Shown here piece by piece: positions 1 through 53,952 of a DNA stretch of 53,952 nucleotides. Numbering within the stretch: position 1 is the stretch's first letter; every line of letters begins with the position of its first letter. Origin of the DNA: Clostridia bacterium (GTDB lineage Bacteria; Bacillota; Clostridia; Oscillospirales; Acutalibacteraceae); assembly GCA_017626295.1 (NCBI GenBank), contig JAGAJB010000040.1, positions 1 to 53,952 on the forward strand. Reading direction: 5' to 3'. Both the position numbers and the translations under genes were made by a program. Under the pieces are notes generated by a model. The model did no database searches, was not told the origin of the DNA, and saw only the letters and a list, made by a program, of their open reading frames with translations.

Positions 1-26
1 ATATCAAGAGGTACAAAATTCGCACT

Positions 27-74
27 GATTTTGGCAGAAATTCGTCGCCTCGGCTCCTCATTTCTGCCAAAATC
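27..74. repeat. 15-bp perfect inverted repeat (hairpin)
   Basis: Positions 27-41 and 60-74 are exact reverse complements (GATTTTGGCAGAAAT and its complement) separated by 18 bases. No T-run follows on the plus strand, so it is either a weak terminator of a gene left of the window or an intergenic repeat. Nothing else is recognisable between 1 and 171. Confidence 0.6.
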
Positions 75-171
75 ATAATAGTTTCTTCTATCATCATATT
101 TTTTTGAGACTTTTTGTCACCTATCATTGACGACTCTACAAAAATGGGGTACAATATACATTGATAATGTC

Positions 172-201
172 TTGATTTTTGAGATGATACTATGCTATAA
201 T
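172..201 (+). promoter_or_regulatory. Sigma-A-type promoter of the GlpA-like operon
   Basis: A -35 box TTGATT (172-177) and a -10 box TATAAT (196-201) are separated by 18 bases, with an extended TGC just before the -10. It sits about 60 bases upstream of the first gene of the oxidoreductase operon. Confidence 0.7.
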
Positions 202-261
202 AAGCTGATTTATTTTTACCACATTTATTGAATGCGGCAGAACGCTAAGGAGATGTTACAA

Positions 262-1695
262 ATGAAGTACGATGTTGCTGTAATAGGCGCAGGTGTTGTA
301 GGTTCGCTTATAACAAGGGAACTTTCAAAATACAACATCAGAATTGCGCTTCTTGAAAGATGCAACGATTGTGCAATGGGTGCAACAAAAGCCAACAGTG
401 CTATTGTTCACGCAGGTTTTGATGCAAAGCCCGGAACACTTAAAGCAAAGTTAAATGTTCGCGGTGTAGAACTTATGAAAAAGTTTTGCAAGGAACTCAA
501 TGTGCCTTTGAAAAACAACGGTGCGCTTGTTGTGGCTTTTTCAGAGGAGGAAATACCACACCTTGAAGAACTTCTTAAACGCGGTGAACAGAACGGTGTT
601 CCCGAACTTCGCATAGTTAAAAGGGACGAACTTAAACAACTCGAACCCAATATCGGCGACACTGCGGTCGGTGCGCTTGTAGCTCCCACATCTTCCATAG
701 TATGTCCTTACGAACTTACCATAGCAGGTGTAGAAAACGCTGTTACAAACGGTGCCGAATTTATAAGAAACTGTGAAGTAACGGGAATTAAGAGCGAAAA
801 CGAGGAATTCGTACTTAGTACAACCGCAGGCGAAATTACCGCAAAGTACGTTATAAATGTAGCAGGTGTTCACTCGGGTAAAATTGCAAAACTTATAGGT
901 GATAATTCTGTTGAAATTATAGTCCGTCACGGTGACTACTATCTTCTCGATAAGTCACAGGGTACACTTGCAAGCCACACTGTTTTCCAATGTCCCACCA
1001 AGATGGGTAAAGGTGTACTTGTTTCGCCCACGGTTGACGGTAACCTCATTGTAGGCCCCTCTGCTTCCGATATTGATGACGGCGACGATGTTGCAACTAC
1101 TGCTGAAGGTCTGGATAAAATTTACAATGCCGCAACAAAGAGCGTTCCTGCAGTTTCTTTGAGAAATGCAATTACTTCTTTCAGCGGTAACAGAGCACAT
1201 CCTGCAACTGATGATTTCATTATAGGTTCATCGGATGTTAATAGGAATTTCATAAATGTTGCAGGTATCGAATCGCCGGGTCTTTCATCTGCTCCCGCTA
1301 TTGCTGAAATGGTTGAGGGTATTATGACAGAACTTACAGGGGGAATGGAGAAGAAAGAAAACTTTGACCCCATTCGTCCCGAACCTGTGCGTTTTCGTCA
1401 TATGAGCACCGAAGAGCGTGCAAAACTTATTGAGAAAAATAAAGCCTACGGCAGAATCGTTTGCCGTTGCGAAACAATAACAGAGGGCGAAATTCTCGAT
1501 GCTATTCACGCTCCTGCAGGCGCAAGAGATGTTGACGGTGTCAAGAGAAGAACAAGAGCCGGTATGGGCAGATGCCAGGGCGGTTTCTGCGGCAGTAAGG
1601 TAGTTGAGATTCTCGCAAGAGAATTAGGCGTACCTATGAACGAAATAACAAAATTCGGCGGAGAGTCGAAGATTATGTATGACAGAACAAAATAA
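262..1695 (+). CDS. GlpA-like FAD-dependent dehydrogenase with BFD-type [2Fe-2S] domain
   Basis: This 477-residue flavoprotein resembles anaerobic glycerol-3-phosphate dehydrogenase subunit A (GlpA). It starts with a Rossmann FAD-binding motif (VAVIGAGVVG) in the first 20 residues, followed by a DAO-type oxidase domain. The last 60-70 residues form a BFD-like iron-sulfur domain with CRC near the start and CQGGFC near the end, giving four cysteines for a [2Fe-2S] cluster. The start at 262 is chosen because TAAGGAG (246-252) lies at ideal spacing; an ATG at 232 has no such site. It is the first gene of a three-gene redox operon with the next flavoprotein and a DUF1667 protein, a set common in Clostridia. 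The in vivo substrate, glycerol-3-phosphate or another alpha-hydroxy acid, cannot be read from sequence. Confidence 0.85.
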   Translation: MKYDVAVIGAGVVGSLITRELSKYNIRIALLERCNDCAMGATKANSAIVHAGFDAKPGTLKAKLNVRGVELMKKFCKELNVPLKNNGALVVAFSEEEIPHLEELLKRGEQNGVPELRIVKRDELKQLEPNIGDTAVGALVAPTSSIVCPYELTIAGVENAVTNGAEFIRNCEVTGIKSENEEFVLSTTAGEITAKYVINVAGVHSGKIAKLIGDNSVEIIVRHGDYYLLDKSQGTLASHTVFQCPTKMGKGVLVSPTVDGNLIVGPSASDIDDGDDVATTAEGLDKIYNAATKSVPAVSLRNAITSFSGNRAHPATDDFIIGSSDVNRNFINVAGIESPGLSSAPAIAEMVEGIMTELTGGMEKKENFDPIRPEPVRFRHMSTEERAKLIEKNKAYGRIVCRCETITEGEILDAIHAPAGARDVDGVKRRTRAGMGRCQGGFCGSKVVEILARELGVPMNEITKFGGESKIMYDRTK

Positions 1696-1708
1696 GGAGG
1701 CGGGACAA

Positions 1709-2962
1709 TTGTTGAATTATGATTTAGTAGTAGTCGGCGGCGGTCCTGCCGGTATGGCTGCAGCCCTTAAAGCAAAAGAAGAGGGCGTTGAAAAAATAGT
1801 TATTCTTGAGAGAGCCGAAACTCTCGGCGGTATTCTTGAGCAATGTATACACACAGGTTTCGGTCTTCACTATTTCGGTGAGGAACTTTCAGGACCCGAG
1901 TATGCAGGCAGATTCATTGAACAGGTTGAAAAAACCGATATTGATGTTTTTACCGACACAATGGTACTTAATATTTCCAACAGTAATGTTGTTACTGCGG
2001 TGAATAATAATGAAGGTCTTATGCAATTTCAGGCTATCGCGGTAGTTCTTGCTATGGGTTGCCGTGAAAGACCCAGAGGCGCGCTTTCCATTGCAGGTTC
2101 AAGACCTGCAGGTATTATGACAGCAGGTACAGCGCAGAAGTACGTTAATATTGACGGTTATATGCCCGGTAAAAAGGTAGTTATCCTCGGCTCAGGCGAT
2201 ATAGGTCTTATTATGGCTCGCCGTATGACTCTTGAGGGTGCAGAGGTTAAAGTTGTTTGTGAACTTATGCCTTATTCGGGCGGTCTTACAAGAAATATTG
2301 TTCAGTGCCTTGACGATTTCGGTATTCCGTTAAGACTCAGTTGTACGGTTGTTAAAACACACGGCAAAGAAAGACTTGAGGGTGTTACTATTGCTCAGGT
2401 TGACGAAAAATTACAACCGATTCCCGGAACTGAAGAGTATATTGAGTGCGATACGCTTCTTCTTTCCGTGGGTCTTATTCCCGAAAATGAACTTTCAAAA
2501 GACGTGGGCGTAGAACTCGACAGAGTAACAAACGGTCCCGTTGTTGATGAATACAGAGAAACACTTCAGCCCGGTATCTTTGCTTGCGGTAACGTTTTAC
2601 AGGTTCATGACCTTGTTGACTATGTTACCGAAGAAAGTCAGATTGCAGGTAAAGGTGCGGCAGATTATATTTTCGGTAAGAAAAAAGGCGGAAAGTTTAT
2701 TAACACAAAGGGTATCAACGGTGTTCGTTATATTGTTCCTCAGCGTGTTAATATTGAGGGTGAAGAAAAACTCAAACTTTACTTCCGCGTAGGTCAGGTT
2801 TATAAAGGCGCAAAGGTAGTAGTTGAATGCGACGGCCAGATACTTTCAAGCAAAAAGAAAGTTAAACTTGCACCCGGCGAAATGGAAAACGTAGTAATTA
2901 CACCCGAAATGCTTAAAAATATGAATGAGAACAGTGAAATCATTGTTCGTATTGAAGAATAA
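1709..2962 (+). CDS. NAD(P)/FAD-dependent oxidoreductase (second subunit of GlpA-like system)
   Basis: A pyridine-nucleotide-disulfide-oxidoreductase-type flavoprotein of 417 residues. It has an N-terminal FAD-binding motif (VVVGGGPAGMAAA), a CxxC-free core, and a second Rossmann motif (VILGSGDIGLIMA) about 160 residues in for NAD(P). The C-terminal 80 residues are a small extra domain. The start is taken as TTG at 1709 because AAGGAGG (1694-1700) lies 8 bases upstream; an in-frame ATG at 1679 would overlap the previous gene by 17 bases and has a poorer site. It probably passes electrons between the GlpA-like subunit and NAD(P) or another carrier, with the DUF1667 protein as third partner. 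That is an inference from operon order. Confidence 0.8.
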   Translation: MLNYDLVVVGGGPAGMAAALKAKEEGVEKIVILERAETLGGILEQCIHTGFGLHYFGEELSGPEYAGRFIEQVEKTDIDVFTDTMVLNISNSNVVTAVNNNEGLMQFQAIAVVLAMGCRERPRGALSIAGSRPAGIMTAGTAQKYVNIDGYMPGKKVVILGSGDIGLIMARRMTLEGAEVKVVCELMPYSGGLTRNIVQCLDDFGIPLRLSCTVVKTHGKERLEGVTIAQVDEKLQPIPGTEEYIECDTLLLSVGLIPENELSKDVGVELDRVTNGPVVDEYRETLQPGIFACGNVLQVHDLVDYVTEESQIAGKGAADYIFGKKKGGKFINTKGINGVRYIVPQRVNIEGEEKLKLYFRVGQVYKGAKVVVECDGQILSSKKKVKLAPGEMENVVITPEMLKNMNENSEIIVRIEE

Positions 2963-2974
2963 GGAGTGGGAGAG

Positions 2975-3337
2975 ATGAAAAAAAGTCTTATTTGTGTATC
3001 CTGCCCTTTAGGGTGCCCTATTGAAGTTGAAATAGAAAACGGCGAAGTTGTTTCCGTTACAGGCAATACCTGTAAACGCGGTGATGCTTATGCACGTGCT
3101 GAAATCACAAACCCCGTAAGAAGCCTTACCACAAGCGTTAAGGTTGAAAACGGTTTGCATCCGGTGGTTCCGGTTAAATCTTCCGGCCCCGTGCCTAAAG
3201 ATAAAATGTTTGACTGTATGAAAGAAATAAATTCGGTTACAGTCAAAGCACCCGTGAAAATTGGTGATGTTGTTATTGAAAATATTCTCGGTTTAGGTGT
3301 TGATATTGTTGCAACAAACTGCGACAGCGGCAAATAA
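2975..3337 (+). CDS. DUF1667 cysteine-motif redox protein
   Basis: A 120-residue protein with a conserved N-terminal cysteine cluster (CVSCPLGCP, then C about 20 residues later), the hallmark of DUF1667 proteins encoded beside GlpA-like and FAD/NAD oxidoreductases. The cluster could bind an iron-sulfur centre or zinc; the family's biochemical role is not settled. AAGGAG (2961-2966) is 8 bases before the ATG at 2975, so a GTG at 2966 is rejected as start. It follows the second oxidoreductase by 12 bases and is surely co-transcribed. Confidence 0.85.
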   Translation: MKKSLICVSCPLGCPIEVEIENGEVVSVTGNTCKRGDAYARAEITNPVRSLTTSVKVENGLHPVVPVKSSGPVPKDKMFDCMKEINSVTVKAPVKIGDVVIENILGLGVDIVATNCDSGK

Positions 3338-3355
3338 ACCCCGAAAGGATTTTAT

Positions 3356-4768
3356 ATGAAACCCTATGAAATTGCAGCGGAGGTTAAACCTTCCGAAAGA
3401 CAACTTAATTGGCAAAAAACCGAGTTTTACGGTTTTATAAACTTCGGTCTTGCAACTGTTGTTAACAGAGAGTGGACTGACGGCACTGTTAACCCCATAA
3501 ACTTTAATCCCGAAGAGTTTAATGCAGAGGAATGGGTACAGTTCTTTAAAACTGCAGGTTTTAAAGGTATGGTACTTAACGTTAAACATCACGACGGATT
3601 TTGCTTGTGGTGTTCCGAATATACAAATTATTCCGTGGAAAGCGCAACCGATTGGGAAACGGAAAACAGGGATATTGTTGCAGTGTTAAGTGAAGAATGT
3701 AAAAAACAAGGGCTTAAATTCGGTATCGCAATTTCTCCCCTTGACCGTCACGCAGAATCTTACGGCAGCGGCGAAGAATATAATAATTATTTCAAATCAC
3801 TTCTTCGCGAAGTTCTCACAAAATACGGCGATATTTTCTATGTTCGCTTTGACGGTGCTGTTGAACCCGACAAAAACGGCAATATACAGGAATACGATTG
3901 GTTGGGTTATTACGATATTGTAAGAGAGTGTCAGCCGGGTGCGGTTATTGCACTTGTAGGTCCCGATGTTCGTTGGTACGGCAATGAGTGGGGTGTTATA
4001 CGCGAAAATGAGTGGAGCGTAGTTCCCGAAAGACACAGTATTTATAAGGCTTTTGAGCGCAGTAAAGATACGTCCAAGAAAGCGCGTAAGAAAGAAAAAG
4101 AATTTGAGCGTGATTTAGGCTCAAGAAAAGCAATAAAAAAAGAAACGGATTTCATCTGGTACCCCTGTGAAGTCAGTGTATCAATCCGTGACAGGTGGTA
4201 TCATCATAAAGACGATGAATACACTGCAAAAACAAAGGATAAACTTCAGAAACTTTATCTGGATTCAGTAGGTAAGAACTGCGCTTTAATGCTGGGTGTT
4301 CCGCCTATGAAAAACGGTAAGTTTGCGGAAATGGATTCCCAGATTTTAAAAGCGTTCGGTCTTGATTTACACAGAGCGTATTCTTACAAAGTTTCTCAAA
4401 TCGGCGAAATTGAAGCAAGCAGTACACTTTCACCTGAATACTGCGCCTTCAACCTTTTTGATGAAGATGAAACTAAAACATGGAGACCTGCCGCAAACGA
4501 TAAAGAGCCTGAACTCATAATCACCCTTTCACAGAAAGATATGTTCGATAAGTTCGTTATGATGGAACATATAATAAACGGACAGCACGTGGAGGAATAC
4601 GAAGTTTATACAGATGACGGCAGTGGCAAATTCAAAAAAGTCGGCACAGGCGGTATTATAGGTTACAAGAGAATACATAAAATTACACCTGTTGAAGTAA
4701 AAAGAGTAAAAATAAAAATCACCTCTTACAGAGGTAATCTTGAAATGCAGTCTGTAACATTGTACTAA
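3356..4768 (+). CDS. GH29 family alpha-L-fucosidase
   Basis: A 470-residue glycoside hydrolase. The N-terminal 330 residues show the GH29 pattern: a TIM-barrel start with FINFG and VKHHDGFCLW, the region where the family binds fucose, and a YVRFDGAVEP segment whose Asp corresponds to the family's catalytic nucleophile. The last 110 residues look like a discoidin/F5-8-type carbohydrate-binding domain (SSTLSPEYCAFNLFDED, ending RGNLEMQSVTLY). There is no signal peptide, so it acts inside the cell on imported fucosylated oligosaccharides. It lies 18 bases after the DUF1667 gene. A FucO-like lactaldehyde reductase elsewhere in the window (25981-27129) fits fucose catabolism. Confidence 0.87.
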   Translation: MKPYEIAAEVKPSERQLNWQKTEFYGFINFGLATVVNREWTDGTVNPINFNPEEFNAEEWVQFFKTAGFKGMVLNVKHHDGFCLWCSEYTNYSVESATDWETENRDIVAVLSEECKKQGLKFGIAISPLDRHAESYGSGEEYNNYFKSLLREVLTKYGDIFYVRFDGAVEPDKNGNIQEYDWLGYYDIVRECQPGAVIALVGPDVRWYGNEWGVIRENEWSVVPERHSIYKAFERSKDTSKKARKKEKEFERDLGSRKAIKKETDFIWYPCEVSVSIRDRWYHHKDDEYTAKTKDKLQKLYLDSVGKNCALMLGVPPMKNGKFAEMDSQILKAFGLDLHRAYSYKVSQIGEIEASSTLSPEYCAFNLFDEDETKTWRPAANDKEPELIITLSQKDMFDKFVMMEHIINGQHVEEYEVYTDDGSGKFKKVGTGGIIGYKRIHKITPVEVKRVKIKITSYRGNLEMQSVTLY

Positions 4769-4769
4769 A

Positions 4770-5369
4770 ATGAAAAAAATCGCAATATACGGCGGTTCAT
4801 TTGATCCGCCTCATAAAGGACATAAATTGCTTGCCTGTAACCTTGCTGAAATATGCGGGGCGGATAAGGTAATAATAATACCGACGGCGCTTTCGCCATT
4901 TAAAGAAAGTTCCGGAGCAACGGCGCAGGAAAGATATGAAATGTGCCGTCTGGCATTTAACGAGCCTCTTTTTGAAGTGAGCGACATTGAAATAAACCGC
5001 GGTGGAAAAAGTTATACGGTAGATACTTTGAAAGCGGTGAAAAAACTTTATCCCAAAGCATCGTTATATCTTTTTATGGGCGACGATATGTTCCTTTCTT
5101 TTAATAAATGGTATAAATATCAAGAGATACTGAGTCTTTGTGTGCCGGTTGCGGCGTGCAGAACCGAAAACCTTGAAAAACTCGAAACGATGAAGGCTTT
5201 TGCAAAAGATGTGCTTAATCTTAGCGATGACGGTGCAATAATCTGTGAAAGTGTTCCCATAGAAACAAGTTCATCGGAAATTCGTGAAAGTTTAAAAAAC
5301 GGTTTAAGCAGTAATGCTCTTGACGAGGAAGTGTACCGATATATAAAGACAAGGGGGCTGTATATATGA
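4770..5369 (+). CDS. nadD: Nicotinate-nucleotide adenylyltransferase
   Basis: NadD transfers AMP from ATP to nicotinate mononucleotide in NAD synthesis. The 199-residue protein has the nucleotidyltransferase signature GGSFDPPHKGH at the N-terminus and the C-terminal SSSEIRE motif of the family. The ATG comes one base after the fucosidase stop and has no clear ribosome site of its own, suggesting translational coupling. It overlaps the next gene by ATGA and forms the widespread Firmicutes cluster nadD-yqeK-rsfS. Confidence 0.95.
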   Translation: MKKIAIYGGSFDPPHKGHKLLACNLAEICGADKVIIIPTALSPFKESSGATAQERYEMCRLAFNEPLFEVSDIEINRGGKSYTVDTLKAVKKLYPKASLYLFMGDDMFLSFNKWYKYQEILSLCVPVAACRTENLEKLETMKAFAKDVLNLSDDGAIICESVPIETSSSEIRESLKNGLSSNALDEEVYRYIKTRGLYI

Positions 5370-5959
5370 ACAGAGATGCTGAATATACGGAAGTTTTACG
5401 AGGCAGATTAACGGAAAAAAGGTTTGTTCATTCGCTGAATGTGGCAGACTCTGCAAAAGAACTTGCGTTAATATACGGCTGTGACCCCGAAAAAGCATAT
5501 ACAGTGGGACTTATCCACGACTGTTGTAAGGATGAGCCGGCAGGTTTGCAACTCTCTTATATGATAGAAAACTGTGTGGAACTTTCTGAGTGGGAAATAA
5601 ATGTTCCGAAACTTTATCACGCAATGTGCGGTAAAGTTTACGCTCTGAAAGAGTTCGGTGTTACAGATGAAGATATGCTTAACGCCGTTCGCTACCATAC
5701 AACAGGCAGGAAAAATATGTCACTTCTTGAAAAAGTTATTTTCATTGCTGATTTTATCAGTGCAGAGCGCGACTATGACGGCGTTGAAGTGATGAGAGAA
5801 AAGGCAAAACGCTCCCTTGATGAAGCAATAGTTGAGGGTTTGAGTTTTACCATAAAGGATCTTATTAACAGCGAAAAAATAGTGCATCCCGATACTTTGG
5901 ATGCTTATAATGATGCCGTGTTCAATATTCAGAAATTAAAAGCAGGAGAGTCAAAATGA
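5366..5959 (+). CDS. yqeK: HD-domain hydrolase YqeK (Ap4A hydrolase family)
   Basis: A 197-residue HD-superfamily phosphohydrolase. The metal-binding residues are visible as RFVHSLNVA, LIHDCCKD (the HD pair), YHAMCG and, further on, FIADFIS. Characterised YqeK proteins hydrolyse diadenosine tetraphosphate symmetrically. The start overlaps the nadD stop (ATGA) and its own stop overlaps rsfS in the same way, so the three genes are tightly coupled. Confidence 0.93.
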   Translation: MNRDAEYTEVLRGRLTEKRFVHSLNVADSAKELALIYGCDPEKAYTVGLIHDCCKDEPAGLQLSYMIENCVELSEWEINVPKLYHAMCGKVYALKEFGVTDEDMLNAVRYHTTGRKNMSLLEKVIFIADFISAERDYDGVEVMREKAKRSLDEAIVEGLSFTIKDLINSEKIVHPDTLDAYNDAVFNIQKLKAGESK

Positions 5960-6306
5960 GTTTAGACACTGTTAAAAAAATTGTTAAAGCACTTGATGAC
6001 AAAAAGGGTAATGATATAGAAGTTATTAAAATTGACGAACTTACCATTGTTGCAGATTATTTTGTTATTGTAACAGGTAACTCCAATACCCATATCAGAG
6101 CCCTCGCAGATGAAGTAGAATATCAACTTGAAGAAGCGGGAATGAAGCCTGACCACGTTGAAGGCAGAGCAACAGGCTGGGTTATTCTCGAATATTCAGG
6201 CGTTGTTGCCCATATCTTCACAGAGGAATCAAGAAACTATTATAATCTTGAAAGACTTTGGGAAGACGCTTCAAAAATTGATGTTACGGAATTCTTGAAT
6301 GAATAA
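5956..6306 (+). CDS. rsfS: Ribosome silencing factor RsfS
   Basis: RsfS binds ribosomal protein uL14 and blocks subunit joining when nutrients are scarce. The 116-residue protein shows the family core: ADYFVIVTGNSNTHIRALADEVE, then EGRATGWVILEYSGVVAHIF, and the terminal YYNLERLWEDA. It overlaps yqeK by four bases and ends the nadD-yqeK-rsfS cluster. Confidence 0.95.
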   Translation: MSLDTVKKIVKALDDKKGNDIEVIKIDELTIVADYFVIVTGNSNTHIRALADEVEYQLEEAGMKPDHVEGRATGWVILEYSGVVAHIFTEESRNYYNLERLWEDASKIDVTEFLNE

Positions 6307-6325
6307 GTTTGTGGTATAAATGCAG

Positions 6326-6822
6326 AATGCAAAATGCATAATGCAGAATTATAGGGTGCTGCGCACGGCATTTAATATAGTAACTTGAGTGGGTTGTTTT
6401 TATTATGAAAAACAATATAATAGTAAATAAAACAAGGTGTTTTTCAAAACGAATTGTGTATTTGGGTAAGTATCTTCTAAATGAGAAAAAAGAATTTATT
6501 ATTTCAAAGCAAGTCGTAAGATGCGGAACAAGCATCGGCGCAAATGTTTTTGAGGCACAGAACGAACAAACAAAAAGCGATTTTGCCTCTAAAATGAATA
6601 TCGCACTCAAAGAAGCTACCGAAACAATGTATTGGTTGATGTTGCTACACGACACAGAATATATAAATGATATTGAATATAAAAGTTTGAACGATGATTT
6701 GAATGATATTAGAAATATTTTAATATCTATTTGCAAAACATCATACAAAAATATATAAAACTGCGATAGCTTATAATAGCCAACCGCAGGTTCCAATAAT
6801 TTTGCATTTTGCATTTTGCATT
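6326..6822. repeat. 30-bp imperfect terminal inverted repeats around the four-helix-bundle gene
   Basis: Positions 6326-6355 and 6793-6822 are inverted copies of one another, matching at 27 of 30 positions. Each is made of short ATGCA-type units (for example AATGCAAAATGCA). The pair exactly brackets the small gene at 6405-6758, between the rsfS stop and the leuS ribosome site. This looks like a small mobile cassette or MITE carrying a passenger gene; no transposase is present. Confidence 0.6.
6405..6758 (+). CDS. Four-helix-bundle protein (23S rRNA intervening-sequence protein family)
   Basis: A 117-residue, mostly helical protein with the pattern of the S23/IVP four-helix-bundle family: an early VYLGKYLL helix, the conserved SKQVVRCGTSIGANVFEA turn, a middle helix rich in KEATETMYWL, and a final helix. 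Family members were first seen inside 23S rRNA intervening sequences but are often found alone; their function is unknown. Here the gene is between rsfS and leuS and enclosed by terminal inverted repeats, which suggests recent insertion. Confidence 0.8.
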   Translation: MKNNIIVNKTRCFSKRIVYLGKYLLNEKKEFIISKQVVRCGTSIGANVFEAQNEQTKSDFASKMNIALKEATETMYWLMLLHDTEYINDIEYKSLNDDLNDIRNILISICKTSYKNI

Positions 6823-6840
6823 ACCAGAAAGGTGATTTTA

Positions 6841-9246
6841 ATGAAATACGATTTTTCAGCCGTTGAACAAAAATGGCAGAAAAAATGGGAGGATGAGGGT
6901 GTTTTTCACGCTCAGGATAATTCCGACAAGCCTAAATTTTACGGCCTTGTTGAGTTCCCTTATCCCAGTGGTGCAGGTATGCACGTTGGTCATATTAAGG
7001 CATATTCGGGTCTTGAAGTTGTTTCCCGCAAAAGAAGAATGCAGGGTTACAATGTTCTTTTCCCCATCGGCTTTGATGCTTACGGACTTCCCACAGAAAA
7101 CTATGCTATAAAAACAGGTATTCATCCCCGTAAAGTTACGGATATGAATATTGAGAAATTCTCTTCTCAGCTTAAAAAAGTCGGTTTTTCGTTCGACTGG
7201 ACAAGGGTTGTTGACACAACAGAAGAGAGTTACTATAAGTGGACACAGTGGATTTTCCTTAAGATGTTTGAAAAGGGTCTTGTTTTCCGCGACAAAACTC
7301 TTGTTAACTACTGCCCCTCTTGTAAAGTTGTTCTTTCAAATGAGGATTCACAGGGCGGCAAGTGTGATATTTGCCACAGCGATATTGTTCAGAAGTCAAA
7401 GGACGTTTGGTATCTTCGTATTACCGAATATGCGGATAAACTTCTCCAGGGTCTTGATAAGGTAGATTATCTTCCCAATATCAAACTTCAGCAGGTTAAC
7501 TGGATAGGTAAATCAACAGGTGCATTCGTTAATTTCCAGATTGACGGAACTGACGAAAAAATGAAGATTTACACAACCCGTCCCGATACTCTTTTCGGTG
7601 TTACATTTATGGTTATGGCACCGGAGCATCCTCTTATTGATAAGTATGCAGAAAAAATAGGCAATATGGCTGATATTGAGGCTTACAGAGCAGAGTGTGC
7701 TAAGAAAACCGAGTTTGAGAGAACACAACTTGTTAAGGATAAAACAGGTGTCAGAATTGACGGATTTGAAGCAATAAATCCCGTAAACGGCAAGAAAATT
7801 CCTATCTACATATCCGACTATGTTATGATGGGTTACGGTACAGGCGCAATTATGGCTGTTCCTGCACACGACCAGCGTGACTATGAGTTCGCTAAGAAAT
7901 TCGGTATTGATATTATCGAAGTTATTCAGGGCGGCGATATTAACGTTGAAGCATACACAGGCGACGGTAAAATGGTGAACTCCGATTTCCTTAACGGTAT
8001 GGAAAAGAAAGTTGACTCTATCGCTAAAATGGTCCAATTCCTTGAAGAAAAGGGTATAGGCGAAAAAGGTGTTCAGTATAAAATGAAAGACTGGGCATTC
8101 AACCGCCAGAGATATTGGGGCGAACCCATTCCCATTGTTCATTGTGAAAAATGCGGTATCGTTCCCGTTCCCTATGAAGAACTTCCCTTAAGACTTCCTG
8201 AGGTTGATAACTTCCAACCCGGTTCAGACGGTGAAAGCCCCCTTGCAAAAATTGAAAGTTTTGTAAACTGCACTTGTCCCAAGTGCGGTGCAGCGGCAAA
8301 ACGCGAAACTGATACAATGCCTCAGTGGGCAGGTTCCTCCTGGTACTTCCTCCGTTATATTGACCCCCATAATTCAGAAGCATTTGCTGATATGGATAAA
8401 CTTAAATATTGGGGTCCTATTGACTGGTATAACGGCGGTATGGAACACGTTACACGTCACCTTATTTACTCTCGTTTCTGGCATAAATTCCTTTACGATA
8501 TAGGCGAAGTTCCTTTTGATGAGCCTTACGCAAAGAGAACTGCTCAGGGTCTTATTCTCGGCCCCGACGGTGACAAAATGAGTAAATCTAAGGGTAACGT
8601 TGTTGACCCCAACGAAGTTGTTGATTCACTTGGTGCAGACGTTCTTCGTACTTACGTACTCTTTATGGGTGACTACGAAAAGGCAGCACCCTGGAGCGAA
8701 AGCAGTGTTAAGGGCTGTAAACGTTTTGTAGACAGAGTGTGGAATCTTCTTGAAATTGTAAAAGACGGTGAAGAATATTCAAAAGAACTTGAAACATCTT
8801 TCCATAAAACAATTAAGAAAGTTTCCGAAGATATTGAAAATATGAAATTCAATACAGCAATTGCGGCTCTTATGTCACTTCTTAATGAAATTTATGAGGT
8901 TGGCTCAATTACAAAGGGCGAACTTAAAACATTCGTTAAACTTCTTGACCCCTTCGCTCCTCACGTTTCAGAGGAAGTGTGGTCTCAACTTGGTGGCGAA
9001 GGCTTGCTTGCAATAGCAACCTGGCCCGAATTTGACGAAGCAAAAACAATTGATGCTACTATTGAAGTTCCCGTTCAGATTTGCGGTAAACTCAGAGCAA
9101 CAATCACAATTGCTAAAGATTCAACTGCCGAAGAAGCAATTGCAGCAGCAAAAGCAGATGCAAAAGTCCTCGAATTCCTTGACGGTAAAAACATTATCAA
9201 GGAAATTTACGTCCCCGGCAAAATTATAAATATCGTTGCGAAATAA
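6841..9246 (+). CDS. leuS: Leucyl-tRNA synthetase
   Basis: LeuS charges tRNA-Leu. The 801-residue protein carries the class I HIGH motif as HVGH within PYPSGAGMHVGH near residue 50, a CP1 editing domain with TTRPDTLFG and YGTGAIMAVPAHD, and the KMSKSKGN motif near residue 580, ending in the anticodon-binding and C-terminal domains. The start at 6841 follows GAAAGGTG; an upstream in-frame ATG at 6802 would read through the ATGCA-type inverted repeat and is rejected. No T-box leader is evident in the short space upstream. A strong terminator follows. Confidence 0.97.
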   Translation: MKYDFSAVEQKWQKKWEDEGVFHAQDNSDKPKFYGLVEFPYPSGAGMHVGHIKAYSGLEVVSRKRRMQGYNVLFPIGFDAYGLPTENYAIKTGIHPRKVTDMNIEKFSSQLKKVGFSFDWTRVVDTTEESYYKWTQWIFLKMFEKGLVFRDKTLVNYCPSCKVVLSNEDSQGGKCDICHSDIVQKSKDVWYLRITEYADKLLQGLDKVDYLPNIKLQQVNWIGKSTGAFVNFQIDGTDEKMKIYTTRPDTLFGVTFMVMAPEHPLIDKYAEKIGNMADIEAYRAECAKKTEFERTQLVKDKTGVRIDGFEAINPVNGKKIPIYISDYVMMGYGTGAIMAVPAHDQRDYEFAKKFGIDIIEVIQGGDINVEAYTGDGKMVNSDFLNGMEKKVDSIAKMVQFLEEKGIGEKGVQYKMKDWAFNRQRYWGEPIPIVHCEKCGIVPVPYEELPLRLPEVDNFQPGSDGESPLAKIESFVNCTCPKCGAAAKRETDTMPQWAGSSWYFLRYIDPHNSEAFADMDKLKYWGPIDWYNGGMEHVTRHLIYSRFWHKFLYDIGEVPFDEPYAKRTAQGLILGPDGDKMSKSKGNVVDPNEVVDSLGADVLRTYVLFMGDYEKAAPWSESSVKGCKRFVDRVWNLLEIVKDGEEYSKELETSFHKTIKKVSEDIENMKFNTAIAALMSLLNEIYEVGSITKGELKTFVKLLDPFAPHVSEEVWSQLGGEGLLAIATWPEFDEAKTIDATIEVPVQICGKLRATITIAKDSTAEEAIAAAKADAKVLEFLDGKNIIKEIYVPGKIINIVAK

Positions 9247-9252
9247 CGAAAA

Positions 9253-9283
9253 AAAGCCTTCCGCCAAAACGGAAGGCTTTTTT
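9253..9283 (+). terminator. Rho-independent terminator of leuS
   Basis: AAAGCCTTCCG (9253-9263) pairs with CGGAAGGCTTT (9270-9280) and ends in a T-run. It begins seven bases after the leuS stop codon. Confidence 0.9.
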
Positions 9284-9600
9284 AGTTAGGAGTTAGGAGT
9301 GAGGAGTTTCGGGGCGCAAAAGAGCCGATTATAATGCGTAATTCGTAATGCGTAATTTTCGGGGCAAGCCGATTATAATTGCAAATTGAAAATGGCAAAT
9401 GGCAAATTTCGGAACTGCGTTGCTGTTTATATATTACTTCGCGTAGGACGAAAAGCAAATGTTTGCGAAGCCTTATCATCCCTGTTTGCCTTATAGGCAA
9501 ATAGGGAGGGGGACCGCGCTAGCGGTGGTGGGTAGTTCTCTTGCGGTAATTCGTCTGTGGGATAGAACAACTGAAGAATCATCGCAAAAGAACTACATTG
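9284..9600. repeat. Intergenic region with degenerate repeats and a hairpin
   Basis: No convincing gene. Two related units start with AGCCGATTATAAT (9323-9335 and 9367-9379, 44 bases apart), each followed by runs of short drifting words (GCGTAATTC and GCAAATGG types) and ending in TTTCGG. Further on, GTAGTTCTCTTGCG near 9531 pairs with CGCAAAAGAACTAC near 9583 with one mismatch and is followed by a T-rich stretch, so a transcript could end there. The word style resembles the inverted repeats around the four-helix-bundle gene. Confidence 0.5.
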
Positions 9601-9685
9601 TTTTTTGTTTTTGATTTATATTTATATTTATATTTATATTGAATTTCCTATTGATAAACTAAAATAAATGTGGTAAATTATTTGT

Positions 9686-9842
9686 GCTACACAAATTTCA
9701 TATTTAGATTTTTAAGGTTGCTTTTTTATCTTTTGGTAAAAGTGCAGCTCTATTCAACCTTTTAATCTAAATGTGTTTGAATTTGTGTAGCAACAATCGG
9801 AGTTTGCATTTTTCGTGCGTCAACTTCGGTTGGCGCATTTTT
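9686..9842 (+). ncRNA. Candidate structured RNA with UUCG-capped terminator
   Basis: A long imperfect inverted repeat joins 9686-9720 (beginning GCTACACAAATT) to 9755-9791 (ending AATTTGTGTAGC), leaving a loop of about 34 bases. It is followed by a textbook terminator: TGCGTCAAC (9816-9824), a TTCG tetraloop, GTTGGCGCA (9829-9837) and a T-run. A small gene with a good ribosome site starts 20 bases later. This could be a stand-alone RNA or a cis-acting leader. I could not assign it to a known RNA family; 6S RNA and riboswitches were considered without a match. Confidence 0.45.
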
Positions 9843-9862
9843 GATTTTAAAGGTGAAAATTT

Positions 9863-10009
9863 ATGGAAAACGAACTTTATAAAAAGATGTATTATCATTT
9901 ATTTAATGCTGTAACCGATGCAATCAGAACCGAAACAAAACAGGTAGCCGACGAAATCTTAAAACAAGCACAAATTGAAACAGAAGAGATTTATATAAAC
10001 GGGAAATAA
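9863..10009 (+). CDS. Small hypothetical protein (48 residues)
   Basis: An ATG-initiated reading frame preceded by AAAGGTG at suitable distance encodes a 48-residue, probably helical, charged protein starting MENELYKKMYYHLFNAVTDA. It has no recognisable domain, signal peptide or membrane segment. It directly follows the structured region 9686-9842, which may control it. It could be a remnant of a mobile element. A weakly structured, gene-free stretch follows up to the MATE gene. Confidence 0.5.
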   Translation: MENELYKKMYYHLFNAVTDAIRTETKQVADEILKQAQIETEEIYINGK

Positions 10010-10148
10010 TTATGTCTTTTCTATTGATAATTTAATACCCTTGCGGTTCATTTGATTTTTATCTTTGATTTACACAATATTATTGACAAAAAAAGCGTAG
10101 TATGATAAATTTGTCTGAGTTTTTATTTTGTGAAAATCAGGTGATGAA

Positions 10149-11492
10149 ATGACCAAGGATATGACTACGGGCAGTCCTATGAAAAATATAATCCGCTTTT
10201 GTTTGCCGTTGATGTTGGGTAACCTTTTTCAGCAGTTGTATAATATGGCGGATACTATTATTGTGGGTAGATTCGTGGGTAAAATTGCGCTTTCTGCCGT
10301 TGGCTCGGTTGGTGCTTTGAATTTTCTTATAATCGGGTCTGTTATAGGGCTTTGCACAGGTTTTGCCATTCCCATTGCTCAGCGTTTCGGTGCACAGGAT
10401 ATTCAGAGTCTTAAAAAATATGTTGCTAATATTATATATACTTCCGCAGTTTTAGGTATTGTTTTTACTGTGGGTGCGGTTCTCTTTACACATCCGCTTT
10501 TAAAACTCCTTAACACCCCCGAAGAAATTTATCAGGATGCGTATGATTATATTGTAATAATTTTTGCAGGCATAGGCGCAACGATGTTTTATAATTTGCT
10601 TGCAAGCATTGTAAGATCCTTGGGCGACAGTAAAACGCCCCTGTACTTCCTGCTTTTTTCTTCGGTGCTCAATGTAGGCCTTGATATTCTTCTTATAACT
10701 GTTTTTGATATGGGTGTTCGCGGTGCTTCCGTTGCTACCGTAATTTCCCAATTAATTTCGGGTATTCTTTGCTTTATATATGTTAAACGCAGTTTTCCCA
10801 TTCTTCATATCACAAAAGAAACATCTAAACCCGATTTCAAATATATAAAAACACTTTTAAGAAACGGACTTCCTATGGCGTTGCAGTTTTCCATAACGGC
10901 TCTCGGTTCTGTTATGTTGCAGTCTTGCGTTAACGGATTAGGTGCAGATGCCATTGCGGCTGTAACTATTGGCGGTAAAACGCAACTTATGATAGTTCTC
11001 CCCTCGGAGACTATAGGAATAACTATGGCAACATACTGCGGTCAGAATTTAGGCGCAAAGAAACTTGACAGAATAAAAATAGGTATAGGAAGCGGATTTA
11101 TTCTCGCGGCAATATATTCTGTTATAGGCATGTGTGTTGCCCGATTCCTCGGCCCATACATTTCGTTGCTTTTTATCAGCGGTTCGGAAACAAGTGTTAT
11201 AACCCTTGCTCAGCAGTACATAAATGCTGGCAGTTATTTTTACATTATTTTATCGGTACTGTTTTTATTGCGAAATTCACTTCAAGGTTTGGGTTACAGC
11301 GTTACCGCTATGATGACAGGTGTATTCGAACTTTTCGCAAGAGCCGTAGGCGGATTCATTTTTGTTAAACATTTTGGCTACGATGCGGCGTGTTTTGTTA
11401 ACCCGTTTGCGTGGATAGTTGCAGATATGTTCCTTTTCCCTGCATTCTTTACGGTAATGCATAAATTGAATAAGAAATTTAAAGATATATAA
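10149..11492 (+). CDS. MATE family multidrug efflux transporter
   Basis: A 447-residue integral membrane protein with about 12 predicted helices in two similar halves, typical of MATE exporters, which use Na+ or H+ gradients to expel cationic drugs. The N-terminal signature GSPMKNIIRFCLPLMLGNLF and QLYNMADTIIVGRFVG are characteristic, with the second-half equivalent LPMALQFSITALGSVMLQ. AGGTGA lies upstream of the start. It is a single gene with its own terminator directly at the stop. The substrate is unknown. Confidence 0.92.
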   Translation: MTKDMTTGSPMKNIIRFCLPLMLGNLFQQLYNMADTIIVGRFVGKIALSAVGSVGALNFLIIGSVIGLCTGFAIPIAQRFGAQDIQSLKKYVANIIYTSAVLGIVFTVGAVLFTHPLLKLLNTPEEIYQDAYDYIVIIFAGIGATMFYNLLASIVRSLGDSKTPLYFLLFSSVLNVGLDILLITVFDMGVRGASVATVISQLISGILCFIYVKRSFPILHITKETSKPDFKYIKTLLRNGLPMALQFSITALGSVMLQSCVNGLGADAIAAVTIGGKTQLMIVLPSETIGITMATYCGQNLGAKKLDRIKIGIGSGFILAAIYSVIGMCVARFLGPYISLLFISGSETSVITLAQQYINAGSYFYIILSVLFLLRNSLQGLGYSVTAMMTGVFELFARAVGGFIFVKHFGYDAACFVNPFAWIVADMFLFPAFFTVMHKLNKKFKDI

Positions 11493-11518
11493 AAAAAGAG
11501 GCGGTTGCCTCTTTTTTA
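11493..11518 (+). terminator. Rho-independent terminator of the MATE gene
   Basis: AAAAAGAGGC (11493-11502) pairs with GCCTCTTTTT (11507-11516) around GGTT and runs into T residues; it starts right at the stop codon. Confidence 0.88.
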
Positions 11519-11617
11519 TATGTCTTGATTTCTAACTGCATTTATGGTAGTATTAATATAGGTAATTATGAGTTGATACCTAAACATAAAAATATATTCG
11601 GAGTTTTGGTGATAAAA

Positions 11618-11884
11618 ATGAAACTTAACGAAAATTATGTATTAAAAACCGTAGCAGGTACACCTGTGGTTGTTCCTGTGGGCGAGGCAGTTAATAACAT
11701 TCGCGGAATGATTACCCTTAACGGCCCTGCAGAACTTATATGGAAAGCCCTTGAAAACGGTAAAGATTACGAGGATATTGTTGCAGAATTAAAAGCAGAA
11801 TACGATGCCCCCGAAGAAACTCTTCGCACAGACCTTACGGCATTTATCGAAAAATTGGAAAGTTATAAGATTTTGGAAAAATGA
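11618..11884 (+). CDS. PqqD-like peptide-binding protein
   Basis: An 88-residue protein of the PqqD fold, small adaptors that bind leader or precursor peptides for radical-SAM and related modifying enzymes. Family features visible: VLKTVAGTPVVVPVGEA, an ITLNGPAELIWKAL helix, and the ending DLTAFIEKLESYKILEK. The ATG at 11618 with GGTGAT upstream is preferred over a TTG at 11525 that would add an unrelated stretch. It overlaps the next gene by ATGA. No radical-SAM enzyme is adjacent here; the three-gene set PqqD/S26-like/nucleotidyltransferase recurs in Clostridia with unknown product. Confidence 0.82.
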   Translation: MKLNENYVLKTVAGTPVVVPVGEAVNNIRGMITLNGPAELIWKALENGKDYEDIVAELKAEYDAPEETLRTDLTAFIEKLESYKILEK

Positions 11885-12339
11885 AGAAAAATATATCTAT
11901 GTCCGATCTTCTTCCGTTTATTGAGGAGGCTTTCGGCAGAAATACAACTTTTAAGATTCCTATTACGGGAACCAGTATGAATCCTTATCTTGTTCAAGGT
12001 CGTGATTTTGTATTTGTTGAAAAACCGAGTTTTCCCCTTGAGATCGGCGATATACCGCTATACCGCCGTGATGACGGCGCGTTTGTTTTGCACAGAGTTG
12101 TGGGTAAAAATGAAAATGGCTATATTATGTGCGGTGATAATCAGTTTTTACTTGAAAAAAATATCACCGACAAGCATATTATAGGTGTTGTTTGTACTAT
12201 ATGCCGTGACGGTAAAACTTTTGAAGTTACTGACCCCGACTATGTTAAATATAAAAATAAGTATGTGAAAAATGTAAAAAAACGCTATCCGTTACGACGA
12301 TTAAGATATAAATTGTATAGGTTGAGAAATGGAAAATAA
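11881..12339 (+). CDS. S24/S26-type peptidase-like protein
   Basis: A 152-residue protein with the signal-peptidase-like S24/S26 fold: GTSMNPYLVQGRD contains the family's nucleophilic serine, followed by IGDIPLYRRDDGAFVLHRVVG and a CGDNQF motif. There is no clear N-terminal membrane anchor, and the general-base lysine of SipS-type signal peptidases is not evident (arginines occupy that region), so catalysis is uncertain. It overlaps PqqD-like upstream and the nucleotidyltransferase downstream, so the three work together. Processing of a modified peptide is a reasonable guess. Confidence 0.75.
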   Translation: MKKNISMSDLLPFIEEAFGRNTTFKIPITGTSMNPYLVQGRDFVFVEKPSFPLEIGDIPLYRRDDGAFVLHRVVGKNENGYIMCGDNQFLLEKNITDKHIIGVVCTICRDGKTFEVTDPDYVKYKNKYVKNVKKRYPLRRLRYKLYRLRNGK

Positions 12340-13507
12340 AAATACAGAAATTACCAACGATATACTTTCAGTCGGCAGAGTACTTATTGCTGTAATAAGG
12401 GCTCAGATAAGAGGCGAAATATATCAGTTTCCGGAAAATACCGATTTTCCCAAAATTTATAAATTATCTGAGAAACATAGGGTGACACCGCTGGTTGCAC
12501 CGTCGGTTATTGCTGACGCCAATGTTTCAGACGAAATAAAAGCCGTGTTTAAAAAGGAACTTTTTCGTTCTGCTGCAAGGCATACCGCACAGGAAAAAGA
12601 AGCGGAAGAACTTTCCGAATTGTTCGTAAAATCCGGTATAAAACATTGCTTCCTTAAAGGAACGAAAGTATCAAAATATTATGACAATCCCGATATGCGT
12701 TTTATGCTTGATATGGATGTTTTGATAGAACCCGGTAAAGCAGAAGATGCTAAAAAAATCCTTGTTGAAAGAGGCTATAAATACGAAAACTACGAAGATG
12801 CCAAAGATGCGGGATATGTAAAAAAACCTTTCCTCAATTTTGAACTCCATAAAGAGTTGAAGTATGATTACGACAAAGGATATGACTATTATAAAGGTGC
12901 ATTTGAGCGAATGGTAATTTCCGAAAACGGTTATACAATGAATATGACCGATGAGGATTTTTATGTATATATCCTTTCCCACTCGGCACACCATTTTGAA
13001 TCAGCGGGCACAGGAATAAAGAGTATTGTTGACCATTATTACCTTAATAAAAAGTTAAAACCTGAATGTGATTCAAAAATTTTAGAAAAAGCCTTAGAAG
13101 AAACAGGTCTTACTGTTTTTAATAATAAGATGAATGAACTTATAGAGTGTTGGTTTGGCGATAAGCCATTTAACGATGCCGTAAACGAAACCACCGATTA
13201 CATTATTTTAAGTGGCGTTTTCGGTACAGAGGCAAACTATTATTTAAGCGGAATTATCAGGGGAGAATATACCGAAAAGAAGTCCTCATATTTCTTAACA
13301 AGGCTCTTTCTTCCAATGCATTTAATGAAAAAAAGGTATCCTATACTTAAAAAACTTCCGTTTCTTTTGCCAGTTATGTGGGTTGTAAGAATTTTAAGTT
13401 CTTTTTCCGGCAGAAAAAAATATGCCGAGGAAGCAAAAACGGTGAATTCGGTAGATACAGAAGCCAAAAACAGACAAGTTGAGTTTTTGAAACGGCATGG
13501 ATTATAA
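12329..13507 (+). CDS. Nucleotidyltransferase-family protein (NTP_transf_5-like)
   Basis: A 392-residue cytoplasmic protein with the pattern of the uncharacterised nucleotidyltransferase family (PF14907): HCFLKGTKVSKYY, then MRFMLDMDVLIEP with the paired acidic residues expected to bind metal, and FELHKELKYDYDKGYDYY. Such proteins often sit with PqqD-like and S26-like genes or in polysaccharide loci. It overlaps the upstream gene by 11 bases, and the next gene is a polysaccharide-type tyrosine kinase, so a role in surface-polymer or peptide modification is possible. Confidence 0.75.
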   Translation: MENKNTEITNDILSVGRVLIAVIRAQIRGEIYQFPENTDFPKIYKLSEKHRVTPLVAPSVIADANVSDEIKAVFKKELFRSAARHTAQEKEAEELSELFVKSGIKHCFLKGTKVSKYYDNPDMRFMLDMDVLIEPGKAEDAKKILVERGYKYENYEDAKDAGYVKKPFLNFELHKELKYDYDKGYDYYKGAFERMVISENGYTMNMTDEDFYVYILSHSAHHFESAGTGIKSIVDHYYLNKKLKPECDSKILEKALEETGLTVFNNKMNELIECWFGDKPFNDAVNETTDYIILSGVFGTEANYYLSGIIRGEYTEKKSSYFLTRLFLPMHLMKKRYPILKKLPFLLPVMWVVRILSSFSGRKKYAEEAKTVNSVDTEAKNRQVEFLKRHGL

Positions 13508-13582
13508 AATTTAAAAAAAGGTATTGTAGTTATTTAGTATTTGTGATAGAATAAGTTCTATATGAAGTTATAAAGGAGAATA

Positions 13583-15079
13583 ATGATGGCTTACGAAGAA
13601 AAAAGAAACCTTGATGAAGATATTGGTCTTGAACCTATATTAAAGTTTATGCGCCAACTTCTCAGTAAGTGGTGGCTTATTATTATGTTTATCGCTATTT
13701 TCAGTATCAGCGGTTTCGGACTTGCTAAAATTACTTACAACGAAGAATTCAGTTCTAACCTTATTTTTAACGTTTCCAACAAGGATAGAGATATTGCAGG
13801 TACTGCGGCTACATACACTACCGCCAGTGACGCACAGGCTTCAACAACTATCGCTACAAACTTCAAAACACTTCTTGAACGCGGTAATGACTTTATCACT
13901 GCTGTACAGGCTAATGTTAAGGCTCAGACAGGTAAAACATATTCCAAAGAACAACTTCGCGGAATGATGAATATTGAACTTGTTGCAGATACAACACTTA
14001 TTGATATTACTGCTACATCAGAAGATAAAGAATTAGCATATATAGTCACAACTGCTATTCAGAGTGTTTATTCTGACATTGTTAAAGATGCTTTCCCGAC
14101 TGCAAACATCAGTGTTGCCGACAGTGCAACAAAGTCTGAACTTGCAGCCGATTCTTCAACACTTATATACACTGCAGCAGGTTTCATTATAGGTGCTGCT
14201 CTTGCCGTAATTATTATTCTTATTTCTGCAAAAATTCAGAATAAATTGCTTTCAACTGAAGATATTAAGAATAACTTTAATATCGATATTATTGCAACGG
14301 TTTCTGATATAAAAAATAAAAAGAAAAACGACCGTACAAAACTTCTTATTACAGACAGAAACGTCGGTTTGCCGTTTATTGAAACCTTTAAACTTATAAG
14401 AACTAAACTTGAAAATGCAAAATTGAAAAAGGGTTATTCAGTATTTGCAATTACAAGTTCAACCGAGAGCGAAGGTAAAACTACTTGCTCAACCAACATC
14501 GCTCTTTCTCTTGCTAAGAGTGGTAAGTCAGTTCTTCTTATGGACGCTGACCTCAGAAAACCCGCTGTTTGCAAAACTTTGGGTATTTCAATTGAAGGCG
14601 AAAAGGGTATTTACGACATAGTTAAAGGTAACAAGACTTTTGAAGAGTCTGTTAAATACATTGAAAAGTATAACCTTTATCTTCTCGTTTCATCTGCTGC
14701 GGTTGCAGATCCTTCCGAAACTCTTGCTTCAGATACTATGGCAAAAATTGTTGAGGAAGCAAAGAGAAACTTCGATTATGTTATCATCGACTGTCCTCCC
14801 GCAGGTGTTGTTGCTGACGCGGCTATCGTTGCTAACTACACAGATACCATAATTTTCGTTACTGCCGAAGAAAGAGTTGCTATTCCTCAGATCGAATACG
14901 CTTTGAGTGATATTATGACCACTAAGGCTGATATTTTTGGTTGCATTTATAACCGTGCAGGTACAGGTACACTTAAAGTTGCTACTGAAAAAGCAGGCGG
15001 TTACTTCTCAAACCGTTACGGCGGATACTACGGTTCTTCCTATTACTACGGAAGCAGACATCACAAGAAAAGAAAATAA
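13583..15079 (+). CDS. Fused Wzz-like chain-length regulator and BY-type tyrosine kinase
   Basis: A 498-residue membrane protein combining what many Firmicutes encode as two genes (YwqC/YwqD type). Residues about 1-220 form a Wzz-like domain with membrane helices near residues 30-50 and 195-215. The C-terminal part is a bacterial tyrosine kinase with Walker A (STESEGKTTCSTN), Walker A' (LLMDADLRKPA) and Walker B (VIIDCPPAG). The tail is a tyrosine cluster (RYGGYYGSSYYYGSR), the autophosphorylation site of such kinases. It controls capsule or exopolysaccharide export. It stands alone here, with AAAGGAG upstream and no glycosyltransferase genes adjacent. Confidence 0.9.
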   Translation: MMAYEEKRNLDEDIGLEPILKFMRQLLSKWWLIIMFIAIFSISGFGLAKITYNEEFSSNLIFNVSNKDRDIAGTAATYTTASDAQASTTIATNFKTLLERGNDFITAVQANVKAQTGKTYSKEQLRGMMNIELVADTTLIDITATSEDKELAYIVTTAIQSVYSDIVKDAFPTANISVADSATKSELAADSSTLIYTAAGFIIGAALAVIIILISAKIQNKLLSTEDIKNNFNIDIIATVSDIKNKKKNDRTKLLITDRNVGLPFIETFKLIRTKLENAKLKKGYSVFAITSSTESEGKTTCSTNIALSLAKSGKSVLLMDADLRKPAVCKTLGISIEGEKGIYDIVKGNKTFEESVKYIEKYNLYLLVSSAAVADPSETLASDTMAKIVEEAKRNFDYVIIDCPPAGVVADAAIVANYTDTIIFVTAEERVAIPQIEYALSDIMTTKADIFGCIYNRAGTGTLKVATEKAGGYFSNRYGGYYGSSYYYGSRHHKKRK

Positions 15080-15085
15080 ATAAAC

Positions 15086-15117
15086 TTAACCCTGTTCGCT
15101 TATGGTGAACAGGGTTA
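15086..15117. terminator. Inverted repeat after the BY-kinase gene
   Basis: TTAACCCTGTTC (from 15086) pairs with GAACAGGGTTAA (to 15117) around a short loop. The plus-strand tail is A-rich rather than T-rich, so termination there is uncertain. Confidence 0.55.
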
Positions 15118-15138
15118 AAAATATTATAAGGTGTATTT

Positions 15139-16383
15139 ATGGAACTTTTTGAAAATAAAATTGAACAGGAAAGGGCAGTTCTTGTATCGGTTGATACAGG
15201 TGAATTCCAGGTGGATTCCTCTCTGGCGGAACTTACGGAACTCGCTAAAACTGCAGGTGCTGAAGTTATTTGCGAAATGACACAAAAACGCGAAGCACCT
15301 GAACCGGGCACATATCTCGGCCGAGGAAAACTTGAAGAGTTGGCAGAGTTTTGCGAGAATGAAAAACCTGACCTTGTTATAATCGACGGCGAATTATCAC
15401 CGGCACAGCAAAAAAATATTGAAAGATTTACCGATGTTCGTGTTATAGACAGAACAACTTTGATTCTCGACATTTTTGCCCAAAGGGCGCTTTCGGGCGA
15501 AGGTAAACTTCAAGTTGAACTCGCGCAGTTAAAGTATGCTTTGCCCCGTCTTGGAGGTAAAGGTGTATCTATGTCAAGATTAGGTGGCGGTATAGGTACT
15601 CGCGGTCCCGGTGAAACAAAACTTGAAACAGACCGCAGACATATAAGGCGCAGAATTTCTGCTTTAACGGAAGATTTGAAAGCACTTGATGAAAGGCGCA
15701 CACGTTACCGTGAACGCAGAAAAAAAGACGGAGTCATTACTGTTGCCCTTGTTGGTTATACCAATGCAGGAAAATCTACTCTTATGAATACGCTTACAGA
15801 TGCGGGTGTACTTGCCGAGAATAAACTTTTTGCAACCCTTGACCCCACTGCAAGAGCATTGACTCTCCCCGACGGCAGTAACGTTTTACTTATTGATACG
15901 GTAGGTTTTATAAGACGACTTCCCCATAAACTCGTAGAAGCATTCAAATCTACTTTAGACGAGGCGGTAAGTGCAAATGTAATTCTTAATATTTGCGATG
16001 CCTCCAGCGATGAATGTTCGGAACATTACCGTGTTACAAATGAACTTCTTGAAGAACTCGGTTGTGCGGATAAACCTATTATAACAGTTCTTAATAAAAG
16101 TGACCTTGCTAACGATATTTCAATTCCTATGGTTGGAAATTGTGTTCGCGTTTCAGCAAAAACCGGCGAAGGTCTTACGGAACTTTTGGAAAAAATTGCC
16201 GCCGCTTTACCACCCACAAGAAAGAGAGTGAAAATTCTTTTACCGTTCTCTTTAGGTGCTGCCGGTGCGGAACTTCGCAAAACAGGCGTAGTACATTCGG
16301 AAGAATATACCGCCGAAGGCCTTCTTCTTGATATTACGGCGGAGATTTTTGTGCTGGAGAAGTATAAGGATTATATAATATAA
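15139..16383 (+). CDS. hflX: Ribosome-associated GTPase HflX
   Basis: HflX is a GTPase that splits stalled ribosomes after stress. The 414-residue protein has the N-terminal HflX domain (GTYLGRGKLEELAEF), the glycine-rich GGKGVSMSRLGGGIGTRGPGE-type linker, and the G domain with Walker A GYTNAGKST, DTVGFIRRLP, and NKSD. Length and order are normal for the family. AAGGTG precedes the ATG. Confidence 0.95.
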   Translation: MELFENKIEQERAVLVSVDTGEFQVDSSLAELTELAKTAGAEVICEMTQKREAPEPGTYLGRGKLEELAEFCENEKPDLVIIDGELSPAQQKNIERFTDVRVIDRTTLILDIFAQRALSGEGKLQVELAQLKYALPRLGGKGVSMSRLGGGIGTRGPGETKLETDRRHIRRRISALTEDLKALDERRTRYRERRKKDGVITVALVGYTNAGKSTLMNTLTDAGVLAENKLFATLDPTARALTLPDGSNVLLIDTVGFIRRLPHKLVEAFKSTLDEAVSANVILNICDASSDECSEHYRVTNELLEELGCADKPIITVLNKSDLANDISIPMVGNCVRVSAKTGEGLTELLEKIAAALPPTRKRVKILLPFSLGAAGAELRKTGVVHSEEYTAEGLLLDITAEIFVLEKYKDYII

Positions 16384-16389
16384 ATTAAA

Positions 16390-16425
16390 AAAGCAGATTA
16401 GGAAATGATTTTCCTAATCTGCTTT
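16390..16425. terminator. Bidirectional terminator between hflX and glnA
   Basis: AAAGCAGATTAGGAAA (16390-16405) and its complement (16410-16425) form a 16-bp perfect stem between the convergent hflX and glutamine synthetase genes, with A and T runs on either side. Confidence 0.88.
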
Positions 16426-16429
16426 CTTC

Positions 16430-18532
16430 TTATCTCACACTAAAAAGGAGTTCGCCGTATGAGGGGTAGCACCAATGCTCTGAAGAACAAAGTGATTCCA
16501 TTTCATCAACCGATTCTCTTAAAGAATTCATAACGGGGATTATGTTATTCTTATAGAAAATTGCTGCGGCATCGCTTCCTTCAATAGTTTTTACTTCCTT
16601 TGAAAGTTCGCCTAATTCATTAACGTCAGCGAAAACTTTTGCAGAAAGTGCTGAAAGTTTTGCAACAAGATTTTCTTCATAAGATGTGTCGATTTTATCG
16701 CTTACTTTGCGTTTTGCGATAACTGTATCTGCAAGTTCGTGAATGTTACGGCTGACACAGGGAAGAATATCTTTCTTTGTCATTTCAATCATTGTAAGAA
16801 CTTCAATGTTGAGATATTTGCAGTATTTTTCGTTTTTAATTTCGTAGTGTGCCTTAATTTCTGCTTCGCTGTAAACTTTGTGGCGTTTGTATAATTCAAC
16901 GTTTTTGTCGTGAAGCATATAGGGTAAGCAGTCGGGTGTGGTGCGAAGGTTAAGAAGTCCTCTGCTTTCTGCTTCTTTTACCCAGGCATCGTCATAACCG
17001 TTGCCGTTAAATATAATGCGTTTGTGATTTTTAATAACTCTCTTAATAAGTTCGTGGAGTGCGCTTTCAAAGTTATCGGCGCCTTCGAGTTCATCGGCGA
17101 ACTGTGAAAGTACTTCTGCAACTGCTGTGTTGAGAGTGGTGTTAGGGCCTGCAACGGATGCAGAAGAGCCGAGCATACGGAATTCGAATTTATTACCTGT
17201 AAATGCAAAGGGTGAAGTTCTGTTTCTGTCGGTAGTGTCTTTGGGAAAACGGGGAAGAACGTGAACACCTACTTTAAGAACTTCTTTTTCTTTGTTATCG
17301 TAAGTTTCGTCTTTTTCGATGGTTTCGAGTATTGTTGTAAGTTCTTCGCCTAAGAACATAGAAACAATTGCGGGAGGTGCTTCCTGTGCGCCTAAACGGT
17401 GGTCGTTACCTGCGGAAGCGATAGAAATTCTTAAAAGGTCCTGATAATCGTCAACCGCTTTGATAACTGCACAAAGGAATAAAAGGAACTGTGCGTTTTC
17501 GGCAGGTGTTTCGCCGGGCTCAAGCAAGTTTACGTTTGTGTTGGTTGAAATTGACCAGTTGTTATGTTTACCGCTACCGTTTACGCCTGCAAAGGGTTTT
17601 TCGTGCAGAAGGCAAATCATACCGTGCTTTTTAGCACATTTCTGCATAGTTTCCATTGTTATCTGGTTGTGGTCGGTTGCAATATTGGTTGTTGTGAAAA
17701 TGGGTGCTAACTCGTGCTGTGCGGGTGCTGCTTCGTTATGCTCTGTTTTAGCGAGAACACCTAATCTCCATAACTCTTCGTCAAGGTCTTTCATAAAAGC
17801 CTGAACTCTGGGTTTTATTGCACCGAAGTAGTGGTCATCAAGTTCCTGCCCTTTGGGGGGCATAGCGCCGAAAAGAGTTCTGCCTGTGTAAACAAGGTCT
17901 TTTCTTTTATTGAAAACATTACTGTCAACAAGGAAATACTCCTGTTCGGGACCTACTGTTGTTTTAACTGAAACAACTTCATCGTGACCGAAAAGTTTAA
18001 GTATTCTTAATGTTTGCTTGTTGATTGCTTCCATAGAGCGCAAAAGAGGTGTCTTTTTATCAAGAGCCTCGCCGCCGTAAGAACAGAAAGCGGTGGGTAT
18101 ACAAAGAACGCCGTCTTTAATAAAAGCAAATGATGTGGGATCCCAAGCAGTATAGCCCCTTGCTTCAAATGTTGCTCTGAGTCCGCCTGAGGGGAATGAG
18201 GAAGCGTCAGGTTCACCCTGTATAAGTTCCTTTCCCGAAAATTCCATTATTACATTGCCGTCTTTTTTATGGGTGATAAAACTGTCGTGTTTTTCGGCAG
18301 TAATTCCTGTAAGAGGTTGAAACCAATGGGTATAGTGAGTTGCACCTTTTTCAATAGCCCAATCTTTCATAGCGTTTGCTATGATGTTTGCAACGTCGAT
18401 GTTAAGTCTGTGACCTGTTTCGAGAGTTCTTTCAAGTTCTTTGAAAGCATCCTCGGGAAGTCTTTCTTTCATTACTGCTTCGGAGAAAACATCACAACCG
18501 AAGTAATCTGTTACAGTTTTTATTTTAATCAA
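16430..18532 (-). CDS. glnA: Type III glutamine synthetase
   Basis: A 700-residue glutamine synthetase of the large GSIII (GlnN) type, found in Bacteroidetes, cyanobacteria and some Clostridia. It catalyses ATP-dependent amidation of glutamate. Family features: [69 protein letters not shown] and [17 protein letters not shown]. Conservation extends nearly to the first residue, and a stop codon lies a few codons upstream, so the start is the TTG at 18532 although its AAAAGGG site is unusually close. It is followed by the terminator shared with hflX. The chrA pair upstream on the same strand may be co-transcribed. Confidence 0.95.
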
Positions 18533-18565
18533 CCCTTTTCTGTAAAAGTTTTAATAAAATATCAA

Positions 18566-19138
18566 TTAAATAAGTTCGCCTATAAAACCTGCGGCAATAC
18601 CTAAAACGGCAGATATTACTATGAGAAGTATAGGATGGATTTTTTTCTTGAAAATAAGAAGTATACCTAAAACGGCGATTACTAAAGATACCGCCATATT
18701 GTAAAAGTTAAGGTTAGCCAATGCGAAACCGTCGGGGAAGAAAACCGTTGTGCCTATGTTGAGGACGGCTGAGGCTATAAGACCTATAACGGTGGGTCTT
18801 AATCCCGTCATACAACCTTTGACGGTTTTACTTTCTTGGAATTTCTTATATACTTTTGCAACAATGAGTATAACGATAAACGAGGGAAGCACAACACCTA
18901 AAGTTGCGCAAACCGCACCTAAAATACCGCCTGTTTCAATACCTACATAAGTTGCAATGTTTATGGCAAAGGGTCCGGGTGTACTTTCGCTGACAGCGAT
19001 AAAGTTAACTATCGCTTCTTCCGAAAGCCAGGCGTTTTGCAAAACTGCATCCTGAATAAGGGGAAGCATAGCATACCCGCCACCGAAAGTGAAAAGACCA
19101 ATTCTGAAAAACGTTAAGAATAGTTCGAGATAAATCAT
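18566..19138 (-). CDS. chrA: Chromate transporter family protein, short subunit 2
   Basis: A 190-residue membrane protein of the CHR family with about six helices, containing the FRIGLFTFGGGYAMLPLI signature and SESTPGPFAINIATYVG. This is the half-length type that works as a pair with an adjacent homolog. The start overlaps the stop of that partner by four bases. The family exports or exchanges chromate and sulfate-like anions; in gut Clostridia the true substrate is unknown. Confidence 0.88.
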   Translation of the reverse strand: MIYLELFLTFFRIGLFTFGGGYAMLPLIQDAVLQNAWLSEEAIVNFIAVSESTPGPFAINIATYVGIETGGILGAVCATLGVVLPSFIVILIVAKVYKKFQESKTVKGCMTGLRPTVIGLIASAVLNIGTTVFFPDGFALANLNFYNMAVSLVIAVLGILLIFKKKIHPILLIVISAVLGIAAGFIGELI

Positions 19139-19698
19139 ACTTCTTTACCTCGCTTTCTTAAAACTACGGAATAAATGAGCCCGATAAGAGCGCAAGCGAT
19201 GATGATGTATATAACATTGATTTCGGTGAATGCCGAAATTAAAAGAGCGCCGCCCATAAGGATGTATGAAAAAAGGCCTTTCGAACATTTTTTGTACATT
19301 GAAACCAATGCTTTTATAACAAGGGCAAGAACACCTGCGCGAATACCCATAAAGGCATATTTTACAGCCTTGTATTCGCTGAACTCTTTAAGAACGAGAG
19401 AAATAAGTGAAATAATAACAAAAGAGGGGAGTACAACACCGAATGTTGCACAGAAAGCACCGAAGAAACCTGCAACTTTGTATCCTACAAAGGTTGCGGA
19501 GTTTATGGCGATAGGACCGGGTGTGCTTTCGGCAATGGCGAAAATATCAAGGATTTCTTCGCCTTTAAGCCATTTGTGTTTGTCGCAGATTTCTTTTTCA
19601 ATAATTGGTATCATAGCGTAACCGCCGCCGAAAGTGAACGCGCCGATTTTAAAGAAAGTGACAAACAAAATTAAAGCATTTTTTAATTTGTTTTTCAA
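19135..19698 (-). CDS. chrA: Chromate transporter family protein, short subunit 1
   Basis: A 187-residue half-length CHR transporter with FKIGAFTFGGGYAMIPII and AESTPGPIAINSATFVG, clearly homologous to the next gene. The start is set to TTG at 19698 because AAGGA lies just upstream and the length then matches its partner; a longer frame reaching 19854 would run through the AT-rich promoter region of ligA. The two overlap by four bases and should form a heterodimer. Confidence 0.82.
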   Translation of the reverse strand: MKNKLKNALILFVTFFKIGAFTFGGGYAMIPIIEKEICDKHKWLKGEEILDIFAIAESTPGPIAINSATFVGYKVAGFFGAFCATFGVVLPSFVIISLISLVLKEFSEYKAVKYAFMGIRAGVLALVIKALVSMYKKCSKGLFSYILMGGALLISAFTEINVIYIIIACALIGLIYSVVLRKRGKEV

Positions 19699-19800
19699 AA
19701 AAATCCTTCTTTCAGAGAATTTATTTACAGTAAAATACATAATACAATAAAATACTGTTAAATTATAAGAATAAAAAGCGTTTTTGTCAATGTACAATAA

Positions 19801-21870
<2,070 letters not shown>

Positions 21871-21970
21871 GTTTACAAAAATCGGTTATTTAATTTATGC
21901 AGAACTCCAATAGAATTTAGCGGGAATTTATTATAAAATATATTTATAATATAACAAAAGGGGAGTTTTT

Positions 21971-22615
21971 ATGCCGACAACAGATATTATCAAAATCAAA
22001 ACCAAGCGAAATAACCTTTATCTTCGTGTTGCTAAAGGTCACTTTGCAACAAGTTATACACACAGCAACTACTATATCGACGTTGCCGCACAGAAATCCC
22101 GTTTTTCTGAGGCTAAGGCGGTTGCAGAGGAACTTTGCTCAGCATACAACTACAACACAACTATTGTGGACACTATTCTTTGTCTTGACGGTATGGAAGT
22201 AGTCGGTACTTGCCTTGCAAACGAACTTACAAAAAATTCTTTTGCTAATATTAACGCCCATCAGACAATTTACGTAGTTACACCGGAAATTACAAACGGC
22301 TCACAGATGTTGTTCAGAGATAACATTGTTCCAATGATAAAGGGCAAACACGTGCTTGTTCTTGCTGTTTCCGTGGCATCGGGTGCTACTGCACAGGCTG
22401 CTATTGAGGCTGTTCGCTATTACGGCGGTGAGGTTGTAGGCGTTGCTTCAATTTTTGCAACAGCAAAACAGTGCGGGGATTATACGGTTAACTCTGTATT
22501 TAATCCTCACGATTTAGAAGGATATTTCAGCACACCCTCACACGAATGCCCGCTTTGTAAAGAGAAAAAGAAACTTGACGCACTTATAAACTGCCACGGT
22601 TTCTCGAAACTTTAA
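21971..22615 (+). CDS. Phosphoribosyltransferase-domain protein
   Basis: A 214-residue protein with a type I phosphoribosyltransferase fold, recognisable from the central LVLAVSVASGATAQAAIEAVRYYGGEVVGVASIFA region, which takes the place of the PRPP loop. The classic acidic pair of the PRPP motif is degenerate (LAVSVASG), so transferase activity is uncertain. A C-terminal CPLCKEKKK hints at a small metal site. It resembles orotate phosphoribosyltransferase-like proteins annotated in Ruminococcaceae. It has its own ribosome site (AAGGGGAG) and terminator. Confidence 0.7.
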   Translation: MPTTDIIKIKTKRNNLYLRVAKGHFATSYTHSNYYIDVAAQKSRFSEAKAVAEELCSAYNYNTTIVDTILCLDGMEVVGTCLANELTKNSFANINAHQTIYVVTPEITNGSQMLFRDNIVPMIKGKHVLVLAVSVASGATAQAAIEAVRYYGGEVVGVASIFATAKQCGDYTVNSVFNPHDLEGYFSTPSHECPLCKEKKKLDALINCHGFSKL

Positions 22616-22626
22616 AATTTAAAAGG

Positions 22627-22666
22627 AAAAGTCCTTGATTTCATTGTTGAAATCAGGGACTTTTTT
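22627..22666 (+). terminator. Rho-independent terminator of the phosphoribosyltransferase gene
   Basis: A 17-bp stem (22627-22643 with 22648-22664, one G-T pair) around TTGT ends in six T residues. Confidence 0.92.
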
Positions 22667-22800
22667 ATATTAAAAATTTTTTTATTTATTTTGCAGAGAA
22701 TATTGAAGAATTGATTTTTGTGTGTTAATATCATAATTGTGAGAAGTTTGATTTAAATAAAAATACTGACGGAAGAAGTGTCAGAAAAAAGGAGAAAACT

Positions 22801-24576
22801 ATGGGATTTCTTGGTATTGTGTTAAAATTGTGTGCAGGTTTGGTGTTCTTTTTATTCGGTATGAGCACTATGTCTTCGGGCCTTGAAAAAATGGCAGGCT
22901 CTAAACTTGAACTAGTATTGAAAAAAATGACCGATAAACCTATTATCGGTGTTATTATGGGACTTATTATAACTGCGGTTATTCAGTCATCTTCCGCAAC
23001 TACAGTTATACTTGTGGGTCTTGTAAACTCAGGTCTTATGAGTTTCCAAAGTACAATATCCGTGCTTTTCGGTGCGAATATAGGTACTACTGTTACTGCT
23101 TGGCTTTTGTCCCTTGCAGGTCTTGAAAGTTCATCATTGATTGTTCAACTGTTTAAACCGCAGAATTTTGCGCCTGTGCTTGCTGTAATCGGCACAGCGT
23201 TTATGATGGTTTCAAAGAGTGACAAAAAGAAAACTCTCGGTGCTATATTCGTAGGTTTCACAGTTCTTATCTACGGTATGGATATTATGTCCGAGTCTGT
23301 GGAGGGTCTTGCAGAAAACCCTGCTTTCGGCGATTTGCTTTTGAAATTCAATAACCCCATTCTAGGTGTGCTTATGGGTACAGTTGTAACTGCTGTTATT
23401 CAGTCGTCATCGGCGTCCGTAGGTATTTTACAGGCACTTTCCCTTACTGGTACAATAACCTATAATATGGCAGTTCCTATTGTTATAGGTCAGAATATCG
23501 GCACTTGCGCAACAGGTCTTATTTCCAGTATCGGTGCAGGTGCTAAGGCGAAGCGTGTGGCTACCTCACAACTTCTTATAAATGTTTTCGGTATGATTAT
23601 AGTTTTACCCGTATATTTATTGGGTGTAAAATTTTTAAATCTTTCCATAGGAACAGAAACAGTAAACCCTGTTTCAATAGCCGTTATTCACTCGATATTC
23701 AATATAGTGACAGTTATTGTCCTTATGCCGTTCACTAAGTTTATTGCTAAGTTATCCGAAAAACTTGTAAGAGAGAAAAAGGGTGAAGAGAACGCAGAAA
23801 CTGACAGAAGAGCAGTTTACCTTGATGAAAGACTTTTAAATTCTCCCTCTATTGCGGTTATGGAGTGTGATAACTATACTGTTAAAATGGCACTTCTCGC
23901 AAAAGAAACTGTTTTGCAGTCTTTGAAACTTATTAACAACTATGATAAAGATGTTGCAAAAGTAGTTTTTGATAACGAAAACGTACTTGACCTTTATGAA
24001 GATAATTTAGGAACATATCTTGTTAAAATGTCTGAACAGTCGCTTTCCAATGCTGATGCCAGAACTGTTGCAAGAATGCTTCATACAATAGGTGATTTTG
24101 AACGTTTAGGTGACCACGCGAAAGGTCTTGAAAAAGTCGCAGCGGAAATAAATGAGAAAAAAATTGAGTTTTCACCTAACGCACAGAAAGAAATCCAAGT
24201 GCTTCTTGAAGCCATTACGGAAATTGTTATCACAACAACGCTCGTTTACGAGAAAAACGATTACGAACTTGCTTCAAAGGTCGAACCTCTTGAACAGGTA
24301 ATTGACAGAATTACCGCTGAAATTAAATCACATCACATTGTTCGTTTGCAACGCGGTGACTGTACTATTGAAATGGGCTTCATTCTTTCGGACCTTCTTA
24401 CTAACTGCAAGAGAATTTCCGACCACTGTTCAAACATTGCCGTTGCTATAATCGAGGCGCGTAACGACTCATTTGATACTCACTATTACCTTAACAGCGT
24501 TAAGTACGGCGATGAGGACTTCAGCAAAATATTTGAGGATTACAACAGGAAGTATGACCTTCATGCAGACAGATGA
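22801..24576 (+). CDS. Na+/phosphate cotransporter with PhoU-like domain
   Basis: A 591-residue protein of the NptA/YjbB type. The first 320 residues hold two inverted transport repeats, each with the QSSSA signature (VIQSSSATTVILVG and VIQSSSASVGILQAL). The C-terminal 220 residues are PhoU-like helices (RMLHTIGDFERLGDHAKGL, LLTNCKRISDHCSNIA). It imports phosphate with sodium, probably gated by the PhoU-like part. AAGGAG precedes the start. The downstream pseudouridine synthase gene overlaps its end. Confidence 0.93.
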   Translation: MGFLGIVLKLCAGLVFFLFGMSTMSSGLEKMAGSKLELVLKKMTDKPIIGVIMGLIITAVIQSSSATTVILVGLVNSGLMSFQSTISVLFGANIGTTVTAWLLSLAGLESSSLIVQLFKPQNFAPVLAVIGTAFMMVSKSDKKKTLGAIFVGFTVLIYGMDIMSESVEGLAENPAFGDLLLKFNNPILGVLMGTVVTAVIQSSSASVGILQALSLTGTITYNMAVPIVIGQNIGTCATGLISSIGAGAKAKRVATSQLLINVFGMIIVLPVYLLGVKFLNLSIGTETVNPVSIAVIHSIFNIVTVIVLMPFTKFIAKLSEKLVREKKGEENAETDRRAVYLDERLLNSPSIAVMECDNYTVKMALLAKETVLQSLKLINNYDKDVAKVVFDNENVLDLYEDNLGTYLVKMSEQSLSNADARTVARMLHTIGDFERLGDHAKGLEKVAAEINEKKIEFSPNAQKEIQVLLEAITEIVITTTLVYEKNDYELASKVEPLEQVIDRITAEIKSHHIVRLQRGDCTIEMGFILSDLLTNCKRISDHCSNIAVAIIEARNDSFDTHYYLNSVKYGDEDFSKIFEDYNRKYDLHADR

Positions 24577-25225
24577 TTTAAATATACTATATGAAGATGC
24601 CGAGATTACCGTCTGTGAAAAACCCAAAGGTATTCTTAGCGAAAATGCACTAAATGGCGAAAAAGGTATTATTGGTTTATTAAGTGACCGGGCAGGCAAA
24701 CCTTTGCATCTTCTTCACCGCCTTGACAGAAATGTAGGAGGAGTTATGGTTTTTGCGAACACTAAAAAAAGCGCCGCGGCTCTTTCAATGGATATAGCGC
24801 AAGGCAGATTTTTTAAAGAATATATGGCAGTTACCGACGGTATACCCCAAGAGGACAGCGGAGTTTATAAAGATTTACTGTTTAAAGATTCAAGAAAGAA
24901 CCGTTCTTATGTGGTTAACAGAATGCGCAAGGGCGTGCGTGAGGCTTCACTTGAATATACAGTTTTAAAGAAAAATACAGAAAAATCAATTGTCAGGGTA
25001 CTTCTCCACACGGGAAGAACACATCAGATAAGAGTTCAGTTTTCTTCACGAAAAACACCGCTTACAGGTGACGTTAAATACGGTAGCCGCGACAGAACAA
25101 CAGGGGATATTGCACTTCATTCCTGCAGAATAAGTTTTTATCACCCTGTAACTAAAGAAAAATTGTGCTTCGAGTCACAACCCGATTTCAGCGTGTACCC
25201 GTGGAGCATATTCGGAGGGATATAA
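24563..25225 (+). CDS. RluA-family RNA pseudouridine synthase
   Basis: A 220-residue pseudouridine synthase with the HRLD motif (LHRLDRNVGG) containing the catalytic Asp, followed by HTGRTHQIRVQF. It lacks an S4 domain, as some short RluA-type enzymes do. The start at 24563 is chosen by AGGAAG about 10 bases upstream; the coding region begins inside the end of the Na/Pi gene (14-base overlap), so the two are translationally coupled. The RNA target cannot be deduced. Confidence 0.88.
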   Translation: MQTDDLNILYEDAEITVCEKPKGILSENALNGEKGIIGLLSDRAGKPLHLLHRLDRNVGGVMVFANTKKSAAALSMDIAQGRFFKEYMAVTDGIPQEDSGVYKDLLFKDSRKNRSYVVNRMRKGVREASLEYTVLKKNTEKSIVRVLLHTGRTHQIRVQFSSRKTPLTGDVKYGSRDRTTGDIALHSCRISFYHPVTKEKLCFESQPDFSVYPWSIFGGI

Positions 25226-25939
25226 ATGCCTGAAATATTAGTGAATTTCAGCGGAGTGCTTGTAAATACCTTTACGGTAATTATAGGCAGTTCGGTTGGG
25301 TTGCTTTTGAAAAAACAAATACCCGAAAAACTTACAGGGGCGGTAATGACCGCCATAGGTCTTTGTACGGTGGCTATCGGAATAACCGGTATAATAAAAG
25401 GTGAAAACCAACTTGTAATGATAATTTCCCTTGTTTTAGGTGCAATTGTCGGTACGCTCATTGATATTGACGGAAAACTTTCAAAACTCGGAGATAAACT
25501 TCAAAAGAAAAATAAAAGAGAAAATGCTGAAAATTCAACATTTTCTCAAGGCTTTGTAACTGCATCTCTTCTTTTTTGTGTCGGCGCAATGACAATTGTA
25601 GGTTCAATGAATGCAGGCATATCAGGGGATAATCAGATGCTTTATACAAAATCCGTTCTTGATTTGATTTCCTCATCAATGCTTGCGGCAAGTCTCGGTA
25701 TAGGCGTTATGTGTGCCGCAGGGTTTGTGTTTGTTTTTCAAGGCGCCCTTGTTGCGCTTTCAATGGGGTTAGGCTCATTTTTAAGCGATTTCGCAGTGGC
25801 GGAACTTATTTGTGCAGGCTCTGTTATGATTACGGCTTTAGGTCTTAATCTTCTTAATATAACAAAAATCAAAGTAGCAAACCTATTACCCGGACTTGTG
25901 TTTGTTCCGTTTGTGTGTATGATATTTGAGATGATTTAA
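25226..25939 (+). CDS. DUF554 membrane protein
   Basis: A 237-residue protein with six to seven membrane helices matching the DUF554 family (YdfK/YqgA type): the N-terminal FSGVLVNTFTVIIGSSVGLLLKK, CVGAMTIVGSMNAGISGD and the closing LLPGLVFVPF. Function is not known; a transport role is assumed. It begins directly after the pseudouridine synthase stop, with GGAGGGAT as ribosome site. Confidence 0.9.
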   Translation: MPEILVNFSGVLVNTFTVIIGSSVGLLLKKQIPEKLTGAVMTAIGLCTVAIGITGIIKGENQLVMIISLVLGAIVGTLIDIDGKLSKLGDKLQKKNKRENAENSTFSQGFVTASLLFCVGAMTIVGSMNAGISGDNQMLYTKSVLDLISSSMLAASLGIGVMCAAGFVFVFQGALVALSMGLGSFLSDFAVAELICAGSVMITALGLNLLNITKIKVANLLPGLVFVPFVCMIFEMI

Positions 25940-25943
25940 TAAA

Positions 25944-25975
25944 AAAATCGCCATCCTTTCGGATGACGATTTTTT
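25944..25975. terminator. Bidirectional terminator between DUF554 and fucO
   Basis: AAAATCGCCATCC (25944-25956) and GGATGACGATTTT (25961-25973) form a stem with one mismatch around a TTTC loop; runs of A and T on both sides serve both convergent genes. Confidence 0.88.
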
Positions 25976-25980
25976 GTTTA

Positions 25981-27129
25981 TCAAAGAAGTGCTCTGTAAA
26001 GTTCTGCGATTTCTTCAACGCTTGTATCCTTGGGGTTACCGGGACGGCAAGCATCTGCGAATGCGCTTTCTGAAAGGAACTGAATGTCCTCTTCTTTAAG
26101 AATGCCTTTAAGGTCTTTCGGAATACCTACTTTTTCAGCAAGTGCGGAAACTGCATCAACTGCTGCTTTTCTTGCTTCTTCAACAGACATTGCATCTGTG
26201 CCTGCTACACCCATTGCTTTAGCAATATCGCGGTATTTGTCGCCTGTGCATTCTGCGTTGTATTCCATAATTGAGGGAAGAAGGATTGCGTTAGCAACGC
26301 CGTGGGGTGTATCGTAGAGAGCACCGAGTCCGTGAGCCATACTGTGAACGATACCAAGACCTACGTTTGAGAAGCCCTGACCTGCAATATACTGTGCAAG
26401 AGCCATACCTTCTCTGCCTTCTTCGGTGTTTTCGCAAGCACCGGGGAGATGTTTGGCAATAAGTTCAATTGCTTTAAGGTGGAACATATCTGTCATTTCC
26501 CAAGCGCCTTTTGTGATGTAACCCTCAATAGCGTGTGTAAGGGCATCCATACCTGTTGAAGCAGTAAGGCCCTTGGGCATTGTAGCAGTCATATCGGGGT
26601 CAACAACTGCAACTTCGGGAATATCGTGAACGTCAACACAAACGAATTTGCGTTTCTTTTCAACGTCGGTAATAACGTAGTTGATAGTAACTTCAGCAGC
26701 AGTACCTGCAGTTGTGGGAACGGCAATAGTGAAAACTGCGTGATTCTTTGTGGGTGCAACACCTTCAAGACTTCTTACGTCTGCGAATTCAGGGTTTTCG
26801 ATAATAATACCGATAGCCTTTGCTGTGTCCATTGCTGAACCGCCACCGATAGCAACGATGCAGTCAGCACCGCTTGTTTTGAAAGCCTCAACGCCCGCTT
26901 TTACGTTTTCGATAGTGGGGTTAGCCTTGATTTCGCTGAATACTGAGTAGGGGAAGCCGGCTTTATCCAAAAGGTCTGTAACCTTTGCGCTAACGCCGAA
27001 TTTGATGAGGTCAGGGTCGGCACAAACAAAAGCCTTTTTGAAGCCGCGGCTTTCGAGTTCGGGAACGATATTCTCCACAGCACCCTTTCCGTGATATGAA
27101 ATTGTGTTTAATACAATACGGTTTGCCAT
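25981..27129 (-). CDS. fucO: Iron-containing alcohol dehydrogenase, FucO-like (lactaldehyde reductase)
   Basis: A 382-residue group III alcohol dehydrogenase. Visible features: the NAD-binding GGGSAMDTAKAIG, and the FucO-like stretch VPTTAGTAAEVTINYVITD, with iron ligands in GMDALTHAIEGY and HSMAHGLGALYDTPHG. FucO reduces L-lactaldehyde from fucose or rhamnose breakdown to 1,2-propanediol; several related enzymes act on other short alcohols, so the substrate is probable rather than sure. The start at 27129 follows a perfect AAGGAGG; three extra codons upstream are rejected. Its presence with the GH29 fucosidase supports fucose use. Confidence 0.88.
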   Translation of the reverse strand: MANRIVLNTISYHGKGAVENIVPELESRGFKKAFVCADPDLIKFGVSAKVTDLLDKAGFPYSVFSEIKANPTIENVKAGVEAFKTSGADCIVAIGGGSAMDTAKAIGIIIENPEFADVRSLEGVAPTKNHAVFTIAVPTTAGTAAEVTINYVITDVEKKRKFVCVDVHDIPEVAVVDPDMTATMPKGLTASTGMDALTHAIEGYITKGAWEMTDMFHLKAIELIAKHLPGACENTEEGREGMALAQYIAGQGFSNVGLGIVHSMAHGLGALYDTPHGVANAILLPSIMEYNAECTGDKYRDIAKAMGVAGTDAMSVEEARKAAVDAVSALAEKVGIPKDLKGILKEEDIQFLSESAFADACRPGNPKDTSVEEIAELYRALL

Positions 27130-27176
27130 TGTAAACAACCTCCTTGATTTTTGGACTTAGTCCTTTTGCATAAAGT

Positions 27177-27182
27177 ATTATA
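27177..27182 (-). promoter_or_regulatory. -10 box upstream of fucO
   Basis: A perfect TATAAT on the minus strand lies about 50 bases before the fucO start; no clear -35 was found. The rest of the divergent space 27130-27393 is AT-rich and shows no gene. Confidence 0.45.
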
Positions 27183-27393
27183 CATCAAACGATTTGTGAA
27201 ATCATTAACAATAAGTAAAAAAGTTAAATTTTTTATAAAATTCGGTAGGTTTGCCAAATTTTTATACAAAAACCTTTGCAATTTTACCATTGTTTTACCA
27301 TTTTTATAGTGATATACTGTATAAAATGTAAAAAATATCATAATTATTATGAACAGAATTTGTATCTTACATACATAATATCAGGAGAAAATT

Positions 27394-28665
27394 ATGGATA
27401 TACCTAATATTCTTTTACAAAAAGCAGATGAAATTACAGATAAACTTAAAGTAAAATACCCGGAACTCGCTCCGTTTTTTAAGGGTTGTTTTTTAAATAC
27501 CATTGAAACTACCGTTACAAAACTGGACGATGGTGGGTATTTTGTTATTACAGGGGATATTCCTGCAATGTGGCTTCGTGACAGCGCGGCGCAACTTACA
27601 CATTACATTCGTTATGCTAATGAGGATGGAGACCTTAAAGAAATTATTCGCAGCGTAATTGCACGACAGGCAGAGTTCGTTTGCCTTGACCCTTACGCTA
27701 ATGCGTTTAACGCAGCGCCCAATTCACACAGTCATAATGATGAAACGGATTTTTATCACGATTTAATATGGGAACGCAAGTATGAAGTTGATTCACTCTG
27801 TGCTCCCTTGTACCTTGCACATCAGTATTATATGGCAACGCTGGATGATTCTATTTTTACAGAGCAGTTCCGTAAAATGATGTATATAATATTTGATGTG
27901 TTCAAAAAAGAACAGAACCATTTTCAAAGTTCAACGTATTATTTTAACCGTCAGAATTGCCCGCAGACAGATACACTTCCCTGTGACGGAAAAGGCAATG
28001 ACGTTGTGTATACAGGTATGACATGGTCGGGTTTCCGTCCATCTGACGACAGATGTGTTTACGGCTATCTTGTGCCGTCAAATATGATGGCGGTCTGCGC
28101 TCTTAAAAAAGCAGCGGAAATGGCAAATATTGGTTACGAGGATACAAAACTCGAAAGCGAATGCCGTTCCCTTGCTTTTGATATTGACGAGGGTATTAAA
28201 GAACACGGCGTTTACGAGCATCCGAAATTCGGTAATATTTACGCTTATGAAGTGAACGGTAAGGGTGACATTATACTTATGGACGATGCCAATTCACCCA
28301 GCCTTCTTTCCGCACCGTATTTAGGATACGCGAAAAAGGACGATGAAATTTATCAGAATACAAGAAAGTTTATTTTATCAATACATAACCCTTGGTATTT
28401 TGAGGGCAAGGTTGCAAAAGGTGTGGGCAGTCCTCATACAGGAACAAATAAAATCTGGCATATCGCCCTCACTATGCAAGCCTTAACAAGTGACAGTATG
28501 GAAGAGATAGAGAACTGCCTTAAAATGATAGCCAACTCCCATGCAGGCACATTCCTTATGCACGAATCTTTCGACAAAGACGATGATACATTGTTTACAA
28601 GACCTTGGTTCGCCTGGGCAAACAGTTTGTTTGCTGAACTTATGATAAGGCTTGTTGAAGATTAA
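27394..28665 (+). CDS. GH125 exo-alpha-1,6-mannosidase
   Basis: A 423-residue glycoside hydrolase of family 125 (formerly DUF1237), inverting exo-alpha-1,6-mannosidases. Diagnostic segments are TGDIPAMWLRDSAAQ, YANAFN, WERKYEVDSLC, MTWSGFRPSDD, and LMHESFDKDD. No signal peptide, so it works on imported mannosides, for example from N-glycans. A good TCAGGAG site precedes the ATG. It is divergent from fucO and followed by a terminator. Confidence 0.92.
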   Translation: MDIPNILLQKADEITDKLKVKYPELAPFFKGCFLNTIETTVTKLDDGGYFVITGDIPAMWLRDSAAQLTHYIRYANEDGDLKEIIRSVIARQAEFVCLDPYANAFNAAPNSHSHNDETDFYHDLIWERKYEVDSLCAPLYLAHQYYMATLDDSIFTEQFRKMMYIIFDVFKKEQNHFQSSTYYFNRQNCPQTDTLPCDGKGNDVVYTGMTWSGFRPSDDRCVYGYLVPSNMMAVCALKKAAEMANIGYEDTKLESECRSLAFDIDEGIKEHGVYEHPKFGNIYAYEVNGKGDIILMDDANSPSLLSAPYLGYAKKDDEIYQNTRKFILSIHNPWYFEGKVAKGVGSPHTGTNKIWHIALTMQALTSDSMEEIENCLKMIANSHAGTFLMHESFDKDDDTLFTRPWFAWANSLFAELMIRLVED

Positions 28666-28670
28666 AAACT

Positions 28671-28710
28671 ACGCGCATTCAAACCGTTTGTGATTTGAAT
28701 GCGCGTTTTT
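28671..28710. terminator. Bidirectional terminator after GH125
   Basis: ACGCGCATTCAAA (28671-28683) and its exact complement (28694-28706) form a 13-bp stem followed by T residues; it lies between the convergent GH125 gene and the small minus-strand gene. Confidence 0.9.
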
Positions 28711-28867
28711 ATTTTGCTCTGAAAATTTCAACTGCTTTGAGTGCGGTGTAGCCTACAAGAAAGACGGTGAGGGCAGTTTTTAGTGAAGAAATTCTTACAT
28801 AAGTTCTTGCGATGTTTGACATACTTTCCAATGCTTTTGCGTAGTGTTCCTTATTTGTGAAATCCAT
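28709..28867 (-). CDS. Small membrane-associated protein (52 residues)
   Basis: An ATG frame preceded by AAGGAG on the minus strand encodes a 52-residue protein starting MDFTNKEHYAKALESMSNIA. The second half (SLKTALTVFLVGYTALKAVE) is a hydrophobic helix that could be membrane-inserted. It lies downstream of the broken spoVAD gene, where spoVAE would be found in an intact spoVA operon, but it does not resemble SpoVAE. Unknown function. Confidence 0.55.
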   Translation of the reverse strand: MDFTNKEHYAKALESMSNIARTYVRISSLKTALTVFLVGYTALKAVEIFRAK

Positions 28868-28894
28868 AAAATATCTCCTTTTGTGAGAATTAGT

Positions 28895-29299
28895 TTAATT
28901 TGATGTTAATAAAACTCCGTGTGCAATTCCGGGGGTGGATTCTTTTTGAAGTGACGAGGTAGGGGATAGAAGCGCCCCTGTGCCAACAAATAAAACTTTT
29001 TTCAGTTGATGTTTTTTAATTTTATCCAGAATATACGAGCATACTACCGATGCACTGCAACCGCACCCCGAACCGCCCGAATGCATATCCTGTTTTTTTA
29101 GGTCGAATATCATAACGCCGCAGTCGTTGTGGACTTTTGAAATATCAATATCCTTTTCGGTTTTCAGAAGTTGTATCAGTAATTTACTGCCCGTAGAGCC
29201 TAAGTCACCTGTTAAAATTAAGTCGTAGTCGGAGGGTTTTGTCTTTGTATCTTTAAGGAAACTTGCAATAGTCTGTGCCGCAGCAGGGGTAAATGTCAA
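28895..29299 (-). pseudogene. spoVAD: C-terminal fragment of SpoVAD, interrupted by an inserted element
   Basis: About 134 residues match the C-terminal 40 percent of SpoVAD, a thiolase-like protein needed for dipicolinic acid uptake into spores: TPAAAQTI, DYDLILTGDLGSTGS, HNDCGVMIFD, GGSGCGCSASV, VGTGALLSP and IAHGVLL. Homology stops abruptly at the TPAAAQTI end (about 29300). Upstream of it the frame continues into non-homologous, AT-rich DNA and then the serine recombinase gene. No N-terminal SpoVAD half exists in the window. The only start is a TTG at the junction with no ribosome site, so it is probably not translated alone. Either an integrated element has split the gene or the locus has decayed. 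Confidence 0.88.
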
Positions 29300-29345
29300 G
29301 GGTACACCATAAAATAAATGAAAAATTTTATTTTTGTTTACATAA
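29298..29345. other. Probable left junction (attachment site) of an integrated element
   Basis: This is where SpoVAD homology ends and mobile-element sequence begins. The recombinase terminator starts at 29356, so the crossover core must lie roughly here. The exact core cannot be fixed without the right junction. Confidence 0.5.
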
Positions 29346-29355
29346 TAAATAGATG

Positions 29356-29390
29356 AAATCCACCTACAAACAAAAGGTAGGTGGATTTTT
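29356..29390. terminator. Terminator of the serine recombinase gene
   Basis: AAATCCACCTAC (29356-29367) and its exact complement (29377-29388) form a 12-bp stem just after the recombinase stop on the minus strand. The T-run is better on the plus strand, so it may insulate the junction in both directions. Confidence 0.75.
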
Positions 29391-29391
29391 G

Positions 29392-31098
29392 TTAAGCAAG
29401 TTTCTTTAAAGTTTCATTACTTTCGTCGATAATATCCTTGTTGAGTTCAATATACTCAAGTGCTTGTTGATAAGCATCTTTGAATTTAAAGACAATCTCA
29501 ACATCACCACCCTCATGAATGAAAATTTCTTCAACAAGCTCTATTAACAGGCTACGGGTTAATTGATTTATATTTCCGTATTTTTTAAAATGCGCTATAA
29601 AATCATTATCTCCATTTGCTCCTTGAGCAAATTCATCAGCGGATTTTTTTAATGCTTCAATTTTTTGGTCAAGTGTTTTTAATTTATCATTAAGTTCAGC
29701 TTTTAAAAAAACATATTCTTCTTGTGTAATAATGTTATTTTTCCAGTCTGGATAGAGATCTGCAATAATACGTTGAGTCTTTTCTCGCTCTTCTAAATAT
29801 GTTTCTATATTCTTTTTTAAATGGTCTGATTCTTTTTTACGCTTAGGACTTTTATTAATCTTTTCTAAAAGTTCATCTATACATATTGCTGTTTCTATCA
29901 TTTTTTGTATAGTAATAAGCACGGTTTGCTCTAATCTATCAATACGTATTGTGTGATTTGAACAGGCACTTTTTTTCATTTTGCGAGATGTTACGCAACG
30001 ATAATATCTATAAGTTCCATAAGAATGCGTGTTTGTTTTTTTATTCATTACACGTTTACAGTCTGCACATCGTACTAGACCGGAAAATAAATCAATATCT
30101 TTCTTTTGTGGACTTTTACGAATATTTTTGTTGAAAAGTGATTGTGCGAGTTGAAAGGTGTTTTTATCAATAATAGGTTCATGAGTGTTTTCTACAATTA
30201 TCCAATCATCTTTTGGGATTGCTCTACATTGTTTTATCTTATAACTCATAGTAGTGTTTCTGCCTTGAACCATATTGCCAATATACATTTGATTCTGAAG
30301 TATTCGGCGTACAGAACTATCGTGCCATAAACCATCGTTACTTCTTCCTGTTGGATGTTTATAATTTAAACCTTTTATTTTTTTGTACATTGAAGGATTA
30401 GGTAATCCCATTTCATTAAGATCTTTGGTTATTCCTATGATACTTTCTCCTGAAATAAACTTTTCATATATCAATCTTATAATAGGAGCAGTTTCTTCGT
30501 CAATAATAAGTTTATGATGATCATTGGGATCTTTTAAAAAACCATAAGAGGGGAATGAACCAATGAATTTCCCTTGTTGTCTATTAACATTGAGTGTTGC
30601 TCTAACATTTACTGAAGTAGTTGCTGCTAAACTCTCATTTATAACATTAGTAACACCTACTGAAATACACTGCATAGCAGCATTCATATTTCCTGATGCA
30701 GTATCTAATCCATTGTTTAATGCTATAAAACGAACTCTATATCGCACAAAGACATTGTCAAGATAATTTCCGGCGTCGGTATAGTTTCGTCCGAATCGAG
30801 ATAAATCTTTAACGATAACACAGTTTACTTTTCCGTTATAGATGTCTTCCATCATTCTTGTGAATCCAGGTCGATCAAAATTAGTTCCTGACCAACCGTC
30901 ATCTATATAGTAATCATAAAGTTCAATATCTGGGTGTATTTTTAAATATTCTTTTAAAATCTCGCGCTGAGATGTGATTGAGTAACTTTCCGCTTTATCT
31001 CCATCTTCACGAGAAAGTCGGATATAAAGAGCAGCCTTCCATACCATAACAGGTATTGAAGGCTGTGTTAAAATTTCTGAGTAATTAGAATTTGCCAT
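29392..31098 (-). CDS. Large serine recombinase (site-specific integrase)
   Basis: A 568-residue large serine recombinase. The N-terminal resolvase domain has the catalytic serine in LYIRLSREDGD, DDGWSGTNFDRPGF and VKDLSRFGRNY. A recombinase domain follows, with a zinc ribbon (CADCKRVMNKK and RCVTSRKMKKSACSNH), then a coiled-coil C-terminal part of about 150 residues. Such enzymes integrate and excise conjugative transposons (TndX/TnpX type) and phages without cofactors, sometimes with a directionality factor. The start at 31098 has GGAGG ideally placed. The gene lies at the extreme left edge of the element, next to the split spoVAD gene, as integrases usually do. Confidence 0.93.
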   Translation of the reverse strand: MANSNYSEILTQPSIPVMVWKAALYIRLSREDGDKAESYSITSQREILKEYLKIHPDIELYDYYIDDGWSGTNFDRPGFTRMMEDIYNGKVNCVIVKDLSRFGRNYTDAGNYLDNVFVRYRVRFIALNNGLDTASGNMNAAMQCISVGVTNVINESLAATTSVNVRATLNVNRQQGKFIGSFPSYGFLKDPNDHHKLIIDEETAPIIRLIYEKFISGESIIGITKDLNEMGLPNPSMYKKIKGLNYKHPTGRSNDGLWHDSSVRRILQNQMYIGNMVQGRNTTMSYKIKQCRAIPKDDWIIVENTHEPIIDKNTFQLAQSLFNKNIRKSPQKKDIDLFSGLVRCADCKRVMNKKTNTHSYGTYRYYRCVTSRKMKKSACSNHTIRIDRLEQTVLITIQKMIETAICIDELLEKINKSPKRKKESDHLKKNIETYLEEREKTQRIIADLYPDWKNNIITQEEYVFLKAELNDKLKTLDQKIEALKKSADEFAQGANGDNDFIAHFKKYGNINQLTRSLLIELVEEIFIHEGGDVEIVFKFKDAYQQALEYIELNKDIIDESNETLKKLA

Positions 31099-31189
31099 AA
31101 TACATGCCTCCATAGTTTTTATGAAGGTATGGTTTTTCTACACAATGGCAGTATACCATACATTTGGTTTTTTATCAAGTTTATTTTGG

Positions 31190-31444
31190 TTAGAAATTAA
31201 TGGAATTTATTATTGCTGTTTCCAAAGCATTAGTGAATGTGTTTTCAGAGTTGAAACGTATTTTTACTTTTGTTTCTCCTACCTTGAAAAGGTAAGGATT
31301 TTTGACTTGTTCTAAAAAGTCAATAAGCCGTTCTTGGATAGGTTTGTTTGTACAGATATTTATGCTACAAATATCTATAAGGTTTTCTTTTGAATAGTCA
31401 GTAAACGAAGCATTTTGATATTGTTTTAAAGTATTATTAAGCAT
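31190..31444 (-). CDS. Small mobile-element protein
   Basis: An 84-residue protein (starting MLNNTLKQYQNASFTDYSKE). It resembles small proteins encoded next to serine recombinases in clostridial conjugative elements, with the typical pattern of an N-terminal acidic helix, then IQERLIDFLEQVKNPYLFKVG and a VKIRFN strand. Function is unknown. It precedes the recombinase on the same strand and could assist or regulate excision. Confidence 0.65.
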   Translation of the reverse strand: MLNNTLKQYQNASFTDYSKENLIDICSINICTNKPIQERLIDFLEQVKNPYLFKVGETKVKIRFNSENTFTNALETAIINSINF

Positions 31445-31445
31445 A

Positions 31446-31910
31446 TATCACATAACCTTTCATAGCGTATTTTTGACACTTGGAAAAATTTTATTCATTT
31501 TTATATGTGATTTTGTTTTGAATTTTATCAAGCGGCTGATAGCTACTCAGCTCCACGGGAATTCCACCCTCAGCAGGTTCTCTGCCAACTGCCCTCATTG
31601 GTTGCGACGGTTTTATCACGCTCGACCTGTGACTAAGCAGGAGTATCATTATCACTATTACTGGTTATCGCCATATCAAAAGCAATTTGATATCTATAGC
31701 AACTGTTTGTCGCTCCCACAACAGAACAAGATGTTGTTAATAAAACAACATCTGTTCTGTTAGATCATGGCGCAGTTCTATTGTGGCTCTTGCCTCTGCA
31801 AGAATAATAGCAACGTACTTGATAAAATATCTATTCTGTTGTCAAAGTGCAATCGAGGTTTTAACCCCCTCTACTTGACAACGGACATTTTTTTAGCCTT
31901 TGAGCGGGTA
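31446..31910. other. Gene-poor structured region between element genes
   Basis: No confident gene in about 460 bases, although the GC content rises locally. Two structures stand out. ATATCAAA (31673-31680) and TTTGATAT (31686-31693) form a short operator-like palindrome. A 19/18-base hairpin with one bulged base pairs 31720-31738 (AACAGAACAAGATGTTGTT) with 31744-31761. A minus-strand open frame ending at 31491 reads MRAVGREPAEGGIPVELSSY but lacks a supported start. This could be a regulatory RNA or a transfer/replication origin. Confidence 0.4.
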
Positions 31911-32366
31911 TCAATTAAAATTTTTTTGAAATTTTTTTCTGATAGCATCTCTTATATCTTTAACCGTTGAGTAAGATAAATTGTTTTTTCTTGCAAATTC
32001 TCGCAACTCCATACCTTCCAATATGCAATTTTTATAAACCCAAAACTGTTTGGGTGTGAGTGTTTTCACAACGGCATCAATTTCTGATTGCATAAGTACT
32101 TGAGTTTCTAAGTCCTTTTCATCAATCAACCACTCACCAGAAACTTCCTCGTCCTCAAATACCTCGTATGACAAAACTGTACCTGCATTGTTACGGGCTT
32201 CTTCTATAGCTCTATATATCTTCTTTTCTTCTGCTCTTAAAAATCGCAATGTTTTCAAGTCAACCTCAACAACTTCTTGTGTTGCTCGAATTCTTACCCA
32301 ATAACGCTTAACACCATCATCATTGGTTGTCCATAAATCGTAATCAAATTTTTTGTTTTTATACAT
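31911..32366 (-). CDS. Sigma-70 region 4-like protein of mobile elements
   Basis: A 151-residue protein whose last 60 residues form a sigma-70 region 4-like helix-turn-helix (LTPKQFWVYKNCILEGMELREFARKNNLSYSTVKDIRDAIRK, described here in outline). The N-terminal part (KFDYDLWTTNDDGVKRYWVRI) is typical of sigma-like regulators found in Firmicutes integrative elements. It has an AAAGGAG site. Likely a transcription regulator of the element rather than a housekeeping sigma factor, since region 2 is missing. Confidence 0.75.
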   Translation of the reverse strand: MYKNKKFDYDLWTTNDDGVKRYWVRIRATQEVVEVDLKTLRFLRAEEKKIYRAIEEARNNAGTVLSYEVFEDEEVSGEWLIDEKDLETQVLMQSEIDAVVKTLTPKQFWVYKNCILEGMELREFARKNNLSYSTVKDIRDAIRKKFQKNFN

Positions 32367-32482
32367 TTTATATAATCTCCTTTGTTTTTGAATTTCAGTT
32401 TCAAAAACCGGAGATTACGGATATTTAGCTATGTACGGTTCCCAGATTCTCACCATAGATGCCCTTTCTGTTTCCGAAGAGC

Positions 32483-32518
32483 AAAAAAAGAAGCCCGACG
32501 AAAACTCGTCAGGCTTCT
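32483..32518 (-). terminator. Minus-strand terminator after the zinc-ribbon gene
   Basis: On the minus strand AGAAGCCTGACGA pairs with TCGTCGGGCTTCT (32489-32501 and 32506-32518, one mismatch) and runs into a T7 tract, ending transcription from the agr/zinc-ribbon side. Confidence 0.85.
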
Positions 32519-32545
32519 ATCTGTAATGATGTCTGTACATATAAT

Positions 32546-32734
32546 TTAATCCCTAATATTAATTTTAATTTTGCTGCCACATTTGTGACACTTAACAATT
32601 ATACCAAAATCGTCTTTTGAAGAATTAATGAAACGTATTTTTTCTGTCTTATAGGTATCACAAAGTCTTCCACCGCAAATTGGACAATGAATTTTTTTCG
32701 TTTCGTTTAATGTTGGTTTAGATAATAGTATCAT
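32546..32734 (-). CDS. Small CxxC zinc-ribbon protein (Cys-rich KTR-like)
   Basis: A 62-residue protein with two cysteine pairs, HCPICGGRLC and CHKCGSKIKI, forming a zinc ribbon. It resembles the short cysteine-rich (KTR) proteins of conjugative transposons. The start is set to the ATG at 32734, close behind AGGGGG; a TTG 21 bases upstream lacks a ribosome site. It lies between the sigma-like gene and the agr operon. Confidence 0.65.
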   Translation of the reverse strand: MILLSKPTLNETKKIHCPICGGRLCDTYKTEKIRFINSSKDDFGIIVKCHKCGSKIKINIRD

Positions 32735-32773
32735 ATTCCCCCTTGTTCGCTTCAAGAGAACAAAATGCTATCA

Positions 32774-32801
32774 AATATATCCCTCGCAAAAGGGATATAT
32801 T
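32774..32801 (-). terminator. Terminator after the minus-strand XRE gene
   Basis: AATATATCCCT (32774-32784) and AGGGATATATT (32791-32801) form an 11-bp stem immediately downstream of the agrD-agrB-XRE operon on the minus strand. The T tract is weak. Confidence 0.6.
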
Positions 32802-32807
32802 CTTATA

Positions 32808-33146
32808 TTATTTGTTGTTTTTGCTATTGTTAATATTATTACGTACTTCAGCTTTTGCTTTGTCATTCAAAGAAATGTATTCACCAATGTCTGCAGGTAT
32901 GTGGAAATTATTTTTATCTATACCTTGTTTGGATTTGGCAGCAGCATCAAAAAAAGTAACTCTTTCCGTTGCATTTAGATTTAAAACATCTGCAAGCAAC
33001 AGAAGCGCCTGGTCATTTGGTGCAGATTTTTTATTGTTTTCTATATCACTCAGATAAGAATGGCCTAAATTAACACGAGTTGACAATTCGCGTAATGTTA
33101 AGCTTTTTCTTATTCGCATAGATTTTAAATAATCGCCAAATCTCAT
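32808..33146 (-). CDS. XRE-family helix-turn-helix regulator in the agrBD operon
   Basis: A 112-residue protein with an N-terminal Cro/CI-type helix-turn-helix (MRIRKSLTLRELSTRVNLGHSYLSDIENN). The remainder (LNATERVTFFDAAAKSK) is typical of small XRE regulators. It overlaps the agrB stop by four bases (ATGA), so agrD, agrB and this gene are one operon. It may repress the element or set the level of the quorum circuit. Confidence 0.82.
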   Translation of the reverse strand: MRFGDYLKSMRIRKSLTLRELSTRVNLGHSYLSDIENNKKSAPNDQALLLLADVLNLNATERVTFFDAAAKSKQGIDKNNFHIPADIGEYISLNDKAKAEVRNNINNSKNNK

Positions 33147-33733
33147 GTATTATTGGTCAACAGCTTTTTATTAAATAATCTGCCACATACTACCGATAAA
33201 GACTGTAAAAAAACAGCTACAGTTATTGCATTTGCATATAAATACATATTTTTAGTATTTAATATAACAATTGCAATAAAATCAAGTATAACTATTAGTA
33301 AAGTGATTTTTCTAAAAAATATATTTTCTTTCTTCGACAAAGGTTTTTGTGGCGTGTCAGCTGGGGATAAGGTAATTAGTATTACAGAAGAGCAAAGATA
33401 AAACGCGTTTAAAATAATAGGATTTATTTTTATGCTTTGCTTTATTACAACAATACTTGTAAGAAAAAAAGATAATGTAATGATTTGACAATGTAATTCG
33501 GATTTTGCATGAAAACCACCAGAAAACCTATGAACACAAAAGAAAATAACATAGAACAAAATGCTTGGTAACAAAATTTTTAATATAGCACCTACCAACA
33601 AACAATAACATAGTAACCAAATTTCTGACAACAAAAGAAATAAGCCATAATGATAAAGTTCATATTCGTCATTATTTATCACGCAATTGTCAATTAGTTT
33701 ATACGTCAACTTTTCAGAAATTTTATTTATCAT
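33143..33733 (-). CDS. agrB: AgrB-like peptide-processing membrane protease
   Basis: AgrB is the membrane cysteine endopeptidase that trims and cyclises the AgrD propeptide. The 196-residue protein has five to six hydrophobic helices and the catalytic pair in HRFSGGFHAKSELHC, where the FHA histidine and the cysteine seven residues later match His77/Cys84 of the staphylococcal enzyme. The conserved SPADTPQKPLSKKE segment is also present. It overlaps agrD by 11 bases. The bases encoding SELHCQ recur, in the opposite sense, in front of the RHS gene. Confidence 0.9.
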   Translation of the reverse strand: MINKISEKLTYKLIDNCVINNDEYELYHYGLFLLLSEIWLLCYCLLVGAILKILLPSILFYVIFFCVHRFSGGFHAKSELHCQIITLSFFLTSIVVIKQSIKINPIILNAFYLCSSVILITLSPADTPQKPLSKKENIFFRKITLLIVILDFIAIVILNTKNMYLYANAITVAVFLQSLSVVCGRLFNKKLLTNNT

Positions 33734-33863
33734 TTTTTTTGAATTCCTTTAGTTTTTGAGGAATTTTAGGTTGAAATGCAGCTAATGTGCTTGTTGAATT
33801 TGCATCAACTTTCAAAGAAAAATTGATAACATTTATTATTTTGGATACTAAGTTTTTTTTCAT
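33723..33863 (-). CDS. agrD: AgrD-like autoinducer propeptide lacking cysteine
   Basis: A 46-residue peptide begins at 33863 behind a perfect AGGAGG site. It has the AgrD layout: an amphipathic N-terminal helix (KKNLVSKIINVINFSLK), a short core around ANSTSTLAAF (residues 21-30) and the conserved C-terminal recognition part QPKIPQKLKEFKK. Clostridial AgrDs normally have Cys at the ring position; here Thr26 occupies it, with Ser23 and Ser25 close by, so a lactone rather than a thiolactone must form if the signal is cyclic. Overlap with agrB and the typical size make the call firm despite its shortness. Confidence 0.85.
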   Translation of the reverse strand: MKKNLVSKIINVINFSLKVDANSTSTLAAFQPKIPQKLKEFKKNDK

Positions 33864-33881
33864 GTCTTCACCTCCTAATAT

Positions 33882-33938
33882 TTTATACAATAGATTGTAA
33901 GAACAATCAACAAAACTTGTATGTAAGCTTGTTTTGTT
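33882..33938 (-). promoter_or_regulatory. agrD promoter with operator-like inverted repeat
   Basis: On the minus strand TTGATT (33905-33910), a 17-base spacer and TATAAA (33882-33887) form a promoter. Overlapping its -35, AACAAAAC (33909-33916) and GTTTTGTT (33931-33938) form a perfect 8-bp inverted repeat with 14 bases between, a candidate binding site for one of the local XRE regulators. Confidence 0.6.
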
Positions 33939-34004
33939 TACAAAACTCCGTATTTTTCAAATATAACCCCAAAAAAAGAAAATCAATTGCAAATTTTTGA
34001 AGCG

Positions 34005-34030
34005 AAACCACAAGTTTTGAAGTGTGGTTT
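34005..34030. repeat. Short hairpin in the agr intergenic region
   Basis: AAACCACA (34005-34012) and TGTGGTTT (34023-34030) are perfect inverted copies followed by T-rich sequence on the plus strand, between the divergent agrD and XRE genes. Confidence 0.45.
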
Positions 34031-34077
34031 TATTTATTTGGTAGTTTACAAATGTTACTATATTGAGGGGTGATAAT

Positions 34078-34395
34078 ATGAGAATTTATGGTAATGATTT
34101 AATTGGTTTACGGATCGCTAAGATTAGAAAATTAAATAAACTTACTCAAGCCGAATTTGCAGAGCGAATAGATTTATCACCAACAGAAATATCAAACATA
34201 GAAAGAGGCAAGAATAGCATATCGTTTAACACACTCGTTAATATCTGTAACGAATTTGATGTTTGTCCGTGCCAAATTCTTTCAGGTGCAATAAAAGATG
34301 AAATTGACAATAATATTGTAGACTTAATAAGAGAACTTAATAAAGAAGAACAAAAAATCGTTTATAAACTTTTATTAGCTTATTTGGATAGGTGA
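34078..34395 (+). CDS. XRE-family helix-turn-helix regulator upstream of agrAC
   Basis: A 105-residue protein with a Cro/CI-type helix-turn-helix (LIGLRIAKIRKLNKLTQAEFAERIDLSPTEISNIERGK region) and a C-terminal helical tail (IRELNKEEQKIVYKLLLAYL). The ATG at 34078 follows GAGGGG; a TTG at 34063 is rejected. It is divergent from agrD and separated from agrA by its own terminator. Two XRE genes bracket the agr locus, suggesting control by the element as well as by the peptide. Confidence 0.85.
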   Translation: MRIYGNDLIGLRIAKIRKLNKLTQAEFAERIDLSPTEISNIERGKNSISFNTLVNICNEFDVCPCQILSGAIKDEIDNNIVDLIRELNKEEQKIVYKLLLAYLDR

Positions 34396-34410
34396 AAATT
34401 CAAATACGAT

Positions 34411-34439
34411 TTGAAAAACCAAAAAATCTATGCTATAGT
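34411..34439 (+). promoter_or_regulatory. agrAC promoter
   Basis: TTGAAA (34411-34416), a 17-base spacer and TATAGT (34434-34439) with an extended TGC. The transcript would start inside the hairpin 34441-34467. Confidence 0.6.
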
Positions 34440-34440
34440 A

Positions 34441-34475
34441 AAACTCAAAGTAGTATGCTTTGAGTTTTCTTTTTT
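34441..34475 (+). terminator. Terminator hairpin before agrA
   Basis: AAACTCAAAG (34441-34450) pairs with CTTTGAGTTT (34458-34467) and leads into a T-rich tract. It ends the XRE transcript and lies directly in front of the agrA ribosome site. Confidence 0.8.
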
Positions 34476-34489
34476 AGGAGTTGATACAT

Positions 34490-35197
34490 ATGACAATCAA
34501 TGCTTTGATTTGTGATGATGAAAAAAGCTGTTGTGATATAGTATTACAATATCTTTTAAAATATTGTGACGAAAGGAATTTCACATGTTTCTATGATGTA
34601 TACGACAATGGAGAAGAAGCTCTATTATCAGATAAAACATATAACATCGCTTTTTTAGACATTGAAATAAAAAATATTTCCGGTTTGGATATAGCTAAGC
34701 ATTTAAAAGAAATAAACAAGAATGTAATCATTTTCTTTATAACAGAATATGAGAAATATATAGATGATGCCATGGATTTGTTTGCATTGCGTTTTATTAA
34801 AAAACCACTTGATTATTCAAGATTTTATAGCGGACTTGATAAAGCTATTGAACTAATAAATGAAGATGATGTTGAATTTTATTTAAAGGATACTAATAAA
34901 ATATTAAAAATAAAATCCAAAGATATTATGTTTATTGAAACACTTGATCATAAAACCAAAATTGTAACCCCTGATGCTATATATTATTCTTCCGAATTGA
35001 TTGACTATTGGCATAAAAAATTAACTCACAGCAGTTTTTATAGAGTACACAAAAGTTATATAGTCAATTTAGATTACATTAATGAATACAAGCGTAACGA
35101 AGTGAAATTGATAAATGGAGAAATTATTGGTATCTCATACCGAAACCAACCGGATTTCAGAAAATACTTTTTTAATTACTTGAAAAGGAGAAAATAA
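34490..35197 (+). CDS. agrA: AgrA-like response regulator (REC-LytTR)
   Basis: A 235-residue response regulator. The receiver domain has the acidic pair D9-D10 (LICDDEKS), the phospho-acceptor D57 in FLDIEI, and the conserved KKP in RFIKKPLDY. The C-terminal half is a LytTR DNA-binding domain (IETLDHKTKIVT, FYRVHKSYIVNLDYI). The ATG at 34490 behind TAGGAG is preferred to the TTG at 34481. It is followed at once by the agrC-like kinase. LytTR proteins bind direct repeats about 21-22 bases apart; such a pair occurs at 36579-36610. Confidence 0.92.
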   Translation: MTINALICDDEKSCCDIVLQYLLKYCDERNFTCFYDVYDNGEEALLSDKTYNIAFLDIEIKNISGLDIAKHLKEINKNVIIFFITEYEKYIDDAMDLFALRFIKKPLDYSRFYSGLDKAIELINEDDVEFYLKDTNKILKIKSKDIMFIETLDHKTKIVTPDAIYYSSELIDYWHKKLTHSSFYRVHKSYIVNLDYINEYKRNEVKLINGEIIGISYRNQPDFRKYFFNYLKRRK

Positions 35198-36496
35198 ATG
35201 CATTCAGTATTTTTAAATATATTGTTACAAACAATAGAGTGCTTGGTGTTTTTTGATTTTAACGAAAACATAAAAAGAACTAATACGAAAATTAGAAATT
35301 TTTCGATAATGTTTTTGGGGTATATGATAATGTGTGCAATTAATGTTATCTTCTCTTATAACATTATAGTGAATTTTATAGCTTTTTCACTTTTCCATTT
35401 TTGTTTTTTCCATTTTTTGTATAAACATAAAAGGTTATTTGCTGTAATATACACACTTTTACTTGCATGTATAGTACTTATTACTGAACAAAGTGTTATT
35501 GAACTTATTGCAATAGTAAACAATAGTGCCACACAGGATTTTATAAATGATCCATATTCTTATATAGTTTTAATCGTTTTAAGCAAATCATTGCTTTTTA
35601 TGTTTTTTAAAATTGTTTCAAATATAATCAACAAATTTAAATCTAATGATGAATTTCATTTTAATAATTTAGTTTATCCCTCATCTCTAATGCTGATTCT
35701 TCTCGATTTTACTATTCTATCAAATCACACTAATTTGACTAAGAATATACGAATATTATTAGCTGTATCAAGTGTTTTCTTAGTAATAGCAGTTATAACT
35801 ACTTGCATTTTTCAACAAAAACAAATCCAAAAAGAACAAGAATTAATTGAATTAAAAGCAATTCAACAAGAACAGGAATTAAATAGAACATATTTTGACT
35901 TATTAGAACACCAAAATGAGGAATTACAAGTTTTTGTGCATGATACTAAAAAGCATTATCGAACATTATACGATTTAGCTGAGAATCCCGATAAGTTAAA
36001 AGAATATATTGAAGGAATTGTCACCGATCTCGAAGAGGCCAACCAAATTGGTAAAACCTCAAATAAATTACTTGATTTAATCATTAGCAAATATAACTAT
36101 ATATGTGAAAAAAAAGGAATTGTTTTTGAAAAGAATATTCATCAATCAAATCTCAGCTTTATAAGTGATAATGATTTAACTTCTATTTTTAACAACTTAT
36201 TTGATAATGCTGTAGAGGCGGCGAAAGTCAGCCATAATAAATCAATTTTCTTTGGATTAAATAAAGTAGGTAATATGTTGGTAATTGATATAACAAATTC
36301 TTGCGATACACCACCGATAGTGAAAAACCACAAATTAATCTCAACCAAAAATGATGCAGGTTTACATGGCTATGGATTTAAAAGTATTTGCAGAGCAGTA
36401 AAAAAATACAATGGTGATATCGAGTGGGAATACAAACCTGAGACTAAAGAATTTGTTGTTTCAATAATATTCCCTGTTCATTCTAACTTGATATAA
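35198..36496 (+). CDS. agrC: AgrC-like sensor histidine kinase
   Basis: A 432-residue kinase with six or so hydrophobic helices in the first 205 residues (peptide-sensing membrane domain), a coiled-coil linker (QKQIQKEQELIELKAIQQE), and a HPK10-type catalytic part. The likely phospho-histidine is H248 in FVHDTKKHYRTL. The ATPase domain shows LFDNAVEAA (N box) and GLHGYGFKSI (G box). It starts right after agrA with GGAGAAAA upstream. The extracellular ligand should be the processed AgrD peptide. Confidence 0.92.
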   Translation: MHSVFLNILLQTIECLVFFDFNENIKRTNTKIRNFSIMFLGYMIMCAINVIFSYNIIVNFIAFSLFHFCFFHFLYKHKRLFAVIYTLLLACIVLITEQSVIELIAIVNNSATQDFINDPYSYIVLIVLSKSLLFMFFKIVSNIINKFKSNDEFHFNNLVYPSSLMLILLDFTILSNHTNLTKNIRILLAVSSVFLVIAVITTCIFQQKQIQKEQELIELKAIQQEQELNRTYFDLLEHQNEELQVFVHDTKKHYRTLYDLAENPDKLKEYIEGIVTDLEEANQIGKTSNKLLDLIISKYNYICEKKGIVFEKNIHQSNLSFISDNDLTSIFNNLFDNAVEAAKVSHNKSIFFGLNKVGNMLVIDITNSCDTPPIVKNHKLISTKNDAGLHGYGFKSICRAVKKYNGDIEWEYKPETKEFVVSIIFPVHSNLI

Positions 36497-36544
36497 AAAA
36501 TACGATCCAAAGACATAAAAATTTATATCTAATTTCTTGTGAAA

Positions 36545-36577
36545 ACACGTCGAACTTTAATTGTTCGACGTGTTTTT
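36545..36577 (+). terminator. Terminator of the agrAC operon
   Basis: ACACGTCGAAC (36545-36555) and GTTCGACGTGT (36563-36573) form an 11-bp perfect stem followed by T residues. Confidence 0.85.
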
Positions 36578-36578
36578 G

Positions 36579-36610
36579 TGCAGTTTGGGGGTAAAAACAA
36601 TGCAGTTTAG
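36579..36610 (+). promoter_or_regulatory. Candidate AgrA (LytTR) binding direct repeats before the RHS gene
   Basis: GCAGTTTGG and GCAGTTTAG (each preceded by T) occur 22 bases apart, closely matching in sequence and spacing the paired ACAGTTAAG/ACAGTTAGG AgrA boxes known from the staphylococcal agr promoters. A -10-like TATTAT lies at 36642-36647. No gene is seen between 36497 and 36764. Confidence 0.6.
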
Positions 36611-36651
36611 GAAAAGCACTTTAAATTCATCCCTATTATTGTATTATACAG

Positions 36652-36669
36652 TTGACAATGTAATTCGGA
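36652..36669 (+). repeat. 18-base copy of an agrB segment in the RHS leader
   Basis: TTGACAATGTAATTCGGA here is identical to plus-strand positions 33485-33502, which lie inside agrB (on the other strand they encode SELHCQ around the catalytic Cys). An RNA from here would be complementary to agrB mRNA. Confidence 0.6.
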
Positions 36670-36764
36670 AAAACTCATGTTAAGGGAGGTTTGATAAACA
36701 CATATTACACATCATTTGGCGTATAACTTAAAACTAATATAAAATCTATGAAAGGATGAATTTT

Positions 36765-39700
36765 ATGAAAAAATCGACAAAAAGACTTTGTTTGAAATTA
36801 GCAGCTGGATTTTTGTCTACTACGCTTGTAGCAAGCATAGCATTGCCTATGAATGTTTTGGCTACAACTGTAGATACTACAGAAGTTCTGTCAGAAAATA
36901 CAACTATTAATTCATCTTCAGCTGATTATACAGAAAATATCATCAGAGAAATTGAAGAAGAACGCAATGAATTTTCTAAAACCTTTTTAATGACAGATGG
37001 CACATATTACACTTATGTATCTCCCGTTGCGATCCATGAATTTATTGAAGATAAATGGATTGATATTGATGATAGTTTAAGTGAGACTCCGGCAACAATT
37101 TCAGAAGCCGAAGAAATGGTAAAGGAATATGTTGAAGAAGCTGAAAACACCTTCGGTGAAACTAGTGCCTTTTCTTTAACTCAACCAGACACTTCCGTTA
37201 CTATAAATTGTATTGGTGGTGCTACGCCAACCTCAACAGGTTACAAATTGACGGGGAACAGTGCCCTTGTAATTAAGCCAAACAATATTACTCAATTTTC
37301 GGCTAAGAACCAAGTATTGCTCTCAGCAACGATTAATACAACAATAGTTGGTAATCCTACCAATATGAATAAAATGATAAGTATTAAGGAGGTAAGTTCT
37401 GCAACCAATACAAACACCTCTTTCGATGTCATAAACGCCGAAAATGATATTTACTATAAAAGGTACCAATCAACTCAAAGCGAGTATTGTTTTGACATTA
37501 CTGATACTTATTCCCAATGGGAAAGAGGAAATTTGGACAATAATGGGGTGTCATTAGTTATAAGTAACATTACCGGTATGCCATTCAATCTTTCTACCCC
37601 AATATTATCTCTAAGGTACAAAGATGCTTCAGTTGATGATTCGTCATTTACATATCACACATTAGATTTGGGTAGAGCTGGTATACTTTCTATCAATGAT
37701 GTGACCAATGCATTTAAACTTGAACAGACTATTGCTGGACTTGACTGTTCATTATTGCCTGTAAAATTGACCAAAATTATTGATTCTGCAAATTTCTCGT
37801 TGGATACTCTGGCAAATGTTAGTAGCCGCTGGAATTATGAATACACTTTGGAGATTAATGGCAGTAATGCAACAGTCACATTACCCCAAGGAACAAAAAT
37901 TGAATTTCAAAAACCTGACTCTGTATCAACAAGTAGCGTATATCAAGAGTGGACTCAAGAAACAGGTGAAAACTATGTTTCTGGTGTTAAACTCTATGTG
38001 ACTCAAAATGCAGCGACTGCAGGTGGCATAGGAAATAATTATGAAGATTGTTACATTGATATTGATGATATAAAATATGGTTTTTCCTCCTATGGAAAAC
38101 TTAAGTTTATTGAAAAAGCCAATAAAAGATTGATGGTTTCATATGGCTATTCAAATGAAGTTGATGAGATTGTTATTAATAAACTTTTTGATGCAAATGG
38201 TAACCAGTATTGTATAACATATTCTACATATAGAATAAATAATGTGGATTATCTCTATGCAAATAAAATTGAAGTTAAAGATTCCACTGGTAGCACAGTT
38301 AATTTTGATAATGCTCCCTTAATAATTAATGTTACTAACTCAGTATCGAACAACATAATTACGAGTAATTTTAGTTATCCAAGTGAAACAGATACTCCTG
38401 TAAGTGTAGCATATAATTATGATTTAAATGGTAAACTTATCTCTGTTCAAGGTGCGGACGGAACAATAACAGAACTTCATTATAAGAGTGAAGATAATTC
38501 ATATTTAACTGGTTATACACAAAAGAAGAATAATGAAGTTATTAATAGTTTTACAATATCATCAGAAAACACTTTTGAAAGAGTGTTTGACGGGACACTT
38601 ATTCAAAAAGAAATACAGCGTTATGATACGAATTTTCAACTTGTTACATATTATTATGGTAATAATATTATAGGAATTACTTATAAGGATGGAATTATTG
38701 ACTCGTATGCTGTTAATAATTTAAGTTATGAAGAAACACAAAACATGGTAGATAATGGTGATTTTTCTAGAGAACTAAGTAAAAGCAATTGGACAAATAT
38801 TAACACCAATGACATAGATGCAGAGTTCTATTATAACGAAAATGTTCTTGTGGAAAATACTACCGCTAATGCAACAGTTGGAATAACGCAATATATTGAA
38901 TCTCTTCCTGTTGATACAACACTTGTTTTTTCAGCGGAAGCTAACATTTTAAAGAGTATTCCTAGTTCTGATTATAAAGTTAAGATAGATATTTCGTTAT
39001 TTGATGCTAATTTTTCACTAATAGAAAACTTTAGTCTTCCTTTTGATTTATCTCTTATAAATGATACTCAAACAAGATTGTGTGCATTTAAAACTGATGT
39101 TCCATGTAGTGCTATTGTTACAATATCTGCCGAAGGAAACGTTGGTAGATTTCTTGTAGATAATATCAGATTATATGAAGCAACTCCAGAAGACGGCTCT
39201 GTAGAAATTCCAGGGGTGTCAATTTCTGATCCTATTGCTAACACTACTACTGAAAATGGACAAGTAAAAACCGAGTTGATTACTGACGGAACCTATTATA
39301 TGATCCAAGAATATGAATATTCGTCTGATGGTGCAAAGATAGTTCATATAAATGATTTTAATGATGTATCTACTTATTTCGATTATAGCGGAAGAGCAGG
39401 ACTTCTTTCAGAAAAAGGTCATGCTATTGATAACAACAATATTATAGTAGATCCTGTTAGTTACGAGTATAATCGTACTGGTCTATTAAAATATGTTACA
39501 CAAACAATAAACTCTGTAACCGGAGAGGAACAAGAATTGTCAACCGAATACACATACGATTCTTCTGGACGCATAACTTCAGTTTTCAATAATGATTACT
39601 GTTACAATTTCATTTATAATGATATTGGTAATATAACTAACATTAATAAAGAGTCTATTTCTTCAGAAATAATTGAACCAAACGCTCTAATTGAATATTC

Positions 39701-42038
39701 ATATAACGACAATAATAATATAGGATATATTGTTTATTCTAATGGATATAAGTTAGGTTATTCATATAACGAGCTTGGCGAAATAACTAATATTACTTGT
39801 TATGAACTTGATGAGAACGATAATTATAATGTTGTGGGTTCTTACACATATACTTATTCAAATGGTCGTATTTCTGAAACTGTAATAAATTCTAACGATT
39901 TGTCACATGATGTTAAAATAAAGACAACAGATACAAGCATTGATATTTACTATTTACAAAATAATGTTGAGCTTTTGGCATATTCAAAAGAGATCTCCGA
40001 TTTAAATACTGTTGAAAAATTTGTTTCCTCTGTAAGTGGAAGTAATGATTTTGAAACACTAACGAGAAGCAAAATTACTGAAACAACAGTTGGAACAACA
40101 AGAGAACTTTACTCAGAATTCTATGGTGAAAAACTTTCTATGGCAGATTCTGATCTAACTGTTATCACCAATGGTAGTAACAATATAGTAACGGATTATT
40201 TTGGAAGAGTTGTATCAAAACATTCCACTTTAGAATCTAATGTACGGGATAATGCACCTACTAATAATATGCAGCAGACATCAGAAAATTCTGATATGCT
40301 TGTACTTACACAAAACTATACATATAAAAACCTTGGATCTACTGCTTCACCATATGGGATTAGAACTACCAATTTGATCGAAAGTATTACTAATGAGATG
40401 GGGATAGGTACACGTAATAATGGCAGTATAACCACAACTGAATTAGATGGATTTGCTTACAATTATGCGTATGATAGCCGAGGTAATATTCGATTTGTAT
40501 ATAGATTTTCTTCAGATGGTGATAACTATTTGGAAAGTTATTACCAATATGATGAAGCAAACCAGGTAACTGCATGTATGAGTCCATTAGGTTTTGAATT
40601 CTATTTATATGATAATAATGGCAACATCATTGAAAAAGTGTACTGCGAAGAAATTACAATAAGTGGTGTTGATGTAACATTACTAGAGCAGTTAGAAGAA
40701 GTAACATATGAAACATGGAATGACTTTGATTGGACAGCATTTAACGATATGCATATTACACCTTTTGAACCATATGCAAGCCAATGTTTTACCTATGATT
40801 CTTTAGGTCGTATGAATACATATGAAGAAAAAAGTTTCTCTTATGATTCCGAAGGAAATGCTACCGCAACTGTAGAGTATAGTCTTGAAATTCCCTATGA
40901 CGAATATGGAAATCCACTTAAGTATGTTGGAAAGAATGCAAATAACGATACTGTAATAGCAGATCTAAGTTGGAATGGTAACCAACTTGCAAATGCTATA
41001 ATTTATTCTGGCTCTACACCATCTCAACAGTTGATTTTTACTTATGATGAGAATGGTTTTAGAATTAACAAAACAATAAAAGAGTATTCTTCTAACACGA
41101 ACTCATTCATAGAAAAGCAACAGATTAATTATGTTTGGGAAAACGGAAAATTATTAAATTTGCAGTTAGCCATAATTGATGAAAACACTGAAGGGTATAT
41201 TTATACAAATATTTTATATGATAACGCAGGATCTCCTTGTGGCATTATTACACCAATGGGAGTATCTTATTATTTCTTAAAGGATTCTTCAGACAATGTA
41301 CGAGGTTTGGTTAACGCATCTGGCGAGATTATAGCTGATTTTTATTATGATGCTTTTGGTAGTCTTTATATGGATGTAAAAGGTGATACAATAATTGACG
41401 AATTAATAAATACAATAACTGTTATGTATAATCCTTGTACATACAAAGGCTATTTATATGATTATGAACTGGGTGTATATTTTATTCAAAATAAATGTTA
41501 TTCACCCAATTGGGGTCGTACTCTAAATGAGACTGATATAGAAAAACTTATTAATCCTGTTTCTGAACCTGTTGAAATGAATTTACATTTAATTTGTAAC
41601 AATAATCTTGTTAATGGTTTTGATGTAAATGCAGAATGGGATAGAAATAGATTCACATTTGCAAGTGATCAATCTCATGGTATTCAAGTTGAAATGAGTA
41701 AAGTTTTTCTTTCTAGACCATTCTGTACTCTATATGCTTCTAAAATTTTGAGTGAATCAGGAAGTTGGGATTATCTTAACGGAAGAAACTTTAAAAATAT
41801 GGGAGTTGAAAGAATTGCCGCTAATCTTTTTGCACGCTGTGTAGGTAATTATGCGGAAAAAGCAGTTAATAGAGTAAATGCGACTTGGGGTGATGGTTGG
41901 ATTGTTAGTAATAGAAATAGTGATATTATTACTATTTCTGAAATAGATCCCAATATTGATAAATATTTCAAAATATGGTTAGCAGCTCCGTCCATTAGAG
42001 CTTTTGCAACAGTGAATGGCATTTATATCACCTTATAA
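36765..42038 (+). CDS. Secreted giant RHS/YD-repeat protein
   Basis: A 1757-residue protein with a Sec signal peptide (KKSTKRLCLKLAAGF, hydrophobic core, ending LPMNVLA). Residues about 40-330 are a beta-rich domain like that in clostridial DNRLRE/RHS proteins. From about residue 550 to 1560 there are scattered YD repeats (YDSSGRITSVFN, YAYDSRGNIRFVY, YDNNGNIIEKVY, FTYDSLGRMNTYEE, FTYDENGFRINKT). The RHS core signature is near residue 1564 (YDYELGVYFIQNKCYSPNWGR-like, ending GR). About 170 unrelated residues follow, the place where RHS toxins carry their effector; I recognise no toxin fold. The start at 36765 has AAAGGA upstream. It is preceded by AgrA-box-like repeats. A contact-dependent or secreted toxin is possible but not shown; no immunity gene is obvious. 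Confidence 0.88.
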   Translation: MKKSTKRLCLKLAAGFLSTTLVASIALPMNVLATTVDTTEVLSENTTINSSSADYTENIIREIEEERNEFSKTFLMTDGTYYTYVSPVAIHEFIEDKWIDIDDSLSETPATISEAEEMVKEYVEEAENTFGETSAFSLTQPDTSVTINCIGGATPTSTGYKLTGNSALVIKPNNITQFSAKNQVLLSATINTTIVGNPTNMNKMISIKEVSSATNTNTSFDVINAENDIYYKRYQSTQSEYCFDITDTYSQWERGNLDNNGVSLVISNITGMPFNLSTPILSLRYKDASVDDSSFTYHTLDLGRAGILSINDVTNAFKLEQTIAGLDCSLLPVKLTKIIDSANFSLDTLANVSSRWNYEYTLEINGSNATVTLPQGTKIEFQKPDSVSTSSVYQEWTQETGENYVSGVKLYVTQNAATAGGIGNNYEDCYIDIDDIKYGFSSYGKLKFIEKANKRLMVSYGYSNEVDEIVINKLFDANGNQYCITYSTYRINNVDYLYANKIEVKDSTGSTVNFDNAPLIINVTNSVSNNIITSNFSYPSETDTPVSVAYNYDLNGKLISVQGADGTITELHYKSEDNSYLTGYTQKKNNEVINSFTISSENTFERVFDGTLIQKEIQRYDTNFQLVTYYYGNNIIGITYKDGIIDSYAVNNLSYEETQNMVDNGDFSRELSKSNWTNINTNDIDAEFYYNENVLVENTTANATVGITQYIESLPVDTTLVFSAEANILKSIPSSDYKVKIDISLFDANFSLIENFSLPFDLSLINDTQTRLCAFKTDVPCSAIVTISAEGNVGRFLVDNIRLYEATPEDGSVEIPGVSISDPIANTTTENGQVKTELITDGTYYMIQEYEYSSDGAKIVHINDFNDVSTYFDYSGRAGLLSEKGHAIDNNNIIVDPVSYEYNRTGLLKYVTQTINSVTGEEQELSTEYTYDSSGRITSVFNNDYCYNFIYNDIGNITNINKESISSEIIEPNALIEYSYNDNNNIGYIVYSNGYKLGYSYNELGEITNITCYELDENDNYNVVGSYTYTYSNGRISETVINSNDLSHDVKIKTTDTSIDIYYLQNNVELLAYSKEISDLNTVEKFVSSVSGSNDFETLTRSKITETTVGTTRELYSEFYGEKLSMADSDLTVITNGSNNIVTDYFGRVVSKHSTLESNVRDNAPTNNMQQTSENSDMLVLTQNYTYKNLGSTASPYGIRTTNLIESITNEMGIGTRNNGSITTTELDGFAYNYAYDSRGNIRFVYRFSSDGDNYLESYYQYDEANQVTACMSPLGFEFYLYDNNGNIIEKVYCEEITISGVDVTLLEQLEEVTYETWNDFDWTAFNDMHITPFEPYASQCFTYDSLGRMNTYEEKSFSYDSEGNATATVEYSLEIPYDEYGNPLKYVGKNANNDTVIADLSWNGNQLANAIIYSGSTPSQQLIFTYDENGFRINKTIKEYSSNTNSFIEKQQINYVWENGKLLNLQLAIIDENTEGYIYTNILYDNAGSPCGIITPMGVSYYFLKDSSDNVRGLVNASGEIIADFYYDAFGSLYMDVKGDTIIDELINTITVMYNPCTYKGYLYDYELGVYFIQNKCYSPNWGRTLNETDIEKLINPVSEPVEMNLHLICNNNLVNGFDVNAEWDRNRFTFASDQSHGIQVEMSKVFLSRPFCTLYASKILSESGSWDYLNGRNFKNMGVERIAANLFARCVGNYAEKAVNRVNATWGDGWIVSNRNSDIITISEIDPNIDKYFKIWLAAPSIRAFATVNGIYITL

Positions 42039-42108
42039 TATTTAATTATTTGAGATTATTAATATTTATGATAATTAAATAACTTATAGCAGAAAGAGGG
42101 AGTAACAA
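42039..42108. repeat. AT-only inverted repeat between RHS and subtilase genes
   Basis: TATTTAATTAT shortly after the RHS stop and ATAATTAAATA downstream are exact inverted copies, 11 bp, all A and T. Probably a weak structure only; the genes may be co-transcribed. Confidence 0.35.
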
Positions 42109-45100
42109 ATGAAGAAAATAATAAGCTCTATTTTATGTGTTTCATTACTTGCATCAATAATATGTATTCCTGTTTCAGCAACGGATGAAGTTGTTGTTTC
42201 AGAAAGCATAGAAGAATTCTGCGAAGATGTAAATGAAATGATAAAGGAATACAGTGATTCCGAGTTTGTTACTCCCGATTTCATTGAGGAAGAACAAACA
42301 ACAGAAAATACCGAGCAAGAAATTGAAATAAATTACTGTCCCCGTCTAATAGTCCAGTCAGACAAACCAATTGATACATATAACGCCATTGATGTTGTAA
42401 GTGGTTTTTCTAATTTCCATATTGTTCAGTTTGAAAACGAAGATGATACAAACTACGCCTACGATAAATATAGAAATAATTCTGATGTTATTTCTGTTGA
42501 ATATGATATTTCTTACAATGCATTTACATATACAACTGAAGATAATACAAAAAAGAATACCGAAATGACTTTTGAAGACTACGAAAATGGTTGGTATTTA
42601 AATGAAACGGGTTTAGATTATATTCTTAATAAATATCAAAAAAGTGAACTTCCCGAAGTTGTAATAGCTGTAATAGATACTGGTGTAGATTTAAATAATG
42701 AATATATTAGTGACAGAATAATTCCAACCAAATTCAATAATTCCGGTGAAGACGACCAAGCAAGCGAACAAGACTTTTATGGTCACGGCACAATGATAAC
42801 AAGTCTAATAAAAAATTGTACAACTAAAAATGTAAAGGTTGCTAATTTTAGATGTGGAACCTCAAAAGGACATATTACAATGACATCAGCTTGTGCTGCA
42901 ATAATGGCTGCTGTAAATTTTGGTGTTGATATAATTAATTGTAGCTTTACTGTTAGCAATACATTTGCTTTAGTTCAGGAAACTATAGATTATGCCTATG
43001 AGCAATCATGTGCTCTTTTTGCAGCAGCGGGAAACCGAACCGGTGACTTAGAATTATTTTCCAGCCCTTTAACAACTTCGGCTATCTGCGTCGGTTCATC
43101 CAACAGATTTTATACACCATCAAGTTTTACGGCTTGGGGAAAGTATTGCGATATCTTAGCCCCTGGTGAAGATATGCCGTTATATGATTTAAATAATGAA
43201 ATCATATCAGTTGATGGTACTTCTTTTTCTTCACCGTTTATGGCAAGTTTATTTGCTATGCATTTATCAATATATCCAACAATACCATTCAAAGAGCGAA
43301 TAAGAATAATAACTTCTACAGGAAGTGGATCTGATGAAGATTATGTTTCAGAATATTTTGGTAGCGGTATTGTAAATGTACCAAAACTCTTTTCGTTTAA
43401 TGGTTTGGAAGAACCTCAATTTAATTATTCTGATGGTAAATATGTTGGTAAAGTATCTCTTGAAATCACGGCAGAAGATAGTTCAGATATTTATTATACA
43501 ACTGATGGTACATACCCATCTAAAACCAATGGGAAACTGTATACAGAAACAATCGAGTTTGAGGATGATTGGTTGACCATCAGAGCCATAGCTTATAAAA
43601 ATGAGCAAAGAAGCAATTTAAACACTTTAGATATTTGTTCAGCTGTACTTGGAACAGACGATATGTTTACTGTAAATGAAGACGGTGTTTTAACCGGATA
43701 TACCGGTAAAGTTAAATACTTGAAAATTCCAGAAGTCATAAATGGTATAACAGTAAAAGAAATCTCCTTTTATAGTGGTTTTAACACAACAGAAATTTAT
43801 GGAGTAATTCTTCCTGATACAGTTGAATATCTGGGGTGGACGATTGATAAATATGATAGACCTACCACATTAGAGGAACAAATCGGTGCTTTTCAATTAA
43901 ATGAAACAATCGAATTTTTGGTTGGAAAAGGTATTAAAGTTCTAGGTTATTATGCTGTATCTCATATACCTAATATATACGAGGTTGATTTCCCTAATTG
44001 CGAAACTATTATGAGTCAAGCATTTACTGATTGCGGACTATTAGGTGCTCGATTCCCAAAAGTAAAGAGTATAGATAATCAAGCTTTCTACAATAATGTT
44101 AGATTAAGAGAAATATATTTACCCGAATGTATTGGTCTAGGGTATGGAACTTTTTATCAATGCTTACGTCTAAAAGAAATATATGCTCCCAAAGCTGATT
44201 ATCTTCCATTACAAGAATTCGAGGAAAATAGTTTTACTCAAGATAATTCTAATGCAACAAGAAATCTGTTTTATGATTGCTCAAGATTAACAGAACTTGA
44301 TTTACCAAACATTGAAACAATCGGTTATGGTTCGTTTACTGAATCATCTTTAAAAGAACTTGAATTATCGAATATTGAGTATATATATGATTTACCTGAT
44401 ACAATACTGTATAGGAGTGAAAGTTTAGGAAACGCATCTTATTTTTCTCCTTACTTTTATCCTATTCAGGTCACTCTTTCTCTCCCTTCAACTTTACAAT
44501 ACTGTATATCTGCAACCGATTACAAAAATGAATTTATTGAATATGTGGTTTACGGCACAGCGGGTAAAGGAAGCTATGCTGAGCAATGGGCAGAGAAAAA
44601 TGGTGTTCAGTTCATAAACATATCGCAAGAAACTGCCATTGTTGAGGATATTGAGCCCATTTGGGATAAATATTCATACGAACCACTTGAATTTGATGCA
44701 CGTGGTTTCAACCGAACTTATCAATGGTATGGTTCAAAGGATAAAATTCAAGGCAACTATGATGATAAACCTATAACGAATGCAACGGACAAGACATTTA
44801 ATCCTGATAATTACAAGTCATACCCGTATTATTACTGCATTATGACAAGTTCGGATAAAGATGTTCAAGGTAAAATTACTAGTCAAGTTGAAATTAAAAG
44901 TTCTATGTGTCAGAACAGACTTTATTATATGTTTTCACTTCCCAATACACACATTGATTTTGACAACTATTTAATTTATACCCAAACAACCGGTTGTAAG
45001 AATTTCTTTAATATCATTGAAATTCAGGAAAACACAAGCTATTCTTCTTTACCGTCTTTGGTATATAAAGAATATTATTGGTATGGAACTGGTTCTGAGT

Positions 45101-45327
45101 TTGTTATATACAATGGAACAAAAAAAGAAAGATATACACTAATTGTTGAAGGTGATGTAGATGGAGATAGCGCTGTAGATGTATTAGATGCTTATCAAGT
45201 TTCGTTAGTCGTTAACGGACATACAGAATTAACTGACGAGTACTTACTTGCAGCAGATACAAATTTAGACCAAGAAATAACGGTTGAAGATTATGCTCAG
45301 GTTGTTAATTTGGTTTTAGCAGGTTAA
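42109..45327 (+). CDS. Secreted subtilisin-like protease with leucine-rich repeats and dockerin
   Basis: A 1072-residue S8 peptidase. It has a Sec signal peptide (MKKIISSILCVSLLASI...VSA), and a propeptide-like domain to about residue 140. The catalytic triad is complete: D190 (VIDTGVD), H226 (GHGT) and S372 (GTSFSSP). Residues about 430-510 are a chitobiase-like beta domain (DIYYTTDGTYPS). Residues about 530-830 are BspA/LRR_5-type repeats (LPDTVEYLG, CLRLKEIYAPKAD). The final 60 residues are a type I dockerin with two calcium-binding repeats (GDVDGDSAVDVLDAYQ and ADTNLDQEITVEDYAQV). The dockerin implies attachment to a scaffoldin on the cell surface. It directly follows the RHS gene and may process it. 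Confidence 0.92.
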   Translation: MKKIISSILCVSLLASIICIPVSATDEVVVSESIEEFCEDVNEMIKEYSDSEFVTPDFIEEEQTTENTEQEIEINYCPRLIVQSDKPIDTYNAIDVVSGFSNFHIVQFENEDDTNYAYDKYRNNSDVISVEYDISYNAFTYTTEDNTKKNTEMTFEDYENGWYLNETGLDYILNKYQKSELPEVVIAVIDTGVDLNNEYISDRIIPTKFNNSGEDDQASEQDFYGHGTMITSLIKNCTTKNVKVANFRCGTSKGHITMTSACAAIMAAVNFGVDIINCSFTVSNTFALVQETIDYAYEQSCALFAAAGNRTGDLELFSSPLTTSAICVGSSNRFYTPSSFTAWGKYCDILAPGEDMPLYDLNNEIISVDGTSFSSPFMASLFAMHLSIYPTIPFKERIRIITSTGSGSDEDYVSEYFGSGIVNVPKLFSFNGLEEPQFNYSDGKYVGKVSLEITAEDSSDIYYTTDGTYPSKTNGKLYTETIEFEDDWLTIRAIAYKNEQRSNLNTLDICSAVLGTDDMFTVNEDGVLTGYTGKVKYLKIPEVINGITVKEISFYSGFNTTEIYGVILPDTVEYLGWTIDKYDRPTTLEEQIGAFQLNETIEFLVGKGIKVLGYYAVSHIPNIYEVDFPNCETIMSQAFTDCGLLGARFPKVKSIDNQAFYNNVRLREIYLPECIGLGYGTFYQCLRLKEIYAPKADYLPLQEFEENSFTQDNSNATRNLFYDCSRLTELDLPNIETIGYGSFTESSLKELELSNIEYIYDLPDTILYRSESLGNASYFSPYFYPIQVTLSLPSTLQYCISATDYKNEFIEYVVYGTAGKGSYAEQWAEKNGVQFINISQETAIVEDIEPIWDKYSYEPLEFDARGFNRTYQWYGSKDKIQGNYDDKPITNATDKTFNPDNYKSYPYYYCIMTSSDKDVQGKITSQVEIKSSMCQNRLYYMFSLPNTHIDFDNYLIYTQTTGCKNFFNIIEIQENTSYSSLPSLVYKEYYWYGTGSEFVIYNGTKKERYTLIVEGDVDGDSAVDVLDAYQVSLVVNGHTELTDEYLLAADTNLDQEITVEDYAQVVNLVLAG

Positions 45328-45339
45328 AGGAGGATTGAT

Positions 45340-45798
45340 ATGAAAAAAATAATAAGCATTTTATTGTTAGTCATTGCTATCTTATGTTTTTCGGCTTGCT
45401 CTGATAAAGACACAAATAATGCAGACATTAAAAATACAACAGAGGTTATTGTGACCTTCCCAAACAGAACTACTACTGAAAAACAAGTCTTAGAAGATTC
45501 TGTTTATGAAAAAGTTTATTTTGAAATGTTCGGCAATAAGGTTAATGCAACTATAAGCCAAGAATTAAATGACCAACTTGAAAAAGCCAAGACAATAAAA
45601 GAACCCATTTTAGACGATTCTATGAAAGAAATTGGTTCTGTATGGGTTCAATATAAAAACAGTAATGAAATGGTAGAGTTCGGCAAAGTATATACCGGTG
45701 CCGAAAATAAAATGTATATTCAAGCTTTTGAAAACGAACACAATGGCGTGTTGTGTATTTCAGAAGGAAATGATAACCGCTCTAACATTTTATTCTAA
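45340..45798 (+). CDS. Small lipoprotein
   Basis: A 152-residue protein with a type II signal peptide: MKKIISILLLVIAILCFSAC, where the Cys begins the mature lipoprotein. The remainder is hydrophilic and without recognised domain. It follows the subtilase by 12 bases with AAAGGAGG, so it belongs to the same operon. It could be an immunity or anchoring factor for the RHS/protease pair; nothing proves this. Confidence 0.75.
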   Translation: MKKIISILLLVIAILCFSACSDKDTNNADIKNTTEVIVTFPNRTTTEKQVLEDSVYEKVYFEMFGNKVNATISQELNDQLEKAKTIKEPILDDSMKEIGSVWVQYKNSNEMVEFGKVYTGAENKMYIQAFENEHNGVLCISEGNDNRSNILF

Positions 45799-45878
45799 TC
45801 CAAAACAAGACAAAGATAATTAACACAATTTGTGTGTTACCATATTAAAAATAATTTTAGTTCACCATAAAACAAATT

Positions 45879-45923
45879 GCAGAGATTATCGTTACTAATT
45901 ACAGATACGATAATCTCTGCTTT
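45879..45923 (+). terminator. Terminator of the RHS-subtilase-lipoprotein operon
   Basis: GCAGAGATTATCGT (45879-45892) and its exact complement (45907-45920) form a 14-bp stem ending in TTT. Confidence 0.8.
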
Positions 45924-45976
45924 CATAAAAGTAACGCTAAAACGACAGCAAAACCTACAAATCGACAAAGTTTGTT

Positions 45977-46064
45977 TTGTGCAAAAAGTAGAAAGTAATA
46001 AAAAGAAGCAAAAAATGCAAAAAAATTGTGAAGTATTCCTCGAAAAACGTCATATATAGATAGA
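45977..46064 (+). promoter_or_regulatory. Promoter-like module A (shared with 47436-47514)
   Basis: The 18-mer TTGTGCAAAAAGTAGAAA (45977-45994) is followed, after an A-rich spacer, by GAAGTATT (46030-46037), a CTCGAAAA segment and GTCATATATA (46049-46058), then TAGA. The same words in the same order precede the cyclase-like gene. GTGAAG and CATATA, 17 bases apart, would be the -35 and -10. It lies about 80 bases before the second subtilase. Confidence 0.6.
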
Positions 46065-46141
46065 GACTATATATAAAATTATAGTAATACTATAAATATA
46101 GCTTTATATTCACTAATAATTTAACAAAAACGGATGATTCA

Positions 46142-47395
46142 ATGATTCAAAATGTAAACAACAAATTTCAGAATACTACTCCGCCTTATTCTGAATTAAA
46201 AGGTTTTTCAAAAGAAGTTTTACAATTTGTAAACCACTATAATTTCAATAATAACAATGAAATAAAAGATTCCTTTCAAAAGCATTTTACATCAAAACGA
46301 CTGATTGTTTACGCTGATGTAGCTTTTGATAAATATAGAGCAATAGACCATATTTCAGGCTATGGTGATATGCATATATTACAGTATGCCACTCCCCTTG
46401 ATGCCTTCTCAGCTTTCACCAAATACAACAAAAATCCTAACATAAAACTTGTTGTTCCAGATATTGTAATTGAACTGGAAAAGACACACTCATCTGATAC
46501 GTCAAAACTTTCGCTTCACAGAGCTGAAATTCAGCACTCTTGGGGATATGAGCGTATCAAAACCGAAGAAGCATTTGAATACATATTAAAAGGCAAAACC
46601 CTTAATGATTTACCTGATGTTGTAGTAGGTATAATCGATGACGGTGTTGAAATGGGAAATGATGACTTTTCTAATAGACTTGTAGCCGCTTACAGTTTCA
46701 CGGAAGAACCTGAAAATCCTTTTACTTCCAGTATAGGACACGGAGCGAGGGTATGTAGTGTCCTGATGGAAAACACTCTCCCTAATGTGAAGTTTATATC
46801 ATACAAAATTTTTAGTGCTAGTGAAACAACATTATCCATTTTGCATTTGGCTGAAATGCAAGCAGAACTTGATGGCGTAGATTTTATAAACAGTAGTTAT
46901 GGTATGTTTGCTAAATTCAATAGCGGGATATCAAAACCATTACACATTGCATCTGTCGGCAATGTCAGAAGTGAGCAACCACAATACCCTGCCGCCTGTA
47001 ATGGTGTTATATCTGTTACTGCAATTAATCAATCCGAAAAATTATACAAAAATGCAGCTTTCGGTGATTGGGTAAAAGTAGCCGCACCGGGAGAAAATCT
47101 CAAACTACCATCCACATATGCCGATGGAGATTATGTTGAGTTTACGGGAACCTCCTGTGCTGCACCATTTGTAACCTCAATTTGTGCAATGATTAAGACT
47201 CAACACCCCAATTTAAACAACGAACAAATAAAGCAGGTTCTATATGACTCTTGCGAAATAACTGATATACCAGTTAGGTACGGGATTGTTAATATGTTTA
47301 ATGCCGTTAGTTATTTGGATAATGTGACACAACCTGAGGTTGCTGAACAAATTGTTGATTTCACGCTTCCAAAAACCGAACCAGCTTTAGTTTAA
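46142..47395 (+). CDS. Subtilisin-like protease without signal peptide
   Basis: A 417-residue S8 peptidase paralogous to the secreted one at 42109, sharing the unusual propeptide-like domain (KRLIVYADVAFDKYRAIDHISGYGDMHI versus the RLIVQSDKPIDTYNAIDVVSGF type of the first, shown in outline). The triad is intact: D166 (IIDDGVE), H200 (GHGAR) and S338 (GTSCAAP). There is no signal peptide, membrane segment, dockerin or repeat region, so it should be cytoplasmic. Its promoter module is shared with the next gene. An intracellular protease in this setting could activate or destroy a partner protein. Confidence 0.88.
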   Translation: MIQNVNNKFQNTTPPYSELKGFSKEVLQFVNHYNFNNNNEIKDSFQKHFTSKRLIVYADVAFDKYRAIDHISGYGDMHILQYATPLDAFSAFTKYNKNPNIKLVVPDIVIELEKTHSSDTSKLSLHRAEIQHSWGYERIKTEEAFEYILKGKTLNDLPDVVVGIIDDGVEMGNDDFSNRLVAAYSFTEEPENPFTSSIGHGARVCSVLMENTLPNVKFISYKIFSASETTLSILHLAEMQAELDGVDFINSSYGMFAKFNSGISKPLHIASVGNVRSEQPQYPAACNGVISVTAINQSEKLYKNAAFGDWVKVAAPGENLKLPSTYADGDYVEFTGTSCAAPFVTSICAMIKTQHPNLNNEQIKQVLYDSCEITDIPVRYGIVNMFNAVSYLDNVTQPEVAEQIVDFTLPKTEPALV

Positions 47396-47435
47396 CTGAT
47401 ATATAGCAAATTCCGACAAATCTCGCAACATTACC

Positions 47436-47514
47436 TTGTGCAAAAAGTAGAAAAGATAAAAATTATAAAATTTTTTTGAAGTATTTCGCGAAATTTGTCA
47501 TATATAAGTAGAAC
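47436..47514 (+). promoter_or_regulatory. Promoter-like module B (shared with 45977-46064)
   Basis: TTGTGCAAAAAGTAGAAA (47436-47453), GAAGTATT (47478-47485), a palindromic TTTCGCGAAA and GTCATATATA (47497-47506) repeat module A with a shorter spacer. TTGAAG and CATATA, 17 bases apart, would be the -35 and -10, with the TCGCGA palindrome between them as a possible operator. It lies about 55 bases before the cyclase-like gene. Confidence 0.62.
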
Positions 47515-47566
47515 AATTTTGCGCATCTTCACTGACGTAAGTATTAATTGTAAGGAGATATTTGAA

Positions 47567-48343
47567 ATGAAGTTTTATGAAAATAGATTTATAGTATTCT
47601 TAGATATTTTAGGTTTTAAAGAGTTGGTAAAAAAAACAACACAAGATGAGAGCAATTTTGAAACTATAAGCAAGGTTTTAAATTATATATCAGAAGTTAG
47701 AAATGAAAATTATCATGGCTTTCTTGCTCAATACGATACAATCAAAAAAGAAGTTTCTGTATTTTCTGATAGCATTGTTATATCATATCCTGGTGACACT
47801 AGAGGCGGACTTTTTTTCTTATTAATGGATTTAGTATTTATTTGTTTGCAACTCAATTTTAATGGAATTTTTGTTCGTGGTGGAGTAACTTTTGGTTCAT
47901 TGTATCACAAAAGGAATGTTTGTTTTGGTCCTGCCATGATTGCTGCATATGAAATGGAGCAAAAGTTTGCTATCACACCTAGAATTATTGTGGATACTTT
48001 AGCTATTACCAATGGATTAAAATCACCAGGATATGCTAATTCCTTTGAAGAAGAAGCTGATTATATTGGAGGTTTATTAAAACAAGATGAAGATGATAAC
48101 TGGTTCTATTTAGATTATTTGTCTCAGAGAGAAGAATTAGATTTTCCAGAAGAATATCCATATTTTCTTAATGAAATTAAATCTTCAATTATTAAAAATT
48201 TAATCGAAGCAAAAGATGATACTAATATTTATAGTAAGTATGTATGGTATGCAAAATATTATAACCGTACCATAGAAAACTTATATGGTAATTGCATTGA
48301 ATTAAGAAGTGAATTATCAATTGATGAAAAATTATACAAATGA
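47567..48343 (+). CDS. Class III nucleotidyl-cyclase-like protein
   Basis: A 258-residue cytoplasmic protein. Its motifs line up with the class III cyclase fold: VFLDILGFKELV supplies the first metal-binding Asp, VFSDSIVIS the second, and RGGVTFGSLYH then FGPAMIAAYEMEQKFAITPRIIVD follow the usual later strands. Many uncharacterised proteins start with FLDILGF, so enzymatic activity is not assured. The ATG at 47567 with AAGGAG is preferred to an upstream frame start. It reads directly into the left 53-bp repeat, 16 bases after its stop, with no terminator. It is the fixed first gene of the invertible locus and could make a nucleotide signal, as in Pycsar-type defence, though no such system is established here. 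Confidence 0.6.
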   Translation: MKFYENRFIVFLDILGFKELVKKTTQDESNFETISKVLNYISEVRNENYHGFLAQYDTIKKEVSVFSDSIVISYPGDTRGGLFFLLMDLVFICLQLNFNGIFVRGGVTFGSLYHKRNVCFGPAMIAAYEMEQKFAITPRIIVDTLAITNGLKSPGYANSFEEEADYIGGLLKQDEDDNWFYLDYLSQREELDFPEEYPYFLNEIKSSIIKNLIEAKDDTNIYSKYVWYAKYYNRTIENLYGNCIELRSELSIDEKLYK

Positions 48344-48359
48344 AAATCAAAAACAAATG

Positions 48360-48412
48360 AAGGATAATAACAAATTATCAGTTTAAAGGATGTGCATTTA
48401 TGTCTGGTTTTA
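48360..48412 (+). repeat. Left 53-bp inverted repeat (IR-L) of invertible segment
   Basis: A 53-base sequence beginning AAGGATAATAAC and ending GTCTGGTTTTA, identical on the opposite strand at 50444-50496. It includes a small palindrome GATAATAACAAATTATC, a ribosome site (AAAGGATG), an ATG and the codons for MSGF. It is thus a portable expression start. The palindrome has the size and layout of a tyrosine-recombinase crossover site. Confidence 0.93.
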
Positions 48413-49230
48413 ATATTTTTGAAAAAGAAAATGTTTCGTTATATTTAGATGATTTGACATTATTACAAGATGTTTCAAGTGAACTTCAAAGTGTTCAATT
48501 ATATAAACACCCGAATCTTGAAAAGGTCTTGGTAATCAACGATGAAATTCAACATGTTGAAAATTGGATGCCGTATTATCATGAGCAACTTGTTCATATT
48601 CCAATGATGTTTATTAAAGTTCCACGCAATGTATTGATTTTAGGTGGGGGAGATCTTTTTGCTGCATCAGAGGTTTTTAAATATGATTCAGTCAAGCAAC
48701 TTGTATTGTGTGATTATGATAAAAATGTGATTGAGTTAACTAGTAAACACTATTCACATTCAGAAAAAGTTCTTGAAGATTCAAGGCTTAAAATATGCAT
48801 AGATAATGCTATAAACTATATCAATAACTGTACCGAAAAATTCGATCTAATAATTGATGATTGTTTTAATTTAGTCGACACTTTCGATTCTTGTCATATT
48901 TTCGAAAAATTGAAATCATTACTAACACCAGAAGGTGTTTGTTGTAGTTTGGTATACCGTCATGTGTTTGACAAAGATACGATGAATAAAACAAAAACTA
49001 GACTTTTTGATACTCAAAAAACGGTACTTTCTTTAATTACAGTACCTGAATATCCAGGGGTATTGCATTTACTTACAATATGGGGAAACTCATCATTTTT
49101 AGATCAAAATCTAAAAAAAACCATCAATACTAACCACTCTGTCTTATTTAACAGTAAATGTACTCTTTTTAATAGTGATTTTTGTAATTTTTATATGTAC
49201 TTACCTCCGTATGTAAAAAAACTGTTATGA
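48400..49230 (+). CDS. Divergent spermidine-synthase-like aminopropyltransferase (phase-ON orientation)
   Basis: A 276-residue protein with the spermidine synthase (SpeE) fold: an N-terminal beta domain, KVLVINDEIQHVENWMPYYHEQLVHIPM, and a Rossmann methyltransferase-like domain with VLILGGGDLFAASEV, VLCDYDKNVIEL and LIIDDCFN. Canonical SpeE has GGGDGG and DSTDP-type motifs; here the second Gly pair and the catalytic Asp region are altered, so the acceptor is probably not putrescine. Its start codon and ribosome site lie inside the left inverted repeat. The next gene supplies decarboxylated SAM, the aminopropyl donor. Product unknown. Confidence 0.8.
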   Translation: MSGFNIFEKENVSLYLDDLTLLQDVSSELQSVQLYKHPNLEKVLVINDEIQHVENWMPYYHEQLVHIPMMFIKVPRNVLILGGGDLFAASEVFKYDSVKQLVLCDYDKNVIELTSKHYSHSEKVLEDSRLKICIDNAINYINNCTEKFDLIIDDCFNLVDTFDSCHIFEKLKSLLTPEGVCCSLVYRHVFDKDTMNKTKTRLFDTQKTVLSLITVPEYPGVLHLLTIWGNSSFLDQNLKKTINTNHSVLFNSKCTLFNSDFCNFYMYLPPYVKKLL

Positions 49231-50443
49231 AAGAGGTGGAGTTATGAAGTATCTTTTTTCTGGTACACATATAATATGTGATCTGTATGGCACAAGAGAA
49301 GGCTTGTGCTTAAATGGCAATATTTGCAAACTTGCAGTAGAAAAAGCTATACATAATGCTGGCGCTCATGTAATTGAAACGATTATATATACATTTGATT
49401 CTGGCGGTTTTACATTACTCTCTCTTTTGAAAGAGTCTCACGTTTCTATACATACATACCCCGAAAGCAATTCACTTTTTGTAGATGTTTTTACTTGTGG
49501 TAGTACTAACCCACAAAAAATCATCAATGAATTAATTACTTATTTTCAACCAAATAAATGTGTAACTAAAAAAATAAGCAGAGGAGCTAAAAAAACCTCT
49601 TTTTAAATTTAATATCATCTGTAGGAGCACGCAAATCATCAAAAAAAACTTTTACATTATCCCAGGCTTGATTTCTTTGGATATTTGATAAACATATCTG
49701 CAATTCGTCAAGTCTATCCAAATATCCGTACTGTAAAAGGTATTGCTCATCTTTATCATCTGTTACTGCCCAAGGTGTTGCTAACAAACTACAAGTTTTA
49801 TCTTTTTTTATCAATTTAACCGAATTGATATTAATATATGGTAACTTGGAATAATCTATTGAATTTAAACGAATACCAGCTCTTTGTGCAATGTTTTGTG
49901 CTACAAAACCATGTTGTGCAGGACACAACTCAACGGTACCTGTAACAATGGCTCTTGCTGCAAAAAAATCTTTTTCAAAGAAATCTGGAATAATATCTTT
50001 TATTTTTTTTGTGGGCACTACACCTATTATACCTTCACCGATATATCCATAACGATAATATAATCCAACCATTGTCTCACCATTAAAACTACCTATTCTC
50101 AAAGTTTCATCAGCACCAACATAAAATTCCATAGCTTGATATTCTTGAGCAGAAACTTTACCTTCAAAAGTGTAAAGATTCCTCCACAATGTTGCGTTTT
50201 CAAATGGATCACATGGAAATAATTGCGTGTATGGTGATATTATACACTCAAGTTTTACCCTATCGCCAATTTCGATTGCATGATTATGAATCCCTCTTTT
50301 CCATAAATCCATAGGACTTTCAAAAGTGTTTTGTTTGTAAAATTTTGATGAGATTTGTTTTACTGTAAAAGCACCAATTGCACCTACTATAGTTTCGGCA
50401 GTTGCTTCAAGTAAAGGTTCCCATAAAAACGATGTTTCTGTAA
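48413..50443. mobile_element. 2.0-kb candidate invertible DNA segment
   Basis: The stretch between the two perfect 53-bp inverted repeats contains speE-like and speD on one strand and an unrelated gene on the other, tail to tail. Inversion by the adjacent tyrosine recombinase would exchange which coding region follows the fixed upstream promoter and cyclase-like gene, while keeping ribosome site and start codon. Confidence 0.8.
49244..49606 (+). CDS. speD: S-adenosylmethionine decarboxylase proenzyme
   Basis: A 120-residue class 1B AdoMet decarboxylase. Autocleavage occurs at E64-S65 in KESHVSIHTYPE, making the pyruvoyl group at S65; H70 and C85 (DVFTCG) match the processing and proton-donor residues of the family. 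It makes decarboxylated SAM for the upstream aminopropyltransferase-like enzyme. AGAGGTGGAG precedes the ATG, 13 bases after the speE-like stop. Its end overlaps the end of the convergent gene by 20 bases. It lies inside the invertible segment. Confidence 0.92.
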   Translation: MKYLFSGTHIICDLYGTREGLCLNGNICKLAVEKAIHNAGAHVIETIIYTFDSGGFTLLSLLKESHVSIHTYPESNSLFVDVFTCGSTNPQKIINELITYFQPNKCVTKKISRGAKKTSF

Positions 50444-50456
50444 TAAAACCAGACAT
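49587..50456 (-). CDS. Hypothetical protein in the phase-OFF orientation
   Basis: A 289-residue protein with no family I recognise. It starts MSGFITETSFLWEPLLEATA, its first four residues being encoded by the right inverted repeat, exactly as for the SpeE-like gene. A short hydrophobic stretch (ETIVGAIGAFTVKQI) near residue 20 could be a membrane or amphipathic helix. The rest is mixed alpha/beta (IGDRVKLECIISPYTQLFPCD, VGLYYRYGYIGEGIIGVV). As drawn it has no promoter: the only transcription that could enter, from the recombinase gene, is stopped by the terminator at 50502-50536. It would be expressed after inversion of 48413-50443. Confidence 0.8.
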   Translation of the reverse strand: MSGFITETSFLWEPLLEATAETIVGAIGAFTVKQISSKFYKQNTFESPMDLWKRGIHNHAIEIGDRVKLECIISPYTQLFPCDPFENATLWRNLYTFEGKVSAQEYQAMEFYVGADETLRIGSFNGETMVGLYYRYGYIGEGIIGVVPTKKIKDIIPDFFEKDFFAARAIVTGTVELCPAQHGFVAQNIAQRAGIRLNSIDYSKLPYININSVKLIKKDKTCSLLATPWAVTDDKDEQYLLQYGYLDRLDELQICLSNIQRNQAWDNVKVFFDDLRAPTDDIKFKKRFF

Positions 50457-50496
50457 AAATGCACATCCTTTAAACTGATAATTTGTTATTATCCTT
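50444..50496 (-). repeat. Right 53-bp inverted repeat (IR-R) of invertible segment
   Basis: Exact reverse complement of 48360-48412 over 53 bases. It carries the ribosome site, ATG and first codons of the minus-strand gene. The bases on both outer sides differ from those of IR-L, which marks the limits of the repeat. Confidence 0.93.
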
Positions 50497-50501
50497 TAAA
50501 A

Positions 50502-50536
50502 GAAAAAACCTTCCACACAACAATTGTGCAGAAGGT
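50502..50536 (-). terminator. Terminator of the tyrosine recombinase, insulating the invertible segment
   Basis: On the minus strand ACCTTCTGCACAA pairs with TTGTGTGGAAGGT (50524-50536 and 50507-50520) and runs into six T residues, a few bases before IR-R. It prevents recombinase transcripts from entering the segment. Confidence 0.88.
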
Positions 50537-50544
50537 ATTGGTAA

Positions 50545-51447
50545 TCAAAGTATTATCTTGTTTCTTGGATGTTTTTCTTCAAGAAGCTTATGTATCTTGT
50601 TTGTACTGATGTGAGTGTAGATTTGGGTTGTTGAAATTGAACTGTGGCCAAGCAGTTGTTGAATATACCTAATATCTACATCTTCATCATGCAGAGCCGT
50701 AGCAAAGGTGTGACGGAACATATGAGGTGTTATATGTTGTGTTACACCGGCTGCGCAGGCATAGTTGTTCACCATATTTCTTATTGATTGTTCGGACAAC
50801 CTGTTTCCCAAACGATTGGTAAACATATAGCTTGATGTTTTATTTTGAGTGTTTATATATTCAGTTAAGAGTTGCAGAATAGAATCATTTGTAATACACA
50901 TCATTCTTTCTTTTGAACCTTTACCAAATATACGGATTGTACCATCTATTAAATTGATATCATTAACAGACAAATGTGAAATCTCTGATACACGCATTCC
51001 TGTTGAAAATAACATTTCTAAAATTAGTACATCTCGTAATCTTGTTTTTCTTTGAACAACTGTTTTACTGTCCTCTTTTTGATTATAGGAAAAAACTAAA
51101 ATGTTTTTTATATCATTTAGAGCAATAGTTTTAGGTAGTACAATTGGTTCTTTATATTTGATTTTTATTTTGTGAAATGGATTGTATTCTATGATATCCT
51201 CCATTTCCAAATATCTATAAAAGGCTTTCAAACACGCTATTTTTCTTTTAGCGCTTTTAAGACTGTATGCTTTATATAAATGGTCAATGTATGTGGTCAT
51301 ACACTCTTTAGAAAGCCAGTCCAAATCATTGGCATATTCTTGATATTGTTTTAAATCAATCTTATATGCCTTTATTGTCAGTTTGCTTAAACCTTTTAGG
51401 TTTTCACAAACTGCAATATATTTGTTAATTTCAGATTGTAAACTCAC
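50545..51447 (-). CDS. Tyrosine recombinase (XerC/XerD-like invertase)
   Basis: A 300-residue tyrosine recombinase with a SAM-like N-terminal core-binding domain (LTIKAYKIDLKQYQEYA) and the catalytic domain: Arg in STGMRVSEISHL, Lys in RIFGKGSKERM, HMFRHTFAT (HxxR), LGHSSISTTQIYTHI with the final His and the Tyr nucleophile. Size and motifs match Xer-like recombinases that drive phase-variable inversions in gut bacteria. The GTG start at 51447 has GGAGG 8 bases upstream; a TTG at 51453 is too close. It lies 48 bases outside IR-R. Confidence 0.93.
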   Translation of the reverse strand: MSLQSEINKYIAVCENLKGLSKLTIKAYKIDLKQYQEYANDLDWLSKECMTTYIDHLYKAYSLKSAKRKIACLKAFYRYLEMEDIIEYNPFHKIKIKYKEPIVLPKTIALNDIKNILVFSYNQKEDSKTVVQRKTRLRDVLILEMLFSTGMRVSEISHLSVNDINLIDGTIRIFGKGSKERMMCITNDSILQLLTEYINTQNKTSSYMFTNRLGNRLSEQSIRNMVNNYACAAGVTQHITPHMFRHTFATALHDEDVDIRYIQQLLGHSSISTTQIYTHISTNKIHKLLEEKHPRNKIIL

Positions 51448-51593
51448 TGACAAAACCTCCGTTTTTTATGTAATTATGACGGATAAGTTTCGTCTTGTCG
51501 AGTATACATAAATAAAATTTTATAGATAAATTATTTTTAAACACTATGGGGTGGTGGCTAAAAACACCCTCTCCCATAAAAAAGGAGTATCTT

Positions 51594-52511
51594 ATGGAAC
51601 AAATTTATAAAATATTCTCTAGTTTATCAAGTTGTGATGCTTGGAGCGTTTTTTTATTGAAAATCAAAGAAACGGAATCTATACAATATGAAAGTCACAA
51701 AATCACTTTATCTCCTAACGGTATTATATCAGATTTCATTCGTGATTTAGTTGACAAATACACTAGATTTGATTCAGGTGTTCTTGGAATGTATGACGCT
51801 GTTGACGTATATGACGGTTCTTCTATAGGTACCAGTATATATAAATTCTCTACTGAAGATGACATAATTGAAGAAGCATACAATTCACTTACGCAAGCCA
51901 TCAAGAACTCGGAACGAGAAGGAAATCCAGAAAACGAAAGATTTAACGCATATTTTATTCAAGGTCTTATAAATTTTGATGAATCTGATCATCCAGTTAA
52001 ACTTTTTTCCTTACGTACACCAACTACTGTATTAAAAAATAGGTTTAGGTACAGAAATGGCGTTTACGAAGAACTGACAGATAGATTATTTACATTGCGT
52101 TCAACTATTGATGCAGTTATCGTAGATAACGACATTTATTTTTTGACAATGGATGCAGAAAAACTATTCGGAATAGAACGTGCTTACAAAAAAATATGTA
52201 ACAGTAAAGTAGAAGAGTTAATTACATGTTCTTTTATCAGTGATCCTGAGACATTTCAAAAAACAGCTACAAGTGGTCATAATCCAAGACGTTTTGCCTC
52301 ATATAACCAAAATCGTGTTAACCATCTTGGAAACGAAAGCGCTAGGGTCAAATGGGCAAATTATTTTGGTATAGGTCTAGATGGTTCTAATTTTGATACC
52401 AGTAATCCTACCAATATTGAAAAAATAATAAAACTAATTTGTAACAAAGGCATGGCTGACCCTTTCGAAGACGCCCCAGTAGAAGTTGCCGGTTCTAAGA
52501 AATGGAAATAA
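51594..52511 (+). CDS. kwaB: DUF4868 protein, KwaB-like (Kiwa anti-phage defence)
   Basis: A 305-residue cytoplasmic protein with the DUF4868 pattern: YFIQGLINFDESDHPVKLFSLRTPTTVL, then FTLRSTIDAVIVDNDIYFLTMDAEKLFGIERAYKK. KwaB of the Kiwa system is a DUF4868 protein of similar length that binds DNA and restricts phage together with the membrane sensor KwaA. The start at 51594 follows AAAAAGGAG; an in-frame ATG at 51546 lies in a GGGTGGTGG hairpin and is rejected. The next gene encodes a membrane protein that could be KwaA. Order here is kwaB-kwaA, the reverse of the described Kiwa operon. Confidence 0.72.
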   Translation: MEQIYKIFSSLSSCDAWSVFLLKIKETESIQYESHKITLSPNGIISDFIRDLVDKYTRFDSGVLGMYDAVDVYDGSSIGTSIYKFSTEDDIIEEAYNSLTQAIKNSEREGNPENERFNAYFIQGLINFDESDHPVKLFSLRTPTTVLKNRFRYRNGVYEELTDRLFTLRSTIDAVIVDNDIYFLTMDAEKLFGIERAYKKICNSKVEELITCSFISDPETFQKTATSGHNPRRFASYNQNRVNHLGNESARVKWANYFGIGLDGSNFDTSNPTNIEKIIKLICNKGMADPFEDAPVEVAGSKKWK

Positions 52512-52514
52512 AAT

Positions 52515-53081
52515 ATGAGTTCTTATGTATTTTTGTTTAGTGTATATTACATATCTTTTTTCCCATTATGGATTTCCATATTGTTTATTGATTGTACAAA
52601 CATTTTCTGCTCAAGCGATCCAAACATAATAACAGAAATTATAAGTATATTCGCTATACTTATAATTCTCCTACTTTGTTTAATTGTATTACACACAAGA
52701 ATGAAAAAGCAAAAAAGTGGAGATAATTGTGAAACATTCACACTATGTGAAGTGAAGTTAAACAAAAAAATTATTGTTGAATTTATCTTTACATTTGTTT
52801 TACCTCTAGCGGCATTTGATTTTTGTTCTTGGCAAGGCGTTGTATTGTTCGTTTTCTTCTTTTTGTTGCTCTTCCATATCTTAGTGTCGTTGTTTAATTA
52901 TCCTATGTTATGCTCTCTAGTCTTTTTCGGTTATAAAATATATGATTGTAAATATTTGGACATAGATAATAATATACACGAAGCAGCTTTTATATGTAAT
53001 AAAACGATTAAAGCCAATAAAAAAATTGTGGCGGATAATATAAGCAATGATTTTTATTTCATTGTTAAAACTGTTGAGTAG
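52515..53081 (+). CDS. KwaA-like membrane protein
   Basis: A 188-residue protein with four to five hydrophobic helices (about residues 3-26, 38-60, 88-106, 108-130 and 130-145). The segment VEFIFTFVLPLAAFDF in the third helix, followed by a GYKIYDCKY region, resembles KwaA-type membrane sensors. It begins three bases after the kwaB-like stop, so the two are coupled. In Kiwa, KwaA senses phage at the membrane and activates KwaB. Assignment rests on pattern and partner, not on a search. Confidence 0.62.
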   Translation: MSSYVFLFSVYYISFFPLWISILFIDCTNIFCSSDPNIITEIISIFAILIILLLCLIVLHTRMKKQKSGDNCETFTLCEVKLNKKIIVEFIFTFVLPLAAFDFCSWQGVVLFVFFFLLLFHILVSLFNYPMLCSLVFFGYKIYDCKYLDIDNNIHEAAFICNKTIKANKKIVADNISNDFYFIVKTVE

Positions 53082-53187
53082 ACAAGCTCAATGTAGCAAT
53101 GGTATTTTAGTAAAATGGATAAATCTCATATTAAGAGTTTTTCTTATTGCTAACTCACCACGTATAATGTATAACGAAATATTACTA

Positions 53188-53211
53188 CATAAGGCAACAT
53201 TTAGCCTTATG
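53188..53211. repeat. 8-bp hairpin between membrane-protein genes
   Basis: CATAAGGC (53188-53195) and GCCTTATG (53204-53211) are exact inverted copies. The space 53082-53267 shows no supported gene. Confidence 0.4.
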
Positions 53212-53267
53212 ATAGCAATACAAGGATTATAAAGTAAAAATAATACATTTTCAGGAGAAAAACATCA

Positions 53268-53819
53268 ATGAAAAAAAGATACATTAAAAAGCATAGATTT
53301 CTTGTTAGTGAATACTTTTACTCAAAACAAGCAAAAGAAAAATCATCCTTAGATAGAATTGTTCTTACAAGAAAAACGATTGATAACTTTTACGCAGATA
53401 TTATAGCAGATGAACTCGATTTACTTTTTTTGAAACTAAAACATGCTGAAAAGATTATGAAATTTTCAGAACTTAGTTTCAAAAACATTTCACTTCCATA
53501 TATAAGTGCTTGTATTTCAGCTACGATAAGTCTAATTGTTTCCTATACAACAAATATAAGTAGTAAGCTAACTGATATAAACAATATATTCCAATATATA
53601 GGCTTTTTGTTAGCGTACATTATAACTATTGTTCTTATCGTTGTACCAATAGGATTTATTATATGTCTAATTTTACGAAATATAATAAAAAATAGTAATA
53701 AAGATTATTTTGTGTACATATTACCTTACGAAATAAAGGTGATACGAACGACATTAGATAGGCTAATAGCTGAAGCAGGCCTTGATACAGATTTAAAATT
53801 CAATGAAAATAAAGGATAA
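53268..53819 (+). CDS. Two-helix membrane protein of unknown function
   Basis: A 183-residue protein: a basic N-terminus (MKKRYIKKHRF), a helical cytoplasmic part, two membrane helices (about residues 80-95 and 110-135: ISACISATISLIVSY and IGFLLAYIITIVLIVVPIGF), and a hydrophilic tail. A TTCAGGAG site precedes the ATG. It has no recognised family. Its position after the Kiwa-like pair suggests a defence or mobile-element role. Confidence 0.6.
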   Translation: MKKRYIKKHRFLVSEYFYSKQAKEKSSLDRIVLTRKTIDNFYADIIADELDLLFLKLKHAEKIMKFSELSFKNISLPYISACISATISLIVSYTTNISSKLTDINNIFQYIGFLLAYIITIVLIVVPIGFIICLILRNIIKNSNKDYFVYILPYEIKVIRTTLDRLIAEAGLDTDLKFNENKG

Positions 53820-53831
53820 CTAATAATTATC
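53812..53831. repeat. Sequence resembling the inverted-repeat crossover core
   Basis: AAGGATAA, six bases, ATTATC here has the same outer bases as AAGGATAA-TAACAA-ATTATC in the 53-bp repeats (48360-48379), with only the central six differing. It could be a second, diverged recombination site, or a chance AT-rich palindrome. Confidence 0.3.
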
Positions 53832-53907
53832 TTTTATAATTAATTGTATAACTATATTAATTATTCCGTATTTATCGGTCTAACGATGATGAGTAGGAGA
53901 TTTTAGT

Positions 53908-53952
53908 ATGCTAAGTCAAATTTATGCTATACCATGTAAAGTAAACAACCAA
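53908..53952 (+). CDS. Start of a gene running off the window
   Basis: An ATG with TAGGAG upstream opens a frame (MLSQIYAIPCKVNNQ) that continues past the end of the window. Too short to assign. Confidence 0.5.
   Translation, partial: MLSQIYAIPCKVNNQ

Follow-up and report, generated by a model that had tools for sequence, protein, structure and literature searches.

A putative inversion switch in a Clostridia bacterium that would alternate an aminopropyltransferase-type gene set with a gene of no known family

In Xer chromosome dimer resolution, two recombinases serve dif, a single site whose centre is 6 bp long. Related enzymes can also invert DNA. At the mba locus of Ureaplasma parvum, as set out in the available part of the report, XerC-driven inversion alternates the oppositely oriented MBA and UU376 ORFs, and the inversion was observed in M. 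pneumoniae once xerC was supplied (PMC3599477). In C. difficile, according to the accessible text, six of the seven inversion clusters are intergenic and one spans a small ORF (PMC5903667). The inversion switches in the literature consulted either control promoters in an on/off manner or reshuffle surface-protein variants. In the present case, whole unrelated gene sets appear to be toggled by a recombinase clade with a recognisable core site, with receptor-like and enzyme genes paired repeatedly.

We analysed a stretch of 53,952 nucleotides from a Clostridia bacterium (contig JAGAJB010000040.1, assembly GCA_017626295.1), called the window throughout. Comparative sequence anatomy leads us to regard the segment at 48360-50496 as, very probably, a two-way inversion switch that would offer either one gene set or the other for expression. 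The features concerned are the following.

47400..47513, plus strand: probable control region of the upstream gene, with putative promoter activity; a 94% copy lies at G000:C24:99522-99634
47567..48343, plus strand: fixed upstream gene, 258 aa, PHROG 23933 relative with no assigned function; 16 bp separate its end from the left arm
48360..48412, plus strand: left arm of the 53-bp inverted repeat (repeat search)
48363..48379, plus strand: predicted core recombination site GATAATAACAAATTATC, centre AACAA; same core form as beside the clade recombinases described below
48400..49230, plus strand: SpeE-like aminopropyltransferase-type protein, 276 aa (Pfam Spermine_synth, 9.1e-35); promoter-proximal in this assembly
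49244..49606, plus strand: SpeD-type S-adenosylmethionine decarboxylase, 120 aa (Pfam AdoMet_dc, 2.2e-28; NCBIfam TIGR03330, 92.8 bits)
49587..50456, minus strand: ORF for a 289-aa protein of no known family, with a 51% identical homologue in genome G480; predicted to be silent in this assembly
50444..50496, minus strand: right arm of the 53-bp inverted repeat (repeat search)
50477..50493, minus strand: predicted core recombination site, inverted copy of the left core with the same AACAA centre
50508..50536, minus strand: intrinsic-terminator-like hairpin and T run (13 pairs, T tail, -16.6 kcal/mol), after the recombinase gene and facing the right arm
50545..51453, minus strand: XerC/D-like tyrosine recombinase, 302 aa (Pfam Phage_integrase, 1.2e-42); the gene runs toward the right arm
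53815..53831, plus strand: another core-like site (centre TAATA); the contig ends 121 bp away, and an ORF begins 76 bp further on, at 53908

With mba the window shares a Xer-type tyrosine recombinase, short inverted repeats and two opposed ORFs, and the half-site AATTATC also occurs in the mba repeats as given in the available part of that report (PMC3599477). The mba products are surface membrane proteins, whereas here a SpeE-like/SpeD set is opposed to the 289-aa protein, with many other pairs in relatives; in addition, the mba recombinase UU222 apparently, from the text at hand, does not lie beside UU375/UU376, whereas the window recombinase adjoins the switch (PMC3599477). The C. difficile RecV switches, to go by the accessible parts of their reports, likewise belong to Clostridia and work by site-specific inversion at short inverted repeats, some through a tyrosine recombinase (PMC5903667; PMC5386303); unlike in the C. 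difficile clusters, whole gene sets would be exchanged in the window. As in shufflons and invertible hsdS or tail-fibre segments, at least as outlined in the part of the source available, coding DNA would be moved behind a fixed expression point (PMC11868660). Those systems exchange alleles or variants of one protein, whereas the window products share only their first four residues and are not homologous variants of one protein. The XerC/D-like enzyme and the ATAA...TTAT geometry of the core recall Xer/dif, but the cores are paired and inverted, 7 bp separate ATAA from TTAT and one recombinase lies alongside.

A preliminary description of this DNA had reported a perfect 53-bp inverted repeat, each copy carrying the ribosome binding site (RBS), ATG and first four codons (MSGF) of the adjacent gene, and this proved correct. 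The repeat search over 44000-53952 returned a single outstanding inverted repeat, with arms at 48360-48415 and 50441-50496 that are 98% complementary (next-longest pair, 41 nt at 71% complementarity), in which the 53 bp at 48360-48412 and 50444-50496 are identical. Each arm runs, from the outside in, through AAG, the 17-bp core GATAATAACAAATTATC, an RBS-bearing stretch and ATG TCT GGT TTT, and both hold AAAGGATGTGCATTT-ATG-TCT-GGT-TTT, encoding MSGF. The crossover centre AACAA is present at both cores in inverted orientation, and a search of the assembly (2.43 Mb in 42 contigs, 96% complete; E up to 0.001) gave 2 copies of the arm. Perfect terminal repeats enclosing a compact 2.1-kb unit might also be those of a transposon-like element carrying speE-speD and the 289-aa gene, but no transposase family was matched inside, the recombinase lies outside, the arms, two in the genome, hold a dif-like core common to loci with unrelated cargo, and we rejected this explanation as extremely improbable. 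When the segment was turned over in silico, the 289-aa ORF started at 48400, exactly at the start of the SpeE-like ORF, the 276-aa ORF then lay at the other end and both ORFs were intact. The fixed start codon of the preliminary description does not hold: because the RBS and ATG both come after the core at 48363-48379, the start codon would travel with each gene, in two identical copies.

In the model that we propose, the XerC/D-like recombinase (50545-51453) would bind the inverted dif-like cores at 48363-48379 and 50477-50493 and exchange strands across their identical central bases, which would invert the segment. With the segment as assembled, transcription from 47567-48343 would enter the left arm and express the SpeE-like and SpeD genes, while the 289-aa gene, facing the terminator-shielded recombinase side, would be silent. 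After inversion, the 289-aa gene would stand behind the same incoming transcription and speE/speD would be silent. The outcome would be subpopulations of which some express a decarboxylated-SAM-dependent tailoring pathway and others the 289-aa protein, not both. Viral, plasmid and phage searches found no other copy of the element, so that we infer the inversion itself. The same applies to which side is controlled from where, to the read-through promoter and to the functions of both sides.

The two gene sets differ completely past the repeat, as had been described: SpeE and SpeD families are found on the plus strand, and the 289-aa ORF without a family on the minus strand. The SpeE/SpeD set and the 289-aa gene are convergent, their ends overlap by 20 bp, and the products of the two sides are identical over MSGF only. 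SpeD exceeds the curated TIGR03330 cut-off of 75.65 bits. The SpeE-like protein passes the wider Pfam Spermine_synth cut-off and scores below both NCBIfam speE spermidine synthase cut-offs (129.6 against 249.55 and 144.6 against 260 bits). It also carries DCFN, as does its G480 homologue, where the best-matching solved spermidine synthase has DSSD. The low scores and this replacement indicate that the enzyme is probably an aminopropyltransferase with an acceptor other than putrescine. The 289-aa protein had no match in Pfam, PADLOC, NCBIfam (E up to 1) or PHROGs (E up to 0.1) and nothing credible among PDB sequences (best E 0.34), and its structure prediction from a two-row alignment had a mean pLDDT of 34 and was set aside. 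Kiwa-like neighbour genes lie at 51594-53081; Pfam KwaB passes its cut-off (40.8 against 26.3), PADLOC recognises KwaA (5.7e-10) and KwaB (3.6e-07), and the NCBIfam cut-offs are missed (KwaA 44.7 against 100, KwaB 19.7 against 200 bits). Together with the receptor-like cargo of relatives, these neighbours make a defence role for the 289-aa protein at most plausible.

How often does such a recombinase lie beside paired cores? Loci were gathered by similarity and not by site, through the DNA of 47400-51600 (taking matches in the recombinase gene), the recombinase alignment (one search contributing its best 80 matches) and, for L033, the 289-aa protein; two loci were dropped before counting, L052 because it coincides with L257 and L040 in favour of the wider L233. 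A GATAA-N7-TTATC core adjoins the recombinase at many clade loci. We defined inverted pairs as cores with at most one mismatch each, and at most one between them, lying 150-7000 bp apart. Such pairs occur in 19/51 clade loci, whose membership we set after part of the data had been seen, against 0/142 more distant Xer-type control loci (mean GC 0.42 and 0.52, respectively), and the 51 are not all independent, since L255 and L256 are 99.3% identical over 5000 bp. Without L033 and the window, the latter having been put forward because of its repeat, the count is 17/49. None was found in the 38 controls with GC below 42% or in the 51 reversed sequences, and the mean over 10 Markov resamplings was 0. 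Moreover, the 5-bp centre is identical within all 19 pairs, though one mismatch was allowed, and differs between most loci, as expected if strand exchange needs a matching centre. In a maximum-likelihood tree of 49 clade recombinases, the full 51 less the fragments L054 and L130, the clade separates from 30 controls at 100/100 support, a result that shows a clade only relative to those controls because we had set the grouping by identity. The residues R154, K178, H244, R247, H270 and Y279, which we take to be the catalytic residues of the window recombinase, are invariant in 13 aligned recombinases. The stop of the window gene lies 48 bases beyond the right arm, the distance first noted for it.

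The other 32 clade loci gave no pair under these definitions; in 18 of them a contig ends within 300 bp of the recombinase, and in 14 it does not. This is more frequent than among the controls (18/51 against 21/142, P=0.004), also when viral records are removed (15/45 against 8/68, P=0.008), and in 10 of the 18 the contig end has a core nearby, with no more than one mismatch. Mixed orientations apart, repeats of 17-77 bp would seldom be expected to interrupt an assembly, but other causes are possible.

A two-way switch needs signals on defined sides, and the promoters and terminators outside the repeats tend toward those sides, as far as sequence can tell. By our rule, a recombinase pointing at the repeat places the promoter outside the opposite repeat, and one pointing away places it between recombinase and repeat. 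The predicted side outscores the other for promoters in 15/19 loci, with 1 tie (Wilcoxon P=0.005), the rule having been formed after the flanks of the paired loci were read. Promoter scores of 12 or more occur on 9/19 predicted and 2/19 other sides (random stretches: 95th percentile 10.9, 99th 12.6), examples being L258 (TTGACA-17-TATAAT with TG), L033 (TATAAT with TG) and L250 (TTGATA-17-TATTAT with TG). The rule fails for L230, L036 and L128, and L034 is the tie. One-sided hairpins with a T run, of -14 kcal/mol or better, occur in 6/19 loci (window, L033, L034, L036, L039 and L226), all opposite the predicted promoter side, in figures that stand without a null for the relatives' terminators. 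The window fits the rule on its terminator side. The promoter score outside its left arm is 8.9, against a null median of 7.9, so that the fixed promoter first proposed for both gene sets is not seen as a strong one directly outside the left arm. Read-through from the upstream gene at 47567-48343 into the left arm is therefore likely, with 47400-47513 as its likely source.

ORFs lie on both strands between or across the arms in 18 of the 19 paired loci. Pfam scans took in the main ORFs of these loci other than L033, L125 and the L227 STAND homologue; the third gene of L226 and two ORFs, one of 172 aa in L230 and one of 252 aa in L128, also stood outside them. Enzyme families are found on one side in 15/19 loci, above Pfam cut-offs, and in L033 as well, by its 46% identity to the window SpeE-like protein. 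The other side has an AAA/STAND, TPR or TIR match (E up to 0.01) in L036, L037, L039, L050, L230, L251, L253, L257 and L258; with L227, added for its homology to L039, 10/19 loci are STAND/TIR-like with an enzymatic opposite side. Several of these labels are weak, because a curated cut-off is passed on that side only in L039, L230 (TPR), L251 and L257. With PADLOC, two proteins were recognised, a TIR protein in L251 and a SEFIR-like one in L226, and eight others tested were not. As for the remaining loci, the window and L033 carry the 289-aa family; L034 and L128 oppose a methyltransferase to proteins that look membrane-bound by eye; L060 opposes an ATP-grasp protein to an 816-aa protein without Pfam match; L229 has a pentapeptide protein and another against radical SAM/ATP-grasp; L250 is without Pfam matches; the phage locus L125 holds proteins that look repeat-like by eye; and L226 has its genes on one strand only. 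This last arrangement, and the L227 STAND homologue split over two ORFs, would suit a segment that flips merely as an on/off switch, one set being functional and the other a decaying or irrelevant remnant. Against this, the 18 other loci have ORFs on both strands, both sets are intact in the window, and G480 too has both together (46% and 51% identity); we consider it very unlikely.

The two-way reading draws further on the recurrence of cargo pairs. G480, a genome from another family of the same order, encodes at its locus L033 homologues of the 289-aa (51%) and SpeE-like (46%) proteins, and they are arranged as in the window, convergent, beside a recombinase and with a matched inverted core pair; SpeD was not seen in the segment. 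Its cores have the centre CTGTA, unlike the AACAA of the window, and its recombinase is 41% identical to that of the window. Also, the recombinases of the window and L033 are far apart in the tree, and the three nearest to the window's belong to L042, L045 and L034, of which only L034 has visible cargo, and that is different. Among the matches listed, a STAND/ATP-grasp pair occurs in L036 and L041 and a STAND/carbamoyltransferase pair in L039 and L227. Because cargo pairs stay together while recombinase and core change, the two alternatives of a pair may be partners, as the sequence comparison suggests. Judged against the inferred promoter side, L036 and L041 have the STAND/ATP-grasp pair in opposite phases; L041 lies outside the 19, with imperfect cores and a terminator judged by eye, and the L036 promoter is weak. 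The preliminary description had looked to related genomes for the segment in the opposite orientation; viral scans and plasmid and phage tblastn gave no other copy in either orientation, and G480 is in the same phase and orientation as the window. The 289-aa protein was found in 2/394 genomes sampled from the order, this genome and G480, and in 1/391 sampled from the class, this genome only. No relative of the 289-aa, SpeE-like or upstream proteins was confirmed in viral_contigs, tblastn of the 289-aa protein against plasmids and phages gave no match, and a search for relatives of L125 in the other orientation returned only L125 itself.

The same cargo pair with distant recombinases could also arise if the repeats were a relic or a point of cargo exchange, at which whole modules are brought in or swapped and no regulatory flipping occurs. 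Backbone alignments among L037, L229 and L233 reach 79-85%, the alignments end at or within a few bases of the L037 and L229 cores with no match beyond, and the L231 contig begins at the same point. In the same vein, on contig C24 of this genome (G000) the copy of 47400-47513 has one core-like site about 20 bp after it and, beyond that, a GNAT-like gene sharing 55% identity with switch cargo of L034; the contig holds no further core of this form. That copy follows a subtilase gene 60% identical to the window gene at 46142-47395, and a related copy lies within the window itself at 45954-46064. Yet exchange alone calls neither for inverted pairs that match in their centres nor for promoters and terminators placed on opposite sides, and 19 loci have inverted cores of the same centre, 18 of them with ORFs on both strands; we judge exchange without flipping unlikely. 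The core pairs (19/51 against 0/142), the signals that tend to one side and the recurring cargo pair give the proposed exchange of coding sets by inversion its support in comparative anatomy, the inversion itself being something that we infer.

More tentatively, and with somewhat less than even confidence, the window may belong to a widespread mobile family of Clostridia switches in which an immune-receptor-like gene and a tailoring pathway are mutually exclusive within a clone and the two sides are functional partners. For instance, the pathway would make or modify a molecule otherwise sensed by the receptor. In such a family the receptor-like side would be STAND, TIR/SEFIR or unassigned, such as the 289-aa protein, and the tailoring side an aminopropyl-, carbamoyl-, methyl- or glycosyltransferase, ATP-grasp or radical SAM protein.

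The principle is known from Ureaplasma MBA/UU376, and inversion in Clostridia is known mostly from intergenic DNA; the recombinase family and the cargo look like a new variation on it. A literature search of titles and abstract openings, largely of papers outside subscription, returned no switch pairing STAND/TIR genes with enzymes and no account of a pattern of recombinase clade, core and cargo like this one. If the two-way reading is true, isolates would contain a mix of two physiological types, hidden by short-read assemblies, and the core motif together with a recombinase profile would give a direct route to further switches and to which side protects or signals.

Around the switch, the upstream gene at 47567-48343 is not part of its core, since it is absent beside the G480 switch, and the 258-aa product had no credible match among PDB sequences (best E 0.11). 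A single core of GATAA-N7-TTATC form, as at 53815..53831, can be a chance occurrence. We discarded single core matches as evidence, because this genome has them at 4 places against 3 for a backward control. Finally, Rfam at gathering scores gave one match over 29000-53952, a pemK RNA at 31553-31652.

Cargo turnover in the recombinase clade of the window switch is suggested by three of its loci, L037, L229 and L233, whose element backbones are much alike (79-85%). In L037 and L229 the backbone homology runs up to the core and ends there or no more than a few bases away, and on this sequence comparison the core is the predicted site of cargo turnover. Cargo in other relatives and further features of the window and its genome are as follows:

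L258:3219-4031, nicotianamine-synthase-like gene (PF03059), enzyme side
L125:10332-13701, phage locus with inverted cores
G000:C24:98233-100726 (L264, own genome), subtilase paralogue, promoter-like repeat, core-like site, GNAT-like gene
51594-53081, KwaB-like and KwaA-like genes, diverged
53815-53831, third core-like site of the window, centre TAATA, in the contig-end region including 53908-53952
31553-31652, match to the Rfam family pemK RNA (RF02913) at 55.2 bits

The L258 gene would be another case of SAM-derived aminopropyl-type chemistry, alongside the SpeE-like one. One L125 core falls within a 554-aa ORF, so a phage protein may be among the things varied by this recombinase clade. L264 looks like the fixed half of a switch of the window's kind: its subtilase is a paralogue (60%) of that in the window, the window's promoter-like repeat occurs there along with the core-like site, and its GNAT-like gene shares 55% identity with the switch cargo of L034.

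Within the window, an upstream region of about 110 bp is present twice, once ahead of the 417-aa subtilase gene (45954-46064) and once ahead of the gene that lies upstream of the switch (47413-47512), which suggests that these two genes could be co-regulated. Beyond the switch, the Kiwa-like genes run B, then A, followed by a 183-aa unknown gene. The TAATA site, 76 bp past which a new ORF starts (53908) and 121 bp beyond which the contig ends, may begin a second invertible segment, which may take its input from the Kiwa-like operon.

By eye, 29392-36496 contains genes resembling AgrB, a LytTR regulator and a sensor kinase, as well as a large serine recombinase; the switch seems to be carried by a mobile element. 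The pemK match also lies in this region.
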